Shown piece by piece: positions 1-64,000 of a DNA stretch of 64,000 nt (its first letter is position 1; each line of letters begins with the position of its first letter). The notes under the pieces are model-generated. The model did not search any database. It was not told the DNA's origin and was given only the letters and a program-made list of their open reading frames with translations. Source of the stretch: Apricaphanius iberus (taxonomy: Eukaryota > Chordata > Actinopteri > Cyprinodontiformes > Aphaniidae); assembly GCA_028564705.1 (NCBI GenBank), contig JAPXFQ010000179.1:1-64000 (forward strand). The letters run 5' to 3'. The position numbers and the translations under genes were made by a program.

Positions 1-1619
1 CCTAATGATTCAGGAAAAAGACCCAACAACAACAACAGCAGCAAATTTAAAGCTAAAGAAGAAAAGTAATAGACTCTTTGTTTTATTATTATTAAGATAG
101 AAAACTTTTATATGTTCCCCAGTTAGGAAATTCTATTAAGACTGTTTTATTCCTACAATGTTATGTTGTTGGTAGTCTATCATCTACATAAAACCGCTTT
201 AGTTCTGGTTTAGGTAGACTTGATGGTACCTGGAACCTAGATAGCTCATAACAAAGTGTTTTAAGATGGAGAGAGCGCTCTCAGCTTGACAGAACAAAAC
301 TTTTCCGTCATACGTTCACAAATGTGAACATATGGATTTGGGTTAGAGTTGGGCCAGTTTAGTTTTCTTGTTAAACCCGCTAAATACTTACTCTTTTTTT
401 CCCCATCTTTGACAGTGAAAACACATTATCTTTTATGAGTAAACAGTGTCAGGGGTCTGAATTCGGTTATACACCCTTCCTCCTTTTTTTCTATCCGTCA
501 TTTCTTTTTTCCTGTAGTTGCCATACTTTTTTATTATCATTAGCAATTTAGATTCAAAATTAATAGAAAGTTGAGACATGTCTGAATTTATGGATTTATA
601 TCTTAGTCCTAGTCCACTTTATTGTCAATCAAACCATACAAAAGTACATTACACAACAGACTGAAATTGCGTTTCTCCCGTACTACAAAGTGCGGTTTAA
701 AACTAAACATTAGACTAAACATAATACAAATATATAGACGAATGATAATCAGTGACCTGACAGTAACCAAACTATCCTACTCATATTCATCAAGGGCAAA
801 AGCGTTATATGGATTGCGTGCGTCTTGCTGTGGGTTTAACAGGGGCAATGCGTTCTGCACCAGAATCACCCTGGCAAAGCAATGGTCTGCTATGCCGTGT
901 GACCATCGTGTTGTTAGTGGGCTGAAAATGTATAGCCTGAAGGGTCTTACGGCCTCCTAGCAAAGGTGAGCGATACCCATCAACCAGACTTATTCAGGCG
1001 CCGATATGTTTAACACATACTGTCCCCAACCCTCTGAGCGTTATCTGATACTGGTTCTGGGTCAAATTGTTCATTATCAAACGACTCGATCAAGAACAGC
1101 CTTTTGTTGCATGGGGTTAAATTGGGCATTACGAAACAACCGTTTGATGCGGAGGGGTCGTAGGGGGCTGTAACCCTGAGACGCCGAGTTGAGTGGAGGC
1201 CTCTTATAACCATGCACTGTTGTGTAAAAAAGAAGCTCGTCCTCATCCTCAGAACTAAACCTTGATTTCTCTTAAAGCATAGTTTTTTAGTGTTTTCTTT
1301 TTTTTCCTAAAATAGAAAGAACATTTCTTGCTGGTGCAAAATCACTCTCACTCGCCTTTTGCATCCTTCTTTTTGAGAATAACATAAGTTCCTGGCATTG
1401 TAATACAAACTCTCTACAATTCTACCTTCTTTCTCTGCAGAGGTACATAGCAAACCTTTTTGCGGTTAGAAAAAGTCTAATTCTGTGTTTTTCTATAATT
1501 TAAACAAGCTTTCCATCACCTTGATATCTCTTTACTGCTGTCAAGTAGAGAATCGTGCATACACGGAGGAAGCTTGCTTTCAATATAAAAGCGGCGCAGG
1601 AAGTTATCGTACTGAAATT
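1..1619. other. No gene recognised, AT-rich flank
   Basis: AT-rich sequence with no recognisable protein similarity in any frame. The longest open stretches (for example 622-960 plus and 1010-1246 minus) have no family motif, no consistent splice signals and no compositional bias of coding sequence. I see no transposon ends that I can name. Confidence 0.5.
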
Positions 1620-1845
1620 GTTTTTCACCGTATTTAAGAAGGTTAACTGAAACATACATGCAGATAGTAGCTGTTTTTGTATAAAAAACCCAAACAGATG
1701 CGTTTAAAGTTTTTAAAAGGTATGAATAGTTTGTTTTTCACCATATTTAAGAAGGTTAGCTCAAACATACATGCAGATAGTAGCTGTTTTTGTATAAAAG
1801 CCCCAAACAGATGCGTTTAAAGTTTTTAAAAGGTATGAATAGTTT
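1620..1845. repeat. Two-copy tandem duplication, about 113-bp period
   Basis: A block starting gtttttcacc at 1620 is repeated from 1733. Both copies run through an aagaaggtta motif, a catgcagatagtagctg motif and an aaacagatgcgtttaaag motif before the similarity fades near 1845. The copies differ at only a few bases, so the duplication looks fairly recent. Confidence 0.85.
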
Positions 1846-2163
1846 AATTATCATGCATTGGGTAAACGTGTTTAAAGTTTTTGAGCTTAATCATAGGTTT
1901 TTACTCATCATGCTTGGAGAGATAGGTTTTAGGTATGATTATAAAATAAACACATTATATGGATTGTTTAATTATAGAGATTACTTATAGAGTTTTTATT
2001 TAAAGAGCAAGAGTGTCACCTTTTTTCAGCCCTGGATAGAAGAATTACTGCGCTTCCCTTCTGCTTTTACACGACCTGCTCCGACGCTTTTCTGAAGGAA
2101 AATGAATCTGATGCTTTGGCAAAAGAAACACCGACTCCTCCTTTCCTACAAAACCACGCCTCC

Positions 2164-2300
2164 ACGCCGGTTTGACGAGTGAGTTTGACAGAAAGTTTTG
2201 ACCGCTGGTAACCCCAACCCCTCCCTAACCGGCGCCAGTTTGACGAGTGAGTTTGACAGAAAGTATTTTGCCCGCGGGGCCTAGCCCCTCCCTAATAGCT
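2164..2300. repeat. Two-copy tandem repeat, about 68-bp period
   Basis: The phrase tttgacgagtgagtttgaca occurs at 2171 and again at 2239, each followed by a C-rich stretch ending in cccctcccta. The surrounding region to about 2400 is unusually C-rich on the plus strand for this window. No coding potential was recognised. Confidence 0.75.
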
Positions 2301-2487
2301 TATTTGACCTTTTGAGTGACCTCTACCCCTCCCCCAAACACCTGTTTAGCCTCAGGCGATGACCCCCCTTCTTTAATCGCCCCGCCCCCTTTTAATCCAT
2401 CAAACTTCGATTAAAAAGTGACAGATAATGGGTCCTTATTTCTTCTTATGTAGAAGTAGGAAGAGGAGGGTAGAGTACCCAGAAGTA

Positions 2488-2490
<3 letters not shown>

Positions 2491-2552
<62 letters not shown>
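2491..2552. repeat. (TA)n microsatellite
   Basis: About 31 uninterrupted TA units, a dinucleotide microsatellite likely to vary in length between individuals. Confidence 0.97.
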
Positions 2553-2556
<4 letters not shown>

Positions 2557-3150
2557 GATTCCCTATTAAATGTAGTGTTCTATTGAGCCCTCCATGATCT
2601 GTGATTTCATTCTGGTTTTAATTTCAGATGTGCAGAATGTCAAATAATTGTCCGTAGCAATGTTCCTATACTGTTCATGCCTTAATGAGGAATCACATGT
2701 ACAGATTTACGTGTCGTTTAAATCTGTCAGATAACACTGTTACAGAGCTCTGTCAAATTTAACATACAGCGATGCAAGGCTCTCGTCGTGCCTTTTTAAA
2801 CATAGGAATAACTGTCTGTATGCTCAGTGACGTACACGTTCCCATTTTATTTTATTTTATTTTATTTTGTATTGCTGTTCGATATGGATAATTTACTTTT
2901 TTCCAAAAGGCATAACAATAATGGTATGTCTATGATTGAACTCTCATTTCCATCCACCCCTCTATGTGCCGGCATAATATTACATATTAGCCCCTTAATA
3001 ACTCTCACAAAGTAAATACAAGTTATATAATCAAATAAATGGTTTTAATGATTCTTTTACAAGCGGGAAGAAATCTAGTCCAGGTTTAAAGAGTTTTAGT
3101 TTTTTCAGTGACCTTTTTAGAGAAAAGATAGGTGGATTTATAATTAATCT
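2553..3150. other. No gene recognised
   Basis: AT-rich unique-looking sequence between the TA repeat and the L1 insertion. It includes a short TTTTA run near 2845-2865. No motif, splice pattern or transposon end was recognised. Confidence 0.4.
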
Positions 3151-4052
3151 AGAAGCTACAATCGGAGGAATGCTCTAAGAAAGAATACAAACAAGTCATT
3201 AAATCTATTACAATTCCGGTAAAAATAATGACTCAACAATTAGTGTCAAGTTCACATAAGTTTAAAATGAGAACACTATGTGTTGAAGGAATTACTATAA
3301 ATGGTAAAGAATTCAACAATAAATTCACTCGGACGATCTTAACAGCTCAATATTACCCTTGTCAACTGAAAAGGAATTACATTTTGTGTGACTTTAATGA
3401 CACAGATAAAAAAATAAATAAGAAAGAAGTATTTGTCTTATCCGATCCCACATAAAGCTAAAGAGCTTTCATTCAAGATTTTAAATAATATTTATCAATC
3501 TAATAACTTCTTACATTTAAAATTTAATTGGGAAAATAACTCTTGTAGTTTTTGTGAGAGGGATAGAGAGACAGTTGAACATCTTTTCTTTGATTGTCAA
3601 CATGCAAAAAGATTTCTGGCTCTCTTTTCACAGATGGTTGTCTACCAAAGGTGTAAAAATGAATCTAATTGATTGGAATGTTGTAAAATGTGGACTTTTT
3701 GGTAAACATTTTGGTTATGCGTGGAAAACATTTTATCCACAGATGCAAGATTCTCAAAGTGATACCTCACATTATTGGATGGAAAAATGACTTGAAACTT
3801 TTCAAACAATCCTTATCTTATATGGACACAAAAAACGCCCAGAAACTGTTTTCTTTATTGGAAACTCAAGATCTTTTATAAGACGACCCTCTTAATGTTT
3901 TTCTTTTTCTTTTTGTGTTTATGTACTTGCTGAAGCTGATTCAACAGTTGATTGTAACTAATATGGTAACTAATTAGCCGAAATGCCATATATGTTTGTA
4001 TATATCAAACGATTCAATAAAGATATGGGGGAAAAAAGAAGCTACAATCGGA
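3151..4052 (+). mobile_element. 5'-truncated L1/Tx1-like LINE with 16-bp TSD
   Basis: A dead-on-arrival non-LTR retrotransposon. The body (3167-4036) keeps the C-terminal end of ORF2: the KAKELSFKILNNIY and CSFCERDRETVEHLFF stretches around 3440-3600 fit the cysteine/histidine motif after the reverse transcriptase in fish L1/Tx1 elements. Frames are broken downstream, with LFGKHFGYAWKTF about 3700 in a shifted frame. The 3' end carries an AATAAA-like signal near 4016 and a short A-run near 4032-4037. The body is bracketed by a perfect 16-base direct repeat, agaagctacaatcgga, at 3151-3166 and 4037-4052, the target-site duplication of target-primed reverse transcription. It lies just upstream of the ZNF-A first exon, so it could affect that promoter, though nothing shows that it does. 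Confidence 0.9.
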
Positions 4053-4069
4053 TGCTAGTTCAGCTTCGT

Positions 4070-4398
4070 GCCGGGGGCGGAACAAAGGTTTGGTCATTGT
4101 TTCCTCCGTAAGGTTCGTATGGGACCTCCAGCGGAAGTAAACAACAAAAAGCCGCTATCAGTGTTTAGCTTCCAGGCTACCTGGAGTTTATAAGCGGTTA
4201 GAAGACAGTTTTATGTTCCGTGAGCTGAATATGTCCGAGTCTGCAGTAGCAAGTTGCTACTAGCAACGTTTCGGGTTCATCATCATCAGAATAGACCAGA
4301 GAGCGACTAACTGTATTCAACAACATCGTCCGTTAGGAGGAAGGGACCGATCATCTGCGCAGGCTGCTGGAGAACCCAGATCAGCCCAGAACCTCCAG
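4070..4398 (+). other. Non-coding first exon of ZNF-A with promoter region
   Basis: This segment is strongly similar to 25555-25890 upstream of ZNF-B. Both share gcggaagtaaacaacaa, a gtctgcagtagca stretch, a run beginning agaccagagagcgactaact, catcgtccgttaggaggaag, and an end in agaacc...cag followed by a gtaatg donor (GT at 4399 here). Short ATG reading frames in it are not conserved, so it is taken as 5' untranslated exon plus proximal promoter. It is relatively GC-rich and contains CpGs, as expected for a promoter-proximal exon. The transcription start is not visible; the upstream boundary is approximate. Confidence 0.7.
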
Positions 4399-4526
4399 GT
4401 AATGATAACAGAACGGTTCTGCTACTGAAACACAGAGAATATGATCAGGGAACTATTTAATACCGCGGAGGATTATCTGCACTCCATCTCCATCCTGACA
4501 GTTTCTCCTCTCTTTGCTCCCTTCAG

Positions 4527-4547
4527 CAGTTTATGGAGACAGAAGAG
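4527..4547 (+). CDS. Putative 21-bp start micro-exon of ZNF-A
   Basis: A polypyrimidine tract ending cccttcag (AG at 4525-4526) is followed by a 21-base exon and a strong gtaagt donor at 4548. The exon contains ATG at 4533 coding M-E-T-E-E. Joined to the acceptor at 11053 it reads in frame through V-F-S-G-I into the internal methionine at 11068 and the rest of the ZNF-A protein, so the true start may be here. The intron between the first exon and this exon would be 128 bp. ZNF-B has no visible counterpart. Inferred from splice signals and frame only. Confidence 0.55.
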
Positions 4548-5300
4548 GTAAGTCTGTCAACATGAACAACTTAATTATGGGCTGTTTACATACAGTAACC
4601 CTAACGCTGTTAGTTTTCCACTGGTTATTTCCATTTTAAAACATGGGGAGGATGTTAGCTGTTCTGTGTTACCTACCTATAGACAATCTGAGTAAATGTA
4701 GATACATTTGAAGGATTTTATATTTTTATTAAAAAAAAGATGGTAAAGTTATACCCCCAACCATCCCCTAATAGCTGTTACCGACAACCAGGTATTCTTA
4801 ATAAACGATCAATGAGGCGTTGCGTTTTGTATCACAGAGGAGGAATCTAGACCCGTCCTTGTTTATAGATTCTGTTTTATTCTGCCAGTTTACATTCAGG
4901 CTACAGCATCATAATCATCTGGGATTTGACTAGGCCCCCTCAAAATCTGGATTTTGCTTTGAGCCAGATGTCCTACTGATCGGTTGTAGTGTGTCTGAGT
5001 ACGAGGTCGCAAATCCAGACCAGAATTCGTGGTTCGGTTGTTTTCGGTTGAAACCCCAGACCATCACAGTACCACCTCCATGTGAGACTGTAAAATTTGC
5101 ACAGTGATGTTTTATTTACGGGCATGAATTTAACATTTTGTTGCGATAAATTAATTACGGAAGAATTAGCATGTAAAAGTAAATTGTACACATTTAATCG
5201 TAATTTTGCATTCCAAACAATGCATAACATTTTTCTTTGCATGATATCTTTCTTTATTTCCTGGGACACGGGTTACAATGATACTCATGTGAGAGCTACG
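4548..5300 (+). other. ZNF-A intron, 5' part, no element recognised
   Basis: Start of the proposed 6.5-kb intron running to 11052. AT-rich, without recognisable coding or transposon ends before the TTAA-flanked element at 5301. Confidence 0.4.
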
Positions 5301-5874
5301 TTAAAGGAAAGGTTCTGTTTTTTGTGTGTTTTTTTTTCAACCTGGACCTTATTTTTTTTTATAGCAAATTTAATGTTTTCTTACCCACCCCGATAATTGT
5401 TAAGCCAGTCTGAGCCGATCAGCAGTATTTGTATTCACTTCCTCCATCAGTCTTGAATACGAACCAAAGGTACGAACGCCGGGCCAATTCGGACGTAATA
5501 CAGATTTACGTTGTAGCAGGACTCCCAGTCTGCGTTTTACTACAGCTGACTCATCAAGCTGTTGCGGTGTAAATTTGTATTATGTCCGAATCGGCCCGGA
5601 AGAGAATAGAAAGGCACTTCCGAGGCGTTCGTAAGTCCGCGGGGAACATAAACATGGCAAAATGACTGCGTTTTCGGCAGATTAAACCTTGTTACAAGCA
5701 GCCTTTGTCCTGCCCCTACCACTCCAGTTCTACGGATGTCTGCTGATGGAGGAAGTGAATATAAATACTGCTGAATGGCTCAGACTGGCTACAAAATTCT
5801 CCGGGTGCGTAAAAAAACATAAAATGTGCTAAAATAAGGTCCAGGTTGAAATAAAAAATGAACTATCCCTTTAA
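5301..5874. mobile_element. TTAA-flanked TIR element (Kolobok/piggyBac-like MITE)
   Basis: Flanked by TTAA at 5301-5304 and 5871-5874, the target duplication used by Kolobok and piggyBac transposons. The ends are long inverted repeats: the left reads in through tcaacctggaccttatttt near 5338 and the right reads out through aaaataaggtccaggttga near 5833. Shared blocks continue inward (cagtctgagcc, cagcagtattt, ttcacttcctccatcag) for roughly 150 bp per arm. No transposase is present, so it is non-autonomous. The same end sequence recurs at 41163-42042 and as a fragment at 22470-22500. The TTAA site and family assignment rest on the ends alone. Confidence 0.75.
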
Positions 5875-6029
5875 AGTACCAGATGTCATATTTCCCACAG
5901 ACATGTCCACTTTTCAAGTGAGAGTTTTAAGGTGGTTTTCGTTGTTCATCAGGGAACCACACTTAAGGTCACTGGTGCATTGGATGGAGTACTTTCTCTC
6001 ATCTGACATCCTCCACAAGCTGCTGCCTG

Positions 6030-6975
6030 GCACATTCAACACAAAGTAGGTCAAGGTGCTTTACATAATTTGAGACAAAGAAAAAATAATGCAGCAGTTA
6101 AAAGCATGGAGGTAAAACATTAAGAAGGGGTTAAAACGTGGTTACAGTGTTTAAAAAAGAATCAAAAGAAAAATCATATCAGTTACTGATAGGAAAGTCT
6201 AAATAAATACGTTTTCATTCTAGATTTTAAGAGTTCAGTGTCTCCGCAGTTTTGCATTCATCCAGAAGTTTGTTCCAGATATGAGGAGCTTAGAAACTAA
6301 ATGCTGTTTCTCCATGTTTGGTTCTGGGGACGGTCGGTAAACTAGAGCTGGAGGACCTGAGTGATGGTTTTGTATTGAAATAGCAGTTTGTTAATGTACT
6401 CTGATTGATTTATAGACTAATGGCTACAGAGAGCCAGTGTAAGGACTGTAGAACTGGGGTGATGTGTTTTACTTTCTTGGTTCTAGTGAGAACCCGAGCA
6501 GCAGCGTTCTGGATCAGCTGCAACTTTATGATTGATTTTTTTAGGTAGACCTGTGAAGATACTGTTACAGTAATCAAGGCGGCTAGAGATAAATGGATGG
6601 ATGAGTTTTTCTAGGTCTCCTTGTGTCATCATTCCTTTAATCCTAGAAATGTTCCTCAGGTGATAGAAAGCTGACCTTGTTATTGCCTTTATGTGACCCT
6701 GGAGGTTCTGGTCTGAGTCCATTATTACACCGAGATTTCTGGCCTGGTTGGTAGTTTCTAATTGGACCAAATGAAGCTGTGTACTGATATTTAATCAATC
6801 TTTTTTTGGATCTGAAGAGAAGTAATTCAGATTGAGATATAAAGCTGAGTGTCGTCAGCATAGTTGTGGTAGTTAATATTATTTGTTGGTATTATCTGGC
6901 TTAGTGGGAGCATGTAGAAGCTAAATAAGAGGGCCCTGGGGGACCCCATATATGATTTTTGTTTCTTGTGATGAT
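6030..6975 (-). mobile_element. L2-type LINE remnant (copy 1)
   Basis: Minus-strand remnant of an L2 non-LTR retrotransposon. Its 3' tail is at 6030 (aggtgctttacat), and the reading moves upstream toward 6975 where the [15 protein letters not shown] and GPPGP segment lies. Translation from 6770 down gives a recognisable post-RT block with NQARNLGVIMDSD, HLRNISRIKG and SRLDYCNS, nearly the same as in the copy at 29708-31310. Frames are broken after LPKK, where a deletion shifts the alanine-rich NAAARVL block. It is 5' truncated and lies antisense in the ZNF-A intron. Confidence 0.88.
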
Positions 6976-6989
6976 AATTTGCTTATTGA

Positions 6990-7299
6990 CACAAATAAGT
7001 GTGAATGCGCAGTAGAGTAGTAGAACAGAAAAGTAGAACAGTGAAGAAAAGTGGTCAGTCTGTCCTCCAACAGTCTAAACCTATAGCAGCATAACTACAG
7101 AGATAACTAAGGATAACCTAAGCCACTCTAACTATAAGCTTTATCAAAAAGAAAGGTTTTAAGCCTAGTCTTAAAAACAGACAGAGTATCTGCCTCACGA
7201 ACTAAAACTGGGAGCTGGTTCCATAGGAGAGGAGCCTGATAACTAAAAGATCTACCTCCCATTCTACTTTTAGTATTCGTAGGAACTACCAGTAGACCT
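6990..7299 (-). mobile_element. L2-type LINE (second subfamily), 3' part
   Basis: The 3' portion of an L2-like element distinct from the 6030-6975 copy. The sequence around 7150-7299 (tagtcttaaaaacagacag, then gggagctggttccatagga) would continue directly into 9041, so the element is split by the 7300-9037 insertion. Joining 7299 to 9041 restores a continuous element with only a CCT duplication at the break. Confidence 0.75.
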
Positions 7300-9037
7300 T
7301 GCCCTCATTTATCAGACGTTTGTAGAAACTGTCCTGTATTCTATCCTACGAATGAAATTTAGAATGTTGGTACGAACAATCAAAATTCCGATTTATGAGA
7401 TGTGCGGTGGCCACTTGTACGCACGTCACTCCGCAACCATCTGCTGATAAATCCCACTTGCGCGTACCCAGGTCCTCGTGCCCGTTCAGTCATTGGCATA
7501 CAGAAACGCCCTGAATTAACCATATTTGGTAACAGCACATCATCTGTCACATACATTGAGTCCTTTGGTTCTTGAGCGGGAAAAGGCATTTCAGTGACAC
7601 CGAGGTGAAACATAGGTGGGGCAATAAAAAGGTATTCATGATGAACAGACTTTAAAAAAATTAGATAATGCAAATTAGTTTAACCAACGATAGTTTTCGC
7701 CATCAGCGGTTTCTCTGCTTAATACCACCCAGCATGCAACCGTTATATTTCTGCTGCAGAGCAGACATAAAAAATGCGGCGAATAATTTCATTTGCTAAC
7801 ATTAACTTCTGTGGAAATCCTTAACGTCGTTGAACATATTAAATGATTTAATACTGAACATTGCTGTTTGAATCTATCAGCTCAGGGGAAACCAATAAAA
7901 AAAGATAACTCAGTCTGGGACAGAGGTGAAAGGCAGTAAATGCGGTCTGGACAGGGGCGATGTTCCTGTTGGAAATTAAGGAAAAAAATGGTTTGATATT
8001 AAACAAAATACAATAAAACATCTTTCAGTACATAGCTGGACCAGATCTAAGATCATGTTTGACTCTTTTCGCCATTTGTAATTGGAGACACGGCTTGTGC
8101 TGCTATCAGTACGCAAGGAAAAAAAAGGAAAACCTGCTTCACTGATGAGCAGGACCATTTAGCTGTCGCGGTGCGGTTTGCAAACCTTTGAATAAAAAGG
8201 TGTGACACAATCCCATTAAGCTGAAGCGTTTGGTGTAATAAATAAACAAATAACCGGGAGGGGGGCTCTGCGGCGCAGAGCGCAGGTTGCGGGTGACACG
8301 ATTGCCGTGCACGATCACCCGCAACATTTAATTATGCACTTCTTGGCAAATTTCAAACATTTCCTGAAAGTTTATTGCTAATTCCGTCCACAACTTTTAA
8401 GTAATTTGGTTATAACACAGACAACATGAGCTGAGAGAAAAACTTCTGTCAAAGTAAAACTGTTTTAGTGTTGCAGTTCCTCCGTCCTAACAGTAGATGT
8501 AGGGCTGGGTATCGATTCAAATTTCATGAATAAGAGTTAGAATCGATTATCCCAATTCGATCTGATTTAATCTGATCCAATTCGATATTGATATGGGTCA
8601 ATGCTGTTAAATATTTTTTGAGCTATTATCTTAATTACATGCCTGAAATTCAATATACCTCATCACTAGGTGAACAGTTAACCGGGGGAAACTGTATTTA
8701 CCCTTTTAGACAAAAGACTTAAAATGTCCGTCTGGACTTTTCCTCCTATTTTAGTTGTAAAAAGGGCAAACGGTTCCAGAAAATAAAATAGTATTTTGAA
8801 ATTGTGAATCAATTCGATTTGATTTCTCTAAGGATCGATTCAGAATCGATTTTACGATTTTTTTTTCAACACAGCCCTAAGTAGATGCTGTGCGTAGGAT
8901 CAATCAGAACTGTACTTTTATTTAGGAACATTTCTACGCACTAGTACAAACTGATAAATACCACACAATGCGTAGAATTGTTCCTACGCACGAAATACGC
9001 ACGGATCTGTGCGTAAGTAGGGTTGATAAATGAGCAC
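7300..9037. mobile_element. DNA transposon-like insertion into an L2 element
   Basis: About 1.74 kb sits inside an L2 copy, with flanks that join cleanly (agtagacct at 7291-7299, gcagtctgag at 9041). The ends are inverted: tgccctcatttatcag on the left against gataaatgagcac on the right. A 3-bp CCT is present on both sides (7297-7299 and 9038-9040). The short target duplication and T/G-rich ends suggest a PIF/Harbinger-type element, but no transposase frame survives and the class is a guess. It carries a younger hAT MITE at 8500-8879, so it is the middle layer of a three-deep nest. The rest of the interior has no recognisable coding sequence. Confidence 0.7.
8500..8879. mobile_element. hAT-type MITE with 8-bp TSD
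   Basis: Starts tagggctggg and ends cacagcccta, giving an inverted terminal repeat of tagggctg. It is flanked by a perfect 8-base direct repeat, agtagatg, at 8492-8499 and 8880-8887, as expected for hAT transposition. The subterminal regions carry several aatcgat motifs in both orientations. The 380-bp body has no coding capacity. The perfect target duplication suggests it is one of the younger insertions here. Confidence 0.92.
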
Positions 9038-9040
9038 CCT

Positions 9041-9905
9041 GCAGTCTGAGAGCAAAGTGTTCTGTTAGGAACATATGGAATAATCATATCTCGGATGTAT
9101 GACTGAGCTTGAATATAAAGGAAGGAGGATCTTAAACTGTATTCTGTATTTAACCTGGAGCCAATGGAGAGAAGCTAAAACAGGAGAACTGTGATTTCTC
9201 TTTTTAATATTCATCAGAACTCTTGCTGCAGCATTTTGGATCAACTGAAGGCTTTTAATTGCATTTTGTGGACTTCCTGATAATAAGGAATTGCAGTAGT
9301 CCAGCCTTGAAGTAACAAATGCATGGACTAGTTTCTCTGCATCACTCCTGGACAGGATGTTTCTAATTTTAGCAATATTCCGAAGGTGAAAGAAAGAAAT
9401 CCTAGAAACCTGTTTAATATGAGATTTAAATGTCATGTCTTGGTCAAAAATTACACCGTTTTTCTTTACATTATTACCAGAGGCCAAATTATTGCCATCC
9501 AGGTGAAGTGACTGATTTAGCAGTTTCCTTTTTAAAGGTTCTGGTCCAAAGACAACAACTTCTGTTTTGTCTGAATTTAAAAGCAGAAAATTCAGAGTCA
9601 CCCAGGTTTGTATGTCTTTGAGAAAAGCCTGTACTTTACCTAGCTGGTTGGATTAATCAGAATTTATGGATAAATATAATTGTGTATCATCAGCATAACT
9701 GTGGAAATTTATTCTATGTTGTCTAATTATTTTACCTATTTTAAGCATATAGATAGTAAAGAGAATCGGTCCAAGCACAGAACCCTGTGGTAGTCCACAA
9801 GTAACCCTTTAGTGTGAAGAAGATTTATCATTAAATTGAACAAACTGGAATCTGTTGGACGGATATGATTTAAACCAGCCTAGTTCTGTTCCCTTGATCC
9901 CTACA
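9041..9905 (-). mobile_element. L2-type LINE (second subfamily), RT region
   Basis: The 5' continuation of the element interrupted at 7300. Reading on the minus strand, the catalytic [11 protein letters not shown] motif of the reverse transcriptase is visible about 9670-9710, followed by a frame open from 9601 to 9065 containing LNSDKTEVVVFGPE, HLRNIAKIRN, SRLDYCNS and NAAARVL, the conserved post-RT block of the L2 group. Upstream of YADD the frame is broken, and the element is 5' truncated near 9905. It is antisense within the ZNF-A intron and has no domestication signs. Confidence 0.92.
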
Positions 9906-10290
9906 TGTTCAAGCCTTTCTAAGGCTGCATCCGAAACCACTAAACTGGTAAGAGGTCTTACGCCAAACCGGAGGTGCATCAGCGTCCGCCATGATAAGAT
10001 GCATCCGAATTGGGCTTCCAGTTAGGAAGGAGTTAGGGAAAGTGGCCTGTATGCTAACTATCATAGCCACTTTAGCATAGGGACCTCTGATGCTAACTAA
10101 CTGGCAATTAGGAGCCATCCCACAATCCCTTGCAATATATAAGCTTATCAATATTTTCATACATCCATAGTGCTTTCTGAGGTTCTGTGATCTTGAAGCT
10201 TTAGTAAGTAAGGTCTTTGCAACGCTTTCCAGACTCATTAATGTAAAAGACTTTGCATCTCATCTGTTTTAATCTTTTGAAAAAATGTGA
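9906..10290. other. Intron sequence with unclassified repeat remnant
   Basis: Begins ggctgcatccgaaaccac, which resembles the end of a dispersed fish DNA element. It contains short internal repeats of gatgctaact. No coding sequence was recognised. Confidence 0.35.
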
Positions 10291-10560
10291 TGTAGGGCTG
10301 GGCGATATGGCCTCAAATCTATATTGCGATATTTGTCATACTTATACTCTGGAAGGCTTTTTATAGCTTGTGAAAGGTCTGAAATATTCAAATTGCTCTC
10401 ATATAATAGGAAGCTCTATGGGGTATACTGTGAATGTAAAAATTCTCAATACAATCATAGTGGGCATGAGAAATTAAGGTTGAAAGACATAAAATATGAA
10501 TTCCACCTAAAAGAAATACACATTAGCAGCTTGTTTTCATTGTTAAGAAGCAGCTAAACA
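10291..10560. mobile_element. hAT end fragment
   Basis: The tagggctgggcgatatggcc start at about 10294 is a typical hAT-type terminus in fish. I cannot find a matching inverted end before the ZNF-A last exon, so this is probably a truncated copy; the 3' limit is arbitrary. Confidence 0.4.
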
Positions 10561-11052
10561 TCATAAATAGTAACTACTCACTCGTATTGACTTTAGACCA
10601 GTGTCTTTAATAACGAATAATTAAAAGTTAGATGCGGGCTAATGCTTCAAGTTCAACAGGTTTCTTTTCCATTAAATAAAAAACAACAAACTTTAAACTA
10701 TCAATATCTAGTGTGTAGACAAACACTGAACATCAGTATCTGTGTGTTCTTGTATGTGGGCATTGTTAAAATGCATAACAGCGGTATGGTGTTATAGTCA
10801 AAATCTCTACCTTTGGCTAAATTTATATAACTTCTACCTTATACCCATTATATTGCCCACTACTTATTTGATTATTTAAAACATTTCGGCGTGTCAGATA
10901 TTTATCCATCTGCACCAGCCAGGAATGCTGTAATACGTACAGTTTTCTTTTTGTAAATTTTTATTTTTCCTTACAAAAATAAATGAAAATCATGTATATG
11001 TCTTGTGCTTTTTGAAATGTTTATATAGAAATACTCTTCTTCCTTCCCTCAG
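10561..11052 (+). other. Distal ZNF-A intron with 3' splice acceptor
   Basis: AT-rich intron sequence ending in a good acceptor: a pyrimidine-rich tract, cttccttccctcag, with AG at 11051-11052. The ZNF-B acceptor at 31601-31603 is nearly identical, which supports both. Confidence 0.6.
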
Positions 11053-12459
11053 GTCTTTAGCGGCATCATGTCTGTTACTACGTGGAAGGTTGTTGAGGAT
11101 CACTTTCTCATAAACGAAGAGAGAAACTCCAATCCTGATCAAAAGATGTCCGACTCTGGAGAATTAAACGAGGAACAGGAGGAACCAGAACCACAGCAGA
11201 AGGAAGAGCTGTTTTCACTAAAGGAGGAGCTCAACGTCTCTACGGCGACCCCTGGTGGTGAGCAGATATTCCACCATGAAGCAGAGCTGAAGGTGGTTCA
11301 GGTTAAGGAGGAACAGGAGGAGCTGAGCAGTGATCAGGTTGGAAAGCTTGTGGTGAAGCGGGAGAGCGACACTTTTACGGTGATTCCACCATATGAGGAA
11401 ATATTCCACAGAGAACCAGAACTTGTAAAGATAGAACCAAAACTAAGACAGGTGACCAAGACAAAAGAGGAACCAGAACCTCGATCACTCAAAGGAGAAC
11501 AAGCTGAACTCTGTGTTTTTCAGGATGGAGGGGAACTTTTAGTGAGGGAGGATTTTGGGTCGTTCATTCAGCCTCATTCTGACGATCAAAAAGACACCAG
11601 TGAACCAGAAACAATCGCGAATCATCTACTGTCTCCAACGCCGCCTGCAGCTGAACACCAACATCAGCAAGGAAGCAACCAGCAAGACTCAGGGTTGAAT
11701 AAAGAGAAAGAGCCGAAGGAGAAGAAACGCAAAAAAAACAGGAAACAAGCTAAGGACATGGACAAGTCTAGCCTAAAAAGGCATAAAAAGAAACTTCCCT
11801 TATGTGATGTATGTGGCAAGTGTTTCACTACTCAGCAAATCTTAACCGTGCACATGAGGACTCACACAGGAGAGAAGCCTTTTGCTTGCAAGCTGTGCGA
11901 TAAATCGTTCATCAACAGCAGCAATCTGATTTGTCACATGCGAACTCACACAGGTGAGAAGCCTTTCTCATGTGTGACCTGTGGGAAAAGTTTCCCCAGG
12001 CAACCTGCCCTGACCGCACACATGAGGATGCACACCGGTGAGAAGCCCTATCCTTGTGAGCTCTGCGAGAAGTCTTACCGGGATCGTAGTAACCTGGTCC
12101 GACACATGAGAGCGCACACGGGCGAAAAGCCCTATGCTTGTAACGCGTGCGGGAAGTCTTACAGTGGCAGTAGTCAGCTGGCTTATCACATCACCACGCA
12201 CACCGGTGAGAAACCTTTCTCATGTCTGACCTGTGGGAAAGCTTTCAACAAGCAGAGCACCTTGACCGTGCACATGAGAACACACACGGGCGAGAAGCCG
12301 TACTCCTGCGCCCTGTGTGACAAATCTTTCCGAGAGAATAATGATTTGACTTGTCACATGAGGACTCACACAGGTGAGAAGCCATATTCCTGTGAATTAT
12401 GTGAGAAAACTTTCAGGTGGAGAAATGTTCTCAATCGACACATGAGAACTCATAGGTGA
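11053..12459 (+). CDS. C2H2 zinc-finger protein ZNF-A, last coding exon
   Basis: Encodes a nuclear C2H2 zinc-finger protein, probably a sequence-specific DNA-binding regulator. The internal ATG at 11068 gives 463 residues; if the micro-exon at 4527 is used, ten residues are added in frame. The first 240 or so residues are acidic and hydrophilic, with repeated EEPEP and KEE(E)QEEL blocks and a basic [11 protein letters not shown] cluster just before the fingers, a likely nuclear localisation signal. Eight adjacent C2H2 fingers with TGEKP linkers fill the rest (about residues 243-463). Contact positions -1,2,3,6 read TQIV, NSNC, RPAA, DSNR, GSQY, KSTV, ENDC, WNVR. No KRAB, SCAN or BTB domain is present. 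All Zn ligands are intact, so it appears functional. The acidic repeat style is common in teleost cluster ZNFs; no orthologue name is justified. Confidence 0.93.
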
Positions 12460-12580
12460 GATGCGATCTTGTGCACTTTGGGATGAATTCTTCACTATCA
12501 GATGCAGATTGACTAAACGCACCTTTATTATACGCTTTTAAACCTCCGCAAAATACAGGCAAAAATCGGTATTTCATTAC
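12460..12580 (+). other. ZNF-A 3' untranslated region (start)
   Basis: Sequence after the TGA stop. No clear AATAAA lies before the hAT-like insertion at 12581, so the polyadenylation site is either beyond or inside that element (candidates include aataaa near 14245). Confidence 0.4.
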
Positions 12581-13478
12581 GAGTGTTGTCACAGTTACTT
12601 TGAAATAATTATCTGATTACTGACTACTGATTACTCCTTCCAAAAATAACTTGGATACTTTACAGATTACTTTTTAAAAAGTAACTAAGTTAGATAACAA
12701 GTTACTCTATTAGTTACTTTCAGCAGATGCCAGTAACACTCCCCACTGCCTGAACATAAAAATATTAACAGGTTTTGCCAATACTCACTTTATTGGAAGT
12801 GCACTTTAACAGTAAGGCTGGAAATATACTTGCCTTTTAAAGTGCAACTCACCCCAAAACTCACTTTCATTTGCTGATAAATTCTACAAATGAGTGTCTA
12901 ATAGTATTGTGTACATGTCTGGTCATTATTTTTGATATTTCAGTAAAAATATTCAATTTGTACCAAAAACCATTAGTGCCATTCTGGTCAACATTACACT
13001 GCACTTAAATTTGAAACAGGGTTTGCTACCGGCTCAGCCCGGGTTTTTCACGTTGGCTAGGATTTCTGATGACAGCAACCTGCCACAGTGAAGCTCAGTC
13101 GCGGCTACACCTCCGCAGTTAGTTTGCAACAAGCTCAAAACGATACGGCACAAAACGTTCCACCCTTTAGTCATTCCCTCTGAATGAGGTGGGGAGAAAT
13201 ATTCAAGCTCATAATTGCCCCCTTTTGAGGCGATGGAGCTTACGTCGCTATTGCTTTGCAGATTTCTGGTTGTCTGTGCGTGTCCTGCTGTAGAAGCTAC
13301 AGGCAGTTACAGCGCATACAATTATTATAGTGTATTTTTTTATATTGTGAATATTAACTTTTTCTAACATAACTGCATCTTTTATATTTTATTATAAAAT
13401 ATCGTGACTTGTAGGCGTTTTGTTGCACCACTTCAGATCGTCACCTAAATTGCTCGCCAGGTATCAAATTTTTGTTTA

Positions 13479-13532
<54 letters not shown>

Positions 13533-14203
13533 TATATATAACAGATTCTTCTGGGATTCTGTCAAACTGTAATTGGTGAATTATATTATCGGTGCCTGTA
13601 CATTTGTTTCACGTCTTTAATTAATCTATTATCGTCATTTCCTATCCTCAATATTAATAATCTAATTAGCTTGAAGACACCTCCCACTGCTTGGATTGGC
13701 CAACTCATTTATGTGTCGACAGATGATTCGTTGCTTTGTATTCCCTTGGTGTGCTGTAATGTATTAAACCTGGGTTTGTATGGGATTTTTAGAATAACCC
13801 TGATGAAGGCTATAAGCCGAAATGCGTTGGTCTCAATAAAGTGGTTGAGCTTACTTTCTAGTGTTACCAGAGTATCTTTTTCCAGTTTTCTCCTTCACCG
13901 TGCACGTGGGAAGGCGGTGAATGAATTTTCAGATTCTGACAGCAAAAGACGGCAGGAGTGTGGTAGAAGGTTTGCAACACCATATTTACCACTGCTGTTG
14001 CTTGTTTTTGCTGCTGCTTTTGCCGCCGTTGAACCCTTGTACCAAATATATATTTTTGCTTAAGAAAATTACAAATATAGTAAAGGACATGGGCATGGAC
14101 AACTTAACTAATTTGACTAGTGGTATGGAAATAGTAACGTGTTAAGATTAGTCGTTACTAAAAAGCCGGTCATATTAGGAGTAACACGTTACCGACATCA
14201 CTG
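12581..14203. mobile_element. hAT-like DNA transposon, non-autonomous
   Basis: Left end gagtgttgtc...gttac, right end gtaac...gacatcactg, inverted repeats with a few mismatches. Flanks ttcattac (12573-12580) and ttcatcac (14204-14211) match at 7 of 8 bases, fitting an aged hAT target duplication. Stretches rich in gttact/agtaac motifs occur at both ends. The interior includes a (TA)n tract and a block at 13795-13860 (ctgatgaaggctataagccg, then ggtctcaataaag) like the 3' part of other fish repeats. No transposase frame survives. It lies in or just past the ZNF-A 3' UTR. Confidence 0.7.
13480..13545. repeat. (TA)n microsatellite with palindromic flanks
   Basis: A TA run framed by actgtatata on the left and tatacagtatata on the right, so the whole block is self-complementary and could form a cruciform. 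Confidence 0.9.
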
Positions 14204-14384
14204 TTCATCACTTCATTCAAAGGATTAACAGTCCAACCTCTACAATAAAAGGACAGTTTGGATCATTTCTTTTAAATATCAGGGGCCTTGTGTAGAAAGA
14301 CTTTTGTGGAGGACAAGCAAAGACATGGTCTTAAATCCAGAAAATCGTTTGCACAGAAACATTTTTTTTTACAACAACGTGAGA

Positions 14385-14660
14385 AAACAAAGCAAGGCAA
14401 GGCAAGGCAATTTTATTTCTATAGCACACTTTCAACACAAGGTAATTCAAGGTGCTTTACATGATTCAGTGATAATGAAACCACATGATTACAAAGCATA
14501 TAAGTTTAACAGTAATCAATCAGTAAGAAAAGATATTGTAAGGAACAAATCCACGTAATTAATACACAATCACTTAAAAATAAAGCTAAAAGATAGAATA
14601 AAATATAGAAATTAAAACGACAACAATAAAATAATATAAAGATCAAATGTTTACAAAAAA
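14385..14660 (-). mobile_element. L2 3'-tail copy, heavily 5' truncated
   Basis: Contains three gcaag copies and then caattttatttctatagcac, then cacaaggtaattcaaggtgc, which match the 3' tail of the 29708-31310 L2 for about 150 bp. Only untranslated tail is present, as is usual for dead L2 copies. It ends just before the CACTG terminus at 14667. Confidence 0.85.
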
Positions 14661-14831
14661 GTTCCACACTGTAAAAAAGAAAAAAGTTGAGAAAACTTAA
14701 AAAGAAAAAAGTTGAGAAAACTTAAAAATTTCAAGGCAACATGATGCAAGAGATTTTTGAGTTTTCTCAACTTTTGCTGACCGTTGATTTAATTAAGATT
14801 TGTAAGTTCCGCCAAGTTGGATCTTCTTCTT

Positions 14832-15560
14832 AACCTGATTAAGATAATCTTGTAAGGCTAACAAAGAAATTCTGGTTTTAGTGCCATGAATTTCTGTACT
14901 CGCTAAATGCAGATATTCTTGTTGAACAAACATACAATTATTACTTGAGTGAGTTGAAAATTTACAAATATAAAAATGAACATTTATATATATTAGAAAA
15001 TGCTCAATAAATTAATGTAAAAACAAACCACAACTGATTTTTTTCCTCAAATCTTATTTATTTTGTGGAACAGTCCTTTCAGTATTTCAGAATGCTTTTT
15101 GAAAAGTATTGCCAGTTTCTTTTGAGTGTTTTGAGCTCACCTGCAGAAACAAAGTTTAAATCCACAAAAAAAGAAAGAAAAACTGTCAGCGACATATAGT
15201 CACCCAGATACAAACCATGACAGTCTTATAACAGCTAAACTTAACCAGTTGCACATTAAATAGAACGGTGCTATAAATGATTGGCTATTTAGCCAGACAC
15301 TGACATTTTTACATGGGCATAAGTATGATTAACTAGAGCAGTTAAAAGTTCTTAAAGATGTTACCGTCAATCAACAGGGAACAGATAAAACACCAGTTCT
15401 GTACTGTAGAAAACACTTGAACAAATCTTTTGAAATACTACATGACAAAATCTCCCCATGTGTTAACAGATTCAACATTCAACGTTTCTTCTAATGATTT
15501 ATATAGATTACCTTCATATTGTCCGACCAGGTCAAAATGATCAAAATGCCTTCATTCTGT
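14832..15560. other. Interior of the candidate CACTA unit, no gene
   Basis: AT-rich non-coding sequence between the left subterminal repeats and the polypyrimidine satellite. No frame of note. Confidence 0.4.
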
Positions 15561-15562
15561 TT

Positions 15563-16605
15563 TGACTGTTCCTTCCTCCTCCCCTCTTCCTTTTTTCTTC
15601 CCAACCTCCTTTCCTCCTCCTTTTTTCCTCCCTCCAATCCTCCCAACCTCCTTTCCTCCTCCTTTTTTCCTCTCAGCCTCCTTTCTTCCTCCCTTACTCC
15701 TTACTTCTGACCTCCTTTTCCCTCCCTCCTTTCTTCCTCCTTTTTTCTTCCCAACCTCCTTTCCTCCTCCCTCCCTCCTTTCTTTCCTCCCTTCCTTCCA
15801 ACGTCCTTTCCCCTTCCTTTTTTCTTCCCGACCTCCTTTCCTCCTCCCTTTTTTCCTCCCTTCCTTCCAACCTCCTTTCTTCCTCCCTCCTTTCCTCTCA
15901 GCCTCCTTTCTTCCTCCCTCCCTTCCTTCCAACCTCCTTTCTTCCTCCCTCCTTTCCTCCCTCCCTCCTTTCTTTCCTCCCTTCCTTCCAACCTCCTTTC
16001 CCCTTCCTTTTTTCTTCCCGACCTCCCGACCTCCTTTCCTCTCGACCTCCTTTCTTCCTACATCCTTTCCTCTCGACCTCCTTTCTTCCTCCCTCCTTTC
16101 CTCCCGACCTCCTTTCTTCCTCCCTCCTTTCCTCCCGACCTCCTTTCTTCCTACCTCCTTTCCTCCCAACCTCCTTTCTTCCTCCCTCCTTTCCTTCCGA
16201 CCTCCTTTCTTCCTACCTCCTTTCCTCTCGACCTCCTTTCTTCCTCCCTCCTTTCCTCCCAACCTCCTTTCTTCCTCCCTCCTTTCCTCCCAACCTCCTT
16301 TCTTCCTCCCTCCTTTCCTCCCAACCTCCTTTCTTCCTACCTCCTTTCCTCTCAACCTCCTTTCTTCCTCCCTCCTTTCCTCCCGACCTCCTTTCTTCCT
16401 CCCTCCTTTCCTCCCGACCTCCTTTCTTCCTACCTCCTTTCCTCCTCCCTTTTTTCCTCCCTTCCTCCCAACCTCCTTTCTTCCTTCCTCCCTCCTTTCC
16501 TCCTCCCGACCTCCTTTCTTCCTCCCTCCCTTCCTCCCTCCCTTCCTCCCAACCTCCTTTCTTCCTCCCTCCTTTCCTCCTCCCTTTTTTCCTCGCTTCC
16601 TACAT
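15563..16605. repeat. 1-kb polypyrimidine (CCTCCTTTC)n minisatellite
   Basis: More than 1 kb of almost pure C/T on the plus strand (G/A on the minus), built from variants of cctcctttcttcctccctcc with spacer forms ccaacctc, cgacctc and cagcctc. The repeat block is about 34-36 bp and most regular between 16080 and 16440. Open frames on both strands (348 codons plus, 267 minus) arise only because stop codons need both purines and pyrimidines; they are not genes. Mirror-symmetric polypurine/polypyrimidine DNA can form triplex (H-DNA), and the G-rich strand could form quadruplexes. Confidence 0.95.
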
Positions 16606-16689
16606 TAGAGAAAGTAAAATAGCAGCAATCATGAAAGCATGGAAAAAAATGGCAATTAAGCATAAAATGTGAAAATCCTAAAAAAAAAA

Positions 16690-16850
16690 AAGTAATTGTC
16701 TTTGTAGATTTCAAGAAAGCATATGACGGGGTGCCAATAGAAGAGCTGTGGTTTTACATGAGGCTGTTTGGAGTTGGAAGAGAAGTATGTTAGTGTTACA
16801 GGACATGTATGAGAGTTGTGAGACAGCAGTGAGATCAGATTTTTCAAACA
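16690..16850 (+). mobile_element. LINE reverse-transcriptase fragment (RTE-like)
   Basis: Plus-strand translation gives VFVDFKKAYDGVPIEELWFYM followed by RLFGVGRE, then after a +1 shift VLQDMYESCETAVRS. This is the RT palm motif A region of an RTE-type or related LINE (the D of FVDFKKAYD being catalytic). Only about 50 codons remain. It interrupts or abuts the 3' end of the minus-strand transposase-like gene. Confidence 0.85.
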
Positions 16851-18540
16851 TAAGGCCAATTCCAAAGGAATGACGCCTTCAAAAAGGTCATGCAACACTT
16901 CTGGCGGAAATCCAGTTATTGGATGAAAAAACAGTAGATGTTTGCCCAATGCACACTCTCTTTTGACCCCATTAACACTTTGAAGGTTGTCGGTCTGCCT
17001 AAGGTCTTCCAGAAATGTACTGTGCTGATCAACCCCCCTCAATTGGGAGCCATTAACCTCACTGGTTGCAATTTGGTCCCGACTTATCAAACAAAAGCGA
17101 CAGAACTTGTCAACAGTAAAACATTCACGAAAGCCTGCCAGACCATGTGCCCCAAGGTTATCCGCGCTTACACAATATACAGTGTCCGTAACAAACTGAC
17201 CCACAACTTCCACAAAAATTATATATATATATAATTATATCTTTAATCAGTGGCTCAAAAAACTTTTCATAACCCTATTGTTTGATATCAACACTTTTAC
17301 CTAAGAGAGCAAGCTGAATTGAACTGAGATTCGAACGCAACTGGGTCGGTAAATTTAGAATTACCCAATATACCGCAGTGATCTTATGAAGTTTTCTAGA
17401 GGTGCCCAGTGGGTTACAAACTTCAAAATCATCAATATATAACCCTAAACTGATACACAAGTTTTGCTTTCCCAGTAAATTATTGTCCATGTAGTACTTG
17501 CCTTCTTGAAATGACTTAAAGCGCCCAGGTAAAGATTCTTGATTAAATACAATTTGGTCCAAAAAGTCTCTTTGTCCAAGTAATGTCTCAAGTATCTTAA
17601 AGGCAGATATATAAACTAAAGAGTGTTTATGAGCTGTGTTGTACAGATATTCTGTGGGTTCTATAATAGAAAAGTGCTCTTTGAAATAGATATTCCTTCT
17701 GTGAGCTGTAGATAGGGAACCTTTATCTGAGGTTGTGAAAAGGAGAGCATTGGTTTGAACTATAGTATTATAAATGTCTTGCAAAACAAAATCATTCACT
17801 GCAATTTCATGTTTTGAAAGGATATCTTTGACACAGTTGAGAGTATGAATGCTGGAGAAAGAGAGCCGGTTACACAAATCCTCTACAATCTTTTGCGTTA
17901 CAGCTTGAGAAACATGCAACACTGTTTGGGTACAAAGAAAGAGAGAAGCCAATTTGTGTTCAAGTGTCTTACTATCCACCTCCTCTACAATCTCTTCAGC
18001 GTCATCTGGTCTCGCAATATTATAAGTTGATGTTCCTGCTTCTCTATCAGATTGCTCACTTTCATTTATCTCATCTTCAGGAACACTTCTTGCCACTGTT
18101 CGAAAAATCCACATGTGTACCGTTTTTATGGTTTCGACTTCTGTGAGAACTGAAGGTCGGGCGAATGTTCGTTTTAAATTTACACCTTAAAAAAGGGACA
18201 TTGTACAGTTTCTCAGTTCTTTAAATGATGTCCAAGATGGTTCCAAAAAGTTTTTTCATTGCAAATCTCCTTGAAATTACACAATTCACATTGAAATTTA
18301 GAATTTTTGTGTGTTTTCACTATTGAGTGGGATCTTGAGAGGTGTGATCATAATGCTCCAGGTGTTTTAAATACACATACGCAGTCTGCGTTAATGCAGG
18401 GCCAATGTGCACCTTGTCCGTGATGAAGGCGGAAATGTTTCAGAAGAGTCTCTTGATTGGAGCTTGTGAATCTGAAAAATCTGCACTGCATGAAATCCAC
18501 CCCTGAAACACATGGAACACAATCAGTTTTGGTAAAAGCA
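16850..18540 (-). pseudogene. Decayed C2H2 plus HDLFEGV-domain gene, transposase-like
   Basis: Reading on the minus strand from about 18540, degenerate C2H2 fingers come first (CRFFRFTSSNQETLLKHF; WPCINADCVCVFKTPGAL; FQCELCNFKEICNEKTFWNH; CKFKTNIRPTFSSH), then an acidic linker, a long helical region (18114-17278) and a domain with DNLGAHGLAGF, FTVDKFCRFC and FHPITGFPPEVLHDLFEGVI. I recognise this as a multi-copy family seen in fish and some invertebrates, usually annotated as uncharacterised; the HDLFEGV region resembles Tnp2-like CACTA transposases, but that assignment is inference. Breaks: TGA at 18348-18350, further stop and shift near 18180-18215, TAG at 17275-17277 and a TA-repeat expansion at 17219-17240. 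The 3' end is lost at the RT fragment. Not functional as read. Confidence 0.75.
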
Positions 18541-19134
18541 CTTTTGAAACAGTCCCTATAATTTAAAAAAATAACTAATACAACAATAGGCAATATTTTT
18601 CAGAGTAAATGTGTCATGCATGGGAGAAGATGATACATCGAATGGCCAATATCATCTTCCTAACTTAAAGTGATAGTCTGGACTTTGAAAGAAAAACGAG
18701 AGAGGGACATGAGTTATTACAATTCTTAAAATGTGTAATTCATTTAGAGATCCAGACAATCACTTTAACAGAATGCCCTTGTTATATTTTTTCTTTACCG
18801 TTTTGTTATATCGATATTACTGATCTTAACGACTCATTATCTCCAACGTTGTGAAAGAAACACTTGTAATTACTACAATATTGTTGCAATATTAAAAGTA
18901 TTTGGACAAAAACATTATGATACATTTTAAATGTACCTATAAGAAAAACCTAAAAGTTTAAAGAGACGTTGAAGTGTTACATATTAGACCATTGTGTTAA
19001 ACTTAATGGGATTGATATCTAATATGAAAAAATGTCTAGATAAGAAGTTTTTATCATTAACACCTGCAGCCCTACTTGCCTAAAATCTAATTCTAACAGC
19101 CATTATGGGATAAGATCTCCACATATATATTTAA
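18541..19134. other. Interior of the candidate CACTA unit, no gene
   Basis: AT-rich sequence upstream of the decayed gene on its strand. A possible 3' splice site (gtttcag on the minus strand, near 18506-18512) precedes the first finger, so an upstream exon may have existed, but none is recognisable. Confidence 0.35.
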
Positions 19135-19251
19135 GCAATATCACAAGAGAAGCAGTGCTGTTGTGCCAAATATCCGAACTGGTGTTATTCGGTCGTAGGC
19201 ACACCAGTGCCGATATTCCGCACAACAGCATGACCTCGAGTGTGATATTGC
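19135..19251. mobile_element. 117-bp fold-back (hairpin) MITE
   Basis: The sequence folds on itself: gcaatatcac at 19135 pairs with gtgatattgc ending 19251; gctgttgtgccaaatatc pairs with gatattccgcacaacagc with two mismatches; ctggtgt pairs with acaccag around a loop near 19186-19200. Two unpaired internal loops separate the arms. No coding capacity. This resembles fold-back MITEs of fish, but I cannot name the family. Confidence 0.85.
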
Positions 19252-19639
19252 TTTTATACGACAGTTCTACAAGCAAATTTTATGACTTAATAGTAGCAAC
19301 AGCAGATTATGATTTAAATTTTTTATTTAATCAGTTACTTAGCTCCTCTAACACAAATAGTTCCAACTGGAAGGGAGAAAAAAAAAACTGTTGCCAGGCA
19401 ACACAAACATTTCTTGCATATGAACATTACAAATACAATCATTAGAACTCCTGTATGGCGGAGTGATACTGTTTGTAAAAAGTCCCAGTGCTGATTACTT
19501 GGTCGGAACTAACTGATTTTATATATATATTTGTTTTGTAGCAGATAAATTTAAACTGGCACCCAGTGGGGAGGGATGTTTGCTTCATATATTTCATGTA
19601 AAATTCCTGACATTGTTAGAAGAATGAAATTACATCTGT
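19252..19639. other. No gene recognised
   Basis: AT-rich sequence between the hairpin MITE and the dispersed repeat. An open frame at 19155-19445 plus runs through the hairpin and has no family features. Confidence 0.35.
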
Positions 19640-19900
19640 CCATAGAATAAGGAGGTGTAGCCGAGATCTGATGTAGTCAGTAATGAAAGCCTACGTCAGA
19701 AACCCGAGCTGAGCCGTTAGCAAGTGCAGTGTAATTTTTCAACCAACAGGGGGCACTAAACTAACGTTTTTTGTTACAAAATTAATATTTCCACTAAAAT
19801 TAACTAAAATACATAAAATAATGTACGGACGTGTACATAGTGCTATTATACACTTATTTATACAGTTTAACAATAAAATATGTTGGGGTTTGTAGCAGTT
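19640..19900. repeat. Dispersed repeat, copy 1 (pair at 52750-53020)
   Basis: Shares an ordered series of blocks with 52750-53020: ggaggtgt, gcctacgtcag, aacccgag, gccattagcaag/gccgttagcaag, gcagtg, aattaatatt, actaaaatacataaaataat and acagttta. The order and spacing are kept, so the two are copies of one dispersed element. Class unknown; no terminal repeats located. Confidence 0.65.
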
Positions 19901-20640
19901 TAAACATTACCTAAAATGAACAATGGAGCACGAGATAAACTGTCTATTACAAAAGTTATTGATATTTTCATTGAATTGGCGTACAAGTCTGTCGTACAAC
20001 GACCCATTAAAGTGTCTGCCAGCCCCCGCATAGCTTACATGGGCGGGAATTTGTTTGTTGGTCAAAATTAATATATCTCCACACAAGGATAACGTTAAAA
20101 CCTTTTTAATATTGGGTAATAAGCTTTGCTACGGCAGACGTTCAGCAAAAAAAAAGAAGCCAGTCTAAGATACATTTAACATCATACATTTAGTGAAAAA
20201 GTAACTTTGACTGAATTTCAGACATGTTTAATATTAAAAAGTCAGGGGTCGACTGCGCTGTGCCGACGCTCTGAGCTATTACAGTAGCATAGAAGTGGGT
20301 GAAAGGCTAGAAATGTCGTTAAGCGCTTTTAGAAAAGCCTAATAATATACCAAGTTAGCTTACCTGCTAGGGCAACTGGTCGGCAGCTCCCGCTGAAGTC
20401 CAGAAATTGTCCAACTGCTCCACTCGTACTGCAGACCAGGTCGAAAATCGGTATTGGTCCACATAATTAAATTCCCATCTGACTTTGACCACCTTTGGTC
20501 AAATTTTGGGCCAAGAAAACGTCTACGAACCAGCCTCACACCAGTCAGGTCTACTAAGTAGTCTGTTTGAACCGGTTTGAACTTGTTCAGAGTATGTGCG
20601 CGTCAGTAATCTACGGGGTTTCCCAGTCGTTCCCAACTTG
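19901..20640. other. No gene recognised
   Basis: Non-coding sequence inside the candidate CACTA unit. No recognisable motif apart from short GC-richer patches near 20380-20600. Confidence 0.35.
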
Positions 20641-20831
20641 ACTCAAAAAACGTACTCAAAAGTTGATCATTTTTGTTATGCAAAATAGAAAATCTTAGTT
20701 AAGACAACACTGACAAAAATTTGTTCGGCAGACAAGCTTTTTTAGGTTGTAGGTGGAAAGCTTTTTTCTGAGTTAGTTAAACTTGAAAATTTAAATCAAA
20801 GCAACAATTACAAGTTATCGTTTTTACGGTG

Positions 20832-22440
20832 CACGCCCTTATTTCCATATGTAAATCAGACCGGCACATTTGATTTAAGACGTATTACAACGGATGGCGA
20901 GTTCCACATTACATTGTTATTCATGGCCCTGTCTACATGGAGACGAATCCAGGTGTGGGAGCAAAGATATTTCATGCAATACGTGACTCATCCACAAGGA
21001 GGCGCCGTTTCTAGAAAAAAAATTCCATCTGGAGATTGAGTTTTGCTCCTTGGGGATTTTGACTGCCATGTGGAAGTGACAGCGTTACCTTGAGGGGCAA
21101 GATTTGGAAAAGTGACCTCCCTGATTTGAACCCAATTGGAATTTTGTTGCTGCATTTCTGTGTGAGGCAAAGGACTCCTTCACCATGTTGTAGCACACGG
21201 TGGTTTTAGGTGCGCTTGGTACTAGGTCACCTTAGTTAAAGGAGGATGATCAGTTCATATTTAGCAGAGATTAGGACTGAAATAAAATCCTGAGGATTTT
21301 CAGCCTGTGAAATTGAGTTGGAATCTTGTTAAACTAATTTCTGAATCAACAAGAACTTCCTTTGTTTGGCACAACATGGATGTTTGATATCGGCTTTTGG
21401 CCTGAATCATAATTTCAGTAAAAATTGATGGAATGCAGATGGAGGTCTACTTAACATTCAAGGTTTTCTCAGAAATGTAGAACCCACAAGGTTTATTGTG
21501 AGTTTTGCCAGATAAAAAAAAAATGCTTAAAAAGATTACCGCAGATCTGTCTTTTTTTTTAAATGTTTTAATTTGAAGAGTTTGTTGTACGTTATGTGCA
21601 TGGAATGAAAAATGAATAAAAGTTTTCATTGAAAAAGTAAAAACATATTTTGCCGATAATTTCCAATCTAATTTTTTATGCGCTAATAATCATGTTAGGC
21701 CAGTAACATTGGACATCCCTAGATTTTTTTTTTCTTCTGACTCACTTTACCTACAGTCCCAGACCCACCATGGGCCCTTTTAGCCCCTCTTTATTAACCT
21801 CTTGGATACGCCCCTGCTCAGCAGCACTGAACGTTTAGGAATGGTAGCTTATTAATCATTGTAAAAACTCACAGGAGCTTTTAGAATGATGAGTTTTTTT
21901 TAGAAACTACAGTTTATGTCAGTCACATTGAGACAGTTCTGAAAACTTGCCGCTGGCTGCTGCGGCGTGCGTCACTAATTACAGCTGATTGTTTTCCTCG
22001 TCTGACATATATGAATCCCAGAGGTGACCTACTTTGGATTCCAATCGGCGAATTTCACCAACAGGTGAAGGACTTTCATGTTGGAATGAGGGTTGGCAAG
22101 TATGGAAAAGTGTTCACCAGATACCAACCTTTCGCCAGTGATTTTCTCTGCACCAAATGAGCCATTGATGATCCAGACAGACGGGTTGGGTCTGTGTGTG
22201 TTTGTGTGTGAGAGAGAGACAGACGTGTGAATGACAGAGAGACGAAGAGAGAGCAGGGAAATGCAGCTGAACAAATACGCTGCATGTTTTAAATACCATA
22301 AAAAAGAAAAAACAAACGCAATATTGAGACTTTTTTCTTCTTTTGGTCAGTGTTGAATCTGTTGCGGTCAGGGTTTAATCTTTGGCGCACCGCCACAGAT
22401 TCGTCTATGTGTGGGAAACACTGAGCTCTATGAACAACTT
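20832..22440. other. Intergenic, no gene recognised
   Basis: Runs from the right end of the candidate CACTA unit to the next repeat. It contains a GT/GA-rich microsatellite-like patch at about 22195-22255 and T-runs. Open frames around 20990-21200 and 22030-22300 lack family motifs. Confidence 0.4.
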
Positions 22441-22455
22441 TTTAAGAAAGAAAAC

Positions 22456-22500
22456 TTAGAGGGAAAGTTTGTTTTTTTCAACCTGGACCTTACTATAAAG
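22456..22500. mobile_element. Fragment of the TTAA-flanked element end
   Basis: Contains ttcaacctggacctta preceded by gagggaaagtttg, matching the terminal repeat of the elements at 5301-5874 and 41159-42046. The remainder is missing, replaced by the element at 22501. Confidence 0.65.
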
Positions 22501-23737
22501 CCCGGGGGTTATTCCACGAAGCTCGCTAATTCCAAAAGCCAGGCTTACTTTGACAATCCTGGCTCAATTTCTCCACATTTGGTGCCACAAACCAGGCTAA
22601 CTTGATGCCCCATTCAGTCACCATGGCAACATATCCTCTGGGATGAACCAGCTCCGTGGCAGGTTAACTGTGAGGCTTATTTCAGCTCGATCAAATGATT
22701 GGACGATCCAGGTGATGTCACAAAGCAGGGCTGATATTCTGCAGCTGTTCTCTCCATCACCACACCCACCCTCCACTATAAAGTTATCAAAGCAGCTGCA
22801 GTTTTCTTTTTGGGGGCTAAATCGGGCTTGCATCGTGCAAATGTAGTTCTAATTACATAATGATTTATTTAATCTAATGATTTCACTTTTACCATTTTGA
22901 AGAACGTTAGTTTATTTAATATTGAATTGCTACCAGAAGCTTTTTGCTCCACCCATGTCGCTCCTGACACCAAGCTATTAATACTAATATTAATGGAGTC
23001 ATAAAATCATCATCCGGTCTAAATGTGTAAAAAAAGCCTTATAATATAGTAGAAACTGGTAAAAAAGAATATACACATGTAAATCCAAATACTGAATTAA
23101 TTATTAATAATGAATTATTACTTTACATTTTAAAGACTTGAAACTGTTCCTATTTAGTTGCTAAATATCTTAAATCCTTTCTTAAATCATGTTCTAACAC
23201 ATTCGACCTGTCAGCCATTTACTGTCACGTGTTATATTCTGCTTCTAATAATTCACAACAGACTCCAGATTATCTTGCCCTACCCAGCGAGGTAAGAGGA
23301 TTTATTAACACGAATTTAGAAGTTTATAGTTAGAAGCGCATCTCCGCGCTCAGTGTCACACTCTAAATCGTCCGTAAGGAACATCGCCTTATTCCAATTA
23401 CAATTCCAATGACATAATGCAGCCTGACGAGCTTTTATATGCAGCTGGTGTTCCTCTTATTAGTAATGATGTTATTGGGATGCTCATAGGTTGCATTAAT
23501 AAGTCTTTCTCATACTGGGAGAAGAATGCAGCTTTTTCCTTTCCTTTTATTCTCAGCATCGGTTGACAGGAGCTGCCTATTGACGCACCTGAGCCTGGCT
23601 TGTTAAGCCCGGCTTGAACCAGTGGGGACTTCGTGGTGGACTCGACTGAGCCTGGAAGGAACTGTTAAGTTAATTCAAGCGAGGATATTTCACACGAGCC
23701 TCGATTTGTTGAGCTTCTTTCGTGGAATAACACCCAG
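22501..23737. mobile_element. DNA transposon-like element with TIRs
   Basis: The left end ggttattccacgaagctc and the right end gagcttctttcgtggaataacac are inverted repeats of each other, with ccaggct/agcctgg motifs repeated in both subterminal regions (near 22540-22600 and 23590-23655). Body about 1.2 kb, with no transposase frame. It sits directly on the fragment of a TTAA-type element, so it may have inserted into it. Superfamily not determined. Confidence 0.65.
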
Positions 23738-24639
23738 GTCGGCCCGGTAAGCTTAAAAAGCACTGTGGGAAACCAGATTATTAGATAAGTACATTTTTGT
23801 GTTTAGCTCACGTGTTTCCAAAGACGACGCTTTGATAGTTTAAGCTGCCCTTCAGGTTCATACAAGATTCCCTGACCACAATGACTGCTAGCAGGAGGCT
23901 GGGACGTATGGAGAGAAAATAGTATCATATGTTTTGTGTGTGAGTAATACTTGATTTGTAACTTGTGTCTGCCTCTTTGTGTGTAACTTTGGATTTGTGT
24001 GTGCGTAATACTTGATTTGTAACCCATAAAAACAATTTGCTCGTAACTTTGTGTACTTACATGTAATCTATATACACACAAATATCAAAAACTTACAAGC
24101 ACGAAATACAATTTACGCTCGCACAACTTGAAATAACACCAGCTTAAAACTAACTATGAATTCAAAATGACTCCTACGCATACAATCCTCAAATATGTAT
24201 GCACCAATCGCCTGATACGCACAGACAAGACCACAGATCATAGTTACAACTGCAAGACGGGGGTTGAGACTCTTTTTACGTCTGGAGATTTGTGCGTAGA
24301 TGATGCGTTTGAATGCTGATCGAATGCTGAGTTATATGAGTTTTCTCTCCACCATTTCCCTCCAAACGTTTTTCCTTCTATAGCTGTTACTGAAGTGACA
24401 AATACTTGTAAAATAAAGAAAAAATGAATGTGGCAGCACTCGAAATTTACTGATTTAAACCTAAATTAAAAAAAATAAAAAACACATCCTTTTCTGAGAC
24501 GTAGAAATAACATGGGTAAAAACAAAAAAAAAACACTAGTTTGTGGACTGGTTGTGTTTGCTGGAGAAATCTGGTAGACTGAGAGAGTAAGGTGTAGCTG
24601 CAGCCGTAGCCCCTACAAAACACGTCCCCAGGCGACTCA
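23738..24639. other. Intergenic with unclassified repeat
   Basis: Contains an internally repetitive block (23935-24060) in which aatacttgatttgtaac occurs twice in a gtgtgt-rich context. No coding sequence was recognised. Confidence 0.4.
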
Positions 24640-25330
24640 AGCTAGACTGAAGCAACATGGCCGCCGCAAGCCGTGTCTCTCCAGGCTGGAGAAATCACTC
24701 ATAGCAGCTCTTCAGAGAGCTTCTCCCTCGGCCGCAATAGAGCAACCTGCCCCTGCCAACCAGGATGGGGACAGGCAGACCGCCAAAGCCCCCACCATGG
24801 CAAGAGTGGCCCACCAGCCCAGGTTCCTGGCCAGACAGCATGATATATCCCCCGGACTCCAACTCCTGATGGTCAAACGAACAGGGGCGTGGGAAGACCC
24901 CCAGCCTCTCTCCTCCGAATGTGATGTTGTTGTGTGTTGTTCTAATGTGTACTTAAAACAGAGCGGTGGAAGATGGTAATGCTGCCAGGCACTCCCATCT
25001 CCCACCCCAGGCACTCAGTGTCTAGATGCAATTAAGCAGTGGGCACAGGCACCAGAGGCGAGGCTCCTTAAATGGCTCCGCCTCCAGCCCTGAGGTGTAT
25101 CCACCGCCTGGTCCCTACATTTGTGTGCCTCATGTAAATGTGAGATGAAAGTGTCTAAGTTGTACAGTAAAATTGGGACCCAGGCCGCCACCGGGCAGCA
25201 AAGACGGAAACTCCTCCCCACACCGCAGTGACGTGCCCACGCCCCAAGGCCCTGTGTGAATGGTTGAATGAAGGATCAGGCGGACAGGATGCCATCCTCA
25301 AGGAGCCAGCTCCCCTACTGACTCCAATAG
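24640..25330. repeat. GC-rich dispersed repeat remnant
   Basis: A compositional island richer in C and G than its neighbours, reading from gctcttcagagagcttctcc to ggagccagctcccctactga. It resembles a GC-rich dispersed fish repeat with gggaagacccccagcc and a tgttgttgtgtgttgt stretch. Several short frames are open on both strands (60-100 codons), but none shows conserved domains. Class not assigned. Confidence 0.4.
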
Positions 25331-25554
25331 ATAGATAAAATGCTATTTTACATTCAAAGTCTTACCCTTCTCAAAAGGAAAAAAAACCCCATAGAAATGG
25401 CAAGTCATTTTAATGTCTGAAGATTTGGGGAAAAGTATCTAACACAAACCTCTAATAAATATTTTATATTTGAAGGGTTTGTTCATCTATATGTTCACTT
25501 TATTTCAATTTTTATAGTTATAGTAGAAAATAGTTGAATGCGTTTGTAGCTGGA

Positions 25555-25890
25555 TGCGGAACGTAAAGCGTGGAAACTGTTTCTGCTGTAAACTTCCGCG
25601 TGGGACCTTCAGCGGAAGTAAACAACAAGGCGCTAGCAGCGTTAGCTTCCAGGCTCCCCTCTGTCTACGGTCGGTAAGAAAACGGTTTCTGCCGTGTGAG
25701 CTGAATGTTTCTGCGTCTGCAGTAGCAGCGTTTCAGGTTCATCACCATCAGGATAGACCAGAGAGCGACTAACTGCTGCTGCTGGAGAAATATTCAACAG
25801 CATCGTCCGTTAGGAGGAAGAGACCGATCATCAGCCCAGACTGTTGGAGAAGCGGCAGCTGGAGAACCCAGACGAGCTCAGAACCCACAG
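25555..25890 (+). other. Non-coding first exon of ZNF-B with promoter region
   Basis: Homologous to 4070-4398 (see ZNF-A): same gcggaagtaaacaacaagg motif, gtctgcagtagcagcg, the agaccagagagcgactaact run and the catcgtccgttaggaggaag motif, ending in cacag with a gtaatg donor (GT at 25891). Similarity continues about 60 bp into the intron (atatgatcaggga, taccgcggagga) before it stops. It carries a few extra bases (gctgctgctggagaaatatt) absent from the ZNF-A copy. Taken as 5' UTR exon plus promoter; the transcription start is not resolved. Confidence 0.7.
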
Positions 25891-27564
25891 GTAATGTTAA
25901 CAGAAAGGATATGATCAGGGAAGTATTTATTACCGCGGAGGAAGCCGGACCTTTCCTCGTTTTGTCTATGTCGCATATTTGCTTCTCTTTTTGAGTTTTT
26001 CCCCCGGTGTATTTATAACATATTATATAGTTATCCGAATGCAGAAAATGTTTGTGGCTAATGAAGGAGAAACGGTGGAATCTAAATGGTTTTAACTTCA
26101 TCCAGTGAGGAAGGGGTGTTACAGATCCATTGGTGACTCTCCAGAGCTGCACCGTTTCCTGCACCGTTCAGATGCTTCCCATCTCATTCACTCCTGAATC
26201 AGATGAACGTCTTGTTATCAGACAGCTGCAGTGGCTGAATGGGATGCATCTAAAAGCTGCAGGTTGCTACCTCTGCTGGACTGCACCTGGCCAACCCTGC
26301 CTCCTTATTTTTATTCATCGTCATGAATGTAGATATCACGATCTGCTAACCTGTTGTGATAAAAAAAAAAGGTTTTCTGCATTAGAATCTAGTGAAAAAG
26401 TTTCTATCTATTGATGATTTCCTCCTCTTTGTCCCACCAACTGGATGAATTCCTCACCCATTCAGGCGGAGGTGGGATTAAGTCCTTCTCTGAGGATCCA
26501 CAGAGTCTTGAAATGTAATAAATGATGATCAGTTGATTTAAGGTGAATTAAAGTGCAGGTTAAATACTCACTAATATGCATATAAAATACTGTACAAAAG
26601 TTACAATTGAAATGTTTATTGTGGTTTATTTAACTTTCACTATGCATAACCGCTAATATGTTCATTTAAAAGTTTCGTAATCCTGACCTGTGACCTTAGG
26701 TGGGGGAGTCGTATCGCTGTGCGCTGCTTTCTCAGTTTCTACTTATCAGATCCTGCGGTTGTGTTATCAAGAGCCAGTGTGGTCATTAGCTTTGGATTGT
26801 GATCATTTTTCTTAAAAATGGTAAGTTATTGTGTTTGCTTTACAAACACCAGCCTGTCATGGAGCCCAGTTCCAAAGGAACCCCCATCCCCAAAATAACA
26901 GGCACTATCTTTCGTATCTGGCTGACTGGATTTTACGCAGCTAAACTGCCGTCAACTTGTGCTTTGACTATGGAAAAGCCTTGAAATATATGGCACTCAC
27001 TTCAGACCAGAGGATTAAAACACCAGCGATGCAACAGAGTTTATACAGAGGCAAAGATCATAGGCTCCAGCCGGCTTGCTGCAGTGCTTTTATAGTTTCA
27101 TGGGACCTCTGTCGGTGGCTGCTTCTTACTGCAGCAGCCGGGTGGGAGACACGACCGGGTCGATCAGAAGTTCAGCTCTACGCTGATGGGATCTCTGCTT
27201 TGTAGGTCTTTTTGTCTAACATCTTATTATGAATAGATTTGTTGAAAGATTGCGGTATGTGGGTTTTAAAAGAAAAAGTGAAGCTAACTTGTAGCACCGA
27301 GGCTAAGCGTTAGCGTCGGCTAGCATTGGTGTGATTTGGGCTCTAATGCTTCTCCTGCTCTCCTCCTCGTCTCTCTGAGTTATCTGGGGCAGGCAGTAGA
27401 CTCATAGCTGTATGGTTGTGGTTCATCTTGTTGGAAATGTTTTAACATTTAATCTGTCAAAGTCGCCATTAAAATCCACCCTTTTCTATTGATAGAGCTG
27501 ACAGCAGTCACCTACCTCACGCCACTTCCGGTCTGGCATTGTCACAAAAAGCAATAATAATGTA
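25891..27564 (+). other. ZNF-B intron, 5' part, nothing recognised
   Basis: Start of the 5.7-kb intron ending at 31603. The counterpart of the ZNF-A micro-exon is not seen where expected. Open frames near 25769-26414 and 26799-27205 have no family features. Confidence 0.4.
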
Positions 27565-27820
27565 CACTGACCTGAAGGATTATTAGGAACACCAAACTAA
27601 TACGGTGTTTGACCCCCTTTCACCTTCAGCACTGCCTTAATTATACATGGCATTGATTCAACAAGGTGCTGAAAGCATCTTTAGAAATATTGGCCCATAT
27701 TGATAGGATAGCATCTTGCAGTTGATGGAGATTTGTGGGATGCACATCCAGGGCACGAAGCTCCCGTTCCACCACATCCCAAAGACGCTCTATCGGGTTG
27801 AGATCTGGTGACTTTTTATC
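27565..27820 (-). mobile_element. Tc1/mariner transposase C-terminal remnant
   Basis: The left boundary cactgacctgaaggattatt matches the terminus of a known fish Tc1-like family. Minus-strand translation from 27815 gives SPDLNPIERLWDVVERELRA and then LHQLQDAILSIWANISKD, the C-terminal DDE region including the catalytic glutamate (in PIERLW). A one-base deletion after ISK shifts the frame, and the rest of the transposase is missing. Dead 5'-truncated copy in the ZNF-B intron. Confidence 0.92.
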
Positions 27821-28379
27821 GACTCTTCATACCTTCTGGCTAAATTGATAAAGAACCAACTGATGTATAAAAAAATAGATATACAAGCAAATACATGTTT
27901 TAGCTGCTTCTCAGTTTTTCCATTGAAAAATTTCTTCTATAATAATTTCCGAATCAGAAAAATTGAAATAATCTTTAATAACAAAAAATCTTTTTCATGA
28001 AATAGTTGGAATTAGGGATCAACCGATTTTGATTCTTTTAGTGCCGATACCGATTTTTTTCTTTCATCAGCGTTAAACTATGACCGATACGGACTGCCGA
28101 TTTTCTTAAGCCAATATTTTTTAGACTGAATCTGCTCAGTTTACATCATAAAAACACTGATCATGACAAATGTGACAAGACCCGATTTAACAGTTATTGA
28201 ATGCTAAATTAACATTTAAAACAATATTTAACAAAAAGTAAGCTTAGGTTATGTAGAACAAGTAATAAAAAGATTACAATATTTAACAAATATAAAAAAC
28301 ATTTCGGGTAGAATGAGTAAAACAAAGAATTCAATGCTGAAAAACTGTAATTAAAATTCTGAAAATAAATATTTAACCA
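27821..28379. mobile_element. AT-rich intron with hAT end fragment
   Basis: At 28014 the sequence tagggatcaaccgattttg, followed by gccgataccgatt and later gaccgatac, looks like the terminus and subterminal repeats of a hAT family common in fish. No matching second end was found, so only a fragment is claimed. Confidence 0.45.
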
Positions 28380-28650
28380 CAAATAAATTACGTAATCGAT
28401 TACGTCAACATGTTAAATACGTTGACGCAAAAAATGCGCGTTGATGCGTCATCACTTTCAAAACAAACATGGCGGGAGCCAGTAGTGTCAGCATGAGTGA
28501 GTCAGTTGACTTAAATACCTCCATCCGAACTCGCAGTTCAGAGGTTTGGAACAATTTTAAAATAAAAAGGAGCGATTTTGTCGCAGAATGAGTCTGAATG
28601 CGCACAGACTGATTATGAGCAAAAGCCCAAAATTTGAGCGAGTAAACATG
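28380..28650 (+). mobile_element. hAT (ZBED-type) transposase 5' remnant
   Basis: Contains aatcgattacgtcaacatgt and tacgttgacgc, typical of the subterminal region of a ZBED-like hAT family. From an ATG at 28493 the plus strand reads M-S-E-S-V-D-L-N-T-S-I-R-T-R-S-S-E-V-W and continues NNFKIKRSDFV before a stop near 28590, the start of a BED zinc-finger domain. Only the N-terminus remains. Non-functional. Confidence 0.75.
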
Positions 28651-29700
28651 TTTGTTAACAAAGGTATTGCACTACCTGCTAAACGGAGCCGTCGTGGACA
28701 TTAATAACGCATTCTTTAAGTGCTTCCAAAAGCAAACCGACAATAAACTCTTGATTATCACGTTTAATAACGCCTTATGCTGTTTTAATACTATTTTTTA
28801 CTTAATGCTCCTCCAGTTTGTTGGATTCAAAGTTGCCTTCTGATAACTAGAAAAATCTGCAGCATTTTATTGGAATGAACAGCGCCTCTCCCCCTGTTTA
28901 TCTCTTTTTTTGTATGTAAATCTTACGTCAGAAACAAGAGAATATGCAGCAAAGTAAATGTTCTTTGTGAATGAAGAGCACTTTTTTGCATTAAGTGAAT
29001 GTTACATTTAGTTTTATATTTTTTTTGGTATTTTCTTTCCTTTATTCATATGATTTGGTTGCACAACATTTAACATGTCGACATGGTTGCTGCATTTCTG
29101 GTTGCTTTAAACTGCTTACCCACCAACTCTTCAGTTTTTTTTTAAAAACCCGTTCTTTGGCGACGTCTGCTCATTTCGCACTTTGATGTTAAATTGCTTT
29201 TGAAAATAAAAAAAATTCTGTTCTCCATTTTTAAAGCTCGGACTCAGGAAAGTCAAAGTATTTCCTCTGGAAATGATTCTGGTCTTGTGCTCTGAGCTCC
29301 TCAGCCATAGTGAAACATGACAAACAGTGGCAACAAATGTTAGGAGTATACGTTTCCCTCTTAATTCCTTATTTCTACCACTAAACATGGATCAACCAGC
29401 TGGGTGTTTTTACATGTTATATATCATTTAATATCCTCACCCTATTTTATCATTTCATTGAATTTTATGTTGTATTTTTAGTTTGACTGTTATGCAGCAT
29501 TCCGATCAGTGTTGCTTTGTCAAACTAAAGATTGTACAACCCACATTTAAGCCAACTTCCTGTCGTCTTTAAAAAGAGAAGGAATTTTATTCAGTGCTGT
29601 GAGGAGCACAAAAACCAGAGTGAGAGATATCAAAGTGGTTGGTCATTGTTAGGAAGCTATTTAACTGTTGAGCCATGTTTTTTTAATGGCAGATAAGAGA
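28651..29700 (+). other. ZNF-B intron, nothing recognised
   Basis: AT-rich sequence with T-runs. No family motif in either strand. Confidence 0.4.
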
Positions 29701-29707
29701 TTGGTCT

Positions 29708-31310
29708 GTAAGGCAAGGCCAGGCAATTTTATTTGTATAGCACACTTTCAACACAAGGCAATTCAAGGTGCTTTACATGATTCAGTGATAATGAAACCAC
29801 ATTTTACAAACAAAACATGTAAGTTTAACAGTAATCAATCAGTAAGAAAAGATGATGTAAGGAGCAAATTTATGTAATTAATACACAATCACTTAAAGAA
29901 GAAATAAAAAAGTAAGAATAGAAATTAAACCACAACAATAAAAAATAATTTAAGGAACAAATTTATTCAATTGAAACAGATTAAAACAGATTAAACACAA
30001 TCGGGTAAACAAAACAAAAAGTGATCAGAAAGCGCAATTTAAGATTCAAATGCAGCTCTGAATAGTAGAGTTTTTATCTTTGATTTAAAAGAGCCTAACG
30101 ATTCAGGGTTTTTGCAGTCGTCTGTAAATTTATTCCAGATTTGTGGAGCATAGAAGCTGAAAGCTGCCTCTCCCTGTTTGGTTCTGATTCTAGGGACGAT
30201 TAGTAAGCTAGAGTTGGAGGACCTGAGTGGTCTGCTGGGTTGATATAGTGACACAATATCTTCAACATACTTTGTTGCTAAACCATTTAATGATTTATAA
30301 ACTATTAAAATGATTTTGAAGTCTATTCTCTGAGCTACAGGGAGCCAGTGGAAGGACTTTAGAACTGGGGTGATGTGTTCTAATTTCCTGGTTCTAGTGA
30401 GAACACGAGCAGCAGCGTTCTGGATCAGCTGCAGCTGTCTGATTGCTTTTTTAGGTAGACCTGTGAGGACGCTGTTGCAGTAATCGATCCGACCAAAGAT
30501 AAACGCATGGATCAGTTTTTCTAGGTCCTTCTGTGACATCAGTCCTTTAATCCTAGAAATGTTCCTCAGGTGATAGAAAGCTGACCTTGTTATTGCCTTT
30601 ATGTGACCCTGGAGGTTCAGGTCTGAGTCCATTATTACACCTAGATTACTGGCCTGGTTGGTAGTTTTTAGTTGTATTAGCTGAAGTTGTGTGCTGACTT
30701 TGGATCATTCCTCTTTAGGTCCAAAAATAATCACTTCTCTTTGTTTCTGTTTAGCTGGAGAAAGTTATGGGACATCCAGTCGTTGATTTGTTCAATGCAT
30801 TCATTTACGGTCTGGATAGAATCAAAGTCACCTGGTGACAATGTAATGTATAGCTGTGTGTCGTCTGCATAGTTATGGTAATTTATCTGATTGGCTGCTA
30901 TAATCTTGGTTAGTGGGAGCATATAAATATTGAACAGGAGGGGGCCCAGGATGGAGCCCTGGGGGACCCCACATGTGATTTCTGTTAGTTCTGATGAGAA
31001 ATTTCCGATGGAAACAAAGAAATTCCTATTTTTGAGGTAAGATTCGAACCATTGAAGAGCTGTACCAGTGAGTCCGACCCAGCTTTCTAATCGTTCCAGT
31101 GATATTGTATGATCAGCGGTGTCAAATGCTGCACTGAGGTCCAACAGAACCAACACTGTAGTTTTACCGCTGTCTGTATTTATGCGAATGTCATTGAAAA
31201 GTTTTGTAGTTCTGCATCGCTGTGTTGTCCAGGTTGTTCTGCGTCAGTAGTGGTTCGAGAACTGCTGTTATGAAGGCCTGGGGGAAGACAACCAGAAGAA
31301 CTTCCTGAAA
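29708..31310 (-). mobile_element. L2-type LINE, best preserved copy
   Basis: A 1.6-kb 5'-truncated L2 on the minus strand. The 3' tail at 29708 has gcaaggccaggcaattttat and aaggtgctttacatgattca. From 31156 the RT palm is readable: [13 protein letters not shown] (catalytic D), [13 protein letters not shown], then [11 protein letters not shown] (catalytic DD), LNRNKE. A frame change near 30730 separates this from the block open at 30632-30039: NLQGHIKAITRS, HLRNISRIKG, RIDYCNSVLTGLPKKA, NAAARVL, SFHWLPVAQRIDFKI and a C-terminal LGSFKSKIKTLLFR. The two catalytic motifs are intact but the frame is split and the 5' end is missing. It lies antisense just upstream of the ZNF-B last exon. Confidence 0.95.
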
Positions 31311-31603
31311 TGGTGCTGATCTATTATTTGTTCGGGTCGCTTTGCTGCAGTTTCCTTTTTTATCCATCCATCTTCTTCCGCTTCATCCGGGGTCGGGTCG
31401 CGGGTGCAGCAGCTTAAACTCTATTAAATGTTTTACAGACAAATTCAAACACACATACAGAACCTGAATCAAATATGTGAGCTGTGAATAGAACTTGAAC
31501 ACGTCTTGCTTTATCGTCAGAACCAGATAAGCCTGGTGGTTTCCATGTTCCTAAAAAAAAAAAAAAAAAATCCTAAAAGTTCTCCTGTTCTTCCTTCCCT
31601 CAG
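31311..31603 (+). other. Distal ZNF-B intron with acceptor
   Basis: Contains a short A-run near 31553-31570 and ends in the acceptor gttcttccttccctcag (AG at 31602-31603), nearly identical to that of ZNF-A. Confidence 0.6.
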
Positions 31604-31682
31604 GCTCTGCACATCACCAGATCTGCTTCTTTATTCGGACAGTCTCGCTGATTTCCTCTTGAGCAGAAGATGCCAGGAGGCC
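31604..31682 (+). other. 5' untranslated part of ZNF-B last exon
   Basis: The exon begins gctctgcaca after the acceptor. The first ATG (31670) is out of frame and soon hits a stop. The first in-frame ATG is at 31683, so this segment is untranslated unless an upstream exon supplies a start. Confidence 0.5.
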
Positions 31683-33044
31683 ATGGAGATGAAGGAGGAA
31701 CCAGAACCGCGGCAGATAACTGAGGCAAAGGAGGAACCAGAACCTCATCCAATCAAAGAAGAACAGTTTGAACTCTGGATCTTTGAAAATGAAGGGCAGC
31801 TTTTAGTAAAGCAGGAGGCCAACAGCTCTGTGGCAACTCCTGCTGCCGAGGAACTCCTCCACTATGGACCAGAACTGCAGCAGACGACGCAGACTAAGGA
31901 GGAACCAGAACTAATCCAGATTAAAGAGGAACATGAGGGTCTCTGCAGTGATCAGGAAGAAGATTGGCTCGCAGTGAAGCGGGAGCCTGAAACCTTTGTG
32001 GTGACTCCTAAAAATGAGAAAAAAGATAACGGTGAAGCGGAACCAAACAAGGACCAGCTCGTCTCTGCGAACCGACCTGAAGATGAGACCCGACATCAGC
32101 AGGGGAGGAACCAGGAAGACTCGGGATCAGGAAGAGATGAAGATCTGCAGCCAGAGAGGAAACATCAGGACACTAGGAATCACACGGACGCCTCACAACT
32201 AGAAGCTTATAGAACTGATTATACCGCATGTGAAGTATGTGGGCGGCGTTTTCGACGCATGAAGTACTTGATATCTCACATGAGAACTCACTCGGCCGAG
32301 AAACCATTTTTATGTCTGACTTGTGGAAGAGGTTTCCCCCGGCAACCTGACCTAACTGTCCACATGAGGACTCACAGTGGCGAGAAGCCTTTCCAGTGTC
32401 TGGTCTGTGGTAAAGGTTTTATCCAGAAAACCACCTTGAGGTATCACTTGAGAACCCACACAGGCGAGAAGCCCTTCCCTTGTCAGCTGTGTGATAAATC
32501 CTTCCGACAGAGAAGTGACTTGGCTTGTCACATGAAAACTCACACGGGAGAGAAACCGCATTGTTGCGAGACGTGTAATAAATCTTTTAGGAAGCGCAGC
32601 GATTTGGCCAACCACATTTTGTCTCACACGGGGGAGATCCCTTTCCCCTGTCCGACTTGTGGAAAAGGTTTCAAACAGCAGTATAAGTTGGCCATGCACA
32701 TGAAGGTTCACACGGGAGAAAAGCCATACAACTGCGAGTCGTGTGAAAAATCCTTCAGACAGCGTTGCGATTTGACCCGCCATCTAAAAACTCACAATCG
32801 GGCGAAGTCGTCCTCCTGTACGGTGTGCGGAAAGCTGCTAAGCGAGTTTAGCAGTATGTCCCGGCACATGAAAACTCACACGGGGGAGAAGACGTATCTC
32901 TGTGAGGTGTGCGATAAATCCTTCGTACAGAGAAGTGACTTGGTCCGTCACATGAGAACTCACAAACATCACAATCACATCACTTTCATGATGGAGGGAA
33001 GTCTCCAAACCTCTTCCGAAACTTTCACTCACACTTCCATCTAA
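31683..33044 (+). CDS. C2H2 zinc-finger protein ZNF-B
   Basis: Encodes a 453-residue nuclear C2H2 zinc-finger protein, paralogue of ZNF-A. The N-terminus opens MEMKEEPEPRQ and repeats the acidic unit KEEPEP-x-IKEE-x-ELW/GLC...LLVKQE/LAVKRE...VATP/VVTP about three times; no KRAB or SCAN. Nine C2H2 fingers follow (from YTACEVCG), most joined by TGEKP linkers. Contact positions -1,2,3,6 read RKYS, RPDV, QTTY, QSDC, KSDN, QYKM, QCDR, ESSR, QSDR. The linker between fingers 7 and 8 is NRAKS rather than TGEKP, and finger 8 has LLSEFSSM in place of the usual Phe. A short tail rich in His, Thr and Ser ends the protein. A longer upstream frame (from 31506) runs through intron and is not used. Probable DNA-binding regulator; target unknown. 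Confidence 0.93.
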   Translation: MEMKEEPEPRQITEAKEEPEPHPIKEEQFELWIFENEGQLLVKQEANSSVATPAAEELLHYGPELQQTTQTKEEPELIQIKEEHEGLCSDQEEDWLAVKREPETFVVTPKNEKKDNGEAEPNKDQLVSANRPEDETRHQQGRNQEDSGSGRDEDLQPERKHQDTRNHTDASQLEAYRTDYTACEVCGRRFRRMKYLISHMRTHSAEKPFLCLTCGRGFPRQPDLTVHMRTHSGEKPFQCLVCGKGFIQKTTLRYHLRTHTGEKPFPCQLCDKSFRQRSDLACHMKTHTGEKPHCCETCNKSFRKRSDLANHILSHTGEIPFPCPTCGKGFKQQYKLAMHMKVHTGEKPYNCESCEKSFRQRCDLTRHLKTHNRAKSSSCTVCGKLLSEFSSMSRHMKTHTGEKTYLCEVCDKSFVQRSDLVRHMRTHKHHNHITFMMEGSLQTSSETFTHTSI

Positions 33045-33355
33045 TTAGATAATCTGACGTCCCTGGTTGTGCCCCGTTTGGTTCCTTCTCATCATGTCCT
33101 GATCTAAAGAAAGTTGAGACCAGATGAGAAAAGTGATTCACTTTCAGCTGAACTACTACCCTTTTATTTGATCCAAAGGTTGGTGCACAAAAACAAAATC
33201 CGGTCCACGTTCTCAGGGTTAAGAAGTTTTCTCCCATCTTGAATCATTAATGCGGCCGTAGAAAAGTGTGTAACTTCTCTAGGTGCCCTCGATTCGGCAA
33301 AGTTTGGAAAATATTCCAGCGTGTTTCACGTCGTGCCCAAACATAGCCAAAAATT
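33045..33355 (+). other. ZNF-B 3' untranslated region
   Basis: Sequence after the TAA stop. No AATAAA is obvious within this stretch, so the polyadenylation site is uncertain. Confidence 0.45.
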
Positions 33356-34625
33356 GTACTCATGTGGGAGTAGCCCTACCTCAACATATTCTACTCCAGT
33401 AAAAGTAAATATAAAGTTACTCAAGTGCCGAGTAACCAATCAGAACATCGGATCAGTTCTATTGGCACCGATTATATAAAAAGGAATTCATTAGACAAAC
33501 GTAACATTTTCTGCAAATTATGGTATTTAAAAGACTACTATGAAATAATTAATACATATAAATAGTATAATTTGTTACAACCCAGCTGGCTAGGGGTCAG
33601 GGGGTGTAACAAATAACCCTGTAGACAGATGTTAAAAAGGAGTAACAAAAGAGTTTAATCAGAAAAGGAGCAAAATAAATGTACAGTAACAAAAACACAG
33701 GCTAAGGGAAGCCTTAAATAAGACGGGGCACAAAATAACGAACTTAAAGTGCTGTCTTTTTAACAAAATGACAAAGTGTATTATCTAAAACAAACTCCAC
33801 AACGAACAGCACTAAACCAATGTTCTAATAAAAACCTAAGCACAAAAAAGCAGAGAATAGGTGGCGGGCTCTGGGGGAAAACAGAGACGAGTCAATCTGC
33901 TCTCCAACTGCTGCGTGAGGCTGATGGTCTTTTAAAAAGACAGGAGACCAATCAGGACCTCCAGCCTTCCTGATGCCGTTACATGCAAACTGAAGGTAAA
34001 GACAAACAAAGTTAATAAAACACAACAAGGCCCCTGAAAAACAGGTGGCCGTAACATAATTACAAAACAATAAAATCGGAAGCAGAAGAAACACAACTGT
34101 CAACATAAAACTTTAGAAACTATTATTACCTACATGTACATGTTAGAACTGGGTAAAGTGCTTCTGTTGGCAATCTGTAGTATTTACTGTATGTCTGTAA
34201 ATGGCTCATCAGATGGAAAAGAACATTAGAATAACAAAGCTCGACTACAAACAAAGGTCTCATTTTGACAAAAGAAAAACGTAGGTTTGTTTTCGTGAAT
34301 TATTTTTCTAGTTTAAATATTTATTTCAAACTAAAACAACAAAAAGAGCAAGTTGAACACTTATTTAATCCAAAACCTTGTAGTTCATTATAACTGAACT
34401 TTGAATGCTGTACTGTTACAGCTGAAAGTAAAACATAAGTAATTTTGTTTTGATTCAGTAAATTAGTCGCAATAGGCAGATTATCCAAAAATGTAATCAA
34501 GTATGAATGGCAACACTTCATAAGAATATTTTAAAGTAAAAGTAAAATGTATTGTGCAGAAAAAACTATTCTAAAACTGTGTATTTCAAAAAGAAAAAAG
34601 AAAAAGTACATTTACTAAAGTAGGC
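33356..34625. other. Probable hAT-like or other repeat, limits unclear
   Basis: Begins with a tactccagtaaaagtaaatat stretch and ends with aaagtaaaagtaaaatg and tttactaaagtagg motifs, a pattern of tACTc-aAGTA repeats seen in fish hAT elements. Within it, 33572-34056 starts tgttacaaccc and ends ccgtaaca, perhaps a nested element. No coding sequence was recognised and the boundaries are not proven. Confidence 0.35.
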
Positions 34626-35537
34626 TAACCCGTCCTTTCCACCTGGCACATTAGCGTTGCGTAATGTCAGCGAAGTGTAATACACAGCTGATAGGTACTA
34701 TTAAAGTCTATGGGAGCGTTCCCACCGGGCGCGGAGGAGTGCGAATCAGACAAGTCTGAAGCATTGTTTCACGACCCCTTCTTAAATTTACGAGACACTT
34801 CTATATTTTTACGAGTTATTCCTCTAAAACGCGTCCAGCTCAGTGGTTTCGTTTGGACCAGACAAAATCGGGAAATCGGGCATTCGAGCGGAGCTAAATA
34901 CCCGGAAATACAAAAATAAAGGACATGTGACGATTTCCGATTGTTTGACTTTGAAATTTTTTTACATAATGTCACTAAAAGGGACACCAGGGTTGAAGTC
35001 AATCGGTCTGTTGGTCTAAGTTGGTTTTTATCATGGATTTAATCTTTGAAACGGGGAATCAATCAGTTTATATGACACAAGTCGTCATTTTTACTATGAA
35101 ACCATGAAAAAGGAGAAGGCATGGACAGAAATATCTGCAGTTCTGGGAGTGCATGGTGAGTTTATGCTACTTATGAACATAGAATGACATTTTTTCCCCA
35201 TTCGCGAATTCGAAGTCTCCTGTGATTTCGTGATCTCCCGGGACCTGCTGAGAGGAATGCTTTCCTCAGAGATACGCGTCTAAAACGCTTCATTGGGAAC
35301 GAACGCATGACTGATTTCACAACTAAAAAGTGTCTATAACATTACACACCCAGTGGAAATCAGGGGTAAATGTAACAAGCTACTACGCAACGCTGAGCAT
35401 GACGACATACTACTTATTATTATGTCAATACTGCCACCCTCTGGCCAGGTTATCTGCACACATTTCAGGCACACATACTAGAGAGTATAAGAAACACATT
35501 ATTCTTAATTGATCATTTAATGCATCGTTGTGGTACA
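34626..35537. other. No gene recognised, possible TIR element
   Basis: The motif gcgttgcgta occurs near 34654 and its inverse tacgcaacgc near 35384, each followed or preceded by related sequence. This may be a 0.8-kb TIR element, but the ends are not clear enough to claim. Confidence 0.35.
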
Positions 35538-36234
35538 ATGTACATTTTAGGACATCCTCAGGTATCAGAATGACCTCTATCAGACCTCCGAAAAAAACGG
35601 ACTCAGAATCAGACCTTAGATAAAAAGGCTTCATGGCTCAGGAAAACATTTGTCAACCTTCAGATAAAACAGGATCAGGAAAAAGTTCTCGTTTTGTTAT
35701 GGATGGATTTATAGCAACGTATTTTAAAACTTTTATGTGCAGAATTTCTGATCCTGTTGCAACTTTGTAAAGTTCATCTTTTTATTCTACATATAAATTT
35801 CAGAGGACACCAACTCAAAGCCAAAACCAGCTTTTCTCTGTCGAAAGTAGCAGCACGCAACTCTGCTTTTTTAGTGACGTTACCGCCCCCTCCTCTGATG
35901 GTGCGTTCTATTTATCTCGTAATTCTGAGTGACGGAGAGTAGACGATGTCTTTAACAGAAGTTCTGGCTTTGTAGCTGCATCAACTTGGAAATAACAAAA
36001 CAAAAACTGGAAAGCCTCTAAGGCCATGCACACACATAGCCGGGATTTATTAAAAACAAATTTTCCTCCGCTCCTTTTAAAAAAAAAAAACTCCATTCAC
36101 ACATAACTGGATAAATGCAGTTTTTAGCAAATTCATAGACATACCAAACCTGTAGGGGGCAGTAGTTCTGCTAAATTCTATCCGCTTAGAGTAACTTTCT
36201 ACTCTCTAGTGTTTTTGTTGTTAGGTTTTGGTTG

Positions 36235-36400
36235 GCACTAATGGCCTTTATTGGAAAGTCGTTGAATGGGAGAGAGGGCGGGAAGACACGCGGCACACGT
36301 TGGGGGGCCGGGAATCGAACTCCAGACAGCCGCGTTCAGGTCTGAAGCCTCTGCGTATGGGGTGCCTGCTCTACCGCTACGCAACACGACACCCCTCTAC
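36235..36400 (-). mobile_element. tRNA-derived SINE copy
   Basis: On the minus strand the head resembles a tRNA: an A-box-like gcgtagcggtagagcaggca and a B-box-like ggagttcgattcccgg with spacing that allows a long variable arm. After it comes a C/T-rich body and a tail ending tttccaataaaggcc. This fits a class of tRNA-headed fish SINEs. It is not a functional tRNA gene because the acceptor stem does not pair properly and the sequence continues into the SINE body. Confidence 0.7.
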
Positions 36401-36487
36401 CCTCCAAGTTCTGCATACAGCAGTGATAGAGCTGCTAAAGACAAGTGAGCAAAAAGCCTTTCGACAATCGATGATCCTAACACAGCT

Positions 36488-36873
36488 CTAAAGGTGCGTT
36501 CACACCGGCCAGCGTGTCCAGGCAGCAAAAACGCTCAAACGGACGGAAGTTGATGCTTTGAAATTATAACCAGCTGCTTGCACACTTTGTAGTCCGTGTC
36601 GCTGCGTCGGCGCATCATATCGGCAGGCGAGCGAGGGTTTCTCTGTTGTTTCTCTGTTATTTCTGCACTTACCCTCCCTCTGCAGCCTCCAGCGCATTGA
36701 GTAGCTCCAGTCGGATCTCAGCTGCGTGGACCTGCCGATGCCCGCTGCGCCGACGTGCACGACTTGCTGCATGCCAGCTTGACGCCCACATGCTGTTCAG
36801 TTACCATAGACTTTGCATGTAATCTAGCTGCCCTGCTGCCTGGACGCACAGGGCGTTCTGAACGCACCTTTAG
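36488..36873. mobile_element. MITE with ctaaaggtgcgttca ends
   Basis: The left end ctaaaggtgcgttcacacc and right end gttctgaacgcacctttag are inverted repeats (15-bp near-identical), and tccaggcagca occurs inverted just inside both ends. Body 386 bp, rich in gctg/cagc motifs, no coding capacity. The end sequence is a familiar fish MITE type. No clear target duplication. A diverged relative is at 40690-40860. Confidence 0.8.
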
Positions 36874-37699
36874 GGACAGCGTGGACAGTGACGTTACGTC
36901 TCTTTAAACTCCGGTTTCATCCACAAGCAGACGCTGAAAAACTAAAAAAAAACCTCAGATCTTCACGTTGGCCAGAGTTTTCAAAGACATTCGTTTTGTC
37001 AGGCCAAACTGTAGAAAAATATCTCCCTTTTTTGAGATACCTGACTGCGTGCGGACAAGGCATAGGAAATGTGTATTGCTGCTACTCCAGATTCTACACA
37101 CTACAATCTTACATTTAAATTAAAATTACTATTTAAAAGCAAGCTTAAGTTAATGCACTATGAATATGAATAATTAAGAATTGTCCCTAGCAATCTTCCA
37201 ACTCAATTCAAGCTTATGCTTATTGTCCCCAGCAATTAAAAAAAAAACAACCGGACCCAGTACCACTCATAGTTGTTGTTTTTTGACCTAAATGACGAAT
37301 TGTGGGGTGTAGAATTTTTAACCCCGAGTTGATGCAGCTAGAACGCCAAAATGTCTGTTAATGACAGCGTCTGCTAACGTCACTTAGAATTACGAGGTAA
37401 CTGGAACGCACCATGGGGGAAACTGGGAGGAAACAGAAAAGCTGTCTGGGCTCTGAGTTGGTATCCTTGGAAAAGAATTTGGGGAAGTATCACAGATTTA
37501 AAATATGTGGCTACACATCCATCAGTTATTAGAACTTTTTTCTGATGCCGTTTGGTTTCGGCCCGTTTCATCTGAAGGTTGACCTTTTTTTTTTCCTGAG
37601 ACCTGATGCCTTTTTTTATCTAAGATCAAATTCTGAGGCCGTTTTGTCTGTGGTCTGATAGACGTGATTCTGATACCTGAGGATGTCCTAAAATGTACA

Positions 37700-38639
37700 C
37701 CGTATTTCTACAGCACATTACCTGTTTCCACATTCTGTTATTTTACAGCCTTATTCCACTGTGTTTAAAATGAATCCTATTTTTTTCCCCTCAGAAGGCC
37801 CCATAATGACAAATTGAAAAAAAGTTAAATGATGCAGCTAAATCACGTGTACATAAATATTTGCAGCCTTCGCTCAACACGCTGTTGATGCTTCTGTGGC
37901 AGCAGCTGCATCAACTACAGCTACAGACCATTCCTTTGACTTCCTGCTTGGTTTGTGCTCTGACGCGCACGCTGGACTATGGGGGCCTAATATAGACAAA
38001 TCATGTGCAGTCAATTGAACTCCATTAAACTGCAGAAAAATCTCAAGGCTGATCAGTGGAAATGGGATCAATTTTGAGCTTAACTGAAAAGCCTGTGATT
38101 ATTTATCTACATGGTATTTTGGTGTATTAATACATTTGCAAAAATCTCTCAATTCTTTACATCTTTATGGGATGTTTGGAATTTTGAAGAAGGAAGTGAG
38201 TTTTGGGTTAAGGTTGTAACGTGTGATGGGTTGTGAATAATTTAAGGAATGACTGTTGTGATCTTGTTGACACATCCTTGTCTAAAACTGATGCGGACTT
38301 TGATTTCCTAGCCTTTTCTCTTCAGAACTGTTACCTTGAGTGACCATTTTATCGATTGCTGCACATTCTTTCAATAAATTACCTGAGAAAAAAAACAGCT
38401 GGCTCATGTTTTCCTTACTCGGCAGTTGGTGACTCCACCTGATGAGGAAAGATTTGATTTTTTTCTAACCAAAACGATTTGGTTGTGGTAGACAGATACA
38501 GAAGATTTTTAATGCAGCTTCCGTTTTGAAATGAACTCGAAGAGAATACTTAATTTAGGTGCTGAAATGAGGACGGTGGGTAAATATGATTGCTGCTCGG
38601 GTGGAAAAATGCATTGTAATCGCTTTTATCGAGTTCTTT
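37700..38639. other. No gene recognised
   Basis: AT-rich sequence without identifiable coding or transposon features. Confidence 0.4.
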
Positions 38640-38885
38640 AACATATAACTGGATTCCTCACTCGGACAAAAACATCTGTTCCGAGACCGTCATCAGAAAA
38701 AGACGCAACCGAGCGGCGCACGGACGAAGAAACGGTGGCATATTAATACATTTATGTTTTAAAATCTATGAAGTTTTGAGCTTTGAGAGTATTAAAACTA
38801 GCGAGAGCTGTGAGTTAATGTATATGTGAGAAAAGTGTATAAAGTGTGTGACGAGTTTTTTTTTTTTTTTACAGTCCTTTAACAA
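38640..38885. repeat. Dispersed repeat, copy 1 (pair at 55100-55345)
   Basis: Shares ordered blocks with 55100-55345: agacgcaaccgagcggcgca/agacgcaccgagcggcgca, tttatgttttaaa/tttatgtttaaatt, attaaaactag, gtgag/gtgatt, tgagaaaagtgtataaagtg/tgagaaaagtttataaaggt and ttttacag. Both are on the same strand. Class unknown. Confidence 0.75.
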
Positions 38886-40689
38886 TCCTTTACGCTCCCA
38901 TAAGGAGAGATTTGGTTGTAATAGCAGCAAAGCAAGAACAGAACAGAATAAAATATTTACATTATGGACATAGTTACAAAAAACCGAGTACTGAATAAAA
39001 TACAGATAAAACGACATACCCAGGTTGTAATGTGCACAGAGCGGAACACTTTACAGATGTTGAAATAATAAAAAATATTTAGAAATATGTACAGAATGTG
39101 CATTATACTTTTGTATTAAAAAACTAAACATATTTCCAAAAGTTAGCACATATGAACTGAGAAAAAAACAAGTAATGTGCAAACTACAGCAACAGCAATT
39201 TACAGCGCTAATATGAACATTTATGTTTAGTGGGAGCAGTCATGGTTGTAAACTCTGACAGCTGCGGATTATTTTGTAGAACATCACTCCCGCAATAAAA
39301 GATGGACGCTGTAGTGAATAAAATCCCTTTTTTCCACTACGGGGAAAGAAAAACTTTCATAGTTTGTTTATAAAGCGCTTTTTATACCAGAAATGGATCT
39401 CAAATTGCTTAAGCCACCCCACCCCACAACCCATTTTTCATGCACTCACACTGAATTTCTCTCTGGGATCAATAAAGTATACTCCTCGCGCAAACGAGGA
39501 GAACTTTCCCCACTGATGTCGGTACATTTCCACTAAAAATAAAAAGTAACCAGGCACTTCTCAGAGGCTCTGATGCTGGGGGTCGATGTAGGGATTAGTG
39601 TGGGTTAATACACCCAATAACTGAACATTTTGACTTGCTTTCTTGTAACTTCGACATGACTGACCTTGGACTACAAAATCGCTGTGGGGGAGAAAAAATG
39701 GCGCCTTCACGAAATTGGTTACCCGGAAGTCCAATACCTTATTTGGCAGTTCAACAACAAATGCTGTGATGTAATAGACCAGAAAACGTAATAGCGAATA
39801 GAGAAAACTAAACAGACTGAAAAATATGACCAAAAAAGAATGTAAAGATATAAACACAGCACCAGAAGAGAATAAATGTAAGTTGTCTGCACTCCTAAAC
39901 ACCCAAAATACACATTTACATGCATTTAAGGGCTAAAAAAGTGGATTTTCCATGATATGTCTCCTTTAAAATATTAAAATAAGCAGTAGACAAATATGAT
40001 CAAATTAAATAGTAAAAAAATGATGATATAGTGATAAAATGTAATCAAGTTAAACATGCAAAGCAATTAAACAGACTGTAATAAATAATAATCAGTTAAA
40101 AGCTGGGCTAACAAGTTGAGTCCTGATTGGGCCATAAAAGATGCCTCACAATGAGTTGGTATGCTGTTTTTAGTGATGACTAGAAGACGGCTGCCAGAGG
40201 AGCGCAGAGACGGCAAGGGTTCAATGGTAACAGCAGATCTGACAGATTAGAAGGCCCAAGACGTTTAAAACACTTAAAAACCATTAAAAGAACCTTAAAA
40301 TCAGTCCTAAAAAACACACGGAGAGCAAATGCAGGTATTTTAAGACCGTGTAATGTGCTCTACTAAAGGCGGATGTTTTAAGTGTTAATAGATTACGGCT
40401 AAAAAACAGAAAACAAGAGACTGAATAGAAATAAAACATGGAAGAAATTAGTGGCACAAAACTAGTAAACTAGTAGTGAATATTTATTACTGTAGTGGCT
40501 CTAACTGGGTTTGGATAACGTTAGCTAACATAACAAGAAAGTTAACAGAAAATATCTAACTTCTTACCTGGTTCTTCGAAAAATCCTGATCCTCCATTTT
40601 GGATGGCTGACTCGGCGATCCACGCATTGATGGCGTACTGACGTCAGTACAAAGGGTCACTGATTGCTGTTTGCTGCCCCAGAGTTTGT
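38886..40689. other. Intergenic, repeat fragments, no gene
   Basis: A short motif, tctctctgggatcaataaag (39459-39478), is the usual 3' end of a fish retroposon family. Near 39950-39975 the sequence catgatatgtctcctttaaa looks like one end of a TTAA-type DNA element, but I see no matching second end. Open frames at 39561-39925 minus have no family motifs. Confidence 0.4.
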
Positions 40690-40860
40690 TTTCCCGACTT
40701 CACTTAACAGCTGCTCGGACGGTCCGTAATCGCATCCGAGCGTAAACGCGCAGATGCCCGCTGCGTTTGACGCCCACTTGATGCGTAGGTACCATAGACT
40801 TTGCATGTATACTAACTGCCCTGCTGCCTCGACGCGCTGACCGGTGTGAACGCAGCATTA
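40690..40860. mobile_element. MITE fragment related to 36488-36873
   Basis: The block ccatagactttgcatgta, then taactgccctgctgcct and gaccggtgtgaacgcagcat, matches the right half of the MITE at 36488-36873. The left terminus is not seen, so it is a truncated or diverged copy. Confidence 0.65.
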
Positions 40861-41158
40861 GCTGCAGTCAGGGGCAGTGGGTCATCACAAGTAAAACATG
40901 CAGTTCCTTTTGTAATTAAAGGCATGCTTACTGAACTTATCCAGTTAGAATTCTGATCAGACGGCTATCATGGCTAAAATTATAACTCTTCTAAAAACAA
41001 ATAGAAAGCATTGTAGTATATGGACTGGTTTCCACTGGTTGCGCCGTAGCACATTCCCGGCGAGTCCCAGAAGTGTCTTGTTGCGCTGTGCCGCTAAGTA
41101 TAGGATTGGATTCTATTTTTGACGTGACACGCTTCCAAAACGCGTCAGGCTCCAACAG

Positions 41159-42046
41159 TTAAAGGGGAATTTCGAGTTTTTTTTTTAACCTGGACCTTAT
41201 TTATAGCATGCATTACATTCATTTACTCACCCAGACAAGTTTGGAGCCACATGGAGCCCTTTGAGAGAAGTTTAAATCCGTACTGATCCGCAAGTAATGT
41301 AAGTCACTGGGGGCACACAAAGTGCCTCCTTTAAATAATGCATTATCTGCCTCAAAACTCCTTCATTTAACCAATATTTCCTTATGTAGAGCTACTACAA
41401 TTCCCCCTGAAGTTCAGGGCCTCTCAGAGGTGCTTCTTCGTTGCCTGCTGGGGTGTTTTGCAGGCCTTTTATCCAACTACACGAACATGCAACTCCAATT
41501 ACAACCGTCTGCCATGACCGCTGTAGTCTGAACAGGACTTTCACTCTGCGCTCTACGGCGGCACACGATTAGACAGAACTTGCAACTACAATCAACAACA
41601 TGGTTTGCGCTTGTGTGTTGCCAAATTGCACAAACAAAATGATCAAGCGGACTAAGATGGTCTTATAGCACAGAGTAAAAGTCCTGCTCGGACACAAACT
41701 GTCATGAGGCACTGCAGTCATGTCACTGAAACGGCAGCTTATTGTAAGTTTGAATTAATTCCAGTAAATAACACTGGAGGAACCCAAAGAAGCACTTCCG
41801 AGACGCCCCGAACAACAAAACATTGGTTAAATGAAGGAGTTTCGTGGCAAAGAATTCCTTATTTAGAGGCAACTCTTTATGTGCCCCCATTGACTCCCAT
41901 TATATGGACATACGCTGATTGCGACTAAACTTCTCTCAAAGGACTCTACCTGGCTCCAAACTTGTCTGGGTGAATAAATGAACGTAATGCATGCTTTAAA
42001 TAAGGTCCGGGTTGAAGAAAATAACCCAAACCGTCCCTTGCCTTAA
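41159..42046. mobile_element. TTAA-flanked TIR element, second copy
   Basis: TTAA occurs at 41159-41162 and 42043-42046. The long inverted arms share aacctggaccttattta/aataaggtccgggtt, gcatgcattac/gtaatgcatgc, acccagacaagtttggagcc and its inverse, and ctttgagagaagttta and its inverse, for about 180 bp per arm. No transposase. The outer end matches the element at 5301-5874, although the interiors differ. Probable Kolobok or piggyBac-type non-autonomous element. Confidence 0.85.
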
Positions 42047-42482
42047 ACGCAGAGATTAACGCACCCCGGAGGTCGTGACAAAACCGTGCTGCTTCCGTGA
42101 CACGAATTTGATCAAGACCAGAACTTCCATCAGATATCTTACTGCTCTAACATCTAACCTGTGAGAAGAACATGACTGTATTTCTAAGTCCCAGTTTAAG
42201 TAAGATGCGGGCGGAAATCAGCTGTGTACCAGTTGTTTTAGATAAATCCAACCAGCTGAGTCCAACCTAGCAGGGTGGGGCTTTCAGCACATAAGGTACT
42301 CTGTCAAGCTTATCTCTTCTTAGTCTCCCACACACTCATGAACACACAGAGTATAGTTCCCTTGGTACACATTGTTTAGAATGGTGGCCAGATAATCTTA
42401 ACTGATAATGATTGTGTATCCATTAGGGACACAAACCGGTTATGATATGTTATATTATGGATTGTTAGTCATACCTATCTAG
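42047..42482. other. No gene recognised
   Basis: Non-coding sequence with no identifiable motif. Confidence 0.35.
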
Positions 42483-42630
42483 GAGAGGTCAAAACAAAGA
42501 CTATTCTTTCTCAAAACGCTTAAGAGGTCTGGACTCTCAACTTCTGACAAACTTCTACAGAGCAACAACAGAGAACATTCTCTGTCTGAGTGCAATAGTG
42601 TGGTATGAAAGCAGCACTGCCAGATAGAAA
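42483..42630 (+). mobile_element. LINE ORF2 C-terminal fragment
   Basis: Plus-strand translation reads QRLFFLKTLKRSGLST and, after one frameshift, LTNFYRATTENILCLSAIVW ending YESSTAR. This fits the conserved segment after the RT in many fish LINEs (QRL-FLRxL...FYRATIES-L...W-G). Only about 45 codons remain. Confidence 0.75.
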
Positions 42631-43804
42631 TACGACCATGCGCGTATTTCTATCACACAATCGAAATACAAAAACTCACAAATTTACCCGTAAGCAAAAC
42701 ACGGCACGGAGGAATCACACAGCGCTCGAGATAGATGCAGCTCTTCACATCAATGATTATGCATGCATATAATTATAAAGAAAAACGTCCTAATTTGTCC
42801 ACCCAGGTTGGGGGTAAATTTAAACAGTCTTACTTTAAAGAGGAAGCTTCCAGGTGTGGAAGAAAAAGTCGGGAACCGAGATGCTTGTTCTCGTCAGCCG
42901 CACTGAGAAAAAAACAAAAAGAGGGGAGTTCAGCAGATCAAAAAGGAATAGTTTGGGGGCCAGCCAAACTATTGGGAAAACTTGGTTGCAGGGAGCAAGG
43001 ACAAAATCCAGAACACGTGTTAGGAAAAGGAGTCTCTCCTTACAGTTCGGAGAACTGCCGACACAATCAGGCGAGCTTGGAAGAGGACGATGGATGCTCA
43101 TCCATCACTTTTATGCTGAGTGTGGGCGCATCGCCCCCCTTTCCCCGTATCTGTCTCCAATCAGGCTGCGGGCAGCAGCGGCGGTCTTGAAGGATTGGCA
43201 TTCTAGCCAATTGCATCCACCGCTCATCGGATTTAAACAGGGAAGGAGCGGATAGCTTCGACATTGGTCAGAATTGCGCAGCCGGGGGAAGGGGCTGTTG
43301 CCAAGTTATGGAATGCTGGGTCATGATTGTAGAGCTCCTTTTGATGTCATATTCATGGTTCAGACCCCAAAAGTGTGGATGTGATTACTATGCCGGGAGT
43401 GCTGCAGAGGCTGACCGAGCAGGAACCAAGACTGATTGAATACATCTAGCTTGGAAGGTTCTGGAGGAAACCCAGGAAGGATCTGCAAGGAGAAAGGCAA
43501 GTAAGTTGAAGTCTCTGAATCGTGAGCAAAGTTTCTTCCCTGGATTCTCTGAAAAGAACTTGGCCATGTACCACCCTAAAAGCCAGAACCAACTGCCGTT
43601 ACCCTGAAGGAGCCATTCCCCTTTTGAGCTGGATGGTTATGAGGATCCATGAGGACCACCTGGTGGCTGCTGCCTGCCACGCCCTGTAGAGATGGTAGGA
43701 AAAAAACAGTAACGCAGCCACAGAATCCTAACAGCATTAACGTTCTGGTTCACACGCATTAATAACTCGTGGCCATGCATTAGTGCATTATAATGCATAG
43801 CAAC
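42631..43804. other. No gene recognised
   Basis: Open frames at 42735-43255 overlap in different frames and strands and show no family signature. The region is less AT-rich than its neighbours between 42850 and 43300. I could not classify it. Confidence 0.4.
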
Positions 43805-44996
43805 CAGTGTTATTATCGTTAATGAAAACGAACGAAAAATAGAAGTAAAAAACATATTTTTTAACTGAAATAAAAATAAATAAGAGAATTTGAAACTAAA
43901 CAAAAAAGGAACTGAAACTGTAATGAGTGTTCACAAAACTTACTAAAACAAACAGAATTTATTGAGAAAATGTGCTTAGTTTTCGTTTCATAATGTGTCT
44001 CATAAAATCTAGAAGAATTATTTCTATGTCGCTCTTGCGTTTTCACCAGATGCAATCATCTCTGTGCCTATTTAGTTGACCAAATTGCCTTCATTAAAAC
44101 AACAGAACGGGAAAGTTGGATACAATCCCATCAACTCGCCTTCTTTCAAAGAAAAAAAAGACACGTTTGGATCACAAGCTATCAGAAGAAGGGACTGAAA
44201 CGATGATTAAACAGTCTGCAGAAAAAACTTCACAACAGGTGAGCTACGGCTAACATATAAGCTAACCCTGCGACTGCAAACTGTGAGCAATAGCAATGGG
44301 GACCGGTGTTACACCAAAGCTCTTTAGCTGGTGTAGGTCGTGTGTGTATCTGCTGTGTCGATGGAAAATCAATCCCTCTCTAGTTTTAGATTATCGGTGT
44401 TTTTTACTGGCTGTTATCCCAACATGTCAATCAAGTCGTCTGTGTTGCTGCGGGCCGCCTAGCATCATGTGAGTAAAGGTTGAGAGAAAGCGCGAATGTG
44501 CAAAATGATCAAAAGCATCACAGTACTTTAGATGGCTTGGCTTTTGTCTTGTTGCGTTGCCACTCGGTGTCAGTGTTTTTATACAAACTGTAGAACCTGC
44601 ATTAATCGTTGGGCTTTTTAATGTACAGGCGCTGTTACTCTGTTTACAGAACTTTGAACGTTACTCTGCCGCATATCTTTCATACCTGCCTGATTTGTAT
44701 GGTTGTTAATCTGGCCCATGTCAAAGCATTTAAAAACTAAAAGCATTATCATTTTCTGAGATTTTGTTATACATTTATTCTTTTTTTTGTTTTGCCCCGG
44801 TACAAAACTTGTTTAACAAAAAGACTAAAACTCAAACAGAAACTAATAAAAACTACTCCGTATTTTCAAAAAACTAAAACTAAACTACCTAATAAATTGT
44901 AAAAAAATAACTTAAACTAAAATAGAATTTGAAATCTTAAGTCAAAACTAAATAAAAACTAAAACGAATAAAAATGTTAAAACTATTATAACCCTG
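43805..44996. mobile_element. hAT-type element, non-autonomous
   Basis: Left end cagtgttattatcgttaat, right end aactattataaccctg, inverted with a few mismatches (cagtgttattat against cagggttataat). The flanks atagcaac (43797-43804) and gtagcaac (44997-45004) match at 7 of 8 bases, an 8-bp target duplication. Subterminal regions are full of actaaaac/gaaactaa repeats. No transposase frame is present in the 1.19-kb body. Confidence 0.85.
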
Positions 44997-45004
44997 GTAG
45001 CAAC

Positions 45005-45893
45005 ACATTTTTGTTTCTTGTTTGTTTTTTGCTTTTGTCAGTCCCACCAGACTGGCTACGTATGTTTCTCATCTGAAGGGAAAATCTCTCCCACTTGGTG
45101 TTGCAGCAAAAGGCTCTTTAAAAATTGTCACCCCACCAGCCTTTTTACGCATTATTACCAGTTCCTCCTGTCTGTACGAGAATGAGACACCCTTCAAGAT
45201 ACCATCTGCTCTAGAAACCAAGTTAGGTCTCCTAAGTCTGCCGCGGGTAAGAACTACACTTGTCATGTGGGGAAGTCCCTCTGTTCCACACTTGCACCCA
45301 GTCCAAAGAGTAGTAAAGTCCTTGCTGAGTTTGATTGGTTATGTGGTAATGAGGTGTTTATTGCTTTACCACCTAATTGGGGTTGAAGATGTACTCTGGT
45401 AGCCCTATCTGACCACATTTTCATTCTCCAACAACAGGCACTTTGCCCTCATTACAATCAGAGGTGTAAAGACAAGAAATTAAGATCTAAATCTTAAACA
45501 GCACCAGAGTACTACTACCACACCTCCCCGAACAGAAAGAAGAAAGGAAAATATTTTTTTACTAAAGGAACCTTGTTAATATTAAAAAATATTCCGGATA
45601 AACTAGGCTACCTGTTTCAACCTCATATATGTCCTTTGAAATGAAATGCATTTTATTGCAACACAAATACATTAGAGAACCTTATGTGGACTACTGAGCA
45701 TTAATACTTGTCACAACAGAAATATGATGATCAATATCTATACAGTTTCCTTCCGTGTGTCACCTGGTGTATGAAATATGCAGTATTTATATATGCAGGT
45801 GATAATTTTCCCTCCTATATCAGGTGTCTTTTATTACTAGTGATGCAAAAGGAGAACTACATCTATCCAATCCAGAGGCCTGTTGTGGTCCAA

Positions 45894-45896
<3 letters not shown>
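45005..45896. other. No gene recognised
   Basis: The frame at 45022-45402 is long (126 codons) but has no motif I recognise and overlaps a minus-strand frame. Otherwise AT-rich. Confidence 0.35.

Positions 45897-45949
<53 letters not shown>
45897..45949. repeat. (TA)n microsatellite
   Basis: About 26 TA units, followed by a T-rich stretch. Confidence 0.95.
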
Positions 45950-45953
<4 letters not shown>

Positions 45954-46199
45954 TTTTTTACTAAATCTACTTTAAACACCCGTGGTCTTGCTTGTTCACT
46001 GATGATCTCTAAGAAGAGGCTATAATAAAACAGTTGTAAGATCTGATCTTTGGCACGAACCAATTAAATAAACTTTAATGATAAAAGATTATCATGGATG
46101 ATTTCTGAAGGCAGTTTACTGTTCTGGATGTGATGTAATGTAAACAGAGTAAAGACCACTGAATACAAATACATGTACACTTTATTAATGTTTCAAGAG

Positions 46200-46800
46200 A
46201 AAGTTTTTGAAACACATGTCCTTTTTTTTATCCTTCCATTTCATAATGATGCCTTTATTGGAACTGAACTGTTAAAAAAATCTAAATATAGGTATGATAG
46301 TTTTGTAATAATGAAAAGAACACTTTCCACATTTCTCTAGAATTTATTGTTTTATTGAACAAATCCAAAAAGACAGAACATCAGACATTTATGTTTCTGT
46401 CTGAATCTAAATAACTGAGAAGAAAACAGCATCAGTTCTAAGTTGATGTTAGTTTCAGATTTCTTCTCTGCATCACAATAAAGAAAACAGAAGAAAGTTC
46501 AGTTCACTTCAATCTCAGCTGATGGAAACCAAAACATTTGTTCTGCAGAACAGTGGAAGAGAAACCAGAACATCCAGATACATCAATACAAATATTAAAG
46601 CTGAACTATTAGAGCCCAGAGAAATATTTCTGTGTCATATAAGAATGAAAGAAAACATCAGCAGTGAAATCCTTTCTGGCTCCTGGAACACAGACACAGA
46701 GAACTACATTTAAAGCAGAAAAATAAAGAAGAAGAGAACAGCAGAACAGAGACACCAGAACCATGAATCCTGATCAACAATCAGAGAGGAGAGAAGAAAT
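46200..46800 (-). other. finTRIM 3' untranslated region
   Basis: Downstream of the finTRIM stop on the minus strand. It is matched almost base for base near the gene, and more loosely further out, by 61850-62327 beside the pseudogene copy, which shows that the duplication included the 3' flank. The sequence contains tttattgttttattgaac (AATAAA on the minus strand near 46345-46355), a plausible polyadenylation signal. Confidence 0.6.
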
Positions 46801-48423
46801 CTACTTGGGTTTAGAAAACTCTGCAGAGTTTCCAGGCCACCATACCAAAACTCCAGCATGTAGCGGCTGAGTAAATGTGGTCTGGACTCTGTGGAGGAGA
46901 GTCATGGTTTTAGAGACGCTGTAGAAGGACAGAATACCTGCTCTGTGATCCAGGTACACTCCTACTCTGGAGGAAACTGGACCTGAGACGGAGGTCCAGA
47001 TGTTTTTGTGACCAAAACTGGAACTGCTTGGGAAACATTGTAACGCCCAAGATTTTTCATTGTTTCCAAACCTGCATTCATCCCCACTTCCTGCTCTGCT
47101 GATATTCTTGTATGACACTGATACATAAACTCTCCCTCTCCATTCCACCTCCCAGTAACAACGTCCATGAAAACTCTCTCTACTCAGAACCTGAGGCTGA
47201 TTACTGAATCTGTCTGGATGATTAGAATTAGACTGATTTTGCAGCATTGCTGTCACCTTCCTGTTCCTCTTTGATAGAACCAGATTTCTGTTTACTGTGT
47301 TTGGATCCAGAGTGATTTCACATGAATATTTTAAGAACTCAGCTCTGCTCTTTGGTTCTGGTTCTGAAGGTAGAACGTCCACCTCAGAGACCATCAGTGA
47401 GATGTTTGTCCACGTGTCTCTCAGGATGTCCTGTAGCTGATCTCTGAGCTCTGACACAGCTGCTGTCACGTCCTCAAAGTGTCTCAGAGGACGGATGTTG
47501 ATGCTGGATGAGTGTGTAGACTCACTGAGTGCTGACAGTGAGGGGTAGCTGTGGAGAAACTGGTTGTGATCCTCTGTGTGTGAGAGCTGCTTCAGCTCAG
47601 CGTCTTTCCTCTTCAGCTCAGTGATCTCCTGCTCCAGCTTCTCCTGAAGCTCTTTGACTCGACTCACTTCATTTTCCTGCTGGGATCTGATCTGCTGCTT
47701 CACATCAGAGCTTCTTTTCTGGAGGAAACGGATCAGCTGAGTGAAGATCTTCTCACTGTCCTCCACTGTTTTATTAGCAGAGTGATTGATGGCCTCCACC
47801 TCCTGTTGAAGCAGCTTCACATCTTCCTCTCTGTCCTGGATTCTCTGATGGATTTCTCCTCGTCTCTCCTCCAGCTCTCTCTGCCTCTCAGTCCTTTCTG
47901 CTGCAGCTGACACTGTGTCGTGGCCTTTATGTTCATCTACAGAGCAGAGATAACAGATAGACTTGTGATCAGTGCGGCAGAACATCTTCATCACCTCATC
48001 ATGGGTTGTCATCGCCTGTTTCTTCAGTCCAGGGACATCATGGTGAGGTTGGAGGTGATTCTTACAGTAGGAAACCAGACAGACTAAACAGGACTTGGTG
48101 GCTTTCAGCTTCCTCCCAGTGCAGACATCACAGGCCACATCTTCAGCTGCAGCATAGCAGAGATCAGCAGCAGCAGCTTGGAGTCCAGTCTTCTTCAGCT
48201 GCTCCACTAAAGCTGCTAACATGGTGTTCTTCTGCAGGACAGGCCTCGGTATGAAGCTTTTCCTGCACTGAGGACAGCTGTGGCTTTCTCTATCATCTTC
48301 TACATCCCAGTGGAGTTTAATACAGTTCATACAGTAGCTGTGTCCACAGGAAGTAGTCACCGGATCCTTCAGTAGATCCAGACAGATGGAACAGGAGAAG
48401 GTTTCTCTGTCCAGCTGCTCCAT
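46801..48423 (-). CDS. finTRIM-type RING E3 ubiquitin ligase (TRIM)
   Basis: A complete single-exon gene of 540 residues, typical length for fish-specific finTRIM (ftr)/TRIM16-like proteins, which are ubiquitin ligases with roles in innate immune signalling. Domains: RING C3HC4 at residues 11-53 (C11, C14, C26, H28, C31, C34, C50, C53); a B-box1-like zinc site about 98-128; B-box2 about 149-168 (CRTDHKSICYLCSVDEHKGH); a long coiled coil about 175-300 with ELEERR, LQQEVEAIN and QEKLEQEITELKRK; then PRY (YSCEITLDPNTVNRNLVLS) and SPRY (CYWEVEW, AGILSFYSV, TQPLHAGVLVW) to the end. All RING and B-box ligands are present. ATG at 48423. The family evolves by tandem duplication and positive selection in the PRY-SPRY region; a truncated copy lies 15 kb away. 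Specific target unknown. Confidence 0.96.
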   Translation of the reverse strand: MEQLDRETFSCSICLDLLKDPVTTSCGHSYCMNCIKLHWDVEDDRESHSCPQCRKSFIPRPVLQKNTMLAALVEQLKKTGLQAAAADLCYAAAEDVACDVCTGRKLKATKSCLVCLVSYCKNHLQPHHDVPGLKKQAMTTHDEVMKMFCRTDHKSICYLCSVDEHKGHDTVSAAAERTERQRELEERRGEIHQRIQDREEDVKLLQQEVEAINHSANKTVEDSEKIFTQLIRFLQKRSSDVKQQIRSQQENEVSRVKELQEKLEQEITELKRKDAELKQLSHTEDHNQFLHSYPSLSALSESTHSSSINIRPLRHFEDVTAAVSELRDQLQDILRDTWTNISLMVSEVDVLPSEPEPKSRAEFLKYSCEITLDPNTVNRNLVLSKRNRKVTAMLQNQSNSNHPDRFSNQPQVLSRESFHGRCYWEVEWRGRVYVSVSYKNISRAGSGDECRFGNNEKSWALQCFPSSSSFGHKNIWTSVSGPVSSRVGVYLDHRAGILSFYSVSKTMTLLHRVQTTFTQPLHAGVLVWWPGNSAEFSKPK

Positions 48424-50030
48424 TTCTCCTCTCAGTCACAGTGACTGTGTGTTTGATTTATCAATCATGTTTGAGCTCTCATTAACCAATCACATGTCAG
48501 TGCAGAGAGGCTTTAGCCAATCAGCTTCTAACTCCGGTAAGTGTTTGCTCAACCTAGTTTCAAGGTGTGTTTAAGATCAAGAAGAACAAGGGAAAAACAT
48601 CTTGCTTTTATTCAGGGATGAATACAGCTTTAAATGTAATAAAGTTTCAAGTTCAACCTATAAACAGAGACATAAACCAAATGCATGAATATAGTGAGTT
48701 CTAAAACATGCAGCCGTACTTAACATTAGTCAATCATAAACAGCAATAAAATACAAAAAAACACATCAAAGCTGATGGAGTTTAAATTAAATAAAAACTA
48801 TGAATAAAGATTAAAAGCTCGAACTTTCAACCAAATGCCAGACCAAATAGAAGCATGTTTATGTAATTAATATCTAAAATCTGATCTTCACTCAGATTTT
48901 CTCTTGATTCTGGCCTAAGCACTGTTAAGTTTTTTTTTTACATGCCATTGAATTGTATAAAACGGACACTGACTTTGACTACATTGCATTTTATCTTCTG
49001 TGCTGTGTCCTTGCCGTGGTAAAAATGTGCAATTCTTTGCAAATAAGGGTTAAATGCTTCATAACGCCTCTGTAATCAGTTCCTGAGAAGACTCTGCTCT
49101 CCCTTTCACTTCTTCCAGTTTCCCTAAACTCACCTGCTGTACCTGTGTCAGAAAAAAATTATACTCTGTAAAGCTTCAGAGCATTTGGTATGCAAAACAC
49201 ATCTGACTTTACAAATTATTGTATTTTTAATAGCAAAACATGCAGGCTTATTTCATTTGACTTTCATTCTATTATCTTATTAATGTGTGCTTTCTTATGT
49301 ATTGTCTTACTTTAGAAGATGAGAAATACAACAGGTCATTCTGTCATTCGGGAAAAGAAAGTTGTTATATTATAACTAATGTCTGCATGTTCAGACTCTT
49401 GTTCTTTTCCATCCTAACAAGAGAAATCTCATCACTACTGACTCCTGACTCTGCTTCTGAAACTATATCGCATTTTAAAAAGCTCATAATTTTCAGCTAC
49501 AACCTCCCAAGTTAGTTTTATTATTGCAGTCCTCAACAAGCTAGCAGGGCACTTTTCATATGCAGGAGGTCTACACCTTACTCTTGATTATATAAGTTCT
49601 AACTTATAATATTCACTCAATAAGTAATCTTGCTCCACTCAAGACTTGTGGGCTCATTTGCTTGATGCTGGATTTTCTTTTTAACTAGGAGGAGCTTCCT
49701 AGTTATGTGGCGTCGCATCATATCGTTATCAAAGTTATATGTTATTCTCTGCTATTTTTCACACCACACAACTCATTGACCTGATAATTAATCAACTTAA
49801 ATGGTGGTAAAGTTCAGCATATTGTCTTACCCATTTTAATAGTTCTGGAGAAACTTCCCGTTGCCAATTTATGCACATTTTCCAGCATCTGTTTCCTCTT
49901 TTTAAATGTAGCTCTCTCTGCACCACCCTTGCTATTCTACTTTTCAAACACATCTGACTGAGTGCTCTAAAATGTCATGTCAAGGTGCGCAGCAAAAAAA
50001 CAGCCAGGAACCCAAGACCTGTCCCTGCAT
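48424..50030. other. Upstream of finTRIM, no gene recognised
   Basis: Holds the finTRIM promoter region immediately after 48423 (no interferon-response element was identified with confidence). The rest is AT-rich without recognisable coding sequence. Confidence 0.4.
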
Positions 50031-50420
50031 TATCAGATTCCTGAGGCGTGTCAGCCTGGACACCCTTGGCGGACACACAGGTTTCAGAAGTTTATCCTAG
50101 TGGCCGGCCCCTACAGAGATAAGGTCCTGAGGCATGTCCGCCTGGACACCCTCAGTGGAGACAGAAACAAGGGGAGAGTTCTCCTGGATATCCACTGCAG
50201 AAAAAGTCCTAAGGTGTGTCTGCGTAGACAACCTCGCTGAGATCGGATCTAGAGGCGTGTCTACCTGGACATCCCCAATTGAGACAGCAACCAGGAACGT
50301 GTCCACCCGGAACACCCCCTGGAGAAAGGAACCAGGGACAAATCCTCCTGGGCTCCGTCTGCAGAGACAGGGACCTCCTGGACACCCTCTGAAAGGCCAG
50401 ACCCACTGAAGAAGTCTGCC
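50031..50420. repeat. Degenerate about 42-bp minisatellite
   Basis: The phrase ctggacacc or a variant (ctggatatcc, ctggacatcc, ccggaacacc) recurs at irregular 40-85 bp spacing, with gagacag and gtgtccgc/gtgtctac before or after it. At least six units are visible. It keeps several frames partly open on both strands, which explains the overlapping 65-99-codon frames here. It could be part of a larger repetitive element. Confidence 0.65.
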
Positions 50421-52749
50421 GGCTGGGAAGCTACTGAGGTCGACTGCAGTGGCTGACAGCAGGTTGAGACCGGCTGTGGTGGCTGAGAATGGTTCTTAGC
50501 TGTAGAGTTGTAATTTGGGTCTGAGTGGGGGGTGACCTCCACAACGTTTGTTTGTTCCACTCCACCTTGTCCTAGAAACCGGTCAAGCCCGACTCAGAAA
50601 ACAATAGTTACCAGGGTTTGAATAAGTCTATTAATTGTGGCTGCAGATACTGTAACCTATGGTGGGCTGAGATTGGTGGTTTTGTCCAGGAGTTTTGACA
50701 AACAGAAAGCTGCTGGGTCCAATAAGTCAGACCTGCTAAGAGTTAGTACCGGAATTTTGTCCTGCCCAAGTGGAGGAGGTGGAGAACCCAGAACAGGCTG
50801 CTGACGCCAGCAAAGAGCAGTCTCCAAGAGGCGGCGAGGGCAGCGGCCTGGCCCTCCTGGAGTGGAGTTTTACCAGTCCCACGGTGTTCCTTTTGCCGAT
50901 GTTTGGGAATGGATTGTGGGGAGGAGCGCCGGTCCCACGTAAGAAGGACATAGCGCCAGTCTCAATACACGGAATGGTAAGTCTCCGTGCTTGTCTACTG
51001 AGGCTTGTTGGTCAGGTTATTCCATTATTTTTGGTGGCTTTGACTCAGGCGCAGACAAGTTGACTTACAGTGAATTTTGTAGGGTAGAGAGATGAGATAA
51101 TTAACAGAGCTTCTATTTTGAAATAAGTATGATTAGAACAATCACAATAGGTTCAGAAATGAGGCAGGTTGTGTATGTGTAGGGGCTGCTCAGGTACGCT
51201 AACTTGGCTTGAATCGTCAGTTTGCTTCATTAGAACTGTTCGCATGTTAGTGTCACGCGAATATGACGTGTCTTGCAATTTTCACATTTTTCGTACATGT
51301 GAGTATGTGGGGGAATGTGCTGTTTTGTTTTTCTAATCGAGATCTGGCATTAGTGTGTAGGCCTTCGTTGCCAGGTCAGTACTGTCCTTATCACACAGTT
51401 AGTCTGTAAAATTAAAGTGTATAAAACCATGTGTAATGAGGGACTAGGGAATAAGGTGGAAGGAGGAAGAAGTTGGGAGAAGAATTAAGAAAGACTACAG
51501 GTGGTCATTGCTTGAATTAATCCATCTAGAGAGAGGTATATGAAATCAATAAATTGACCAGTTGAGTTTTTATTTCCGAGTTAATATGTCCTGGAAGTTT
51601 TATTTAACTGCTGGAACTCTTTGAATGTTGGATACCATCAACATTATATCTGCAAATGCTGTTATCTGAAAAAACATCAACCCTAAAGAGTGGTTGATGA
51701 GAGTTTTATTGATAGATCTCTTCTAGACTTATTTGTCTAATTATTAACTATAATTGCAGACTGGGGTACTATCTTAATGAAGCTAAGATTAAAAGTTAAT
51801 TTTTACTTTGAGATGGAATCTTCATGGAGGAAAATTAGATCCTTTAGAGTTTTATGGTTTTCTGATTGTTGTTTTTTTACATTTTTTATTGTTTTTTATT
51901 ACCTCGGCCAAGGAGGCCACCAAGCCCACCAAGGCCACCACCAATGGTGAAAAAAAAACAACAAGCAAAAACATTACTATTTTTTAAAAGAGTAACTCAC
52001 CCCCTTACCAGAGTATAACCCCGCCCACATTTATTTTTGTAAAATGGCTCAAAAGGAGGCCTTTTCTGGCGGACCAGGAAAAACGTGGTTGGATGAATGG
52101 CTGGGCGCGGTCTGGGCTGTGACTGACGTTGCAGGCAGCAGTGCAGAGTCACAGGCGGCCAGAAAGATGGAGGGAGACGCAGTAATGTGAGCTCTTTTGC
52201 CTGGATATAATCTGGAGGTTGAGATTTTTTCCTCAACTTGCTTCTCCAAAGGGAACAGAGTACAGGGAGATAGGCTCTGTGGAGGAGAGGAGTGCCGTCA
52301 TATCGTTACGAGCCATTGTCTCGTTCTCTGCGCGGGGTAGCAGCAGATGCCTGTGGCTGTTTCGCGGCATAGAATGAGCGCCGTCTCTGAGTGGTACATT
52401 GTTGTTGGCTAAATCTAATGCTAAATGTAGATTAGCTCGAGTAATTTCGTGACTCTGTCTCGACAGGAGCACCTGCTGCCACTGTACGTCATTGTCCACA
52501 ACAGAAAATGTGTGTTTTCAGACAGATGTATCCAAGCATGAAGAGAAACATTCAGGAATGTGCAAAAAAACACACCATCACATTTATTCCATTAAAAATG
52601 AACTATTAGCCCAGATTTTATTTTCCATTTACTGATATATCCGTTATTACCTTTATCATAGATAATAAGCAAATGTCAGCAAATAGGGGTAACCACCAGT
52701 ATAACGGAGCACCCAGGCTATGAGCCGATTGTGCTGCAGGCAGTTCATC
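50421..52749. other. Intergenic, no gene recognised
   Basis: The open frames at 50736-51063 on both strands overlap each other and lack family motifs. The 52000-52500 stretch is somewhat richer in C/G, with overlapping minus-strand frames but no recognisable domain. A short ccaccaaggccacca repeat is present near 51915-51945. Confidence 0.4.
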
Positions 52750-53020
52750 GCACCTCGCTACGGAGGTGTGGCCAATACCGCTCATGTTATATACCCCACC
52801 ACGGCCGGACTGCTGACGTCACTATTCCAAGCCTACGTCAGTAACCCGAGATTAGCCATTAGCAAGGCAGGATTTGAATTCTAGTTAATTGCAGTGCAGT
52901 GTATTCGTATAACCACTTATTAACCAATTAATATTTTCACTAAAATGTACTAAAATACATAAAATAATTACTGGAAATGTAGATATTGTTATTATAGACT
53001 CAATTATACAGTTTATCAAC
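52750..53020. repeat. Dispersed repeat, copy 2 (pair at 19640-19900)
   Basis: Counterpart of 19640-19900 with the blocks in the same order. The two share aagcctacgtcagtaacccg-type sequence and actaaaatacataaaataat. Better preserved in the AT-rich half. Confidence 0.65.
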
Positions 53021-54030
53021 AACAACAAAAATTTTGATTTTGGGGTGAGATACTAATTAAGTTAAATGTATTGGCAAAAAAAGAGAAAATAATTTATGTG
53101 ACCCTCTCCAGGACTGGAATGTCTATGAGAGAAGGTCCTGTTTCGTACTTTCACTGTGGTGAAGGAAAGGTACTAAGGCTCTTGTCATATTTTCTCCTTG
53201 TTGAAAAAAGTAAAGAATAATGGTTTTGTCTGCTTTGAGTCATAAACACAAAGTATGCAGTGCCACACTTTGAAGCGCAAGGTTTTAGATGCTGAAGATG
53301 GACCTCTTAAAGGTAAAGGTTTTAGATAAAATTCTATTAAAATAAACATAACTGAAAACTATAATACGAAGATATTTGAGAATTAGACCTATACAAAACT
53401 ATAAGGGACCTTTAATTGAAACAATTTATTTTCAGTTTCATTGTTCTGATGCTATAGAAAATAAATTCAGCACCTTCAATGATCTCCTCTTCTTTCCGAT
53501 CAACTCTAAAGAGCTCTTTTACCGATGATCTTCTGTACGTTTTTAAACTTTGGATTCGCTCTTATAATTAAGAAAGTTATGATCATTGTTTGTCTTCCTC
53601 TTGCATTAATTAATCACAGATTGATCTGGAAACATTTTAACTGCTGATTCTCCATATTTCCAAGGATGCTACCTAATTTCTCTCTTTGTTGCGTCTTCTC
53701 TGGAGGTCTGACAGATGGTGAGACCTGTGAAGGTTGCCCTGAGGGATTCTGTCAGTCTCTTCCCACCCAAACGAATAAAATGGTGATCAAAAGAAATTCA
53801 ATGAAAGGGGTGAAAGACCATGTTGGATTTTTTTTTGATTTTGACTAAATTAAGTCTTAACAAAATCACTTGGAAGGAGATTATTTTGTTCTTATTCCAT
53901 TGTAAACATGTTTCATGTCTGTCTTTTTTTTCCTCGATCTACCCAACCCATAGTTAAATTGTGACAGGATCTTAAAACACTCCCTCCGTGGTTTCATTAT
54001 TGCTGCAGATAAGTGATAAAAGCAGAGAAT
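53021..54030. other. No gene recognised
   Basis: AT-rich sequence without recognised features. Confidence 0.4.
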
Positions 54031-56460
54031 ATTGAGGAAATATGTTTATTTCACACTCATTTTAACCGGGGACATGTCCCCAGCAATATTTATGATTGAC
54101 AGGTTTGTCCCCACCAAGCCTGATGCGGAAATGTTAACTGACCTAACAGCCACTTCTGCTCCCAACAAAGTTTCTGCATCAGTATTTAAACAGAATATTA
54201 TCAAATTCACACAATTCCAGTTTCTTATGCAGTCATGTTTCTTTCTGCTCATTTACAGTAGATCCGAAGATCTTTGCCTGAACCCGACCGGGCTTAATTT
54301 CTATCATTGTCCACGGTCTCGGATCGAGCTCTGGCTTTAACGGTCATCTGATCATTTCATTAGCGCAATAATTTATAATAAAGCGCTGCAGTGGGCCACT
54401 AAGATTATTCTACCTGTCAAGATGCTCTATTCACACCGCATGCGTCATGATGTGAAAGACCCACTCCTCTCAGACGAAAACATTCTCCGACTGCTGCGCT
54501 GCGATCTCACAGAAAATGCTGAAGTATAAATGCACTATTATCCCAAGTCTCAAGTTGCAGAAGTCTCCTTCGTTTATATAGCAGCTCCCTGATGCTCACA
54601 AGTCAAATAAAATCTCCTGAAATCTAGAGCAAGCGGAAGCAAGAGAAACGCACGCAGGCGAGACGGACTTTTACGCTACAGAAGCGGGTAAAGCTTCATG
54701 TAGCTGCAGACTTTAAAAAGATTATGAATCAACATGCCCTGCAATTATACTCATTCATTTATCATTTTAAGCTTCAGATAAGCTGCCTATTTATGATTTG
54801 TTTTAAAAGACTGGTAGTCAGCTACAGGTAGGAGTCCGGCAATGTGACTGGTACCCGTTTCAAGATGGAACAACTACAGTTCTACAGTTCCTTTGCTATA
54901 AAACACATTCCATCCTTTGCTGCCTCGCTTTTTTGTGGATTTTTTAATAGCACAATTTAAACGCTTTCTTTACAGCATATTAACGCGCATTGTGTTCTGC
55001 GTCCTAAATGATTGGAGGCAGCCATTAATCTCCTCGTTATGTCTCCCGTGCTTGCCAAATTTATCATTTCTGGTTGTAATGATTTTCTCATCCAGAAGAA
55101 AAAAAAGACGCACAAAAAACTGCCTATAAATATGTTCTACACTCGGAAAGGAGATCTGGCTGCTCAGAAACTTTCAGTGGAGAAAGACGCACCGAGCGGC
55201 GCAACAGAGAGACCGTACTGCGTGATACTTTATGTTTAAATTCTACGAAGATTTGAGTGTTAAAACTAGTGAGAAATGTGATTAAATGTTGATGTATGTC
55301 TGAGAAAAGTTTATAAAGGTGTGTGGTGAGGGGTTTTACAGCCTTAAAACATAATAATTGTAAAAAAAAAGAATAAAAAAGAAAAGATGATTACTTTGCA
55401 GATTTGTGGGCTATTTTTAGAACCCCCACAATAAATGAGGGAATATTGTAAATGATGGTCTGGTTTATTTTCTACGGGTGAGTAGCAAGGAACAAAATAT
55501 TCATGCAATATTTTTACTCGTTTAAGACTCCCAAAGATTATTTGTTGACATACTGGATTTGTGTAGAGAGCATTCCAGAATGAATACTAACCTATTTTGC
55601 CCCGAAGAAGAAAAATTCTCTCTATCTCTGCATTCAGCTTCCGGAGGAAAACAAGTGGACAACATTTCCATCACAGTTAAGAAATCAAAAAGAAAAATAA
55701 CTTGATCCATTATTTAAATTAGATTATAGTGCAGTGAATTATTAGTCTTTCATTATACTGCAGCTGAAATGTATATGCAGAAATCACTGTGCAGAAACCA
55801 AACACTCTGTCCAGTCTGGCTTTATGTAGATTTTTCATTCCTGAATCGCTGGAAGCTGCATGGATAGCAACGGCATTGCATCATCAGCGCGAAAAATGTC
55901 CTCCTGCTCCCAACACCAAAACAACATATGAACATTTTCCTCTTTGGGACTCTTAAACAAAACATCAGTTATGTCCGCTCGCACTAAATAAACTTCGTCC
56001 CGGAGCCGTGAAATTTTTCCACCTGAAACAACTTTATGCAGATCACTCACAGCCAGGTAGCCGCCCTATTGCAGGACTGTCAGCTGTGAGTTCATTTGAA
56101 GTTTCTCCACACAGAACGATGTTGGGTTTGCACAAGGAGCACGTTGTATTGTTGCGCATTCTTCTGGTGCGAGTATATCTGATATTCAACATTGTTGTTT
56201 GTGCTACGATGTGGATTTTAATATTTCCTCCCAACCGACAGCATAATGTTGGTGATGTTTAAAAAGGAAAACAGTTAAACAGATGGCTTTTAACTTGTAT
56301 TGATTTACTAAAGATGCGATTTTCACCACGTTTATATTCTGCAGTGCTTATTATAATGAGACATGAAACGGATGAATACTTAGAGGCTATATAAATATTT
56401 AATAAGTGTCCCCACCAATCATTCAAGTTAATAATTATGTCCCCACCAATTTTAAAAACA
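54031..56460. other. Possible large DNA element bounded by gtccccacc motifs
   Basis: The motif gtccccacc occurs near 54110 and twice near 56405-56450, with ggggacatgtcccc at 54069-54082. Such motifs bound a common fish DNA element, but I could not align the two ends convincingly. The interior includes the dispersed repeat at 55100-55345. Frames such as 56008-56262 plus and 55835-56050 minus overlap and have no family motif. Confidence 0.35.
55100..55345. repeat. Dispersed repeat, copy 2 (pair at 38640-38885)
   Basis: Same-strand counterpart of 38640-38885, with matching order of gagcggcgca, tttatgtt, attaaaactag, tgagaaaagt and ttttacag blocks. Confidence 0.75.
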
Positions 56461-57039
56461 AAAAGACGCCCTTGTTCACAGTACTTAACGAATTTACTAA
56501 TTATGATTTCTCTTAGTATAAGTTGGTCATGCAGGAAAACAAAGCCTTTTGTGTAATGTTTCAGACTGCAGGGAGAGACGTGAGAGTAGTCAGATATTTA
56601 CAGAACGTTCTGGCCTTAAGGAACTGTCCCATGCTTGCTGTCTGAATGTCATAGACCGGTCCTCCAGGAGCGAGACAAGAAGTCTGCAGAGCTCCTGTAG
56701 ATAAGAGATTAACACTGATTGCTTAATACTATACAATGATTAGCATAGACAGTTTGGCGAGGTCTGGTTGATGTAGTTGTTTTTGTGCTCACTGTTCCAT
56801 CATGTTGATAAATACGATGCATTCAATCTCAAAAACACCAGTCTCCTCTTTATTTAGGAAGATACTTTTTCCCCCCACAAAAGTTCATTACTTGATTTTT
56901 CTTCTTTTCTTGTCTTTTTTGTTTTTTTGTTCTGTTACATGTTCCAGATTCATGATTCCTGGTGAGAGAAAAAGAAGCGCATATGTAAACTAAAGGAGAT
57001 TACATCTACTTTTAAACCCAAGTATTTCTATGGTTCACA
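56461..57039. other. No gene recognised
   Basis: AT-rich sequence with T-runs near 56900-56935. Nothing identified. Confidence 0.4.
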
Positions 57040-58060
57040 TAAATAAGATGGACTTATTAGCATATTTTGAAGGAGAATGTAATCTTTTGTCTTATTATCA
57101 AAAAATATGGCTGCAAAATCAGACATTTTTGTGAAATCCCCAAAATGTCTCTACACACTCCCATCTTGCAAAATCCTCCTTCATTTACAGATGTTGTATT
57201 TAAGGAGTGGAACTGTAAAGATGTAGAATCCATAAAAGATTTATACATTGACAAATGCCCATGCTCATTTCAACGACTGCAAGTAAAATATACTTTACCT
57301 ACAAGTCACTTTTTCTGTTTTACTAATAAGAAACTACATGAGACACAGTTTTTCATCATTTGATTCTCTTTCAGAGGAAAACCCTTTTATTAATATTTTA
57401 CCTGGCCCCCTAGAAGCCTAAGGACTGATTTAATCGCTGGTTACATTTTTTAAACAAAAAACTCCCCCATCAGCAATAAAGATCAAACGGTTGTAGGAGG
57501 AGGACCTCAAAATCAAAATCATGGCCGACATCTGGAAGCAATCACTAAATAATCTCCCCTACTGTCCAATAAATGCTATACTTCAGCTCATAGATGTAGG
57601 GTCTTGTAAAGGTTACATTATTTAAAAGCAGGGTTGCATAAAATGTTTCCCCAGAACTCACCTCTCTGTAATAGGTGCAAAATGGCTAACTGAACATTAG
57701 CACACCAATTTTGGTTATGCTCGACACTTAAAAAGTTTCTGGTGTTCCATATTTAGATGGTACTTGTGTGAACTTAATGTGAATATTGACCCTGATCCTG
57801 AAACTGCTTTGCTTGGATATTCTATTACTGTGGAAAGCTTAGATCATAATTCAAAGTCAGTGGTGGCATATGGTATAATTTTTGTGTTAGAGGTTTATTT
57901 TAACACTTAGATTTAAAGTGTGTGGCAACAGTCAGAAATGTTACATTTGAAATATCTGATTTAATCCATATTTTTGTGATATTAAAATATGCATTACATA
58001 AATTGCAGAAATTAATTAATATACATTAGAAAATAAATAAATGAGCTTGCCTTATTAGAA
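57040..58060 (+). mobile_element. Decayed L1/Tx1-like LINE ORF2 remnant
   Basis: Plus-strand frames contain, in order, a segment with IKDLYIDKCPCSFQRLQVKY and TLPTSHFF (57230-57320), a C-x2-C region near 57665-57685 (a NRCKM-type motif) followed by LAHQFWLCSTL-like sequence at 57695-57740, and later an NIDPDPETALLG-like stretch (57780-57820). This is the usual order in the region downstream of the RT in fish L1/Tx1 elements. Numerous stops and frameshifts are present. No target duplication found. Confidence 0.75.
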
Positions 58061-59039
58061 TGCATGGGCAAAATTTGCAAAAATGAATGGAGACCTAGAT
58101 AAGGGGAAACCTTGCTTTATAAATTTAAAATAAAACGTTTTCTAATATTTACATACCCTTAGTTTGTGATTTTTTTTTGCTGGACAATGTACAAAATCCG
58201 AAAACCCACTTCATATGACATCACACAAATATTGCCTCTGCACACCTTTATAAAGTACATGAATATGTTTCTATATGTGAAAATCAACAGCAGACACAAC
58301 TAAGTGGGTGAGAGCTGACAGGGCGAGGCAGTCAGCAGATAAGGCTCTCTGACCAGCTTATCTCTTCTTATTGTAGTGTTTCAGAAACCACGTTTTTCCC
58401 TTAGCAGGCCATTCCATCTTTTATGAACAACAAACACGTCTTTTTTATATCTGGACTACATCTGACTTCCTGGTGAAGCTTCCAGGTATTTTCATAATAA
58501 ATTGCAAATACACCATAATACCTTGCGTCTCTCTTCTTGAGCTTTCTGATTCAGAGCATGCTTAAATTTAAACCATTGCAGGGACTTGGCATGTAGCATA
58601 GCACTTGTCTTCTTATTATAATGCTTCATGCATAAATACACACTATTAATTAAAATGCGTCTACCTCAGTTCCTTCTTTATCACACAAAATATATCTGGG
58701 CTTAGCTGAGCAAACAGATTACACAATAACTTACTGTTTATGACCCTGTTAACCTTTTACATAAAACTCTACTTTAACTTAACATTGGCCATAAACACAC
58801 TAATTACTCACCACATCTCATTGGGGATTTTTTTGTATCTCTCTTCCTGGTCTGGTATGATAAGGTCGTGTCAGCACGGATGTTTTAGTAGCATAGGTGT
58901 TGTGTTTATGGATCACTCTTGCTGACTTCCACGCCATCACAGTTTGCCTCTTCGGTAACACTGTCTTGATCAGGAACAGGTGGAAAATCCATTGCAGCTG
59001 TTTGTCTCACAGGTCTCCTGCTTTTCCTGCTTTTGCTTT
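58061..59039. other. No gene recognised
   Basis: AT-rich sequence. Near 58310-58380 a cagataaggctctctgac and gcttatctcttctta stretch has a weak counterpart at 42285-42320, perhaps an LTR or other repeat end, not proven. Confidence 0.35.
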
Positions 59040-59180
59040 TTTGTGCACATCTAGTCCCTTTTGTGGAGTGAGTGCTAAAGTGGATGCAGGCAACTTTGCC
59101 GTTAGCCTACGCCCCATCAGCATTTGTGCAGGTGACAGGCCTACCTCTTCCAACTGTGAAGTTTTGGTAGTGTAGAAGAG
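59040..59180 (-). mobile_element. Gypsy integrase C-terminal remnant
   Basis: Minus-strand translation gives QLEEVGLSPAQMLMGRRLTA followed by KLPAS, the hallmark of the Ty3/Gypsy integrase C-terminal region. The rest of the integrase is degenerate. Lies downstream, in pol order, of the gag-pol remnant at 60669-61721, so the two could be parts of one disrupted element. Confidence 0.75.
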
Positions 59181-60496
59181 CTAGGTATGGGTCACCAGCA
59201 GTGGCGGACTAGCCATCAGGAGCAGCAGTGGTCACTATTGCTTTCACATATTTGAAATAGACATTTATTGTCAAAAAAAGACAAAGCAGGGTCAGGGAGG
59301 GTCTGAGAAAAAATATCAATTGCACAAAAAGAGACTTTGAGGCCAGTTTTCACAGTCATTTCACTAATATTCATCCTAATTCTATATTTAAATTTTGTTT
59401 TCCACATTTCCATATCTTTATTGCCACAACAGAAAATCAGAGAAAAGGTGGAGAAATAAGACTACATGGCCAGTGGCAGGTAAGATGACGCAGGGTCTTC
59501 ACAGGTAAGGAGAGATTAGAACTTGCTGAGAGTATTGCCCCTTTTCCACTTGGGCCAGTACGGTCTGGAAGGCGTAGCTCCCAAATGATTCTGGTGTGTT
59601 TCCATTACTTTTGTCCAGTTTGAGCCAACCCCTTATTTTTGGCTGATTATCTCTTGGTCCGAAGGGTGCCGAAGCGACCCAACACGCCCACCTATAGACT
59701 GATTGGTCGAGTAATGTGATATCCCTCCCACTCCTACCTAGCAAAATGTAAGGAAAACTTTAAAAATGTATCAAATAATACTATATTTGGATCATGCAGT
59801 ATCTTAAAAGATATCCTATTTATTCATAAGATTTTACTTTTATTTGTTCATCCGTCGAGCTACAGTGATTAGGTGGGTTTTAACGTATTCAGCCTTTCAT
59901 TATACGCCTTATATACAGCAGAGTAAAATGACGTTGGCCTCATAAAATAATTCCCCAAACAGCTGTCAAAAATGAACAAAAACAATAAATTTTATTCTGT
60001 CACTAATTGATATATATATTTTCATCACGATTGAAAATATTTTTGTTTGTAGAAAAATTATTAGTGATGCTTGCAATGATTACAGAATAACCGCCAAAAC
60101 AATTCAAAGGATGGCATCGTTACATTACACAAGACATGAAGTCTTTTTATTAAATTCAATACATCTGTATTTGAAACTTGTTGTAAATATCCAGAATGTA
60201 CAGTGTTTGTGGGATGAGCGGGAAGAGGATGGGGTGGGTTTTTTATTTTTTTTTATTTCTGTGTTTTCGTTTCAAATAAAAATAAACTTATTCTGACCCC
60301 ACACTGGTTATTCTACTTAATGCTCCTTACATATCTATAGTTCTACATTGTGATTTCCTATCCTGGTTGAGCACTCCTTATCCAGATTTGGTGATCATGA
60401 AAAGTTCCTATCCGGATCAGATTGATCCAATCCAATGTTGCTTTGAAAATACTAAATCCAGGTCAATTCTATTCGGATTAAACCTTTTGAAAAACC
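59181..60496. other. No gene recognised, DNA-element end at the right
   Basis: The stretch ending in gaaaaaccgggccc at 60488-60501 looks like the terminus of a fish DNA transposon. No coding sequence was recognised. Confidence 0.35.
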
Positions 60497-60501
60497 GGGC
60501 C

Positions 60502-60665
60502 CAAGTGATAAAAAGCTGACCTTGTTATTACCTTTATGTGACCCTGGAAGTTCAGGTCTGAGTCAAATATTACACCTAGATTTCAGGTCTGATCGGTAGA
60601 TTCTAGCTGGATTAACTGAAGCTTTGGCTGACTCTTGATCGCTCCTCTTTAGGTCCAAAGATAAT
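60502..60665 (-). mobile_element. L2 LINE fragment next to Gypsy remnant
   Basis: Contains agctgaccttgttattacc, gtgaccctggaagttcaggt and gtccaaagataattac, matching 30580-30735 of the best L2 copy. It is internal L2 sequence on the minus strand. Its distal part (from 60616) is the left boundary of the duplicated unit that reappears at 63393. Confidence 0.85.
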
Positions 60666-60668
60666 TAC

Positions 60669-61721
60669 TTAAGTTTCTTTTCTAGTTATGGCGGATCCAT
60701 CCATTAGTGGACTGATCCTCTCTTCTACTGCAGTGCTGAGACCTTTGGGATCCATAAAAATCCAAATATTCTGTATCATAGTTGGTGCCGTGTTGTTCAA
60801 CCAAGGAGTTGGCTCATACTGTTTCATGATCTCGTGTGATTGCTCCATTTTGTGCAGCTGTTTGATGACTCTGTCCCGTAAAGTTACTGGTAATCTTCTC
60901 GCTGCATGTATCGCTGGTTTTAATTCAGGTTTAAGTTTAATTTTGTGTTCACCTGGCATACATCCAGGTCCTGTAAAGCGATCTCCATATTCTCTTCAAA
61001 TGTCTTTTCATGATGAATAAACCTTTGACCACTTTTAGTTTTGTGTTGGACTCCATTCCCAGTATTGCACCAGTCTTTATTACTTCAAAATCAATTTAAC
61101 GATGTTGACCTTCATAGCTGCATTGGATTGATATTTTGTCAAGTGGCTCCATCTTGTGGCCTGAGTACGCCACTAACTTGCACCGAGATGCAGGATGCTT
61201 GCAGTCTGCATTTACAGTTGGAAATGTGTTACTGAAATGACATTACAGTCTGCTCATGTATTAGTCTGAAGCTTCATTCGTTTCTCATTAATCATCAATT
61301 CCTCAGTCCAGCTATTCTTGTCACTCTCTACTTCTTCAGTCTCTCCAAAATCTCTCACTTTTATAGTTCCAATAAACACGTCATCATCATCTCATTCCTG
61401 AGTCAGTTTAACTGCATCTATCCTTTCTGCCTTTCTACGACTGTCTGTTAGACACATTTTTCCAAACGTCTTTTTTTTTCTTGTCAAATGTTTTGCATGT
61501 TCGACCATATATATATGGCATTTCATATGTTTGTGTTTAGAAGCACATCTTTCACAGCTGGACTGACCACATTTTTGATTCCCTAGAACAAGAGGACATT
61601 TGTCCCCGTCTGGAAACACTTTTAGGACTTGGCCAAGACTTTTGATGTCAACATATTTAAGGTATTCTCCGTTTGAAAACAGTGAATAGTTACGTGACAA
61701 ACCTCCGACAATATCTTTCAC
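60669..61721 (-). mobile_element. Ty3/Gypsy gag-protease-RT remnant
   Basis: Minus-strand remnant of a Gypsy retrotransposon, disrupted. From 61721 a frame gives CERCASKHKHMKC and FGKMC, a degenerate gag zinc knuckle, ending ERIDAVKLTQE at a stop (61392). The protease region follows; its active-site triplet carries a substitution of the Asp codon and a stop where Gly is expected. From 60959 to 60669 a second open stretch, MPGEHKIKLKPELKPAIHAA and then PVTLRDRVIKQLHKM, is the linker to the RT N-terminus, ending near a DPKGLS motif. The remaining RT is absent. An acceptor-like ttcag precedes the 61721 frame, but this is not taken as an exon. The stops and lost residues make it inactive. Confidence 0.85.
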
Positions 61722-62327
61722 TGAATTTTATTTTCACCCAACAAGTTCAGAAATGGTGCACCTCCACATTGGACCACAACACTAATATCATGTGTATTAC
61801 TCTCTGTATACATACGCATGTAAGCTTTTTTCAAATATTTGAGGTGAAAGCTTTTGTTTCTTTTTCCTTCTGTTTCAAAATGATGCCTTAATTTGAACTG
61901 AGCTGCTATAAAAAATCTAAATACAGATATAATATTTTTGTAATTATGAAAAAAAAAAAAAACTTTTCACATTTTCCTGAAATCAAGATTTTATTTGAGA
62001 AAGCCAAAGAGATAAAACAAAAACAAAATGTCCTCATCTAAATCTAAATAACGTTGAAGAAAACATAATCAGTTCTAAGTTGATATTAGTTTCAGAACAT
62101 CCGAATACATCAATACAAATATTAATGTTTAACTATTAGAGCCCAGAGAAATATTTCTGTGTCATATAAGAATGAAAGAAAACATCAGCAGTGAAATCCT
62201 TTCTGGCTCCTGGAACACAGACACAGAGAACTACATTTAAAGCAGAAAAATAAAGAAGAAGAGAACGGCAGAACAGAGACACCAGAACCATGAATCCTGA
62301 TCAACAATCAGAGAGGAGAGAAGAAAT
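61722..62327. other. Flank of finTRIM copy 2, 3' UTR homology
   Basis: From about 61850 the sequence parallels 46200-46800 (aaaatgatgcctt...gaactgagctg..., aaaaaatctaaata), the 3' UTR of the intact finTRIM gene. The last 200 bases are nearly identical. Confidence 0.65.
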
Positions 62328-63396
62328 CTACTTGGGTTTAGAAAACTCTGCAGAGCCAGACCACCAAACATAAACATAAACTCCAGCATGTAGCGGCTGA
62401 GTAAATGTGGTCTGGACTCTGTGGAGGAGAGTCATGGTTTCAGAGACGCTGTAGAAGGACAGAATACCTGCTCTGTGATCCAGGTACACTCCTACTCTGG
62501 AGGAAAATGGACCTGAGATGAAGGTCCAGATGTTGTTGTGACCAAAACTAGAATTAAAACAATCTAATGCCCAAGATTTGTCATTATATCCAAATCTACA
62601 TTCATCCCCACTTCCTGCTCTGCTGATATTCTTGTATGACACTGATACAAAAACTTCTCCACTCCACTCCACCTCCCAGTAACAACGTCCAGTCAGACTC
62701 TCTCTACTCAGAACCTGATAACGATCAGTGAATCTGTCTGGATGACTAGAATAAGACTGAAGTTCTAACATCCATGTCACCTTCCTGTTCCCCTCTGATA
62801 GAACCAGATATCTGTTTACTGTGTTTGGATCCAGTGTGATTTCACATGAATATTTTAAGAACTCAGCTCTGCTCTTTGGTTCTGGTTCTGACAGTAGAAC
62901 GTCCACCTCCCGTCACCATCAGTGGACCCGATGTTGTGTTTCCTGGCAGGTTGAGTCATTTCACCTGCCTGACCAGCTGCACCCTAAGCCCCCACGCTCT
63001 GACACAGCTGCTGTCACGTCCTCAAAGCGTCTCAGAGGACGGATGTTGATGCTGGATGAGTGTGTAGACTCACTGAGTGCTGACAGTGAGGGGTAGCTGT
63101 GGAGAAACTGGTTGTGATCCTCTGTGTCTGAGAGCTGCTTCAGATCAGCGTCTTTCCTCTTCAGCTCAGTGATCTCCTGCTCCAGCTTCTCCTGAAGCTC
63201 TTTGACTCGACTCACTTCAGTTTCCTGCTGGGATCTGATCTGCTGCTTCACATCAGAGCTTCTTTTCTGGAGGAGACGGATCAGCTGAGTGAAGATCTTC
63301 TCACTGTCCTCCACTGTTTTATCAGCAGACTGATTGATGGCCTCCACCTCCTGTTGAAGCAGCTTCACATCTTCTTCTCTGTCCTGGATTCTCTGA
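62328..63396 (-). pseudogene. finTRIM copy 2, truncated and interrupted
   Basis: Very similar to the intact finTRIM gene but only its C-terminal part. From 63368 the coiled coil is open (MKLLQQEVEAINQSADKT, then VKELQEKLEQEITELKRKDA) until an in-frame stop at 62961; the PRY-SPRY domain (62906-62328, EPEPKSRAEFLKYSCEITLD to LHAGVYVYVWW and KPK) is open in another frame with no ATG at its start. The break between the two is a foreign 87-bp segment (62909-62995) replacing 40-70 bp of linker. RING and B-boxes are missing because the copy ends at a breakpoint at 63393-63396, where L2/Gypsy sequence takes over. Similarity elsewhere is high, so the copy is recent. It cannot make a functional ligase as read. 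Confidence 0.9.
62909..62995 (+). other. Ig-domain coding fragment patched into finTRIM copy 2
   Basis: On the plus strand this segment reads PPVTISGPDVVFPGRLSHFT and then CLTSCTLSP, the start of an immunoglobulin-like domain of the fish cell-surface receptor type (beta strands A-B with the first Cys). It is antisense to the finTRIM frame. The left edge shares accatcagtg with the intact gene and the right edge shares gctctgacacag, so the exchange seems guided by short homologies. The rest of the Ig domain is absent. Source gene not in this window. Confidence 0.7.
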
Positions 63397-64000
63397 AGCT
63401 TTGGCTGACTCTTGATCGCTCCTCTTTAGGTCCAAAGATAATTACTTAAGTTTTGTTTCTAGTTATGGCGGATCCATCCATTAGTGGACTGATCCTCTCT
63501 TCTACTGCAGTGCTGAGACCTTTGGGATCCATAAAAATCCTAATATTCTGTATCATAGTTGGTGCCGTGTTGTTCACCCAAGGAGTTGGCTCATACTGTT
63601 TCATGATCTCGTGTGATTGCTCCATTTTGTGCAGCTGTTTGATGACTCTGTCCCGTAAAGTTACTGGTAATCTTCTCACTGCATGTATCGCTGGTTTTAA
63701 TTCAGGTTTAAGTTTAATTTTGTGTTCACCTGGCAGACATCCAGGTCCTGTAAAGAGATCTCCATATTCTCTTCAAATGTCTTTTCATGATGAATAAACC
63801 TTTGACCATTTTTAGTTTTGTGTTGGACTCCATTCCCAGTATTGCACCAGTCTTTATTACTTCAAAATCAATTTAACGATGTTGACCTTCATAGCTGCAT
63901 TGGATTGATATTTTGTCAAGTGGCTCCATCTTGTGGCCTGAGTACGCCACTAACTTGCACCGAGATGCAGGATGCTTGCAGTCTGCATTTACAGTTGGAA
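63393..64000 (-). repeat. Second copy of the L2/Gypsy unit (tandem duplication)
   Basis: Near-identical to 60616-61223 with a constant offset of 2,777 bp and no net indel up to the window end. It repeats the L2 fragment edge and the Gypsy RT-linker remnant (frame 63679-63446, RLPVTLRDRVIKQLHKMEQS). The junction with the finTRIM copy is at ctggattctctgaag where the first unit has ctggattaactgaag. The unit is cut by the window end, so more finTRIM sequence may follow. Confidence 0.92.

Follow-up and report, generated by a model that had tools for sequence, protein, structure and literature searches.

Probable remains of an internally deleted fish CACTA/EnSpm-type transposon with a predicted RAG1/Transib-type transposase core

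The 64-kb window (the whole stretch of DNA that was analysed) contains a zinc-finger gene of a fish family mostly labelled uncharacterized in databases, and it has to be asked whether the CAC-type sequences on either side of it are the ends of a transposon and whether the gene encodes its transposase. The sequence-only reading had proposed inverted CACTG/CACCG termini around the gene, and these were found as CACTGTAAAAA at 14667-14677 (+) and CACCGTAAAAA at 20821-20831 (-). No other exact CACYGTAAAAA site occurs in the window; 0.13 per 64 kb would be expected by chance under a first-order Markov model, and 0 of 400 simulations produced an inward pair within 8 kb. With one mismatch allowed, 7 matches were obtained, which is not above the chance level: the mean is 4.88, and 7 or more arose in 24 of 100 shuffles. 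Taken with the evidence below, the interval is very probably a degenerate copy, with an internal deletion, of a fish CACTA/EnSpm-type transposon (CMCT clade) predicted to move by cut-and-paste. Its features are listed in Table 1.

Table 1. Position of the element and its parts in the window; residue numbers refer to the relative P0002.
Feature	Position	Strand	Remarks
Whole element	14667..20831	- (gene orientation)	6165 bp; ends common to full-length copies C50 and C1394
Terminal inverted repeat, element 3' end: CACTGTAAAAAAG	14667..14679	+	11/13 identical to opposite end; terminus same in C50, C1394
Terminal inverted repeat, element 5' end: CACCGTAAAAACG	20819..20831	-	Terminus same in C50, C1394
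Target-site duplication, left: CA	14665..14666	+	From sequence; 2-bp duplications in 11/11 copies with both ends
Target-site duplication, right: CA	20832..20833	+	From sequence
Subterminal repeats: 25-bp unit x 2.2 (14674-14728); hairpin with 26-nt arms (14707-14732, 14750-14775)	14674..14775		Related sequence at 3' end of full-length copy
Pyrimidine-rich minisatellite	15575..16601		Related to array of full-length copy (~8159-9264 of copy); 65-70% identity, low-complexity sequence
Internal deletion zone	16578..16830		Full-length copy matched to its base 3523, then from ~base 8160
ORF1 piece 4 (other frame)	16830..17219	-	76.9% identity, residues 425-554
HDLFEGV, in piece 4	His 16890-16892, Glu 16878-16880	-	
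CRFC, in piece 4	17091-17102	-	
Second putative catalytic Asp, in piece 4	17160-17162	-	
ORF1 piece 3 (other frame): middle part, one in-frame stop	17236..18105	-	72.4% identity, residues 129-417
First putative catalytic Asp (D352), in piece 3	codon 17431-17433	-	
ORF1 piece 2 (other frame): fourth C2H2 finger	18104..18202	-	75.8% identity, residues 97-129
ORF1 piece 1: transposase start, zinc-finger region, two in-frame stops	18186..18491	-	73.5% identity, residues 1-102

Alignment of the flanks of other copies, run in the window's own genome, gave CAC-type ends and 2-bp duplications in all 11 copies having both ends; C1677, C1368 and C901, each with one end missing, were excluded from this count. 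Termini differ by subfamily, being CACCG/CACTG in S1 and the window copy, CACTC in S2, CACTA/CACTG in S3 and CACTG in S5. The duplicated dinucleotides are pyrimidine-purine. Both copies of each of S1, S3 and S5 have TA, which alone could belong to the element, and the S3 and S5 copies have one and three further bases in common before it, respectively. The two readings, duplication or element end, are told apart only by S2 (TG, TG, CA and TA) and by the window copy (CA).

The locus could also be read as a host C2H2 gene family lying between two CACTG-like sequences that are unrelated or there by chance. Lone CACTG sites are indeed frequent in the window (63 on the plus and 94 on the minus strand), the inner sequence differs between the two ends, and a Pfam search with the window's own ORF1 pieces gave no match. 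Against this stand independent copies whose boundaries fall at identical termini in differing flanks and which carry 2-bp duplications, a fold predicted to resemble RAG1, and at least 150 scored matches (from 207 candidates) in the window's own genome, a number that also bears out the family's description as multi-copy. The boundaries common to copies already contradict the host-gene reading, which we regard as scarcely credible. No relative was found in viral contigs searched with P0002 and with A2, in genome contigs searched with A2, or in a plasmid search.

The parent transposon, of CACTA/EnSpm type, is 9.5 kb long, and the broken copy in the window derives from it by internal deletion; intact elements measure 9.1-9.9 kb. 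In intact elements, ORF1 would encode a transposase of about 880 residues and ORF2, downstream on the same strand, a putative SAMD3-like protein. The window's ORF1 occupies the minus strand from 18491 to 16830 (to 16746 using the homologue P0003) and is split into four pieces, with the zinc fingers, DNLGAHG and FPPEVLHDLFEGV present as claimed. The deletion removed the C-terminal third of the transposase and the entire ORF2; of the core, D, D and C(2)C are kept and H(3)H and E are lost. The earlier account of a zinc-finger plus HDLFEGV gene is thus correct for what the window holds, and incomplete for intact elements, in which a BAH-like domain and a further gene, neither of them visible here, are also present.

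Homology to Transposase_21 (Tnp2) is weak in the relatives: of 40 searched, 16 gave a match at E <= 1, the best of them at 3e-5. The best score, that of P0033, was 26.7 bits (3.8e-6), below the curated cut-off of 28.6, and the window pieces gave no match. A confident structural model predicts that the transposase core has a RAG1/Transib-type RNase H fold with an inserted zinc-binding domain, in agreement with the RNase H-like fold anticipated by the sequence-only reading; the resemblance spans residues 176-737 of the predicted structure. The top matches in a fold search with the model were RAG1, BbRAGL and HzTransib, given as aligned ranges without residue pairs. Since no CACTA or EnSpm structure was among the fold matches listed, the fold match cannot choose between lineages. 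Together with the termini of other copies and the weak Transposase_21 likeness of relatives, the predicted fold supports the gene family as the transposase of a CACTA/EnSpm-type element.

In P0002 numbering, the putative core residues are D352, D444, a zinc site formed by C464/C467 and H674/H678, and E698. All 76 aligned relatives carry the series D, D, C(2)C, H(3-4)H, E without change, except at C467 (75/76). Catalysis would be carried out by the ORF1 transposase with E698 rather than E538 as catalytic residue, the catalytic glutamate probably lying in RFEAKH and not in HDLFEGV, though E538 of HDLFEGV is just as invariant (76/76). The four C2H2 fingers would bind the transposon ends. A PDB profile search matched 90 sequences; the 60 matches listed were zinc-finger or similar chains aligning to the finger region, with no transposase chain among them, and a single-sequence PDB search with the core returned two weak protein A matches.

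The element shares CAC-type termini, 2-bp duplications and two open frames with CACTA/EnSpm elements, and also DUF4218 homology, a weak Transposase_21 homology in relatives and the D-D-C(2)C-H(3-4)H-E arrangement as described in PMC12730594. Fish EnSpm elements are already known, for example zebrafish EnSpm-N6_DR (PMC3485254). Plant CACTA elements are described with an ORF1 of TAD-Transposase_21-DUF4218-DUF4216 and an ORF2 with Transposase_24 and/or Peptidase_C48 (PMC8978399), whereas the fish element combines a SAMD3-like ORF2 with an ORF1 that has four C2H2 fingers and a BAH-like domain.

It is improbable that the element falls outside strict CACTA/EnSpm, in a different CMCT or RAG-related cut-and-paste lineage (Transib/RAG-like, Plavaka or SmTRC-type TRC). 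With RAG1, BbRAGL and Transib, which supplied the best fold matches, the fish element has in common the predicted core fold and the spacing of catalytic and zinc residues, but its transposase adds C2H2 fingers and the BAH-like domain. No sequence match to RAG1, RAG-like or Transib proteins was among the PDB matches listed, and no RAG2-like gene was seen with the fish element. Target-site duplications of Transib and RAG are 5 bp long, against 2 bp here in each of the 11 copies with both ends. For Plavaka, 5 of 40 relatives matched the Pfam family (PF18759) at E <= 1 and one, P0065, clears its cut-off (28.0 vs 26.3); Plavaka termini, however, are given as TGT..ACA or CATCA..TGATG (PMC12730594), and those of all four subfamilies are CAC-type (CACTA, CACTG, CACTC or CACCG). 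Compared by description, SmTRC1/TRC elements share CXXC and 2-bp duplications and have the Transposase_21 domain that relatives of the fish transposase match weakly, and zebrafish elements were earlier named TRC, including a reported member whose ends could not be characterised (PMC1636069). Of the TRC elements in that account, the three whose ends are known begin with CCC, in contrast to the CAC termini here (PMC1636069). Membership in Zisupton (KDZ), with target-site duplications of 8 bp (PMC12730594), is ruled against by the 2-bp duplications. Under the CACTA/EnSpm assignment, the predicted structure supports the motif-based claim that CACTA enzymes group with RAG1 and Transib, and a family of mostly uncharacterized proteins becomes a transposase with defined ends.

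The C-terminal BAH-like domain of the transposase would engage chromatin; that it is a small barrel resembling BAH only, with no chromatin reading, is a possibility of lesser but real weight. ORF2 is a putative accessory factor. An N-terminal PB1 domain was weakly indicated in the S2 ORF2 (E 0.00099; 19.5 bits vs a cut-off of 23.6) and gave no match in a search of the S1 ORF2, and precomputed PF00564 (PB1) assignments occur on 5 of 120 listed ORF2 homologues. ORF2 might instead be a captured SAMD3-like host gene, a passenger without part in transposition: NCBI names 6 of the 120 listed fish homologues SAMD3 or SAMD3-like, and at 18 of 73 ORF2 loci no ORF1 match was in reach. This seems rather doubtful against the constant position and orientation of ORF2 in all four subfamilies, S5 included. 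Since it keeps its place even in S5, despite strong divergence there (22%, E 2.4e-5), ORF2 appears to be an old, retained part of the element. We tentatively suggest, as a conceivable rather than a favoured scenario, an old two-gene fish CACTA lineage with a RAG1-type core, end-binding fingers, a BAH chromatin reader steering insertion by chromatin state and a SAMD3-like accessory protein, with vertebrate SAMD3 sharing its origin with ORF2 as a tamed transposon gene or as the donor. If so, the BAH domain would be an intramolecular counterpart of the histone-reading PHD finger of RAG2. Together, the BAH-like domain and SAMD3-like partner open two matters to testing: insertion-site choice of animal CACTA elements and the origin of the vertebrate SAMD3 gene.

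Lastly, the repeated subterminal motif noticed earlier is real, with a local source: the gttgagaaaactt repeats arise from the 25-bp tandem duplication and the hairpin. The related 3' end of the full-length copy has a diverged form of gttgagaaaactt without this duplication. Searched as a DNA pattern against viral contigs, the subterminal motif matched four stretches (L001-L004).

The sequence-only reading had set a candidate CACTA/EnSpm-type transposon between two inverted termini, and the positions of both were borne out (see table). No other exact site of this kind occurs in the 64-kb window, for which a first-order Markov model predicts 0.13, and an inward pair of exact sites less than 8 kb apart arose in none of 400 simulations under this model. 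Terminal sites with at most one mismatch occur in ordinary number (7 observed, 4.88 expected). Both flanks of the window element are CA on the plus strand. A repeat of about 260 bp stops some 10 bp short of the left terminus, and its second copy runs on into different sequence.

The genome of A. iberus itself (1.195 Gb) yielded at least 150 scored matches to a 154-residue piece of the gene, from 207 candidates. The two nearest copies besides that of the window, C50 and C1394 of subfamily S1, have one 9.5 kb block in common, 99.7% identical, beyond which their sequences are different; in both, the block (9,496 and 9,497 bp) runs from CACCGTAAAAACGGTAAC to CTTTTTTACAGTG and has TA on either side. 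The window element aligns with this full-length block at its 5′ end (1-589 with 1-585, 70%) and at its 3′ end (5881-6134 with 9224-9491, 80%). Three of the further subfamilies (S2, S3 and S5) were covered; in S2, C1677 and C1368 were excluded as the 3′ end was absent from the piece taken, and C901 as it had no 5′ end. All 11 copies with both ends carry a 2-bp duplication, so the CAC-type ends with short duplications that had been expected of other copies are found in the own genome. In gene orientation the duplications are TA (seven), TG (three, including the window copy, as CA on the plus strand reads TG) and CA (one). As TG and CA also occur, TA cannot simply be counted as element sequence. 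Before TA, the S3 copies share one extra base and the S5 copies three; the latter (C716 and C454, L064-L067) have TGC there in the 5′ flank, which may reflect a preferred target or an element end that extends slightly further. Representative elements measure 9,087 to 9,928 bp.

Features of the window element, of other copies and of the rest of the window
Feature	Position or copies	Termini	Details
Left terminus	14667 (+)	CACTGTAAAAA	
Right terminus	ending 20831 (-)	CACCGTAAAAA	
Repeat beside left terminus	14394-14656; 29710-29970		85% identical
Pyrimidine array	15575-16601		
Leader hairpin	19128-19258		58-nt arms, 78% complementary
Leader repeat	19668-19876; further copies 52810-53022, 12875-13077		
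S2 copies	C301, C373, C1353, C677	CACTCTAAG...	TG, TG, CA, TA duplications
S3 copies	C331, C874	CACTATAAACCC/CACTGTAAACCC	TA duplication
S5 copies	C716, C454	CACTGTAACG/CACTGTTAG	TA duplication
Further ORF1 match, ORF2 behind	C101:82621-85224		same contig, ~19 kb past window's right end
ORF1 and ORF2 in one frame	C874:60539-62944 (L013, L059)		1,243 codons
ORF2 loci, no ORF1 match in reach	C891:297138-298097; C1260:843280-844215		
C2H2 coding stretches	11029-12459; ~32277-32964		476 codons (first); 84 bp repeats
Direct repeats	46566-47747; 62093-63295		~15.5 kb apart, pieces 87-98%
Direct repeats	60607-60906; 63384-63683		2.8 kb apart, 98%
Inverted repeat	41170-42030		105-nt arms, 87%
Inverted repeat	5356-5837		95-nt arms, 85%

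The transposase gene (ORF1) of the window is on the minus strand and broken, with three in-frame stops and three frame changes; its four pieces are 72-77% identical to P0002, a homologue of 878 residues, over residues 1-554. The homologue search gave 385 proteins (E <= 1e-3) from 3,847 candidates, of which 120 were listed; wherever the list names an organism it is a ray-finned fish, and the protein names given are mostly hypothetical or uncharacterized. Pfam gave no match to the window's own gene pieces. Among 40 relatives scanned (E <= 1), 16 matched Transposase_21 (best 3e-5), 10 DUF4218 (best 0.0062) and five Plavaka (best 0.0022). The relative P0065 exceeds the Plavaka cut-off, and the highest Transposase_21 score seen (P0033, 26.7 bits) is below the cut-off of 28.6.

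Across 76 aligned relatives D352, D444, C464, H674, H678 and E698 (P0002 numbering) are invariant and C467 is present in 75; in the HDLFEGV motif, H534 is kept in 75 and E538 in all 76. Conservation by itself does not settle which glutamate is catalytic. The D-D-C-C-H-H-E residues are spaced by 92, 20, 3, 207, 4 and 20 residues, and those of mouse RAG1 (D600, D708, C727, C730, H937, H942 and E962, from an excerpt of PMC4914335) by 108, 19, 3, 207, 5 and 20. Judged from this RAG1-like spacing, E698 is therefore more likely the catalytic glutamate than E538.

Open copies encode a second frame (ORF2) downstream on the same strand, of 332 codons in C50 and 478 in C301, and sequence further downstream matches the C-terminal part of ORF2 homologues in S1, S2 and S3. 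ORF2 has 185 homologues (E <= 1e-3), and six of the 120 listed are named sterile alpha motif domain-containing protein 3 or 3-like. PB1 matched the S2 ORF2 weakly (E 0.00099) and the S1 ORF2 not at all. The 79 matches in the own genome form 73 loci, 55 of which lie less than 8 kb downstream of an ORF1 match on the same strand, with a median gap of 1,284 bp, where the expectation per locus was about 0.0005; one opposite-strand neighbour was found within 9 kb. ORF2 is present in all four subfamilies, although the S5 form is very diverged (22%, E 2.4e-5). Eighteen loci have no such ORF1 partner, and the two in the table may represent a SAMD3-like gene of the host or elements whose ORF1 lies farther away. 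In C874 both matches share a single open frame, whereas in C331 they occupy separate frames of 897 and 370 codons.

The match of the window copy to the full-length copy ends at base 3523 of the latter and restarts at ~8160. Lost are the C-terminal third of the transposase (H(3)H, E698 and a BAH-like domain) and the whole second gene; ORF2 queries gave no match to the window element. The pyrimidine array is related to one in the full-length copy. The hairpin and repeat in the leader are probably nested insertions.

By analogy with RAG1 and Transib enzymes, transposase molecules would bind both transposon ends, for which the four C2H2 fingers would be the natural part. Cutting would rely on D352, D444 and E698, and the element would be joined to pyrimidine-purine dinucleotides in the target with a 2-bp stagger. 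A possible role of the BAH-like domain is to hold the complex on nucleosomes, and ORF2 may serve in multimerisation.

According to excerpts of the sources, CACTA/EnSpm elements are known in fish from zebrafish EnSpm-N families (PMC3485254) and from a zebrafish TRC element, the ends of which resisted characterisation (PMC1636069), and plant CACTA ORF1 reads TAD-Transposase_21-DUF4218-DUF4216 (PMC8978399). The literature searched contains nothing combining BAH domain, CACTA and transposase, and that joining SAMD3 and transposon looks unrelated by its titles. Among the matches listed, SAMD3 is absent for PB1 domain, EnSpm and CACTA transposon, and with transposable element and domesticated it appears only in work on HERV expression (by title). 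For CACTA, RAG1 and AlphaFold, the one paper found applies AlphaFold to TET/JBP proteins.

Elsewhere in the window, the two C2H2 coding stretches have no kinship to the transposase beyond weak finger matches. Two pairs of direct repeats are also present, and the two inverted repeats look like foldback elements.
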